Below, piece by piece: positions 1-27,608 of a stretch of 27,608 nucleotides of DNA. The notes under the pieces are model-generated. The model did no database searches. It was not told the DNA's origin and worked only from the letters and a program-made list of their open reading frames with translations. The translations under genes and the position numbers were made by a program. Origin of the DNA: a virus; IMG/VR virus record IMGVR_UViG_3300034072_000776, positions 1 through 27,608 of that record, one strand, 5' to 3'. Positions within the stretch are counted from its first letter, which is position 1; each line of letters starts with the position of its first letter.

Positions 1-74
1 GAATTCTTATCGTTTCTCTTATCGTTATGTATATATAATGGAATTCCTCATAGAGAGTAATATCTTTGTCTCTC

Positions 75-1325
75 TCAGATACGAACAGGATGTGGTCGTT
101 TTTCATTACTTTTAATTGCACACAACCAAGCATTAGTAATAGCAATATTATTATCCCACCAAACAGTATCAAGACGATATTCTTGAAATCTTATTGATGT
201 ATTGTGTATATATTGTGCCTTATCTCCTCTCGTGTAGTACCAGAAACTATTTTCATTCCAATAACTCACATGAGTCGGGTCTTGAAATGCTCCTCTCCCA
301 TCAGTTGAGGGTACAGTAATAAATGCCCAACCACCATCACAGAGAACTCTATGAATTTCATTCATAATATGTATGGGATCTTTAACTTTTTGTAGTATAT
401 CATTCGCATAAAGGACAAATGCACTATTGTCCTCTAAAGGAATTTTATCATTTAAATCACACTGAATATCACAAAAAGATTCTTTACCAATAGAAACACA
501 ATTAGGTCTCCTACTATGCAATGGACTTATATCAACCTTGAGTAGTTTTCTTTTATCAGCATCATGTTCAGCAAGTTTACATCCATATTGATGAAATAAT
601 TCAAAAGTTTTCTCTTGAATATTTTTTTGCCTTAGAGTTTGTGTATTACTCCCATCAGGAATCCACCTATAATAGTAAAGAACTTTAGGTATATGCACCA
701 TTTTAGTATTCAGATAAGTTCGAATTAACAATTCATGATCATCACAAATGTTAAATTCTGGATTATGTCCATTTAATTTTTGATATTCTGATTTTCTCCA
801 AGTTCTTATGTGATCCGGAGCATACCAAATAATAGACAATGAATGACTTGTTGGAGGAAAACTATCCATTGCATAATATTTTTCTCCTCTAAATTCTTGG
901 ACTGTATGAGTCCAACCATTTTCAGGATTCCAAGGAACTCTATCAGGATTAAGATCATACATTACAGCATTACTATAAACAAAACCCACTTCAGGATCTT
1001 GATATGCTTTATTCAATTCTTCTAGGCAATCAGAAGAAATTAAGTCATCATGATCGACTTCGACTAAAATATCACCTTTAGCAAGATTAAATGCTTTGTG
1101 TTTAATAAATCCAATATTTTCATGTGATTGTCCAGAAAAAACTTTAACATTATCATTGTCTCTAATTTCTAAAGGAATATCACCCACCTTACATTTTCCA
1201 TTTACATATATTACCCATTCCCAATTAGAGTAGGTTTGGTTTTTTATGGATTCATACAATTCCAAAAGATATGGAATATTAGTTTTTGAATGTTCTGGAG
1301 TAATGATGCTAAATTTATAGTTCAT
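75..1325 (-). CDS. GT2 glycosyltransferase fused to a methyltransferase-like domain
   Basis: Residues 1 to about 230 form a GT-A, family 2 glycosyltransferase: the start MNYKFSIITP is typical, and the metal-binding DXD-type motif DHDD lies at residues 91-94. The C-terminal part (about 265-405) resembles the second half of a class I SAM-dependent methyltransferase (an IPLEDNSAFV stretch, then a helix ending in LCDGGWAFITVPS). I do not see an intact glycine-rich SAM motif I, so methyltransferase activity is uncertain. A TTG at 1334 would extend the frame, but the ATG at 1325 sits one base after the stop codon of the upstream gene (TGATATG) and is the better start, giving 416 residues. It is probably the last gene of the 4.6-0.07 kb glycan block and would transfer a sugar to a surface or virion glycan. 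The glycosyltransferase call is firm; donor and acceptor are unknown. Confidence 0.85.
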   Translation of the reverse strand: MNYKFSIITPEHSKTNIPYLLELYESIKNQTYSNWEWVIYVNGKCKVGDIPLEIRDNDNVKVFSGQSHENIGFIKHKAFNLAKGDILVEVDHDDLISSDCLEELNKAYQDPEVGFVYSNAVMYDLNPDRVPWNPENGWTHTVQEFRGEKYYAMDSFPPTSHSLSIIWYAPDHIRTWRKSEYQKLNGHNPEFNICDDHELLIRTYLNTKMVHIPKVLYYYRWIPDGSNTQTLRQKNIQEKTFELFHQYGCKLAEHDADKRKLLKVDISPLHSRRPNCVSIGKESFCDIQCDLNDKIPLEDNSAFVLYANDILQKVKDPIHIMNEIHRVLCDGGWAFITVPSTDGRGAFQDPTHVSYWNENSFWYYTRGDKAQYIHNTSIRFQEYRLDTVWWDNNIAITNAWLCAIKSNEKRPHPVRI

Positions 1326-1326
1326 A

Positions 1327-1908
1327 TCAATCAAAGAAAAACATGTGAAAAAGTCTAGAGTCTTCTAAAGTTTGTCCAAAATATTTTGATGCTGCGTGAA
1401 TACACTTACCATTAAAAATAACTAATCGATTAAAAACATTTCCTACAGTATCCACCAATTCAAATTTTGTACTGTCATAAAATCCACCAGAAAAACAATC
1501 ATCAATTCCATCATCTTGGTGTCTTTTTTTAGTTTCTTTATGGGCATAAAAAGAAGTACCACATTCAAATGGAGCATTTGGTGTCAAATAAATCATTCCT
1601 GCCCACTGTTGATTATCAGTATGATACACTAAAAGATCTTGGGCATTGCAACTTTGAAAAACACCGTTCATTCCATAATCATCCCAAACATTAATTTTTT
1701 TCCCTATAATGTCTTCAAATACTTTTTTTGTTCCTGGAACAAAATATTGTGTTTGAGTTCTTTTTCCTTTATAGTATCTTAAATCTTCAACAAATTCTTG
1801 TTGAAGAGCAAAGTCTCTTATGATATATGGATCTGAATAAAAATTATCAACTACAAAAATTCTTTTATCAAAGTTGTGGTTAATTGTAGTGTTGGTTAAG
1901 AAATTCAT
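1327..1908 (-). CDS. 2OG-Fe(II)-oxygenase-like protein (DUF6445 type)
   Basis: This 193-residue protein has the double-stranded beta-helix signature of small phage iron/2-oxoglutarate oxygenases: HTD at 96-98 (candidate H and D iron ligands), WAGMIYLTPNAP at about 102-113, the distal histidine in IHAAS at 170-174 (H171), and R185 near the end as candidate 2OG-binding arginine. It is a clear paralogue of the protein at 4027-4593 (shared DNFYSDP/DDFYSDP start, YLTPNAP, HKET, RLFxxFFF end). It overlaps the upstream glycosyltransferase gene by ATGA, so the two are co-translated. The best family match from memory is DUF6445, whose substrate is not established. The context suggests modification of a sugar or of a glycosylated protein, but this is inference. 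Confidence 0.75.
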   Translation of the reverse strand: MNFLTNTTINHNFDKRIFVVDNFYSDPYIIRDFALQQEFVEDLRYYKGKRTQTQYFVPGTKKVFEDIIGKKINVWDDYGMNGVFQSCNAQDLLVYHTDNQQWAGMIYLTPNAPFECGTSFYAHKETKKRHQDDGIDDCFSGGFYDSTKFELVDTVGNVFNRLVIFNGKCIHAASKYFGQTLEDSRLFHMFFFD

Positions 1909-2987
1909 TTTTTTAATTTTTCTATTGCTGTGTTATGTAAATATTGAACATATTCTCCGGTGTCATAATATGCACCATTATGAATCAAAAACATTAAATT
2001 TGGAAAAGGATTTTTTCTTTCAGGATTTATAAGCATACTTGTATAATAGAACATATTTTCAAAATCTTCAAGGTCAAAGTATATTTCAGCAAGACCACAT
2101 AGATGTTCATTTCTTTGAAAACAATATTTAGAACATTTTTCATATGCTTCTATTGCTTTATCATATTCTTTACAAAATTTGTATGCATTTCCAACTAAGT
2201 ATTGGGAATAATAAACCATCTCATCTGCTCTACCAACATAATCTACAAAACTTTGACAATAAAAAATACATCTTCTTGCATATTCTTTTTGATGTTCATA
2301 CCCCAGAGGAAAATCACTTCCATAACAATCACTATAACTTTTTCCAACATAAAAGAAATGATATAAATCTTGTAACAAAGTTCCTTTAGAAAGATGCTGT
2401 TCTTCTAACTCTAAAGCATCTACTAAAAACTTAGTAGGATCTACATAAGAATTTCCTTCACTTGTAATAAACTGTCTAAACTTTGTGTCTAAAGTAAAGC
2501 GTTCAAAATCTTCTCCACAATCAGGTAAGATAATACATTCATGTCTCTTGTCATGTTTAAATCTCCAAGGAAGTTTTGCATTCCACAACCTTGTTCTAAA
2601 CCAAGATGCCCCTGTTGTAGTAGCCATAACATTCCAAGCTTTGACTTCTGTATCTTCTAGTATAGACCAATCAAAGTCATCATCAACAACTAATTGCTCA
2701 TCAGCATCAATTCTAAACAACCAATCACATTCATGATTAGTATTATAACACTCTTGAACTAAATGATCACTATTCCAACCAGGATATCGCCACTCTACAT
2801 TATAACAATATCCTGGAATGTCTTTATCCTCAAAAAACTTTTCTATGATCTCTTGTGTATTGTCTGTACCATTACACTGAATGATCCAATAATCAATATA
2901 CCTATAACAAGATTTTAAAACTCTTTCAATAATGTGAGATTCATTTCCCACCATCATATTCAGACACAGTTTAGTTTTTTTCATCAT
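1905..2987 (-). CDS. GT2 glycosyltransferase with C-terminal TPR-like region
   Basis: The protein has 360 residues. The N-terminal part is a GT-A family 2 domain: KLCLNMMVGNE at the start, CNGTDNT near 38-44, and the metal-binding motif in FRIDADEQL (DAD at 94-96). The C-terminal part (about 250-330) contains helical pairs resembling tetratricopeptide repeats (a YLVGNAYKFCKEYDKAIEAYEKC stretch and a following LAEIYFDLEDFENMFYYTSM stretch), an arrangement common in SunS-like and related family 2 enzymes. Start and stop overlap their neighbours by 4 bases, placing it in a translationally coupled string between UDP-galactopyranose mutase and a 2OG-type oxygenase. Proximity makes a galactofuranosyl donor possible, but nothing in the sequence fixes the donor. 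Confidence 0.85.
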   Translation of the reverse strand: MMKKTKLCLNMMVGNESHIIERVLKSCYRYIDYWIIQCNGTDNTQEIIEKFFEDKDIPGYCYNVEWRYPGWNSDHLVQECYNTNHECDWLFRIDADEQLVVDDDFDWSILEDTEVKAWNVMATTTGASWFRTRLWNAKLPWRFKHDKRHECIILPDCGEDFERFTLDTKFRQFITSEGNSYVDPTKFLVDALELEEQHLSKGTLLQDLYHFFYVGKSYSDCYGSDFPLGYEHQKEYARRCIFYCQSFVDYVGRADEMVYYSQYLVGNAYKFCKEYDKAIEAYEKCSKYCFQRNEHLCGLAEIYFDLEDFENMFYYTSMLINPERKNPFPNLMFLIHNGAYYDTGEYVQYLHNTAIEKLKK

Positions 2988-4027
2988 TCTTCAATTTCAG
3001 TATTTGGTGTCAAAATGTGATCTACAAATCCCATTCTTTTCAATTTGTTTGCAGTTCTTGCAATAGTTTGATCTATAGTCAGATACTTATATGTTGCAGT
3101 TCTTCCCACAAAAATTGTATTTTTTTCTTCTTGCATTAAAGGTTTATATTGTTCAAACTGTTCCAGATATTTTCCAAATATCATAGGATAATAAGGATTA
3201 TTCACTCCCTCAACATGTTCTATAGGATATTCTCTGGTAACGATTGTTGTTTCAACATCTTGATTATACCAATAAGAATGATCAATTGCCCTATTCCACA
3301 TATTATTTTTATTACATTCATTTAACTGAATATAAACTGTTTTGGGACAATAGATATGTTCAAACTTCAAAGACCTATAAGATAAAGGTCCATGCTGATA
3401 GTTAAAATAATTATCTACCTTTCCAGTAAAAACTAAAAGGTCACATTTATCTTTAAGTTTTTTCCACTCATCTTTTGGAACATTCAAATGAACTGGAATA
3501 TCATCAAAAATATTTTTGAACATATCTACAAATCCATTCTTTGGAAGACCTTGATACTTTTGTGACGTAAAGGAACCATCTGTTCCAGGTTTTCTTACAG
3601 GAAGTCTATTCAAAATTCCCATAGGAAGTTCTTCCATTTTAACTCCCCACATCTTTTCAGAGTAGTCTCTGAAAACCAATTCTTTAATTTCATTATCATC
3701 CAATCTTCTTCCAATAATTTTATCAGAGTTATCATTATATGGAATTGGAATTCTACCTAACTTTGTATTTGCCCAAACTTGAACTGAAAAGTTATTAAAG
3801 GAAGCAAACTGATTTAACCACTTCCATACACGTTCACTATCAGTATGAATAGCATGTGGACCATGAGCATGAACCACACAACCTGTTCTTTCATCCACAT
3901 AATCATAACAGTTTCCAGACAGATATTCTCTTGTCTCAAATACTTCTACATCCCATCTATTATCTTTTAAAATTCTCGCAGAAGTTGCACCTGCAGTGCC
4001 TGATCCAATTACATATGCCAACATCAT
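2984..4027 (-). CDS. glf: UDP-galactopyranose mutase
   Basis: This FAD enzyme converts UDP-galactopyranose to UDP-galactofuranose, the donor for galactofuranose in bacterial glycans. Visible family marks in order: the dinucleotide-binding YVIGSGTAGAT near the N terminus, SGNCYDY, GPHAIHTD, the KMWG region, LNRLPVR, YQGLPKNGFVDMF, FTGKVDNYFNY followed by YRSLKFE, and a C-terminal GRTATYKYLTIDQTIARA-like segment that closes the FAD site. The 347-residue length is slightly shorter than typical bacterial Glf (about 370-390). The frame opens with TTG at 4030, but ATG at 4027 overlaps the upstream stop (ATGA) and is preferred. It implies that this phage or its host glycan contains galactofuranose. 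The GT2 genes next to it are candidate users. Confidence 0.93.
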   Translation of the reverse strand: MMLAYVIGSGTAGATSARILKDNRWDVEVFETREYLSGNCYDYVDERTGCVVHAHGPHAIHTDSERVWKWLNQFASFNNFSVQVWANTKLGRIPIPYNDNSDKIIGRRLDDNEIKELVFRDYSEKMWGVKMEELPMGILNRLPVRKPGTDGSFTSQKYQGLPKNGFVDMFKNIFDDIPVHLNVPKDEWKKLKDKCDLLVFTGKVDNYFNYQHGPLSYRSLKFEHIYCPKTVYIQLNECNKNNMWNRAIDHSYWYNQDVETTIVTREYPIEHVEGVNNPYYPMIFGKYLEQFEQYKPLMQEEKNTIFVGRTATYKYLTIDQTIARTANKLKRMGFVDHILTPNTEIEE

Positions 4028-4593
4028 CAATACCTTGTATTAAAGAAAAACGTTTGAAATAGTCTACCATTATTAATATCATTCCCAAAATAATTTATAG
4101 AAGAATGATATAGATTGCCAGAATAAAGAATTAATCGATTATAGATGTTTCCAACTTTATCAACAACCTCCCATTTTGTAAGATCGTAAGAGTCTTCACC
4201 ATGATCCTTTTTATCAATGGAAAATCTTTCGTTTGTTTCTTTATGCAAGTACAATGCAGTTCCACCATCAATTGGTGCGTTTGGAGTTAAATAACAGACT
4301 CCTGCCCACATATTGTTATAATCGGAATGAATCCATGTTCTATCCATTGAGGTACAAATCTGAAAAGACCCACTATACCCATCCCCATTTTCATCAAGAA
4401 ACCAATCAGTTACTCCACCACCAGCATAAGATATTAAAGAATTAATAACTTCTTTCTGACTATCATTTAAAAAAGATTTTGTTCTAAGACCAGGAAAATT
4501 TCCACGAACAGAAAATTCTTGATTTAATGCAAAATTCCTAACAGCATCAGGATCACTATAAAAATCATCAACTATTATCAAATTAACTTTCAT
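4027..4593 (-). CDS. 2OG-Fe(II)-oxygenase-like protein (DUF6445 type), second copy
   Basis: 188 residues, paralogous to the protein at 1327-1908. Candidate iron ligands are H89 and D91 (WIHSD), then H163 (LYHSS), and R177 (GRLFQTFFF) as candidate 2OG-binding residue. The YLTPNAPIDGG stretch and LHKET are shared with the paralogue, but overall divergence is large, so the duplication is old or the copies came separately. It starts with ATG overlapping the stop of the upstream small gene (ATGA) and ends in an ATGA overlap with the mutase gene. Substrate unknown; hydroxylation of a sugar or protein in the glycan pathway is a guess from context. Confidence 0.75.
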   Translation of the reverse strand: MKVNLIIVDDFYSDPDAVRNFALNQEFSVRGNFPGLRTKSFLNDSQKEVINSLISYAGGGVTDWFLDENGDGYSGSFQICTSMDRTWIHSDYNNMWAGVCYLTPNAPIDGGTALYLHKETNERFSIDKKDHGEDSYDLTKWEVVDKVGNIYNRLILYSGNLYHSSINYFGNDINNGRLFQTFFFNTRY

Positions 4594-4862
4594 ACAATTA
4601 CAGGTTCTCCTTGACCTTCTGGAAGTTTTTCCCTATAAGAATTTAATTGCTCCACTTTTCCAGCAGGCAGTCCAATCTGTCCAGGAAGTTGTTTATCAGT
4701 TGTTGAAGTAATATCAATCACTTGATCCATAATAAAACGATGCCGACTGTAAGAGCGATTATTTGAATCAAAACTGACCATCATAATCGCATCATTAATA
4801 TCACCACAGTGTGCAATGACTCTTCCAGTCTTATTATCAGTTACGATCCAGTATTCGTTCAT
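4590..4862 (-). CDS. conserved small hypothetical protein (90 aa)
   Basis: A 90-residue soluble protein opening with MNEYWIVTDNKTGRVIAHCGD, with no membrane segment and no motif I can assign. The C-terminal third is rich in proline, glycine and glutamine (KQLPGQIGLPAGKVEQL), likely a flexible tail. It is coupled to the oxygenase gene downstream by ATGA, and its start lies inside the end of the 44-residue gene upstream. It reads like the short conserved hypothetical proteins common in cyanomyoviruses. Function unknown. Confidence 0.75.
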   Translation of the reverse strand: MNEYWIVTDNKTGRVIAHCGDINDAIMMVSFDSNNRSYSRHRFIMDQVIDITSTTDKQLPGQIGLPAGKVEQLNSYREKLPEGQGEPVIV

Positions 4863-4971
4863 TATCTAAAGTCTTTTGATTATTATAGGACACTTCTGGT
4901 TTTCTGTAAAGGTTTGGAAAAGTATCTCTTATAATTTCTGCGAGTTTATAAGGTGTTTCTGTAGTAATCAT
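4837..4971 (-). CDS. small hypothetical protein (44 aa)
   Basis: The reading frame runs from ATG at 4971 to TGA at 4837 and encodes MITTETPYKLAEIIRDTFPN followed by a basic, asparagine-rich tail. The start overlaps the stop of the metallophosphoesterase gene (ATGA), the coupling used throughout this region, and the frame fills what would otherwise be the only gap in the string. It overlaps the next gene by 26 bases. No domain recognised. Confidence 0.55.
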   Translation of the reverse strand: MITTETPYKLAEIIRDTFPNLYRKPEVSYNNQKTLDNERILDRN

Positions 4972-5675
4972 TTATATTTTTCAAGAGAGTACATTCCATT
5001 TTTTTCAACAATTGCCGTACAAGAATCACACCAATCACCACAACACATATACAGAAGTTTGTTAAAGTATCTCACATTACCATGATGAATATGCCCACAG
5101 ATTACTCCATTATATTTTTTATCTCTCTGAACACAGAAAGATGAAATATCAGTCTCATAACGATTGATATAGTTTTTACCTCTTACTGTATTCTTAAGAG
5201 CATAAACCAAAGAGAATCTAAAAAACCTTTCCAGAAATAAACTTAAAGGTGTAATCAGTTCATATCCTTTATTGAACATTAACTGCTTCCAAGAACCAGA
5301 AGAATACTCAGAATACTTATCTCCATGAACACAAAGAAATTTGTTTCCCTTTGAATCTTCATGAACATATTCATCAACCATTCGGAAGTTCTTATGTTTA
5401 AAATCACAATACCGACGAATCTGACCTTCGTGATTTCCAAGAATATAAACGACTTCTGTACCTTTCTTGATTAGATTCATAATCTGATGAACACACTCAG
5501 TATGCTCTTTCGTCCAACGAGTGTTATATTTTTCCATACAGGCAATATCAATAATATCACCCACTAAAACTAACTTTTTTGTTTTTAGGTTTTTAATGAA
5601 CTTATAAAATCTTTCCGTATCACATCTAGGCGTCCCCAAATGAACATCAGAAATGAATACCGTATCGTAAGTCAT
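4968..5675 (-). CDS. calcineurin-like metallophosphoesterase (LpxH-like)
   Basis: All five metal-site blocks of calcineurin-like phosphoesterases are present in order: SDVHLG, VGDIID, LGNHEG, CVHGD and CGHIHHGN. Overall shape and the 235-residue length fit the UDP-2,3-diacylglucosamine pyrophosphatase group (LpxH, COG2908), which acts in lipid A synthesis. The 150-180 region (FLERFFRFSLVYALKN) is hydrophobic and aromatic and may touch a membrane or lipid substrate. A TTG at 5681 would extend the frame, but ATG at 5675 lies two bases after the stop of the upstream gene (TGATTATG) and is preferred. Substrate is unproven; related enzymes also cleave other phosphodiesters or nucleotides. Confidence 0.85.
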   Translation of the reverse strand: MTYDTVFISDVHLGTPRCDTERFYKFIKNLKTKKLVLVGDIIDIACMEKYNTRWTKEHTECVHQIMNLIKKGTEVVYILGNHEGQIRRYCDFKHKNFRMVDEYVHEDSKGNKFLCVHGDKYSEYSSGSWKQLMFNKGYELITPLSLFLERFFRFSLVYALKNTVRGKNYINRYETDISSFCVQRDKKYNGVICGHIHHGNVRYFNKLLYMCCGDWCDSCTAIVEKNGMYSLEKYK

Positions 5676-5677
5676 AA

Positions 5678-5839
5678 TCAATATCTTGACGGTGTATATT
5701 CAATGTCTTCTAGGATTTCATTGAGCATTGTACCATATTCTTTAAATCTTTTGTCACCAGCAATAAAACATCTCTGACGCATCCATACCGCATCGGCAAG
5801 AAGTTTTACTTGGTCTTCTGTGAGTGTTATGGTTTTCAT
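5678..5839 (-). CDS. small hypothetical protein (53 aa)
   Basis: The frame runs from ATG at 5839 to TGA at 5678, encoding MKTITLTEDQVKLLADAVWM followed by RQRCFIAGDKRFKEYGTMLN and an acidic end. A good Shine-Dalgarno sequence (AAGAAGG) lies about a dozen bases upstream, and the stop is two bases before the metallophosphoesterase start. The sequence looks helical and soluble, like other short cyanophage proteins that start with a TLTEDQ helix. Function unknown. Confidence 0.7.
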   Translation of the reverse strand: MKTITLTEDQVKLLADAVWMRQRCFIAGDKRFKEYGTMLNEILEDIEYTPSRY

Positions 5840-5869
5840 TTTAGTATTGCAACCTTCTTATGTAGTAGT

Positions 5870-5950
5870 TTAATAATGATAATGGTCTGTGAGTGATATG
5901 AGAGTTATAAAGACTCCGAAGAGTATGAAGAATGTGAGGATTGGGAGCAT
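5870..5950 (-). CDS. tiny membrane peptide (26 aa)
   Basis: A 26-codon frame from ATG at 5950 to TAA at 5870 encodes one hydrophobic helix (MLPILTFFILFGVFITLISL) with a short polar tail DHYHY. It begins one base after the stop of the 51-residue gene upstream, which fits the local packing. No strong Shine-Dalgarno sequence is seen, so translation is uncertain. Confidence 0.4.
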   Translation of the reverse strand: MLPILTFFILFGVFITLISLTDHYHY

Positions 5951-5951
5951 T

Positions 5952-6107
5952 TTATTGATGTTTTTGTAGGTATTTAATCATTTCCTGTAAATATTCAGTT
6001 GCTTTATCCCAATTTCCATTAAATCTTTCTTCTAATTGATTATAAATTTTTTCTGCTCTTTCATATTCAAGTCCAGTTGATTGAATAAATCCTTCTTTAG
6101 TAATCAT
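5952..6107 (-). CDS. small hypothetical protein (51 aa)
   Basis: The frame runs from ATG at 6107 to TAA at 5952 and encodes MITKEGFIQSTGLEYERAEK followed by a helical, charged stretch (NQLEERFNGNWDKATEYLQE). The start overlaps the end of the homing endonuclease gene by 11 bases. It has no membrane segment and looks like a helical soluble protein. Function unknown. It would be transcribed with the endonuclease. Confidence 0.6.
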   Translation of the reverse strand: MITKEGFIQSTGLEYERAEKIYNQLEERFNGNWDKATEYLQEMIKYLQKHQ

Positions 6108-6711
6108 AATGTTTTAGTGTTTTTTCTGTAAGGTTAATGATTTCAGTTATAGGCAATTCTACCATATAACACTCTGTATATCCACTATCTGTGGTCTTAA
6201 AATTAATTTTATAATTTTGATATTTTTGATGAATAAACTTTTCAAGGTGATGCACTTGATAATGTATACCTTTCCATATTTTTATTACACTATGAAGTTT
6301 ATTTTTAGTATGATTTGATAGTTTATTAAAACTCCTACCAACTTTATAAACTAATTTTCCATCAAGATAAACAATCACCAAATACAAATAATCAGTATCA
6401 AAATATCTTTTACTCCAAGGATTTTGATAATTGTTTCCTTTTAATTTTTCTCCATATTTTTTAACTCTTTCATCAGTATCTTTTGTTAGACCTTTATTCC
6501 AAGATACTTGTGCTCCTTTTACTCCCTTATTCCAAGGTTCTTTTCCAATCTGCCATTCAGACCAATTCCTAGAAATATTACAAGATTTTATGTGCTTATA
6601 TACACTCGGTTTTGGAACATTAAGTTGTCTTGAAATCTCATAAGAAGAAAGACCAGACAAATACATTTGTTCCCAAAGTTTCTTATCATCATCAGTATAT
6701 TTCACATTCAT
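6097..6711 (-). CDS. free-standing homing endonuclease (NUMOD3/GIY-YIG-like)
   Basis: The frame is open from 6846, but its first 45 codons overlap the end of psbA, the promoter and the terminator. The ATG at 6711 (204 residues, MNVKYTDDDKK) is the realistic start. Residues about 18-42 (LSSYEISRQLNVPKPSVYKHIK) form a helix-turn-helix. Then come two WNKG repeats (EPWNKGVKG and SWNKGLTKDTDER) of the NUMOD3 DNA-binding type found in phage homing endonucleases. The C-terminal part (about 105-200: YLYLVIVYLDGKLVYKVGRS, later HHLEKFIHQKY) resembles a divergent GIY-YIG or T5orf172-like nuclease core. In cyanophage S-PM2 a free-standing endonuclease, F-CphI, lies next to psbA and targets that gene, so the same position here suggests psbA as target. 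It has its own early and late promoter candidates. Confidence 0.8.
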   Translation of the reverse strand: MNVKYTDDDKKLWEQMYLSGLSSYEISRQLNVPKPSVYKHIKSCNISRNWSEWQIGKEPWNKGVKGAQVSWNKGLTKDTDERVKKYGEKLKGNNYQNPWSKRYFDTDYLYLVIVYLDGKLVYKVGRSFNKLSNHTKNKLHSVIKIWKGIHYQVHHLEKFIHQKYQNYKINFKTTDSGYTECYMVELPITEIINLTEKTLKHYDY

Positions 6712-6734
6712 TGTGGTCTGCTCATAGTTATTAT

Positions 6735-6742
6735 TATTTATA
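6735..6742 (-). promoter_or_regulatory. T4-type late promoter for the homing endonuclease
   Basis: On the minus strand the exact T4 late-promoter octamer TATAAATA lies just after the U-tract of the psbA terminator and 24 bases before the endonuclease ATG. Transcription would start near 6728, leaving a leader of about 17 bases. Confidence 0.65.
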
Positions 6743-6765
6743 AAAAAGAGACCTTTGCAGGTCTC
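6742..6765 (-). terminator. intrinsic terminator after psbA
   Basis: On the minus strand a perfect 7-bp stem GAGACCT/AGGTCTC with a 4-base loop is followed by six T residues. It lies about 30 bases after the psbA stop codon and should end psbA transcripts. Confidence 0.85.
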
Positions 6766-6768
6766 CAT

Positions 6769-6797
6769 ATTATACCATATATTTAGTTTTATATCAA
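6769..6797 (-). promoter_or_regulatory. sigma70-type promoter overlapping the psbA stop codon
   Basis: TTGATA (6797-6792), exactly 17 bases, then TATAAT (6774-6769) preceded by TGG (an extended -10). The TGA inside the -35 box is the psbA stop codon. The predicted start, near 6762, falls inside the left arm of the psbA terminator, so transcripts from here would lack a full terminator stem and read into the endonuclease gene. Confidence 0.75.
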
Positions 6798-7873
6798 CCG
6801 ATTGAGGGGGCAGTGAGAGCAACTTCAGTTGTTGAAGCAGTAGCAAGGTCTAAAGGAAAATTATGTGCATTCCTTTCATGCATAACCTCAATACCAAGGT
6901 TTGCTCCATTTACCAAATCTGCCCAAGTTTTAACTACACGACCTTGACTATCTTGAATGGATTGATTGAAATTAAATCCATTGAGATTAAATGCCATAGT
7001 GCTTACTCCAAGGGAAGTAAACCAAATTCCAATAACAGGGAGAGCAGCAAGGAAGAAGTGAAGTGAACGAGAATTATTAAAAGAAGCATATTGGAAAATA
7101 AGACGACCGAAATACCCGTGTGCAGCACAGATATTATAAGTTTCTTCTTCTTGACCAAACTTATACCCATAGTTTTGAGATTCTTGTTCTGTGGTTTCAC
7201 GCACCAGGGAGGATGTCACCAAAGAACCATGCATTGCTCCAGCAAATGCTCCACCAAAAACACCGATTACGCCCATCATATGGAATGGGTGCATCAGGAT
7301 ATTGTGCTCTGCCTGGAACACAAGCATGTAGTTGAACGTACCAGAGATACCCAGAGGCATCGCATCAGAGAAAGAACCTTGACCGAAAGGATAGACCAGG
7401 AATACAGCAGAAGCAGCAGCAACAGGTGCGCTGTAAGCAACACAGATCCAAGGACGCATACCTAGACGGTAAGAGAGTTCCCACTCACGACCCATATAAG
7501 CATAAACACCAATGAGGAAGTGGAAGACAACCAGTTGGAAAGGACCACCGTTGTAAAGCCACTCATCCAGAGAGGCAGCTTCCCAGATTGGGTAAAAGTG
7601 CAGTCCAATTGCGTTGGACGAAGGAACAACAGCACCAGAGATGATGTTGTTTCCATACATTAGAGAACCAGCAACGGGTTCACGAATACCATCAATGTCC
7701 ACTGGGGGAGCACCGATGAATGCAATGATGAAACAAGTTGTCGCAGCAAGCAGACAAGGAATCATCAGAACACCGAACCACCCCACATAAAGGCGGTTAT
7801 CGGTTGAAGTAACCCACTGGCAAAAAGATTCCCAGGGATTAGTAGAATTGCGTTGTGCAATAGAAGCAGTCAT
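6794..7873 (-). CDS. psbA: photosystem II reaction centre protein D1
   Basis: Full-length D1, 359 residues from ATG at 7873 (an upstream in-frame extension is open but not homologous). It carries the redox tyrosine Y161, Mn-cluster ligands D170, H332, E333, H337 and D342, the C-terminal processing site after A344, chlorophyll ligand H198, iron and quinone ligands H190, H215 and H272, and S264 in the QB pocket. Position 130 is Glu, as in high-light D1:2 forms, not Gln. There is no intron. It replaces photodamaged host D1 in the thylakoid during infection. The gene is richer in G and C than its neighbours, in keeping with host origin. It has its own consensus promoter about 200 bases upstream, a structured leader of about 165 bases, a terminator, and an adjacent homing endonuclease gene. 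Confidence 0.99.
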
Positions 7874-7925
7874 TTTCGTTAAAGGGTAAGTAGTGCTCAG
7901 GGGGAACTGAACGAATACATTATAT

Positions 7926-7948
7926 CCCACACCACCCTCCAGTGTGGG
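7926..7948 (-). other. hairpin in the psbA leader
   Basis: A 7-bp perfect stem (CCCACAC/GTGTGGG, 9-base loop) lies about 53 bases before the psbA start, inside the predicted 5' untranslated region. It could affect mRNA stability or translation. No T-run follows, so it is not a terminator. A second inverted repeat, TTAACA...TGTTAA, lies further upstream in the leader at about 7986-8008. Confidence 0.5.
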
Positions 7949-8039
7949 TATGAGAGACGTGCTTTATACACCCATAGGTCTCGGTTAACAGGTGTGGACA
8001 ATGTTAAGAATTATGAGGAATCCGTAACATTTGTTTACC

Positions 8040-8047
8040 TATTTATC
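8040..8047 (-). promoter_or_regulatory. late-promoter-like octamer at psbA
   Basis: The minus strand reads GATAAATA, a one-base variant of TATAAATA that fits the looser NATAAATA late motif described for cyanomyoviruses. It overlaps the -10 box of the psbA sigma70-type promoter. Confidence 0.4.
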
Positions 8048-8073
8048 ATAACACGCTGACAAATCCCTGTCAA
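8045..8073 (-). promoter_or_regulatory. sigma70-type promoter of psbA
   Basis: TTGACA (8073-8068), 17 bases, TATGAT (8050-8045), with a predicted start near 8038. The TGA in the -35 box is the stop codon of the preceding 54-residue gene. Confidence 0.85.
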
Positions 8074-8234
8074 GCCCTGTATTCCTCGATTTTGTCCAGA
8101 ACCTTGTTGAGATAATGATGTGCCAACCATTTTGGATCATATCCAGATTTATTCATCCACTCTTTATCCAATTCGGATTTTATTTTAAGGACTTCACATC
8201 TTATAATATCCTTTGTTAGTTGTCCTCTTGGCAT
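8070..8234 (-). CDS. small hypothetical protein (54 aa)
   Basis: The frame from ATG at 8234 to TGA at 8070 encodes MPRGQLTKDIIRCEVLKIKS followed by a tryptophan-containing helical region (DKEWMNKSGYDPKWLAHHYL). The start is a few bases after the U-tract of the hli operon terminator, so it depends on read-through or an unseen promoter. I see no strong Shine-Dalgarno site other than AGAGG within the terminator stem. The stop codon is part of the psbA -35 box. The residue pattern looks protein-like, and small genes of this kind occur near psbA in cyanomyoviruses. Function unknown. Confidence 0.6.
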   Translation of the reverse strand: MPRGQLTKDIIRCEVLKIKSELDKEWMNKSGYDPKWLAHHYLNKVLDKIEEYRA

Positions 8235-8238
8235 ATAC

Positions 8239-8271
8239 AAAAAAACTCTGCCTCTTATTTAGAAGCAGAGT
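8239..8271 (-). terminator. intrinsic terminator of the hli operon
   Basis: On the minus strand an 11-bp stem with one T-G pair (ACTCTGCTTCT/AGAGGCAGAGT, 5-base loop) runs into seven T residues. Confidence 0.88.
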
Positions 8272-8319
8272 AAAGATATATTAAGTGTTATATCAGACAG
8301 TTCAGGTATTATTATTTAG

Positions 8320-8439
8320 TCACCACACTCCCGGAATTACTTGCCCAGTAGTGAGATAAGTTCCTACGGCAATAACAAATCCAAGCATTGCCAGTCTTCC
8401 ATTCAGTCTTTCGTTTTCTTCAGTCCATCCGAATTTCAT
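8320..8439 (-). CDS. hli: high-light-inducible protein (short form, 39 aa)
   Basis: The 39-residue product MKFGWTEENERLNGRLAMLG... has the chlorophyll-binding helix motif ENERLNGRLAMLGF and ends in the phage-type TTGQVIPGVW. High-light-inducible proteins are one-helix thylakoid proteins that bind chlorophyll and carotenoid and protect photosystem II under excess light. A strong Shine-Dalgarno site (GAGGAG) lies upstream. The start overlaps the stop of the 54-residue gene before it (ATGA), and a strong terminator follows, so this is the last gene of the operon that starts at the promoter near 8924. Confidence 0.93.
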   Translation of the reverse strand: MKFGWTEENERLNGRLAMLGFVIAVGTYLTTGQVIPGVW

Positions 8440-8600
8440 TTTGTTTCTCCTCGTTTAGTAGTGTTTTGAATAACGATAAATTTGTCTTTTGGTAAAGTAC
8501 CTGCGATACAGACTTTAAGTTCGTCATTATTATTCCAGGCACCAGAATCTACTAATTCTTGGAGGGCAAGAGAAAGGTGTCCAAGCATATTAGCACTCAT
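8436..8600 (-). CDS. small hypothetical protein in the hli operon (54 aa)
   Basis: Frame from ATG at 8600 to TGA at 8436, encoding MSANMLGHLSLALQELVDSG followed by AWNNNDELKVCIAGTLPKDK and a basic tail. It is soluble, with a helix then beta-like segments. Both ends overlap neighbours (TAATG upstream, ATGA with hli downstream), and the frame has a clear protein character, so I consider it a real gene co-expressed with the hli genes. Function unknown. Confidence 0.65.
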   Translation of the reverse strand: MSANMLGHLSLALQELVDSGAWNNNDELKVCIAGTLPKDKFIVIQNTTKRGETK

Positions 8601-8686
8601 TAATAAGTCTCCAAAACTTTTTCAACAGAATAACCTAAAATTACCAAAAAGGCAACACTAGTAATAGTCCAGAGTGCTTCAATCAT
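8600..8686 (-). CDS. one-helix membrane peptide in the hli operon (28 aa)
   Basis: The 28-codon frame from ATG at 8686 to TAA at 8600 encodes MIEALWTITSVAFLVILGYS plus a short charged tail. It is a single membrane helix like the small subunits of photosynthetic complexes, though I cannot match it to a named subunit. It is joined by ATGA to the upstream hli and by TAATG to the next gene. Its place between light-stress genes suggests a thylakoid role. Confidence 0.55.
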   Translation of the reverse strand: MIEALWTITSVAFLVILGYSVEKVLETY

Positions 8687-8907
8687 CAGAAGATTCCGAA
8701 GAAGAGTTTACCAGTGATAGCATAAGAAATGATACCAGCAACAAAGCCGACCATTGCCCAGCGTCCATTCATTTTCTCCGCTTTCTCAGCATAGGGTTCG
8801 ATACCATAACGCTCAAGATCTTCTTTTGTCATATACATTGAGGGCTCTTTGGCAAACATATTCATTTGCCCGAACTCATTTTTAGTTACAGTCATTTTTA
8901 AATTCAT
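8686..8907 (-). CDS. hli: high-light-inducible protein (long form, 73 aa)
   Basis: A 73-residue product (69 if the ATG at 8895 is used) with a soluble N-terminal arm and a C-terminal chlorophyll-binding helix: KAEKMNGRWAMVGFVAGIIS, then AITGKLFFGIF. The motif ExxNGRxAMxGF identifies the chlorophyll a/b-binding-like one-helix family. The predicted transcription start near 8917 leaves only about 10 bases before the first ATG and about 22 before the second. Neither has a clear Shine-Dalgarno site, so the start is undecided. First gene of a four-gene operon. Confidence 0.92.
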   Translation of the reverse strand: MNLKMTVTKNEFGQMNMFAKEPSMYMTKEDLERYGIEPYAEKAEKMNGRWAMVGFVAGIISYAITGKLFFGIF

Positions 8908-8923
8908 TAAGAATTGTTACACA

Positions 8924-8952
8924 ATTATATAGGAAATCTAAAGGCGTGTCAA
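8924..8952 (-). promoter_or_regulatory. consensus sigma70-type promoter of the hli operon
   Basis: TTGACA (8952-8947), exactly 17 bases, TATAAT (8929-8924): a perfect match in both boxes. The bases just before the -35 (GGGC) are the same as at the psbA promoter. Confidence 0.9.
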
Positions 8953-8994
8953 GCCCTTTTTGTTTGAGTATGCTAACACGATAAGTATAAATGC

Positions 8995-9786
8995 TTACTG
9001 TGCTGGTTGAGATGGTTGGGATATCCGTCCAAGATAAGGATCATAAGTCATAAAATCGTCAATAGTCATATCATGCCCTCGATGTTGCCAAAATTGAAAA
9101 AGACCATCATGACTTGCTTTATGAAATGCATCAACATGTTCTGGATGAATAGAAGATCCTAATTCAATACGATAAAGAAAAATTGGAATTGAAAATGTAT
9201 TACCAGAATTATAAATCAAATCATCAGCAACTGCTCTGGGTTTCACTCCTTGATCTAACTTATATTTTCCATCACGAATATGAAATTTCATAAGTTTTTC
9301 TGCATGATGGCGAGTGATCATATAAGCAGCAGTGGAAAAGTCATTTACAAATCTTTTATGAAGTTTTACATGCAGGTCCCCAGTGCAAATAATTGCTAAC
9401 TGTATGACATCCCAATCATATGGAACTTTTGATACGAAATCTTGCCATGTAAAATTCCAGAATCTTGCAAGTTGTAGATCTACATCGTCCTCCATAATAA
9501 TTGCATAAGGACTATCAGAAGTCTCCATCCAATGTTTGATTGCTTTTAAATGAGAAGTTGTACAACCAATCTCACCAGAGGTCATATTCTCTGGATACCT
9601 ACCTTTAATAATGTCACTTAGATCATCTTCCCTCCCATCATATGCAGAGATGCGAGTATAGTTTTCAATTTCCCAATACTTAAATTGCTCCTCCATATAT
9701 TGCTTTCTTTCTGGTTGATCATCCAGATTTAAATAATATATTGGAGGAATATTTTTAAGTTTATATACTGATTTATTTTTATCCAT
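8995..9786 (-). CDS. GT25 family glycosyltransferase
   Basis: 263 residues from ATG at 9786, which follows the upstream stop by one base (TAATATG); the longer open frame overlaps that gene and is not needed. Family 25 marks: IYYLNLDDQPERK near the N terminus, the GEIGCTTSHLKAIK block at 71-84, the metal-binding IIMEDDV (EDD at 99-101), and AAYMITRHHAEKL. GT25 enzymes of bacterial lipooligosaccharide synthesis are mostly beta-galactosyltransferases acting at the inner face of the membrane. It is the last gene of the 22.5-9.0 kb operon and follows GT6 and GT11 genes, which would need a terminal beta-galactose. Donor identity is inferred. Confidence 0.88.
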   Translation of the reverse strand: MDKNKSVYKLKNIPPIYYLNLDDQPERKQYMEEQFKYWEIENYTRISAYDGREDDLSDIIKGRYPENMTSGEIGCTTSHLKAIKHWMETSDSPYAIIMEDDVDLQLARFWNFTWQDFVSKVPYDWDVIQLAIICTGDLHVKLHKRFVNDFSTAAYMITRHHAEKLMKFHIRDGKYKLDQGVKPRAVADDLIYNSGNTFSIPIFLYRIELGSSIHPEHVDAFHKASHDGLFQFWQHRGHDMTIDDFMTYDPYLGRISQPSQPAQ

Positions 9787-9787
9787 A

Positions 9788-10504
9788 TTATACTTGATAC
9801 TTAGAATTATCTTTTGCAAGATGAATTATTTTAGGTAAGAACTTACAGTAATCAGAAAAAACTTCTGGATAGGCATATTCTGGTCCTAGAGTATTAATCT
9901 TATCCTTATTTTCAATAAAGTATTTGTTTAGATGACTTTCATCATGCCAAAGTGCAATGACGTTATTTTTAAGATCTTTATTAGTTCTATCACAGAGTTC
10001 ATCAATCATTTCAAAAACTTCTGGGACTTTACCACCCCACAAACATCCCTGATAGTATACCGTAGGAATTTCTTTTTCAGTATCTACATATGCAAGAGAT
10101 AATGGATTAGTTTCAAATGCACCAGGAAGTTTATTATGTGGGGGCATTCCAAGATTATGGCAGGGATGCCAAACACCAAACAAAGGTTTATCTGAGAAAA
10201 AGTCTTCCTCTAAAACCTTATCAATAACGAGAGTATCAGCATCAAGGAAAACCAACCAGTCATTGTTAGCAATTTCTTCTCTGGCTTTGTTAAGAATCTC
10301 AAAGCGAGTAAGCGTGATATATGGCCAGTCAAGGTGTTCTTGTGGATATACTTTAACATCTTCTGGGAAATCTCCTTCTCCATCAGTAAATACTAAAAAA
10401 GTCTTCTCCGTATTTGGAAGAAAATTCTCATGAATCTTTTCATAATACTGTGGAAAAAAGTTTAGGTATTTAGATGTTCCAATAAATGCAATTGCGACTT
10501 TCAT
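9788..10504 (-). CDS. GT6 family glycosyltransferase (ABO/alpha-1,3-Gal type)
   Basis: 238 residues from ATG at 10504 (TAATG overlap with the fucosyltransferase gene). Family 6 marks are unmistakable: WPYITLTRFEIL at 60-71, FLDADTLV with DXD at 88-90, YYQGCLWGG at 150-158, WHDESHLNKYF at 186-196 with catalytic E189, and LGPEYAYPE at 206-214. Vertebrate members (ABO transferases, alpha-1,3-galactosyltransferase) add Gal or GalNAc alpha-1,3 to galactose. The ABO enzymes and the Bacteroides enzyme require an alpha-1,2-fucosylated galactose. As I recall, bacterial members mostly have NXN and are metal-independent, while a P-SSM2 cyanophage member keeps DXD as here. The gene just upstream is a GT11 fucosyltransferase, which would make that acceptor. 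Confidence 0.92.
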   Translation of the reverse strand: MKVAIAFIGTSKYLNFFPQYYEKIHENFLPNTEKTFLVFTDGEGDFPEDVKVYPQEHLDWPYITLTRFEILNKAREEIANNDWLVFLDADTLVIDKVLEEDFFSDKPLFGVWHPCHNLGMPPHNKLPGAFETNPLSLAYVDTEKEIPTVYYQGCLWGGKVPEVFEMIDELCDRTNKDLKNNVIALWHDESHLNKYFIENKDKINTLGPEYAYPEVFSDYCKFLPKIIHLAKDNSKYQV

Positions 10505-11295
10505 TAAATTATCACCCAATTTTCAGGAATTAAATCTTTAGTATCTAAATGCTCATTGTTTGAACCTTTAAACCAACCAGAAGGAGCAACAACCTTTTCA
10601 CTATTCGATAACCATGCACCCCACCAACTAAAAGAACTATTAGCAATAATATGTGCAGAACAAAGAGACATAAGACAAAGATCTAAAGCATTATTTTTAG
10701 TTTGAGAAACCATAAACCTATCACCACTAAACAGACTATGATTTAAACACCACTCTGGATCATCAGAGAAAATTATAATTTCTCTATCATCATCAAACAT
10801 ATTCAAAGACTGTTCATAATATTCAATTGGCAAAACCGTATGATTTGGATTAGTAACATAATCCATTCTACGAATGTGAAGAGCTACCGGTTTAGTCCAG
10901 TTAGAAACAACCTGTTTCGCAGGTTCTAGAATATTATCATGAAACTGAAAGTCAGTCAATATCTCTTCACGAATATGTTTAAAGTATTTCTCTGACTGAA
11001 AAAATCCCTGAAGAGTTACCCAGTCTGGACAAGTTTCAAATAGTGTTTTATCAAAAGAAAAAGTTTCTTCAGCAACAATTGGACGATCTATATCAATGTA
11101 TTGATAGTTTAAAGATGTCAAAGTTGACATTCTAAACACGGAATTCAATTGATGATCTGTCCATTCATTTTGATTTTTAGATTTTGGAATACAAATATTA
11201 TATCCACGATTTGTAGCAATGCCTTTTAGAGATGCATATTGAAACATTTGATTTCCAAGTCTGCCAAGTTGTCCTAATGAATTAAATCCAATCAT
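10504..11295 (-). CDS. GT11 family alpha-1,2-fucosyltransferase
   Basis: 263 residues. The N-terminal LGQLGRLGNQMFQYA and the GDP-fucose-binding HIRRMDYV (H140-D145, HxRRxD type) are diagnostic of family 11. The C-terminal IANSSFSWWGAWL is the third conserved block. These enzymes transfer fucose from GDP-fucose to O-2 of a galactose (or sometimes another sugar) on lipopolysaccharide or glycolipid. No GDP-fucose synthesis genes are in the window, so the donor must come from the host or from phage genes elsewhere. The gene overlaps the GT4 gene upstream (ATGA) and the GT6 gene downstream (TAATG). Confidence 0.93.
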   Translation of the reverse strand: MIGFNSLGQLGRLGNQMFQYASLKGIATNRGYNICIPKSKNQNEWTDHQLNSVFRMSTLTSLNYQYIDIDRPIVAEETFSFDKTLFETCPDWVTLQGFFQSEKYFKHIREEILTDFQFHDNILEPAKQVVSNWTKPVALHIRRMDYVTNPNHTVLPIEYYEQSLNMFDDDREIIIFSDDPEWCLNHSLFSGDRFMVSQTKNNALDLCLMSLCSAHIIANSSFSWWGAWLSNSEKVVAPSGWFKGSNNEHLDTKDLIPENWVII

Positions 11296-12239
11296 GATGC
11301 ACCTATAACTTTTTCTACATTTGGAATATAATATTTTTCAATAATGTTTTCCCACTTAAATTGTTTTGAATATTCCAGTATTTCTTTTCTATGAGATACT
11401 GAATATTCCCTATTTCTTTTCAATACAGATTCAATATAAGTGATATCTTCAATCTTATTTTCTGGAATCACATCAATAAAATCTTTTGTTGTATCTAAAT
11501 TTGCAGTTCCATATTGACTTACAACTACCCCTAAACCACATGACAATGCCTCCATACACACTAGTGGATGTGCTTCACCATCACTTAGGAGCGCAAGATT
11601 TCCATAATGTGTAAGATTTTTATATAAAATATCTTTACTCCATTCACCCAAATAATTTTTATTGGGATTGAATCTTTGATCTGCAATGTTACCTGCATAC
11701 CAAAGACTATCAATAGACTGAAAAAGATGTTGTCTCTTACGATAATCAATCTTAGCAAGGTAGATTGATCTATCTGGATACTTTGGGGAATCAGTATGAC
11801 TAAAAGCCTCAGTGTTTACTCCATTAGGAGTTACAAAGAGTTTCTCTGTAGACATACCCAACATAATTTGATATATTTTAGAAATACCTTCAGATAAACA
11901 AAAGATATTTGGTTTAATTTGACCAAAAGCATTGAATACATTCACATATCCATTAAACATTTGTGGTTGTTCCAGATATCCAAAGTGACTTGTGATTGCT
12001 TTTGGATATTGAATATATGGATATATACTAATAAATTCATCATAATGAACATGAACAAAGTCTGGTCTAAATTGATTGACTTCTTCAATAATTTGATTGA
12101 AATCTTTTGTGTTAACAATTTGAACTGTGTGCCCTAAATTCTCTAGAGCATTTTTTGTATCCCAAATAAGAATCTCAACGGCACCCCATCCACTAGGAGG
12201 AATTGGCATAATTCCTGGACCGACTAGCGTAATTTTCAT
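11292..12239 (-). CDS. GT4 family glycosyltransferase (GT-B fold)
   Basis: 315 residues. The N terminus KITLVGPGIMPIPPSGWGAVE is the classic GT4 start, with a glycine loop. FVTPNGVNTEAF opens the second Rossmann domain. LLSDGEAHPLVCMEALSCGL contains the E-x7-E motif that binds the nucleotide-sugar, followed by GVVVSQYGTAN. A retaining enzyme is expected; donor unknown. It is translationally coupled on both sides by ATGA overlaps. Confidence 0.9.
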   Translation of the reverse strand: MKITLVGPGIMPIPPSGWGAVEILIWDTKNALENLGHTVQIVNTKDFNQIIEEVNQFRPDFVHVHYDEFISIYPYIQYPKAITSHFGYLEQPQMFNGYVNVFNAFGQIKPNIFCLSEGISKIYQIMLGMSTEKLFVTPNGVNTEAFSHTDSPKYPDRSIYLAKIDYRKRQHLFQSIDSLWYAGNIADQRFNPNKNYLGEWSKDILYKNLTHYGNLALLSDGEAHPLVCMEALSCGLGVVVSQYGTANLDTTKDFIDVIPENKIEDITYIESVLKRNREYSVSHRKEILEYSKQFKWENIIEKYYIPNVEKVIGAS

Positions 12240-13042
12240 TGCTTACCAAGCTCCGTAAAAAGAGACATATGCTTCCCGTTATATCTCTCATAAATTTCAT
12301 AATCATCTGGATTTTGTTTTACCAAATATCCAAGTGCGATTTGTTCGTTGTTTACAAATCCATTTGAAATCATTTTGTTCAAAAGAATATCTTCAACATC
12401 CTCACCGACTTTCAAAATCTTATCAGCGGTGCCACCAAACATAGATCCCAAAACATAAGAACGATTATCTAAAAGATAATCTTCGGTCAATAGATCTACA
12501 TTTGCCAGATCTTTATAATACTCCATATTCATTTGAATAAGAAACTTATCTCCCATTTCTTCTAGTGCTTCAACAGCGGCAGAACTTGGATACTCCAAAG
12601 ATAAATCATATCCTTCAAAAAATCTTGAAGCACCAGCGTCCAACCAAAAGAAAAACTTACTGTTAAAGGTATTTTCCTCAATCGCCTGCTTTAACCACTT
12701 AAACTTAGAATATTGAATGATAGAATACATTGAGTATTGGCATTCAATTCTTGAAGGATCTAAGATTTTATCTTTATACTCCTCAGAATTAATAATCGCA
12801 TCCAATTGGTCTTTTAGATACTGATAAGGAACCTCATCAACCGACTGAACAATAATATCCGTTGGAATATTTACTCTTCGTTCCTCAACAAAAGAAACAA
12901 TATCTTCTGTGACGAACAAAATCATTGGGCACTTTAATTGGAGTGTAATGTCAAACCACTTCAGATATTCTTCCCAAAATCTTCCATCCATTCTATCTCT
13001 TCCAATATTAAAGAGAGATGTTACGATTGTTACTTCCTTCAT
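12236..13042 (-). CDS. HtrL/YibB-type glycosyltransferase-like protein
   Basis: 268 residues. It begins with EVTIVTSLFNIGR and has the FFFWLDAGASRF motif typical of the HtrL/YibB family, whose enterobacterial members lie at the end of the LPS core gene cluster. The LDAG stretch is the likely equivalent of a GT-A DXD site, and the GSMFGGT block later in the chain is also typical. Activity in this family is poorly known. It is flanked by glycosyltransferase genes with ATGA overlaps on both sides, which supports a role in glycan assembly. Confidence 0.78.
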   Translation of the reverse strand: MKEVTIVTSLFNIGRDRMDGRFWEEYLKWFDITLQLKCPMILFVTEDIVSFVEERRVNIPTDIIVQSVDEVPYQYLKDQLDAIINSEEYKDKILDPSRIECQYSMYSIIQYSKFKWLKQAIEENTFNSKFFFWLDAGASRFFEGYDLSLEYPSSAAVEALEEMGDKFLIQMNMEYYKDLANVDLLTEDYLLDNRSYVLGSMFGGTADKILKVGEDVEDILLNKMISNGFVNNEQIALGYLVKQNPDDYEIYERYNGKHMSLFTELGKQ

Positions 13043-14001
13043 ACTAAACTCATAATAGATTGAATACGATTTACATATGTGTGATTTTCTTTTACATAAA
13101 GCATTGCTTTCTTTATATATTCATAATCCAAACGCTTATTCATAGCATCACCAAACATTAAAGAGGTGTCTGGAGAATATAAACAATTCCCTTCCAGTTC
13201 CTTAAAAACTTCTTCAGAATTAGTTGTCCCCAAGTGACCCCAACTGATTGATTTGAAAACTCTGCAGGGGACATATCCGTTATTAATATGTTCTGGACCA
13301 CGAATGTCAACACCAAGAATTGATTTTTTAGTTCTAAGAATAACCTCTTCTTCACTTAGAGGATTTGCAAAAGGATCATTATGAATGAATTCTACACCAT
13401 TCTTATGGCATTCTTCAATAAAAGGTTTGAAGGTGCTGTAGTTTTCACAACGTCCATGAGTAGAAATATTACCGCTAAAATAGATTTTATTTTCACGAGG
13501 ATAATAAATATCTTCCAAATTAAACTCTTCAGGAAGATAATTTGTTGCCCAAGTCACATAAAACTTATCATAATCCTCAATCCAATATTGGTGATAGTCA
13601 TTCAAAACTTGGACTCTGCGATTTTTTCTTTCTTGTAAGTAACAACAAGGTCCAACTTCTATGACTTTATCCTTATCTAAGGTATAATCGTAAACGTGGT
13701 CTTTATGCCATAAATGATTATAACGAACATCAATAAACTTCTTAACACCAGCATTAATATACTTTGCCGGATCCGGGCAAACGTGAACAAAATAAGTGCT
13801 GTTTTTATTTAAAGGAATATTTTTATCAGCAAATCCTTCAGTCCAGAAAACACAATCATTCCAATCAAAATCTTCAGGATATTCTCCATCGTGAAACCAA
13901 TAAGTCTCATAACCAAGATGAGTAAATGCCTTATAAAAAGCAGCGTGAATATAAGAGTGGGTGTGGGAATGTAATGGATATCCCCAAATAACGACCTTCA
14001 T
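13039..14001 (-). CDS. GT-B-like glycosyltransferase, putative
   Basis: 320 residues from ATG at 14001, which follows the upstream stop by one base (TGATATG, the same junction as at 1325). The N terminus MKVVIWGYPLHSHTHSYIHA leads into a Rossmann-like half. The second half has NKIYFSGNIS, and late in the chain GPEHINNGYVPCRVFKSISW, which sits where GT-B enzymes bind the nucleotide-sugar, then LGTTNSEEVF. It lacks the classic E-x7-E motif and I cannot name a CAZy family. It lies in the middle of the glycan operon. Confidence 0.6.
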   Translation of the reverse strand: MKVVIWGYPLHSHTHSYIHAAFYKAFTHLGYETYWFHDGEYPEDFDWNDCVFWTEGFADKNIPLNKNSTYFVHVCPDPAKYINAGVKKFIDVRYNHLWHKDHVYDYTLDKDKVIEVGPCCYLQERKNRRVQVLNDYHQYWIEDYDKFYVTWATNYLPEEFNLEDIYYPRENKIYFSGNISTHGRCENYSTFKPFIEECHKNGVEFIHNDPFANPLSEEEVILRTKKSILGVDIRGPEHINNGYVPCRVFKSISWGHLGTTNSEEVFKELEGNCLYSPDTSLMFGDAMNKRLDYEYIKKAMLYVKENHTYVNRIQSIMSLV

Positions 14002-14002
14002 A

Positions 14003-14650
14003 TCAAACTCCAGGATTGTAAATGACAAGAACTACATTATCACCCCTCTCATCACCCAAGGATATGTTTTCACTTCTCCTCAAATCCATAATTTTGTATT
14101 GATATCCCTTTAGAATTTCGTTGATAAGTCCTTTCATATATGGATGATCACAAAGTTCATCACCTTCCAAATCATATTCCCAGTCAATAGGAATGTCTTC
14201 AATGAACATATACCCATTAGTTTTTAATTTGGGCAAATAATATCTTATTGCAGCAATTTGGGATTCATATGTGTGGGGTCCATCATCAATAATCAAATCC
14301 ATATCAGGAAGTTTATTTGATACTTCCTTATCATATGCATTCCCAATATGGAGAGTAACATCTTTAAGAGGATCATCTATCAGAGACTGTGCTATTTTTC
14401 TATGATTTTGATTTTGAAAAATATCCAAACCATAAATTTTTGCTTTAGAAAAATATTCTCTCCAAAGTCTTAAAGAAGAACCTGTCGCAACTCCAATTTC
14501 CAGAAGATTAATTTTATCATCTCTAAACTCAAAGAAGTATTCTTCATAAACATCTTTGATATAGGAATGATAGGTATTTTTATCGCAAGAAATTTCTTGC
14601 GAGTGGTCATCATACTTTTTGTCAACATAAATTTCATAAAGTGTTTTCAT
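14003..14650 (-). CDS. class I SAM-dependent methyltransferase
   Basis: 215 residues. SAM-binding motif I is INLLEIGVATGSSLRLWREY near 47-66, the acidic end of the second strand is IYGLDIF, and LIIDDGPHTYESQ resembles the metal-binding DDG/H region of MycE-like sugar O-methyltransferases and cephalosporin-hydroxylase-like proteins. A sugar O-methyltransferase is plausible given the surrounding glycan genes. An exact 20-bp palindrome lies in the N-terminal coding sequence (14583-14602). Confidence 0.8.
   Translation of the reverse strand: MKTLYEIYVDKKYDDHSQEISCDKNTYHSYIKDVYEEYFFEFRDDKINLLEIGVATGSSLRLWREYFSKAKIYGLDIFQNQNHRKIAQSLIDDPLKDVTLHIGNAYDKEVSNKLPDMDLIIDDGPHTYESQIAAIRYYLPKLKTNGYMFIEDIPIDWEYDLEGDELCDHPYMKGLINEILKGYQYKIMDLRRSENISLGDERGDNVVLVIYNPGV
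14583..14602. repeat. perfect 20-bp palindrome inside the methyltransferase gene
   Basis: TCGCAAGAAA followed directly by its reverse complement TTTCTTGCGA. It is perfect, without a loop, in the codons for SQEISCD about 50 bases after the start codon. Confidence 0.9.
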
Positions 14651-14658
14651 TTTTTTAC

Positions 14659-15291
14659 CTAGGAATTTTTAATAACGTCTATTACAAGTTCACTGCCCTG
14701 CAGCATTTTATCTACCCAAAAAGTAGTTCCACAATACCTTTCTGGTTTATGGATTTCAACATAATTTTCTGGCGGATTGACAATATTATATCCGTAAATA
14801 TTTTTAATTACCCTACCAGTTCTATCACTATCATGACAGGCAATAATAGGTGCATAACCAAAAGCAAAATTAACTATATCTCCCCTATTATGAATTCCTG
14901 GATCAACAAAAATTATATCATATTCATATTCTTTCATGAAAGGAGTGACAATATTTTCCAATACTGAAAGATACTCAGTATCATCTAATGGATACTTATT
15001 ATCAATTGCATTTTGATTAGCATCAATTATTTCTTGTGGTAAACTAATATATTTACATTCCCAGTTATCATAGTTTTTCAGTTTTTCTTTTGTTTTATTT
15101 GTCCACTCTAAGTTGAAATCACTAACAGATAATTCAACAGATTTTACTTTCTTGATATTATCACACCAAAATTCTGTTCCGAGTCCTAGTCCAAATTCAA
15201 GAACAGAATTTAGTTCAATATACTCAAATAATTTTGCAAAATAGGGGACCCAATCTTGTGCTTGCGTCAATTCATATTGTTTCTTTTGCAT
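14659..15291 (-). CDS. class I methyltransferase-like protein
   Basis: 210 residues. SVLEFGLGLGTEFW is a SAM-binding motif I variant (GLGLG), followed by KSVELSVSD and YDIIFVDPGIHNRGD in the position of motif IV, then IIACHDSD. It follows the upstream gene with a two-base gap and precedes another methyltransferase gene. Catalytic residues are not obvious, so a non-methyltransferase Rossmann protein is possible. The context suggests sugar modification. Confidence 0.65.
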   Translation of the reverse strand: MQKKQYELTQAQDWVPYFAKLFEYIELNSVLEFGLGLGTEFWCDNIKKVKSVELSVSDFNLEWTNKTKEKLKNYDNWECKYISLPQEIIDANQNAIDNKYPLDDTEYLSVLENIVTPFMKEYEYDIIFVDPGIHNRGDIVNFAFGYAPIIACHDSDRTGRVIKNIYGYNIVNPPENYVEIHKPERYCGTTFWVDKMLQGSELVIDVIKNS

Positions 15292-15293
15292 AA

Positions 15294-16310
15294 TTAAAAA
15301 CTCCTATAAAACATTTTCCACAAATTCAATGACTTGTTTTTCAAATATTTAGACCCCTCCTCAAAGGATGAATCCATTGCTTCTTTATCAATTGACTTAA
15401 GAATATCTGGTATCTCTTCAAAAGAGTTAAAATAGAATCTACATCCACTTAAATTTGGATCATACCATTCACACCAATCAATCCAGTCTTTTTGCAAAAG
15501 ATTAGCTCCACCAGACCCCCAAATATTAAAAAAGTAATTTGGACGCTTAGAAAGTTCGTAAAAGAAATCTTTAGAAGGAAGCAATACAGGGACTTTGGCG
15601 TGAATCAATTCAAAACATAAAAACTTAGAAAATGCATCGGGCATCGTAATAAATGCCTTATATTTTTTTAGTTGATCAATAAATCTAAATCCACCATTAT
15701 AGACAGATATTCCTTTACCAGTCAGATACTCACCCATCTTAAAAAAGATATTATCATTATGATATATTGGAACATAAACTTCAGCGTCTGGAAGTTCAAA
15801 ACTTTCGCCATACATCTCTTTAAAGTATGCAGTTTCTGGAATGCTATTTTCAATAGAATATAAGTTAATTCCACAAGGAGGAATATGTTCCCTGTCCATT
15901 ATATCAGTTCCCTTTTCTTTACACCAAACTTTTTCAAAGAAACTATAAGGAACTATCTTTATATTTGGATTCTGTTCCGCTCTACTAAAGAGTTCATAGA
16001 ACCTAGTCTGGTCCTCCATCCTATAGTCAAACCTATTACAAACCCAAATAACAAGCTTTGACTCAAACTCGTCTTGGTTTTCTAAAAATATCCGTGATAG
16101 TGGCGCTGTATCAGATGTAACGATATAGTCAAACTCATTCAGTTGGTCTTTATGGTCTTTCCAAAAAGTATCTGCAATCTCTTTAGTAATTTTAAATTGA
16201 CCATCATAAAACTTATGGTTAGTTACTTCAAACCCTAGTTCATTAAGAACGTAGTGCTGATCTCTAAAACAACCAATGTGATGAGATATATGTAAAACTT
16301 CTTTAGTCAT
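15294..16310 (-). CDS. GT-B-like glycosyltransferase, putative
   Basis: 338 residues, opening with EVLHISHHIGCFRDQHYVLN, a two-domain Rossmann-type layout: EFDYIVTSDTAPLSRIF and LVIWVCNRFDYR in the first half, YVPIYHN and KGISVYNGGFRFIDQLKKYK in the second, then FLCFELIHAKVPVLLPSKDF. The late FELIHAKVPVLLPS segment resembles the end of the donor-binding region of GT-B enzymes (E followed by small residues and PVLLPS). No CAZy family assigned. ATGA overlap with the upstream gene. Confidence 0.6.
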   Translation of the reverse strand: MTKEVLHISHHIGCFRDQHYVLNELGFEVTNHKFYDGQFKITKEIADTFWKDHKDQLNEFDYIVTSDTAPLSRIFLENQDEFESKLVIWVCNRFDYRMEDQTRFYELFSRAEQNPNIKIVPYSFFEKVWCKEKGTDIMDREHIPPCGINLYSIENSIPETAYFKEMYGESFELPDAEVYVPIYHNDNIFFKMGEYLTGKGISVYNGGFRFIDQLKKYKAFITMPDAFSKFLCFELIHAKVPVLLPSKDFFYELSKRPNYFFNIWGSGGANLLQKDWIDWCEWYDPNLSGCRFYFNSFEEIPDILKSIDKEAMDSSFEEGSKYLKNKSLNLWKMFYRSF

Positions 16311-17122
16311 AAATTCGCTTCTTTGGATAATGAACTTTTAGTTACTGTTACTATGTCAACAATTTTGTTTATCGGAATATTGTTTATTCTAACATACTTA
16401 TCCAATAATATTTCAGGAATAAAATCTATATTATATGAATAATAAAGTGCCGGAATATAAAGAAAGCAATCTGAATATGTATTCATAATGTCGGAAGAAG
16501 AAAATGCAAACAAATCACACATACTCAATTCACTTCCTTTATGACTACCTCTATTAAAAACATTTAAAACTTTAGTATCAAAACTACTAAGATCTATTCC
16601 TTTATTAAAACAAATATCTGTTCTATTTCTTATTACAACATCATACTTAAATTCATTTTGATATTCATATAACTTTTTAAGTTCATTCGATTTGTGTATA
16701 GAATAATATTGAGACAGAACTTTATATGGCTCACATCCATAATGCCATAGTTTCAATACTTCCTTTTCTTTCAAAAAACTAAAATTATTTTTTGCAGAAG
16801 CAGGCAAAAATAATTTCTTATTCTCACCAAGACTTTCCAACTTTTTCCTATTACGCTCCAAATCTTCTTCATATTCTTCTTTTGTTATTTTAGAGTTTAT
16901 GAAATCATATGGGTTAATTTCAAACGACTTCGGTTTTTCTACAAATAAAAACTTTGGTTTCAAATATTCTTTAGCAAATTTAATCTCAGATGAATACTCA
17001 TCAACATCCCATGTATGAATAAAGTAATCAACCTCATTCTCTTGAACAATACTATTCTGAAAGTTGACAATATTAGATTGAATATCCCTTAGAAATCCAC
17101 TATAACAAACTGCTATTTTCAT
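16307..17122 (-). CDS. putative glycosyltransferase-like protein, copy 2 of a tandem pair
   Basis: 271 residues, paralogous to the gene at 17119-17889: both open MKIA(V/I)CY(S/N)GFLR, share VD(Y/F)F(I/V)HTW and DEY, and have a YDVVIRNRTDICF stretch matching YDMVVCMRSDLLF. The R-T/S-D motif after a hydrophobic strand is where GT-A-like proteins place a DXD variant. This copy carries an insert at about 80-115 with a charged helix (EEYEEDLERNRKKLESLGEN). It may be a sugar transferase of a surface-glycan pathway, but family and donor are unknown. Joined to both neighbours by ATGA. Confidence 0.6.
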   Translation of the reverse strand: MKIAVCYSGFLRDIQSNIVNFQNSIVQENEVDYFIHTWDVDEYSSEIKFAKEYLKPKFLFVEKPKSFEINPYDFINSKITKEEYEEDLERNRKKLESLGENKKLFLPASAKNNFSFLKEKEVLKLWHYGCEPYKVLSQYYSIHKSNELKKLYEYQNEFKYDVVIRNRTDICFNKGIDLSSFDTKVLNVFNRGSHKGSELSMCDLFAFSSSDIMNTYSDCFLYIPALYYSYNIDFIPEILLDKYVRINNIPINKIVDIVTVTKSSLSKEANL

Positions 17123-17889
17123 ATATCACTATATTGCAATGTCTTATGAAGAATATCTACGTCAGGTCTCCTTACAACTTTATGTATTATATCGACCATA
17201 TAGTTCTTTTTAAGATTCACGGACTTTAAATGGTGGTCAAACAAAACTTCTCCAACAAAACAACACTTATCATTGAAATAATAATAAGGTATATGTAAAA
17301 ATTCTTCTACAGATAAAATAATATTTTTTTGGCTTGATATGGTTATCATTTCAGAAAAAAAGTTTTCTATTATAGAATGTGTTGGATTCGTATCTAAATC
17401 CCACCTAGTAGCATTAATTAGATTTAAGTCTAGTGAACTAATATCCAAAACACTATCAAAAAGAAGATCAGATCTCATACAAACTACCATATCATATTCA
17501 ACGTCGTTGGTATGGCAATACTGCTGAAGTAGTTGAGAAGACATAAATCTTGAATAATGAAAACTCAATAACTGATATGGTCTGCAAGTATACCATCCAC
17601 TACCAGATATTTTTCTAAGTTTTGAGTAGTCTCTTAAATCGTTAAAAGTAGAAAATACTATCTGATAGTATGGATTTTTTTGAAAATCTTTAGACTCCTC
17701 TATTAATATTGATTTTGGTTTTACTACATTCTTTACATACTCAATTTGTTTTTTTTGATATTCATCTCCTGTCCATGTATGAACAAAAAAGTCAACATCA
17801 TGCTCATCCAAAGAAAAAAACTTTTTGTGAGACTCAAATGTTTCTGTTATGGATCTTAGGAATCCGTTATAACAAATTGCAATTTTCAT
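17119..17889 (-). CDS. putative glycosyltransferase-like protein, copy 1 of a tandem pair
   Basis: 256 residues, the first of two adjacent paralogues. It opens MKIAICYNGFLRSITETFES, has DVDFFVHTWTGDEY near 30-44, a conserved RPYQLLSFHYS block, YDMVVCMRSDLLFD with an R-S-D motif near 140, and a C-terminal half rich in aromatic residues. The divergence from its partner suggests different donor or acceptor specificities. It starts inside the stop of the purine nucleoside phosphorylase gene (ATGA). The glycosyltransferase assignment rests on motif style and context, not on a recognised CAZy family. Confidence 0.6.
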   Translation of the reverse strand: MKIAICYNGFLRSITETFESHKKFFSLDEHDVDFFVHTWTGDEYQKKQIEYVKNVVKPKSILIEESKDFQKNPYYQIVFSTFNDLRDYSKLRKISGSGWYTCRPYQLLSFHYSRFMSSQLLQQYCHTNDVEYDMVVCMRSDLLFDSVLDISSLDLNLINATRWDLDTNPTHSIIENFFSEMITISSQKNIILSVEEFLHIPYYYFNDKCCFVGEVLFDHHLKSVNLKKNYMVDIIHKVVRRPDVDILHKTLQYSDI

Positions 17890-18572
17890 AGACTGTCCAA
17901 AATAGTTTTAATCATATGGTTGAGACCTTGTTCTCTCTCAATACTACTCATCTGCTCACCACCAATAAGATGATCAGAAACTGTATTAACAGAAAGTGCT
18001 TTCTTAGAAAAGCGATTAGCAATACTGTATAAAACGTGAGTTTCCATATCAACTGCTAACACACCCATTTCCATAAATGGTTTGTGCCAGTTAGAATCTG
18101 GTTGATAAAAATAATCATTGGATACCATTTGCCCAACGTGTGCATCACTATTAACCTTCATATATTTACTAAGAAGGTTGTAATCGCAACAGGGAGAGAG
18201 TTTAAAACCAGGTATCAGATTTTCAGTCATAGCATTATCAGTAGCAGCAGTCATAGCAACAACAACATCTCCAACTTTGAGATTTGGAGAAATACCACCA
18301 CAACTACCAACTCTGATTATATTTTCAACATCATAAAAATTATAAAGTTCGTGGGCATAAATTCCAAGACTTGCTTGCCCCATTCCACTCGCCTGAATAG
18401 ATACTGGTTTACCATTATAAGTTCCAGTATATCCTAGACAATTGCGAACTTTATTAACAATATTATATGTCTCTAAAAAGTTTTCAGCAATCCACTTTGC
18501 TCTCAATGGATCACCAGGCATAAGGACTGTCTTGTGATATTGTCCAGGTTTTGCTTCAATGTGCGGGGTCAT
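17886..18572 (-). CDS. deoD: purine nucleoside phosphorylase, DeoD type
   Basis: 228 residues from ATG at 18572 (TPHIEAK aligns with the E. coli start; TTG at 18578 is the other option). It splits purine nucleosides with phosphate into base and (deoxy)ribose-1-phosphate. Family residues are all present: TPHI, the phosphate-binding LMPGDPLRAK, VNKVRNCLG, SGMGQAS, IIRVGSCGG, VDMET (nucleoside ribose contacts), catalytic Asp in NTVSDHL, and the IER arginine. Length and alignment fit the hexameric trimer-of-dimers class. It overlaps the HAD phosphatase gene by 17 bases, which suggests a nucleotidase-phosphorylase pair for purine salvage. Its place inside a glycan operon is unusual. Confidence 0.93.
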   Translation of the reverse strand: MTPHIEAKPGQYHKTVLMPGDPLRAKWIAENFLETYNIVNKVRNCLGYTGTYNGKPVSIQASGMGQASLGIYAHELYNFYDVENIIRVGSCGGISPNLKVGDVVVAMTAATDNAMTENLIPGFKLSPCCDYNLLSKYMKVNSDAHVGQMVSNDYFYQPDSNWHKPFMEMGVLAVDMETHVLYSIANRFSKKALSVNTVSDHLIGGEQMSSIEREQGLNHMIKTILDSL

Positions 18573-19140
18573 TTGCAATAATTTGATAGATTTCTTTCCA
18601 GTTTTTTACACGCAGACCATTCCATTGTTTGTTATACGGATGATCCATTAATATACTTGTAAGTCCTACTCTTTTACCAGATTCTGCATTACTCACAGAA
18701 TCCTCAATCCAATAATACTTCTTTCCCTTGTATCTGTCAAGAAGATAATCTTCTTTACCTTTAGTAAAATCTAAGGCACAATCAATAAAATCAAATACCT
18801 CACCAAATAAATGAATTAAATTATTTTGTCTCAACTTTTGAGCGTACTTATCCTTATCAAGACAACTAATTACGTCAAATCTCCATCCCAAATTATTCAG
18901 TTTACCAATATATTCTACAGAATCTCTAAATGCAGGAATAAATCCTATACATCCAGACTCGTTAAAAGACTTAACTTGGCGATATGATTCTTCATCAGTT
19001 ATTCCATATCTTAGTGATTGACTATAGTATTGATCAGTATCTGCAATTCTTTGATATCCATGCTCACCCATCCACACATCAAATGCATATGCCCAATCTA
19101 AAAGAACTCCATCACAATCGACGATTATTTTTTTATCCAT
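18556..19140 (-). CDS. HAD-family phosphatase (nucleotidase-like)
   Basis: 194 residues. HAD motif I is IIVDCDGVLLDWAYAF (two catalytic Asp), motif II is near DVISCLDKD, and motif IV is YYWIEDSVSNAESG followed by VGLTSILMDHPYN. The helical cap between motifs I and II (about 15-75) resembles 5'-nucleotidase C (NT5C) and related phage deoxynucleotidases. It overlaps the phosphorylase gene (17 bases) and the nucleotidyltransferase gene (8 bases). It could dephosphorylate nucleotides for the phosphorylase, or a sugar phosphate for the nucleotide-sugar genes. The HAD fold is certain; the substrate is not. Confidence 0.82.
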   Translation of the reverse strand: MDKKIIVDCDGVLLDWAYAFDVWMGEHGYQRIADTDQYYSQSLRYGITDEESYRQVKSFNESGCIGFIPAFRDSVEYIGKLNNLGWRFDVISCLDKDKYAQKLRQNNLIHLFGEVFDFIDCALDFTKGKEDYLLDRYKGKKYYWIEDSVSNAESGKRVGLTSILMDHPYNKQWNGLRVKNWKEIYQIIANDPAH

Positions 19141-19855
19141 GTATAAACTTATTAATTTGGTCCCAGGTACCTAGGTCAACATAATCATCAACTTCAATAG
19201 CCTTTGACTTATATATTGGAGTATTTTTAATTTCGCCAACAAGAAGTCGGTGTTTTAATGTTGACTTTTCCATAAACTCAATACAGTTATCAAAAACTCT
19301 CTTCCTAAAGGCAAATGCAGTCCAGAAAGCATTAAATTTATTCATATCATCCTGAGGCTTATCTTCATACTCTTGAACTAAATTGTCATCATCAATATAC
19401 AAAGATCCTTTAGTTTTTAACATATCACTATCAGTTTCCTTCTTAAAGAAAAAAGTAAATCCAGTTTCATTCAAACTATCACTTACAAGTTTAACAATAT
19501 CTTGAGATGATTTTAATCTTAAAAAAGTGTCGGGGAGAAGAACAAGATTCTTTTCACCAAATAAATGCTTTGCACTTTTGATCGATCCAGTGTACTCCGT
19601 TTCTGTAGGATTAAAAAATGTAAATGAAATATTAAATCTAGACTTGTATCTACTCAAATACTTCAGTATTTCAGTTTTATTTTCATTAAGAGTGATTACA
19701 AACTCAACATCTTTGCGACCATAATTTGAAAATAAATCGAAACTATAGTCAATAAGAGATTTATTCTTTTCAATGGAATGAACTTCTTTTGGATATGGTA
19801 AAGAAAGACGAGTTCCTTCTCCAGCACATGGAAGAATAACAGTAAGATTAGACAT
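19133..19855 (-). CDS. sugar-phosphate nucleotidyltransferase
   Basis: 240 residues from ATG at 19855; an upstream TTG at 19879 would add eight residues overlapping the dehydratase gene. The nucleotide-binding loop VILPCAGEGTRLSLPYPKEV is diagnostic of the NTP-transferase family (RmlA/RfbF). NLVLLPDTF carries the metal-binding Asp, VQEYEDKP resembles the family's EKP motif, and VDDYVDLGTWDQINKF is the typical C-terminal W-D-GT block. The short length fits the glucose-1-phosphate cytidylyltransferase type (RfbF/DdhA) better than RmlA. It follows a dehydratase that uses CDP-sugars, so CTP is the likely nucleotide (inferred). Confidence 0.85.
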   Translation of the reverse strand: MSNLTVILPCAGEGTRLSLPYPKEVHSIEKNKSLIDYSFDLFSNYGRKDVEFVITLNENKTEILKYLSRYKSRFNISFTFFNPTETEYTGSIKSAKHLFGEKNLVLLPDTFLRLKSSQDIVKLVSDSLNETGFTFFFKKETDSDMLKTKGSLYIDDDNLVQEYEDKPQDDMNKFNAFWTAFAFRKRVFDNCIEFMEKSTLKHRLLVGEIKNTPIYKSKAIEVDDYVDLGTWDQINKFIHG

Positions 19856-21149
19856 TTTTTTTAATAATATAATTATCAATAACTTCTTCTATGTATTCTA
19901 TCATAGAATCTGTAATTGTGGGAGAACATCCAACGAAAAAGACATTATCTAAAACCTTCATAGCATTTGGATAATTAAATGCAGATTCAAGGTATCTATA
20001 CGCTGGATGAATTAAAAGATTACCTGCAAAATAATTTCGAGTTTGAATTTTATTTTCTTCCAAAAATTTAACTATATCAGATTTATCACCATCACAAATA
20101 ATAGGAACACCAAACCAACTTGTCTCGGCGTGTGGCAATTCATCTATGCTACGAACTCCAGGAATCTTTTCAAATATTTTTTGAATTCTTAATTTATTAA
20201 GTCTACGAATATAGTGAATTTCATCAAACTTTTTAATCTGAACAGATCCAATTGCTCCGAGCATATCAATTGGTTTTAAATTATATCCAATATTTCCAAA
20301 CACATACTTGTGGTCAACGACTTTATCATATCCAACTAACCAATTATCAAATCTTTTACCACAAGTACCACAACTTAAAAGATTTTGAGAACCTACACAA
20401 TAACAATCTCTACCCCACCAAGCAAAACTACGAGCAATATCTACAACTTCTTTAATATTAGATGATACCATTCCACCTTCAATGGTAGTAATATGATGTG
20501 CAGGATAAAAAGAACAAGAAGCGGCAACAGCGTGATCTGTAAGATATTTTCCCCTCCACTTACTACCAAGACTATCACAATTGTCTGCTATCAAATGAAG
20601 ATTATATTCATCACAAATATTTAAAACCTTATCATAATCATAAGGATTGGCAAGAACGGGAGATGAAAATATTGCTCGTGTTTTTGAAGTAATTTTTTTA
20701 CAAACTTGATCTAAATCCCAATTAAGATCTTTATAATCAATATCTACAAATACTGGTTTTAAATTATTTTGAATGATTGGATTAAGAGTTGTAGGAAACC
20801 CACAGACAGACACGATTATTTCATCACCATCATTCCAACCAAAATATTTTTTAAGTGCAGCAATCATTATAAGATTTGCAGAACTTCCAGAATTAACCAT
20901 TACTGAATGATTAAAATTAAATTTTTTAGAAAATTCTTTTTCAAATTTATTAACTTCTTCTCCAGATGAAAGCCATTTTCCAGTTAAAAAAGTTTTAAGT
21001 GCTGCCTCAATTTCTTGATTGTCCCAATACGGTCCAGAATAAAAGATATTACTTTCACCCTTTACATAATCGTTATTATAGAGATAAGGAAAGAAATTTT
21101 CTTGAGTATCAAATAAATTGTCAATAAAATGTTTTACTTGTTCTTTCAT
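19848..21149 (-). CDS. rfbH: CDP-4-keto-6-deoxyglucose 3-dehydrase (E1, RfbH/DdhC)
   Basis: 433 residues, close to the usual 437. It belongs to the DegT/DnrJ/StrS aminotransferase fold, but in SFYPAHHITTIEGG a histidine takes the place of the PLP lysine, as in the dehydrase E1. The [2Fe-2S] cysteine pattern is present: a Cys in ADNCDS, exactly 57 residues, then CYC, then eight residues, then Cys (E1 has C-X57-C-X1-C-X7-C). The enzyme removes the C3 hydroxyl of CDP-4-keto-6-deoxyglucose on the way to 3,6-dideoxyhexoses. It needs a reductase partner (DdhD/E3) and CDP-glucose 4,6-dehydratase (DdhB), neither of which is seen here. Confidence 0.92.
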   Translation of the reverse strand: MKEQVKHFIDNLFDTQENFFPYLYNNDYVKGESNIFYSGPYWDNQEIEAALKTFLTGKWLSSGEEVNKFEKEFSKKFNFNHSVMVNSGSSANLIMIAALKKYFGWNDGDEIIVSVCGFPTTLNPIIQNNLKPVFVDIDYKDLNWDLDQVCKKITSKTRAIFSSPVLANPYDYDKVLNICDEYNLHLIADNCDSLGSKWRGKYLTDHAVAASCSFYPAHHITTIEGGMVSSNIKEVVDIARSFAWWGRDCYCVGSQNLLSCGTCGKRFDNWLVGYDKVVDHKYVFGNIGYNLKPIDMLGAIGSVQIKKFDEIHYIRRLNKLRIQKIFEKIPGVRSIDELPHAETSWFGVPIICDGDKSDIVKFLEENKIQTRNYFAGNLLIHPAYRYLESAFNYPNAMKVLDNVFFVGCSPTITDSMIEYIEEVIDNYIIKKNV

Positions 21150-21154
21150 TTTTT

Positions 21155-21979
21155 TTAGTTATCATTACATAATTTAGTTAATCCTTGCTCCAGTTTAATA
21201 AAATTAAAATTTTCAAAAGATTTAATTTTATTAATATTAAGAGTACTATTTTTTACTTGAATAAATTTTTGATTTTTTGGAAATGGGACTTCAACCAAAT
21301 TACTTTGACTTTTTATCAATTCTCTTGCATTAATAATAATATCTTTAAATAAAAATGATTCTCCAGATGCAATATTATAAATCTCATTTACATGACTTTT
21401 ATCAATTAAAGTATAAATTACTCTACATATATCTTCAACAAACATATAATCCTTTAAAAATTTACCACCTTCGTAAAGATTAATATCTTGATTTTTTTTA
21501 AGGAGTTCAATCATAAACCCAAGAACATTTTTACCTGGTGATATTGTTTTATCTAAACCGTAAACATTCCCAATTCTGAAAATTCTATACTTAATTCCGA
21601 AAGTTTCGCAAAAGGAGATTAAGAGTTGTTCGGCACATCTTTTAGTAATTGAATAAAATCCAGTTGGATTGCAACAATCAGTTTCTTTAGCATCTATTAT
21701 ATCATTACCATAAACAAAACCTGAACTGATAAAATTAAAAGTTATGTCTTTGTCTTTACAGTTGTTTAAAATATCAACAAATAAACTTAAATTTGTATCA
21801 ATATCAATATGCAAATTTGTAAAAATGCTTTGATTTGTTGTTGTACTTATAAAATACAAGACTTCTTGGGTTTTTGGATATTTACTTCCTCTCGGTATAA
21901 TTACAACTTGGTCAGAAAACAATTTGCAAAATGTTCCTCCAATAAATCCAGTCCCACCAAACACTGATATTTTATTCAT
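21155..21979 (-). CDS. extended SDR nucleotide-sugar reductase/epimerase
   Basis: 274 residues from ATG at 21979 (a TTG extends the frame to 21997). The NAD(P)-binding ISVFGGTGFIGGTF, the ISSGFVYG strand, and the catalytic FYSITKRCAEQLL (Y-x3-K) mark an extended short-chain dehydrogenase. RIGNVYG and KDYMFVEDICR are the usual later blocks. In a cassette with RmlC-like and RfbH-like enzymes it is a good candidate for the C4 reductase that finishes the 3,6-dideoxyhexose, such as CDP-ascarylose (AscF-like) or CDP-paratose/abequose. The exact product cannot be read from the sequence. It overlaps the epimerase gene by 8 bases. Confidence 0.85.
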   Translation of the reverse strand: MNKISVFGGTGFIGGTFCKLFSDQVVIIPRGSKYPKTQEVLYFISTTTNQSIFTNLHIDIDTNLSLFVDILNNCKDKDITFNFISSGFVYGNDIIDAKETDCCNPTGFYSITKRCAEQLLISFCETFGIKYRIFRIGNVYGLDKTISPGKNVLGFMIELLKKNQDINLYEGGKFLKDYMFVEDICRVIYTLIDKSHVNEIYNIASGESFLFKDIIINARELIKSQSNLVEVPFPKNQKFIQVKNSTLNINKIKSFENFNFIKLEQGLTKLCNDN

Positions 21980-22508
21980 ACTTTTCACAATCTTCAAAAG
22001 TAAATCCTACTTCATCTTTATTAGACAAAATTGGATTTGAAACTTTCCAATCAACATTTAAAGTTTTATCATTCCATAACAAAGTTCTTTCATGTTCAAC
22101 ATATTGGTAATCAGTAACCTTATAAAGAACCTCTGCAGTGGAAGACAAAACAGAGAATCCATGAGCAAATCCAGGAGGAACCCATAGTTGATAAAGACCT
22201 GGTTTTAAATGAACACCAATCCATTTTCCAAATGTTTGAGAACTTTGGCGAAGATCCACAATCACATCATAAATTTCTCCAGATAAACATCGAACAATTT
22301 TTCCTTGAGCATGATCGATTTGATAATGCAATCCACGTATTACATTTTTTGTAGATACTGAATGACAATCTTGGACAAATTCATACTGTCCAATAATTTT
22401 TTGAACTTCTTGAAGATTGAAAGACTCTGTAAAAGAACCTCTATGATCTTCATACACTCTCGTTGTAAAAAGATATGCGTCTTTAAGTTCAGTTTCTATT
22501 GCGTTCAT
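21972..22508 (-). CDS. RmlC/AscE-like nucleotide-sugar epimerase
   Basis: Cupin epimerase of the dTDP-4-dehydrorhamnose 3,5-epimerase family: VYEDHRGSFTESF, VIRGLHYQ, QGKIVRCLSGEIYDVIVDLR with the conserved basic and acidic residues, and LWVPPGFAHGF. ATG at 22508 gives 178 residues and the family-like start MNAIETELKDAYLF. The frame is open to an ATG at 22535, and those extra codons overlap a relic reading frame. Because RfbH and not RmlB/RmlD lies beside it, the ascarylose-pathway 5-epimerase role (AscE) is at least as likely as rhamnose synthesis. First intact gene of the 22.5-9.0 kb operon. Confidence 0.9.
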   Translation of the reverse strand: MNAIETELKDAYLFTTRVYEDHRGSFTESFNLQEVQKIIGQYEFVQDCHSVSTKNVIRGLHYQIDHAQGKIVRCLSGEIYDVIVDLRQSSQTFGKWIGVHLKPGLYQLWVPPGFAHGFSVLSSTAEVLYKVTDYQYVEHERTLLWNDKTLNVDWKVSNPILSNKDEVGFTFEDCEKYE

Positions 22509-22596
22509 ACCACTCAATTGCTTTTTGTAATCCATAATCTAGAGAGTTTTTACATCTCTCTTTTGGGTCATTGACTCCACCACTTAGTTTTGAGAA
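22489..22596 (-). pseudogene. possible relic of an NDP-sugar dehydratase/epimerase C terminus
   Basis: Between the membrane-protein gene and the RmlC-like gene the minus strand holds a frame without a start codon. It ends in NSLDYGLQKAIEWYERNRN, which matches the usual end of extended SDR nucleotide-sugar enzymes (SLEEGLxKxIEWYxxN). It runs into the RmlC coding start in another frame and stops at 22489. I read it as a fragment left by a deletion or recombination at the edge of the cassette. The missing DdhB-type dehydratase would be a natural source. Short length makes chance similarity possible. Confidence 0.4.
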
Positions 22597-22602
22597 ACTA
22601 AG
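22583..22602 (-). other. hairpin at the end of the membrane-protein gene
   Basis: CTTAGTTT, four-base loop, AAACTAAG: a perfect 8-bp stem containing the gene's stop codon. No T-run follows on the minus strand, so it is not a standard terminator; it may protect the mRNA 3' end. Confidence 0.5.
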
Positions 22603-22817
22603 AAAAGTTGTATAAGTTTTGGTATTTCAATTGCAGCATAAAAACCACAAAGAACTAATATATCCCAAAACTTATATTTGAGTGCAAAAGGAACTACGAA
22701 AGCATTTCCTATACACTTTACTAATAATCCAGATTTTGGATCTCCCCATAACAGAAAAAAGTATCCTGATAAGAGGAGAATATTTCCAATGTATCGCAAT
22801 ACATCAGTGTTTTTCAT
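22584..22817 (-). CDS. small multi-helix membrane protein (77 aa)
   Basis: MKNTDVLRYIGNILLLSGYF... contains three hydrophobic stretches (about 9-24, 36-47 and 51-73), with charged turns GDPKSG and KYKFWD between them, giving two or three membrane helices. I recognise no domain by name, although the layout resembles small conserved cyanophage membrane proteins. An 8-bp hairpin overlaps its stop codon. Function unknown. Confidence 0.7.
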   Translation of the reverse strand: MKNTDVLRYIGNILLLSGYFFLLWGDPKSGLLVKCIGNAFVVPFALKYKFWDILVLCGFYAAIEIPKLIQLFLVSQN

Positions 22818-22843
22818 AAGGGGTTTGCTCCCGACCAGTGCTG

Positions 22844-23110
22844 TTATAGACCATCCGTGTCTTCGTCATCATCTTTTACATAAGCAGGGACTCTATCAGG
22901 ATCTAACCAGCAGGTGTAGTCATGATCCTCCATAGCAGTCATAAGTTGCATTTCATTATCTAGAAGATACATATCCCTATATCGACCAGTGTAGGAATCT
23001 ACTTTTTGGATACGATAATCAGGTTTGCTATTAATTTCAAGAATACCAACTTGAACGTATCGATAAGGAAAACGCTCAAGAAGCACAGTGGGTTTCCTGA
23101 CAACTTTCAT
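22844..23110 (-). CDS. conserved small hypothetical protein (88 aa)
   Basis: 88 residues, soluble. It starts MKVVRKPTVLLERFPYRYVQ, has a beta-rich middle (VGILEINSKPDYRIQKVDSY) and ends in a very acidic tail (KDDDEDTDGL). It is joined to the preceding gene by ATGA and lies downstream of the consensus promoter at 23349. No domain recognised. Confidence 0.72.
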   Translation of the reverse strand: MKVVRKPTVLLERFPYRYVQVGILEINSKPDYRIQKVDSYTGRYRDMYLLDNEMQLMTAMEDHDYTCWLDPDRVPAYVKDDDEDTDGL

Positions 23111-23325
23111 CAGGCAACCTCAACCGCTTCAAGATCTTGTGCGATATAATCAATCAACATTTCATAATCGTCAAGGGGGTCACCAGAAAATACGACACCT
23201 TCATTTTCATAAAAGCGACGGACCTTTTTATAAAGTTTCGGATTCTTTACATCAAGGTAGATTTCCCCGTTAGCAGCAAGACGAAGAGTGCTAACATCTT
23301 TCTTGAATTTTGTAATCAGAGACAT
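23110..23325 (-). CDS. conserved small hypothetical protein (71 aa)
   Basis: 71 residues, MSLITKFKKDVSTLRLAANG followed by a basic region (KNPKLYKKVRRFYENEG) and an acidic end (AQDLEAVEVA). First gene after the consensus promoter at 23349-23377, so it is likely expressed early and strongly. The transcription start near 23342 gives a 17-base leader without a clear Shine-Dalgarno site. Function unknown. Confidence 0.72.
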   Translation of the reverse strand: MSLITKFKKDVSTLRLAANGEIYLDVKNPKLYKKVRRFYENEGVVFSGDPLDDYEMLIDYIAQDLEAVEVA

Positions 23326-23348
23326 TGTTTTGTGCTATTTACTCAAAT

Positions 23349-23377
23349 ATTATAAGGGTTTTGAGTGTCTATGTCAA
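23349..23377 (-). promoter_or_regulatory. consensus sigma70-type promoter
   Basis: TTGACA (23377-23372), exactly 17 bases, TATAAT (23354-23349). It drives the genes at 23325 and below, toward the glycan operon. No clear terminator lies between here and that operon, so this may also be its promoter. Confidence 0.88.
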
Positions 23378-23410
23378 GTGGTCCAGTTTTTAAAGTGGAC
23401 AACTTTGCCA

Positions 23411-23418
23411 TATTTATC
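23411..23418 (-). promoter_or_regulatory. late-promoter-like octamer
   Basis: GATAAATA on the minus strand, overlapping the end of the 2OG oxygenase gene and about 35 bases upstream of the -35 box at 23372. It fits the NATAAATA late motif; a single-base variant of TATAAATA. Confidence 0.3.
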
Positions 23419-23977
23419 TCCATTTTGGACCTTCAAACCAAGCAGCTAGACTGTGCCGTATTCCACTTGAAACAGAATCTGCTTGATGATATGTGAAAGA
23501 AGGGAAGAATATTACTGTTCCCTGTTGTTTAATTTCAATAGGATCTGGATACTGCAAACAACCAAATAATCTCAAGTCTCCACCCTCATATTCAGATGGA
23601 TCAGTCAATTGAACTACAGCACTTAATTTTCTATGTCTTGGCGAATTATTAATCCAAAATACATCTTGATGTTTTCCATAACAACCATTATAACTTCCAT
23701 CATATTCTGCTAATTGAATATAATCTAAATTATCAATATCAAATCCAAACCATTCTTCGTTTGCTATTTTTTCCATTTCCCATAAGGCATTATAAAGTTC
23801 AGGAAAAATATCTGAATAAATCCAAGCAATTTTACTTTTTCGATACCCTTCATTACTTGTAGATCCATCTTCTCCAAGATTTGGATCTTGAAATTGAAGA
23901 TTTTTAGACCTTTCTATAATTGATTGGCAATAATCTGGAGAAAAATACGATTTAAAATAGCACCACTCACCTTTCAT
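23414..23977 (-). CDS. 2OG-Fe(II) oxygenase (PKHD/PiuC-like)
   Basis: 187 residues with the full facial triad: H103 and D105 in GKHQDVFW, H164 in TYHQAD, and the 2OG-binding R174 in SGIRHSLAAWFEGP. EYEGGDLRLFG and GTVIFFPSFTYH are standard for the classical P4Hc-type phage oxygenases, which hydroxylate a protein or nucleic-acid residue using O2 and 2-oxoglutarate. It differs from the two DUF6445-type proteins near the left end. Many cyanomyoviruses carry this type. Substrate unknown. The start overlaps the stop of a 40-residue membrane-peptide gene (ATGA). Confidence 0.9.
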   Translation of the reverse strand: MKGEWCYFKSYFSPDYCQSIIERSKNLQFQDPNLGEDGSTSNEGYRKSKIAWIYSDIFPELYNALWEMEKIANEEWFGFDIDNLDYIQLAEYDGSYNGCYGKHQDVFWINNSPRHRKLSAVVQLTDPSEYEGGDLRLFGCLQYPDPIEIKQQGTVIFFPSFTYHQADSVSSGIRHSLAAWFEGPKWR

Positions 23978-24096
23978 ATACTTTTTTTACTATGTATAAC
24001 CATAATTCCAAGAATAGGAACGACAATAATGCCAAATCCACAGAGACCCAACCATATTGGACTTGCTGCGAGTGTCTCTACAATATGAAAAATCAT
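23974..24096 (-). CDS. one-helix membrane peptide (40 aa)
   Basis: Frame from ATG at 24096 to TGA at 23974: MIFHIVETLAASPIWLGLCG followed by FGIIVVPILGIMVIHSKKSI, one long hydrophobic helix with a basic C-terminal anchor. ATGA overlaps with genes on both sides support translation. Function unknown. Confidence 0.6.
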   Translation of the reverse strand: MIFHIVETLAASPIWLGLCGFGIIVVPILGIMVIHSKKSI

Positions 24097-24290
24097 CTTC
24101 CTCTCCAATTCTTGTATTCAAAGTAAAAGTATTGGTCTACCTCATCAAGACCGCTCAGAGGGGCATCTACACCCCACTCAGACCACTCTAAACAAAACTG
24201 CCTGATATCGTGATTGTTTATGATTGAGTGCCCGTGTATTCTCACAAACGATGACATAGCAAAATGATATTTCTTACTGTGGGTAGGCAT
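24093..24290 (-). CDS. small hypothetical protein (65 aa)
   Basis: 65 residues, MPTHSKKYHFAMSSFVRIHG followed by an acidic, aromatic half (LEWSEWGVDAPL, DQYFYFEYKNW). Soluble, histidine-rich at the start. It is coupled by ATGA to the next gene and overlaps the end of the 28-residue peptide gene by 17 bases. No domain recognised; unknown function. Confidence 0.65.
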   Translation of the reverse strand: MPTHSKKYHFAMSSFVRIHGHSIINNHDIRQFCLEWSEWGVDAPLSGLDEVDQYFYFEYKNWRGR

Positions 24291-24360
24291 TGTGAAGTCC
24301 CCAGTTTATGAATAGAGCAATTGCCGAAAAAAGTAAAATGGCAGATATGGAAGTTTTCAT
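24274..24360 (-). CDS. one-helix membrane peptide (28 aa)
   Basis: MKTSISAILLFSAIALFINW plus a short tail, preceded by a strong Shine-Dalgarno site (GGAGG, about 6 bases before ATG at 24360). The start overlaps the stop of the gene upstream (TAATG). One membrane helix; a signal-peptide-like fragment is the other reading. Confidence 0.6.
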   Translation of the reverse strand: MKTSISAILLFSAIALFINWGLHNAYPQ

Positions 24361-24485
24361 TACATTCCTCCGTTTCTAAATCCGACTATGTATCCGATAA
24401 TAACTCCACACATAAATGCTATAAACATATAAAGCATATGTGAAGCAAACTCAATGAATAATAACCAGTCCGTCGTCGTAATCAT
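24360..24485 (-). CDS. one-helix membrane peptide (41 aa)
   Basis: ATG at 24485 opens MITTTDWLLFIEFASHMLYM followed by FIAFMCGVIIGYIVGFRNGG, with glycine-spaced small residues (GVIIGYIVG) suited to helix packing. An internal ATG would give only 25 residues. It overlaps the acidic 44-residue gene by 35 bases in another frame. Function unknown. Confidence 0.55.
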   Translation of the reverse strand: MITTTDWLLFIEFASHMLYMFIAFMCGVIIGYIVGFRNGGM

Positions 24486-24585
24486 CGTCCTCATAAGTAG
24501 ATGGCTCTTCAAATAATTCAATCATTTTTTGTTTCAAAACTATTTCTTGCAATTCTTGCAAATCTTCTTCTGTTAAACTTATCAT
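24451..24585 (-). CDS. acidic small protein (44 aa)
   Basis: MISLTEEDLQELQEIVLKQK then an acidic end with YEDDDYDDG. It is a helical, glutamine- and glutamate-rich N terminus with a strongly acidic tail. ATGA overlap with the gene upstream. Function unknown. Confidence 0.55.
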   Translation of the reverse strand: MISLTEEDLQELQEIVLKQKMIELFEEPSTYEDDDYDDGLVIIH

Positions 24586-24761
24586 TTGTCCTTTAAAAGT
24601 TCTTCTAGTCTTTTACGCATACTGGAACTTTCTTGTTTCATATAGTCTCTGAGTGAATATCCTCTTTGACCTTTCATGATACAATTTCCCTGATAAAACA
24701 TAGTACCAGCAAATACTAAAAGGAAAATAATTCCTATTATTTCAGGGTAATGTCTAACCAT
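24582..24761 (-). CDS. membrane-anchored small protein (59 aa)
   Basis: ATG at 24761 gives 59 residues: an N-terminal membrane helix (HYPEIIGIIFLLVFAGTMFY) followed by a basic, helical cytoplasmic part (SSSMRKRLEELLKDK). It overlaps the upstream gene by 25 bases and the downstream gene by 4 (ATGA). The anchor-plus-charged-tail layout suggests a small regulator or adaptor at the membrane, which is only a guess. Confidence 0.6.
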   Translation of the reverse strand: MVRHYPEIIGIIFLLVFAGTMFYQGNCIMKGQRGYSLRDYMKQESSSMRKRLEELLKDK

Positions 24762-24940
24762 GGGAATATGGGAGGAATAACACCTACAAGTCTTAAAAGT
24801 CCCTCAGCAAATAAAGCAAGAACAACCCAACCAACGCACATAGAAATAATGGAAGCATTCCGATTGTGCCTTCGTATAGCAGCATCAATCATCTCCTGAA
24901 CTTCATACCTACTCACAAACTCATCATTTTCATGAATCAT
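24737..24940 (-). CDS. membrane-anchored small protein (67 aa)
   Basis: 67 residues: a charged N-terminal half (MIHENDEFVSRYEVQEMIDA, then AIRRHNRNA) and a C-terminal hydrophobic segment (IISMCVGWVVLALFAEGLLRLVG region, about 31-53). Single membrane helix, likely N-terminus in the cytoplasm. ATGA overlap with the 49-residue gene upstream. Function unknown. Confidence 0.68.
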   Translation of the reverse strand: MIHENDEFVSRYEVQEMIDAAIRRHNRNASIISMCVGWVVLALFAEGLLRLVGVIPPIFPWLDITLK

Positions 24941-25086
24941 TTTTCATCTCCAAGAAACTTTGCTAAAGGGTCTCTTCGGGTCTTTACAATTTCAACTGCT
25001 CTTTTATAAAACATATTGTTTAGATTTCCAGAAGCTTCGAAAGTTTCCTTGATCTTCACCCAATTATCGTAGGTGTGTTGATCCAT
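24937..25086 (-). CDS. small hypothetical protein (49 aa)
   Basis: Frame from ATG at 25086 to TGA at 24937, encoding MDQHTYDNWVKIKETFEASG followed by a basic helix (MFYKRAVEIVKTRRDPLAKF). Soluble. First gene after the -35/-10 candidate at 25113-25140 and head of the small-gene train down to 23.97 kb. Function unknown. Confidence 0.6.
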   Translation of the reverse strand: MDQHTYDNWVKIKETFEASGNLNNMFYKRAVEIVKTRRDPLAKFLGDEK

Positions 25087-25112
25087 AGGTTTTAGGTTGA
25101 ATACTACTAGTT

Positions 25113-25140
25113 ATGCTAGTGAGTAATTCTACTGTGTCAA
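25113..25140 (-). promoter_or_regulatory. possible promoter of the small-gene train
   Basis: A perfect TTGACA (25140-25135) is followed after 16 bases by TAGCAT (4 of 6 matches to TATAAT). It is placed correctly, about 30 bases before the first ATG, but the -10 is weak. Confidence 0.45.
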
Positions 25141-25169
25141 GTTTGTGTTGATACAAAAATATAGATTAA

Positions 25170-25194
25170 AAAAATATAAAATTTGTTACAAATT
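25170..25194 (-). terminator. weak intrinsic terminator after the zinc-ribbon gene
   Basis: AATTTG, three-base loop, CAAATT, then a T-rich stretch with seven consecutive T residues. The stem is all A-T except one pair, so strength is doubtful. Confidence 0.4.
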
Positions 25195-25450
25195 ATCTTA
25201 TTTCAAAATCCAATCGTCTTACTTTTCTCTGACGACGTGCTTCTTGCCACATAATGTCTTCGTTAGTCAAAACATTATTTTTAGATTTAATATTATATGA
25301 ATTTAACATAACAACTTGTGATAGATCATTTGCAGATATCTTATCACCACGAATAGTTGCCATATTATGACAACCACAAGTCACCGTTTTATTTTGATGC
25401 CCCTCTATCTCCTTTCCACAGGAGCGGCATCTTATTCTAATGTTTTCCAT
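25193..25450 (-). CDS. zinc-ribbon-like small protein (85 aa)
   Basis: 85 residues. The N terminus has two cysteine knuckles, CRSCGKE (Cys 8 and 11) and TCGCHN (Cys 25 and 27), the spacing of a small zinc ribbon. A conserved-looking MATIRGDKISANDLSQVVML segment and a basic C terminus (EARRQRKVRRLDFE) follow. Nucleic-acid binding is plausible but not shown. I recall similar cyanophage proteins but no function. A perfect late-promoter octamer lies 34 bases before the ATG, directly after tRNA-Val. Confidence 0.72.
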   Translation of the reverse strand: MENIRIRCRSCGKEIEGHQNKTVTCGCHNMATIRGDKISANDLSQVVMLNSYNIKSKNNVLTNEDIMWQEARRQRKVRRLDFEIR

Positions 25451-25483
25451 CTGTATAATCAGTTATACTTCTTCAATTTTTTT

Positions 25484-25491
25484 TATTTATA
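25484..25491 (-). promoter_or_regulatory. T4-type late promoter after tRNA-Val
   Basis: Exact TATAAATA on the minus strand, starting at the base next to the 3' end of the tRNA-Val gene and about 34 bases before the zinc-ribbon ATG. Confidence 0.6.
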
Positions 25492-25563
25492 TGGGCGAAG
25501 AGGGATTCGAACCCCCGACTGCCTCGGTGTAAACGAGGAACTCTACCACTGAGTTATTCGCCC
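25492..25563 (-). tRNA. tRNA-Val (anticodon UAC)
   Basis: 72 bases with a 7-bp acceptor stem (GGGCGAA/TTCGCCC), a D-arm with AGTGGTA loop, an anticodon stem CCTCG/CGAGG with loop TTTACAC (anticodon at 25529-25531), and a T-arm with TTCGAAT. The discriminator is A, and CCA is not encoded. It reads GUA-type codons, which are favoured in AT-rich phage genes over a more GC-rich host. Confidence 0.96.
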
Positions 25564-25570
25564 TAAAAAG

Positions 25571-25735
25571 TCAAGATTGACTTAAAAGGTATTCTACCGT
25601 ATTTGCTACATCATTCATAGCATCACGAAGATTTTCTCTTTGACCCGATTCTTGCTTACGAATCGGTCTTGAACTATCAGTGAGAGTCCAACGCCACTGA
25701 TTCATATCCTTACAATACCACAAATTAATTTTCAT
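25571..25735 (-). CDS. small hypothetical protein (54 aa)
   Basis: Frame from ATG at 25735 to TGA at 25571: MKINLWYCKDMNQWRWTLTD followed by a basic middle (RPIRKQESGQRENLRDAM) and a helical end. The tryptophan-rich start looks like a small beta-hairpin. It overlaps the upstream gene by 11 bases and ends 7 bases before tRNA-Val. I recognise the general pattern from cyanomyovirus small proteins, without a known role. Confidence 0.65.
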   Translation of the reverse strand: MKINLWYCKDMNQWRWTLTDSSRPIRKQESGQRENLRDAMNDVANTVEYLLSQS

Positions 25736-25880
25736 TCTTCGATTGCTCTAGTTTAATCCAATTAATTAGAGCATTGATTTCCATTTTTTTCTCTTCAGTA
25801 AAATCAAATTGTTTATTGAAGAGATAAAAATCAAGTGCTTCAACAGCAAGTTTTCTATCTTTTTGGGAAATAAGAGACAT
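25725..25880 (-). CDS. small helical hypothetical protein (51 aa)
   Basis: ATG at 25880 is preceded by a near-perfect Shine-Dalgarno site (AGGAGG) and a consensus promoter about 22 bases further up. It encodes MSLISQKDRKLAVEALDFYL followed by FNKQFDFTEEKKMEINALIN and a charged end, all helical and soluble. Early, strong expression is likely. Function unknown. Confidence 0.72.
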   Translation of the reverse strand: MSLISQKDRKLAVEALDFYLFNKQFDFTEEKKMEINALINWIKLEQSKNEN

Positions 25881-25901
25881 AAACCTCCTAACTCGTTTCT
25901 T

Positions 25902-25930
25902 ATTATACTAAAAAAGGGAGTTGTTGTCAA
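25902..25930 (-). promoter_or_regulatory. consensus sigma70-type promoter inside the porin terminator
   Basis: TTGACA (25930-25925), exactly 17 bases, TATAAT (25907-25902). The -35 box is formed by the stem and loop of the porin terminator, and its T-run lies in the spacer. Confidence 0.85.
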
Positions 25931-25935
25931 CCCCC
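25910..25935 (-). terminator. intrinsic terminator of the porin gene
   Basis: An 8-bp stem with one G-T pair (GGGGGTTG/CAACTCCC, loop ACAA) is followed by six T residues, 24 bases after the porin stop codon. Confidence 0.82.
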
Positions 25936-25958
25936 CAATTCACACTATGTAGTGATTA

Positions 25959-27428
25959 TCAGAACTTAAAGGTTGTCTGAATTACACCGCCCCAATTAGA
26001 GGAGTTGCCAACAAGACGCTGGTTGTCACTACCGTAGATGATAGCAGGAGTGACACTGATGTTATCAGACACTTGATACTTGTAGAAAAATTCAAGCATC
26101 GTGGACTTCTCAAGGTTAGAACCAGTAGGTGCTTGACCAATAGCAACACCAGCGGAGTTGCCATCAACAAACACATCATCCCAAGTCAGACCAGCAAACC
26201 AGGATTGGCTGTTGGTAGCAGCACTCTTAGTACCACTCACGGTATTCCAACCATAACCACCAGAGATGGAGGGAACCCAACCAGATTGGGTTGGTTGCCA
26301 ATATGCGTTCAGAGCATATCCATTGGAGGTTTGACCAGGAACCAGAGTGCCCGAAGCACCATTCAGACCATTATAGGTGCGAACACGGGTGCCTTCTGTG
26401 CCATAACGATATCCGAAAGCAGCACCCCAGTTAGTACCGCGATATCCAACTTGTGCCAAAGTATTCAGAGCACCAGAGCGATCAAACTCACCAGTCGAAC
26501 TATCAGCACCGTTTTGTGCCACATAGTTTACACCAGCAACAAGACCTTTCTTACCATACTGGATACCAAAACCAGAACCAGTTGCCTTGTTATAAACACC
26601 AGGAGCACCAGCAACAGCAAAGAAGTCAAGAATACCAGACTTATATGCGGTAGGCATCCAAGCAATTTCAGTGTTACGAACCAGAGCACCAGCAGTCAGA
26701 GTTGCTTTGTTATTGAAAGCAGGGAACTGATAGTACAGACGGTCGATTACAACTTCGTTGCCACTATCACCAGTGGTGTTGTCTGCCTTATCCAGTTTGA
26801 AGATAGATGAACTGGAACCGAAAGGATTGCTGCTGAAGTTAGCAGAACGTAGACGGGTCTTGAGAAGATCTTTACCAGTGAATGAGGTATCCAGGTTCAA
26901 ACGCAGGTCATAGTTGAATGCAGTATGAGTTACATCACCTTTCTTGGTTTGATACTTATCAACACCACCGATTACGAAGTTTGCTTCACCACGCAGTTTG
27001 GTAGTGGTAGAGAATTGGGTTGCTTCAAGTTCTGTAACTTGTGCTTCCAGACCATCTACACGACCTTTGAGAACTGCGAGTTCGGCAGCAAACTCATTAG
27101 CAAGACGCTTGAGTTCGTCAGTGACTTCAGTTACACGATCAAGGCAAGCATTCAGAAGTGCTGCTGCCTCATAGCGAGTCATAGCACGACCACCACGGAA
27201 AGTGCCGTTAGGATATCCTGCTACGCAACCATATTGCTCTACAAGATTGCTAAGTGCCTGATATGCCCAATCGGTTGGTTGGACATCGGAGAATTGAGTA
27301 ACACTCGTAACCTGTTCTGAGGAAGTATATTGGTTGACTGCTGCCATATTAAGATCTGCGGCATTCGCAGCAACAGGAGCAACCATTCCCAGAGCAACAG
27401 GTGCGAGCATCAGTTGTTTGAGTTTCAT
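25959..27428 (-). CDS. outer-membrane porin with SLH domain (cyanobacterial Som/OprB type)
   Basis: 489 residues. A signal peptide (1-23, cleavage after ANA) is followed by an SLH domain (about 46-95: FSDVQPTDWAYQAL, GYPNGTFRGGRAMTRYEAAA, with cysteines at 68 and 95). Next come a coiled coil (about 96-138: ELKRLANEFAAELAVLKGRV) and a long beta-barrel ending in TTFKF, whose terminal Phe is the BAM insertion signal. This is the plan of cyanobacterial Som-type porins (the OprB carbohydrate-selective/iron-uptake porin family): the SLH domain binds the peptidoglycan layer and the barrel lets solutes cross the outer membrane. The gene looks more GC-rich than its neighbours, like psbA. It is probably host-derived and appears complete. 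It has its own terminator and a possible late promoter. Confidence 0.94.
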   Translation of the reverse strand: MKLKQLMLAPVALGMVAPVAANAADLNMAAVNQYTSSEQVTSVTQFSDVQPTDWAYQALSNLVEQYGCVAGYPNGTFRGGRAMTRYEAAALLNACLDRVTEVTDELKRLANEFAAELAVLKGRVDGLEAQVTELEATQFSTTTKLRGEANFVIGGVDKYQTKKGDVTHTAFNYDLRLNLDTSFTGKDLLKTRLRSANFSSNPFGSSSSIFKLDKADNTTGDSGNEVVIDRLYYQFPAFNNKATLTAGALVRNTEIAWMPTAYKSGILDFFAVAGAPGVYNKATGSGFGIQYGKKGLVAGVNYVAQNGADSSTGEFDRSGALNTLAQVGYRGTNWGAAFGYRYGTEGTRVRTYNGLNGASGTLVPGQTSNGYALNAYWQPTQSGWVPSISGGYGWNTVSGTKSAATNSQSWFAGLTWDDVFVDGNSAGVAIGQAPTGSNLEKSTMLEFFYKYQVSDNISVTPAIIYGSDNQRLVGNSSNWGGVIQTTFKF

Positions 27429-27459
27429 ATAGTTTGTTAAGAATTACAACTACAAGGTT

Positions 27460-27467
27460 TATTTAGA
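27460..27467 (-). promoter_or_regulatory. late-promoter-like octamer before the porin gene
   Basis: TCTAAATA on the minus strand, one mismatch to TATAAATA, 32 bases before the porin ATG. No sigma70-type boxes are evident here. Confidence 0.35.
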
Positions 27468-27468
27468 C

Positions 27469-27487
27469 GCTCCAGGAATTATGGAGC
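27469..27487 (-). other. hairpin between tRNA-Gly and the porin gene
   Basis: Perfect 6-bp stem GCTCCA/TGGAGC with a 7-base loop, one base from the tRNA 3' end. No T-run follows. It may mark tRNA 3' processing or cap the porin mRNA. Confidence 0.45.
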
Positions 27488-27488
27488 A

Positions 27489-27560
27489 AGCGGAATAGGG
27501 GATTCGAACCCCTGACGTTCAGCTTGGAAGGCTGACATTCTACCACTGAATTAATTCCGC
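27489..27560 (-). tRNA. tRNA-Gly (anticodon UCC)
   Basis: 72 bases: acceptor stem GCGGAAT/ATTCCGC, D-loop AGTGGTA, anticodon stem TCAGC/GCTGA with loop CTTCCAA (anticodon UCC), and T-arm with TTCGAAT. The discriminator is U, as usual for bacterial tRNA-Gly, and CCA is not encoded. It reads GGA codons. Confidence 0.96.
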
Positions 27561-27565
27561 AAGTG

Positions 27566-27583
27566 TGGGAGATTGCTCTCCCA
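27566..27583. other. hairpin upstream of tRNA-Gly
   Basis: Perfect 6-bp stem TGGGAG/CTCCCA with a 6-base loop, six bases from the tRNA 5' end at the window edge. Possibly part of a tRNA precursor or the end of an upstream gene outside the window. Confidence 0.4.
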
Positions 27584-27608
27584 ACGCACTTCCTTCGCAC
27601 AAGAGGAA

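Follow-up and report, generated by a model that had tools for sequence, protein, structure and literature searches.

The window analysed here is the entire IMG/VR record IMGVR_UViG_3300034072_000776, 27,608 bases long. It carries psbA and hli-like frames, which identify its source as a cyanophage, and the closest isolate across the window is Synechococcus phage DSL-LC02 (Kyanoviridae, Dishui Lake). The features of its glycan cluster are as follows.

23349..23377, minus strand: promoter-like site ahead of the cluster, a perfect match to the sigma-70-type consensus (sequence match only)
13039..22535, minus strand: remaining glycan cluster, with a methyltransferase and unassigned proteins, some of them probably glycosyltransferases
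21972-22535, minus strand: RmlC, glycan cluster
21155-21997, minus strand: NAD-epimerase, glycan cluster
19848-21149, minus strand: RfbH-like PLP enzyme, glycan cluster
19133-19879, minus strand: nucleotidyltransferase, glycan cluster
12236..13042, minus strand: HtrL/YibB-family protein in the same gene run (Pfam PF09612, 7.9e-18)
11292..12239, minus strand: GT4-like glycosyltransferase (phrog_33732, 9e-170; weak Pfam GT4 match)
10504..11295, minus strand: GT11 fucosyltransferase, 263 aa, predicted to act alpha-1,2 on galactose (PF01531; HxRRxD)
9788..10504, minus strand: GT6 glycosyltransferase (PF03414; PDB, AF2 and Foldseek matches to BoGT6a and ABO enzymes)
8995..9786, minus strand: GT25 glycosyltransferase, final gene of the cluster (likely ATG at 9786; PF01755)
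8924..8952, minus strand: second perfect sigma-70-type site, just past GT25 (consensus match only)

The last three genes, at 8995-11295, were confirmed as members of the families named in the preliminary description. All scored above their Pfam cut-offs: GT11 at 9.2e-26 (91.2 bits against 23.9), GT6 at 3.2e-22 (79.2 against 25) and GT25 at 8.1e-16 (58.9 against 24). The expected motifs are present (HIRRMDYV in GT11, DADTLV and WHDESHLN in GT6, EDD in GT25), and the three proteins matched PHROGs 2835, 3317 and 2644 at ~1e-105 or better. The genes overlap or abut, as had also been described: the GT11 stop codon TAA and the GT6 ATG share one base (TAATG, 10506-10502), and a single base separates the GT6 stop codon TAA from the likely GT25 ATG. 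With TTG starts, the GT6 and GT25 frames become longer and run into the adjacent genes. Because this set of neighbours is found again in DSL-LC02 and IMG/VR contigs, the arrangement is not due to chance. The HtrL/YibB-family gene is likewise a conserved upstream neighbour (loci L002, L009 and L019-L021), and GT25 closes the cluster ahead of the hli/ferredoxin genes of relatives; the promoter-like site at 8924..8952 probably starts the next, hli-like, unit. Scanned by hydropathy, the window and six clusters related to it yielded no polytopic membrane protein and, by the same measure, nothing of the Wzx/Wzy flippase/polymerase type. Since no such membrane protein was detected, glycan assembly is probably cytoplasmic, on host intermediates or a phage protein.

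In GT11, the HxRRxD residues H140, R142, R143 and D145 are invariant, and the best PDB matches of the AF2 model (pLDDT 95.6) are GDP-fucose fucosyltransferases (FUT8, POFUT1, NodZ and AtFUT1). Some GT11 enzymes, such as HhFT2, have alpha-1,3 specificity (PMC4202792). GT25 satisfies the CAZy family definition by profile and EDD motif; its nearest PDB match is a “putative glycosyltransferase R655” (E 9e-4), and the family spans specificities other than LgtB-like beta-galactosyl transfer.

The GT6 protein gave BoGT6a of Bacteroides ovatus and the ABO enzymes as its best PDB sequence matches, and its AF2 model (pLDDT 95.7) showed their GT-A fold, aligning by Foldseek with a TM score of 0.85 to BoGT6a and ~0.8 to human GTA/GTB. 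The active site is conserved. ABO Trp181, Arg188, Asp211, Asp213 and His233 correspond to W60, R67, D88, D90 and H113, and Trp300-His301-Asp302-Glu303 to W186-H187-D188-E189. Thus the donor-binding positions R67, D88, H187 and D188 are retained together with H113 and E189, the equivalents of the acceptor-site residues His233 and Glu303; the catalytic Glu is invariant across 114 cyanophage GT6 sequences. The DXD motif that marks metal-dependent GT6 enzymes is intact (D88-A-D90), as it is in all cyanophage members. Two other acceptor-site residues of human ABO are replaced, Thr245 by Ala129 and Asp326 by Pro213, the latter position being Pro in BoGT6a too.

At positions 266-268, where the tripeptide of ABO enzymes determines the donor (LGG/AGG in the known A type, MGA in the B type), the window GT6 has Gln-Gly-Cys (QGC), with Q152 and C154 in place of Met/Leu266 and Ala/Gly268. 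This matches neither type, so we class the protein as neither an A nor a B transferase; QGC is shared by 107 distinct phage GT6 proteins and is absent from the tripeptides tested in PMC6351642. In GTB, Met266 and Ala268 block GalNAc, their bulk clashing with the N-acetyl group (PMC4692239). As Gln and Cys are larger than the A-type residues, UDP-Gal would be a better guess than UDP-GalNAc as the donor, and the product would more likely be B-like than A-like. An A-type GalNAc transferase making an A-like product is rather unlikely given that predicted clash, even though the closest solved relative, BoGT6a, transfers GalNAc (PMC3961637) and AGG, an A-type tripeptide, is found in the GT6 of P-SSM2-type phages. 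Between the A- and B-like products first proposed, this uncharacterised tripeptide leans towards Gal without settling the choice.

The distribution of these genes was examined across phages. GT6 was present in 71 deposited phage records, GT11 in 103 and GT25 in 98, and a degenerate scan of IMG/VR yielded 558 stretches encoding GT6; the IMG/VR samples comprise the best 80 matches and are biased towards window-like sequences. The fetched loci gave 118 distinct phage GT6 proteins, including the 107 with QGC. GT11 lies within 2.5 kb of 103 of these 107 and is directly adjacent in 84; the remaining four sit on fragments too short for proximity to be judged. Free-standing GT6 genes directly beside GT11 account for 82 cases (GT11 upstream in 78, downstream in 4), a further 14 have GT11 within 2.5 kb upstream but not adjacent, and in seven GT6 is fused to GT4, with GT11 no more than 2.5 kb downstream (adjacent in two). 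The preliminary description had named a lack of GT11-GT6 adjacency in related genomes as evidence against its proposal; the loci examined show that adjacency, so this check did not refute it. GT11 was the neighbouring gene of GT6 in 54 of 77 phage loci, compared with 12.7 expected from random gene order within the same loci and a maximum of 28 in 20,000 simulations. Genetic coupling to a predicted H-forming GT11, a supporting feature of ABO-type enzymes although not a strict definition, is thus evident in both proximity and fusions.

The partner fused to GT6 in the seven distinct phage sequences is a homologue of the GT4-like protein (GT4x). Five of these (L086, L092, L095, L100 and L101) are single GT4-like=GT6 proteins of 557-560 aa with GT11 just downstream.

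The pairing extends to bacteria, where GT11 adjoins GT6 in 29 of 80 loci against 11.4 expected from random order. In a gut alphaproteobacterial MAG the two are joined as one 567-residue GT11=GT6 protein, and related genomes of this alphaproteobacterial family carry the fused frame too, either complete or interrupted by a frame break or the end of a contig (L252:870-2570, L420, L421 and L424).

Adjacency might instead reflect shared regulation or joint horizontal transfer, with GT11 and GT6 acting on different residues or branches within one surface-glycan cluster. Many glycosyltransferases are shuffled in these clusters, other genes intervene between GT11 and GT6 in 14 QGC and 4 AGG loci, and GT11 occurs in 42 of 46 large GT25 clusters irrespective of GT6, including 29 of the 31 without it. 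We consider this explanation unlikely, given that adjacency is far more frequent than chance ordering would give, both in phages and among unrelated bacteria, and that the two enzymes are naturally fused. Simple co-occurrence was rejected as proof of coupling, GT11 being near-ubiquitous in these clusters. Since GT11 is common without GT6, its presence alone says little, and it is adjacency and fusion that carry the argument for consecutive enzymes.

The acceptor was considered from the same data. In the alpha-1,3-galactosyltransferase/iGb3 synthase subfamily, a contact between the HAA-tripeptide His and the Gal 2-OH has been proposed. Gln152 could make a similar contact, in which case the phage GT6 would act on non-fucosylated galactose, like those mammalian enzymes. 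Two phage GT6 genes, L119 (AGG) and L135 (AAA), lack a nearby GT11 despite ample context, as this would allow. Such an acceptor nevertheless seems very improbable for the QGC enzymes: every one with enough context has GT11 nearby, and the best sequence and fold matches are BoGT6a and the ABO enzymes, which require fucose. The AAA protein itself (L135:7151-7888), a cyanophage GT6 in a 20.8 kb locus containing no GT11, is a possible candidate for a fucose-independent enzyme.

The preliminary description had grouped all three genes into a cassette in which GT25 would lay down beta-Gal, GT11 fucosylate it and GT6 cap it. Its GT11-GT6 unit is supported, and GT25 as a dedicated member is not. The three genes do abut in the window, in DSL-LC02 and in several IMG/VR contigs, and GT6 directly precedes GT25 in 15 distinct cases, but the preceding gene is GT11 in 47 and GT4x in 30; GT25 comes immediately after 38 of 61 GT4x genes, making GT4-GT25 the commoner pair, and 31 of the 46 large GT25 clusters have no GT6. 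The three-enzyme pathway is accordingly quite improbable. Rather than a dedicated partner of GT11-GT6, GT25 is an independent gene at the cluster end with a wider distribution, and the GT11-GT6-GT25 order is one arrangement among several. The pair lies between GT4x and GT25 in the window and DSL-LC02, and 5-7 kb upstream of a still-joined GT4x-GT25 in S-CAM9, B23 and S-8S55. Because its placement varies while GT4x and GT25 stay joined, GT11-GT6 behaves as a two-gene module able to sit between them.

A quick maximum-likelihood tree divided the GT6 family into three parts. The first is the cyanophage QGC/DXD clade, whose nearest neighbours are three Omnitrophota, Saprospiraceae and Pacearchaeota sequences. 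The second is a DXD group with Dependentiae, Chlamydiae and P-SSM2-type phages, and with the human enzyme on a long branch; the third comprises NXN bacteria including BoGT6a. In this quick tree the QGC clade is thus distinct from both the BoGT6a and the P-SSM2 lineages. Among the best 80 genome matches to the phage GT6, the highest bacterial identity was ~43% and no Synechococcus or Prochlorococcus appeared, which on this sample makes a recent host origin unlikely. A GT6 search of plasmids matched only Phocaeicola and Prevotella records.

Several known systems resemble the window. In Escherichia coli O86, WbwK (GT11) and WbnI (GT6) catalyse consecutive steps towards the B antigen in the O-polysaccharide (PMC4202792); that setting is a chromosomal O-antigen locus, whereas hydropathy gave no sign of a membrane flippase or polymerase in the phage cluster. 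BoGT6a (PDB 4AYJ, 4AYL and 4CJ8), the best match in sequence and fold, makes the A antigen on 2′-fucosyllactose (PMC3961637). It shares the WHDE, His and Arg positions and the Pro at the Asp326 position with the window GT6, but is a metal-independent NXN enzyme with AGG (GalNAc) and belongs to another clade. Human GTA/GTB have the GT6 fold, DXD and the conserved donor and catalytic residues in common with the window GT6, at ~25% identity and with LGG/MGA in place of QGC; the phage protein lacks their stem and membrane anchor. The cyanophages P-SSM2 and P-SSM5 encode a GT6 (PSSM2_268) that lies downstream of GT11 and upstream of GT25, close to gmd/fcl; it is 37% identical to the window GT6, carries AGG, falls in the separate DXD group with Dependentiae/Chlamydiae and is separated from GT11 by two genes. 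Synechococcus phages DSL-LC02, S-CAM9, B23, Bellamy and ACG-2014f belong to the window's own GT6 clade, GT11 being either the adjacent gene or a short distance upstream, and their records are annotated only as glycosyltransferase or GT6/GT11 family, with no pathway.

The GDP-fucose genes gmd and fcl are absent from the 27.6 kb window, leaving the remainder of the phage genome or the host cell to supply GDP-fucose. In DSL-LC02, P-SSM2 and ACG-2014f, gmd scored above the NCBIfam cut-off and fcl was the best family match, slightly below its cut-off. Among the 42 GT6 loci for which 9 kb or more of upstream sequence was available, 16 contain both genes. An epimerase adjoins GT11 in S-CAM9, S9220M01 and Bellamy, annotated in S-CAM9 as UDP-glucose 4-epimerase. 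We do not claim a UDP-Gal supply role for it, as no NCBIfam model matched at E 1e-30. Outside the main cluster, the window encodes a UDP-galactopyranose mutase homologue (2984-4030, minus strand; GLF, 1.2e-44), which suggests galactofuranose in some phage glycan.

With moderate confidence, we favour GT11 and GT6 as consecutive enzymes of one phage glycan pathway with a most likely B-like product. GT11 would transfer fucose from GDP-fucose in alpha-1,2 linkage onto a terminal galactose to form an H-type disaccharide, after which the ABO-type GT6 would add a hexose alpha-1,3 to the same galactose, most likely Gal from UDP-Gal, yielding a B-like branched trisaccharide carried on a glycan that the remaining cluster enzymes assemble in the infected cell's cytoplasm. 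Family membership, predicted fold, active-site conservation, conserved adjacency and natural fusions are established; the acceptor and donor, the order of the two reactions and the carrier, which may be a host envelope glycan or a virion protein, are our inference. Counting against this pathway are the replaced ABO residues, the lack of QGC among the tested tripeptides and the missing gmd and fcl in the window. The proposal of an H-type GT11 followed by an ABO-type GT6 gains from adjacency, fusions, the retained active site and, for some relatives, GDP-fucose genes linked to the pair, while the part assigned to GT25 is weakened. As the GT11-GT6 pair is conserved across many cyanophages, a similar branched sugar is probably built by many of them. 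More tentatively, and on balance doubtfully, an old, virus-dominated DXD/QGC GT6 lineage of marine and freshwater cyanophages may act with GT11 to place a B-antigen-like trisaccharide on the particle or host envelope, altering receptor or predator recognition.

ABO-like chemistry has been known chiefly from vertebrates and from gut or host-associated bacteria. If the proposed pathway is correct, it is a virus-encoded counterpart of the H-to-B pathway, and viruses keep and spread such chemistry in open water, far from vertebrates. The module offers a simple, testable case of phage-directed glycan remodelling in cyanobacteria, and the QGC clade adds an uncharacterised donor tripeptide to the long study of A/B specificity. 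The earlier statement that no described phage pathway of this kind was known agrees with our literature searches as regards the coupled pathway: looking in PubMed Central for a cyanophage blood-group pathway turned up only a remark in JBC 2014. GT6 itself was already on record, having been noted in two cyanophages (PMC3961637) and annotated in the GenBank entry of P-SSM2, whose LPS genes were suggested to alter the host surface (PMC2984593). The coupled chemistry of E. coli O86 (PMC4202792) and the A-type reaction of B. ovatus (PMC3961637) are also known. To our knowledge and from our searches, the conserved phage GT11-GT6 module, its own GT6 clade, the QGC tripeptide and the natural fusions are new.

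Three further genes in the window were recorded, all on the minus strand. A DeoD-type purine nucleoside phosphorylase (17886-18578) lies within the glycan cluster, and an endonuclease-like frame (6097-6846; phrog_681), likely a homing endonuclease, directly follows psbA. The frame at 25959-27428 is a phage-encoded cyanobacterial iron-uptake porin (por_somb family, 2.2e-87); among deposited phages, full-length relatives occur only in Synechococcus phage S-SRM01 (72%), with partial matches in S-CREM1 and S-PM2.
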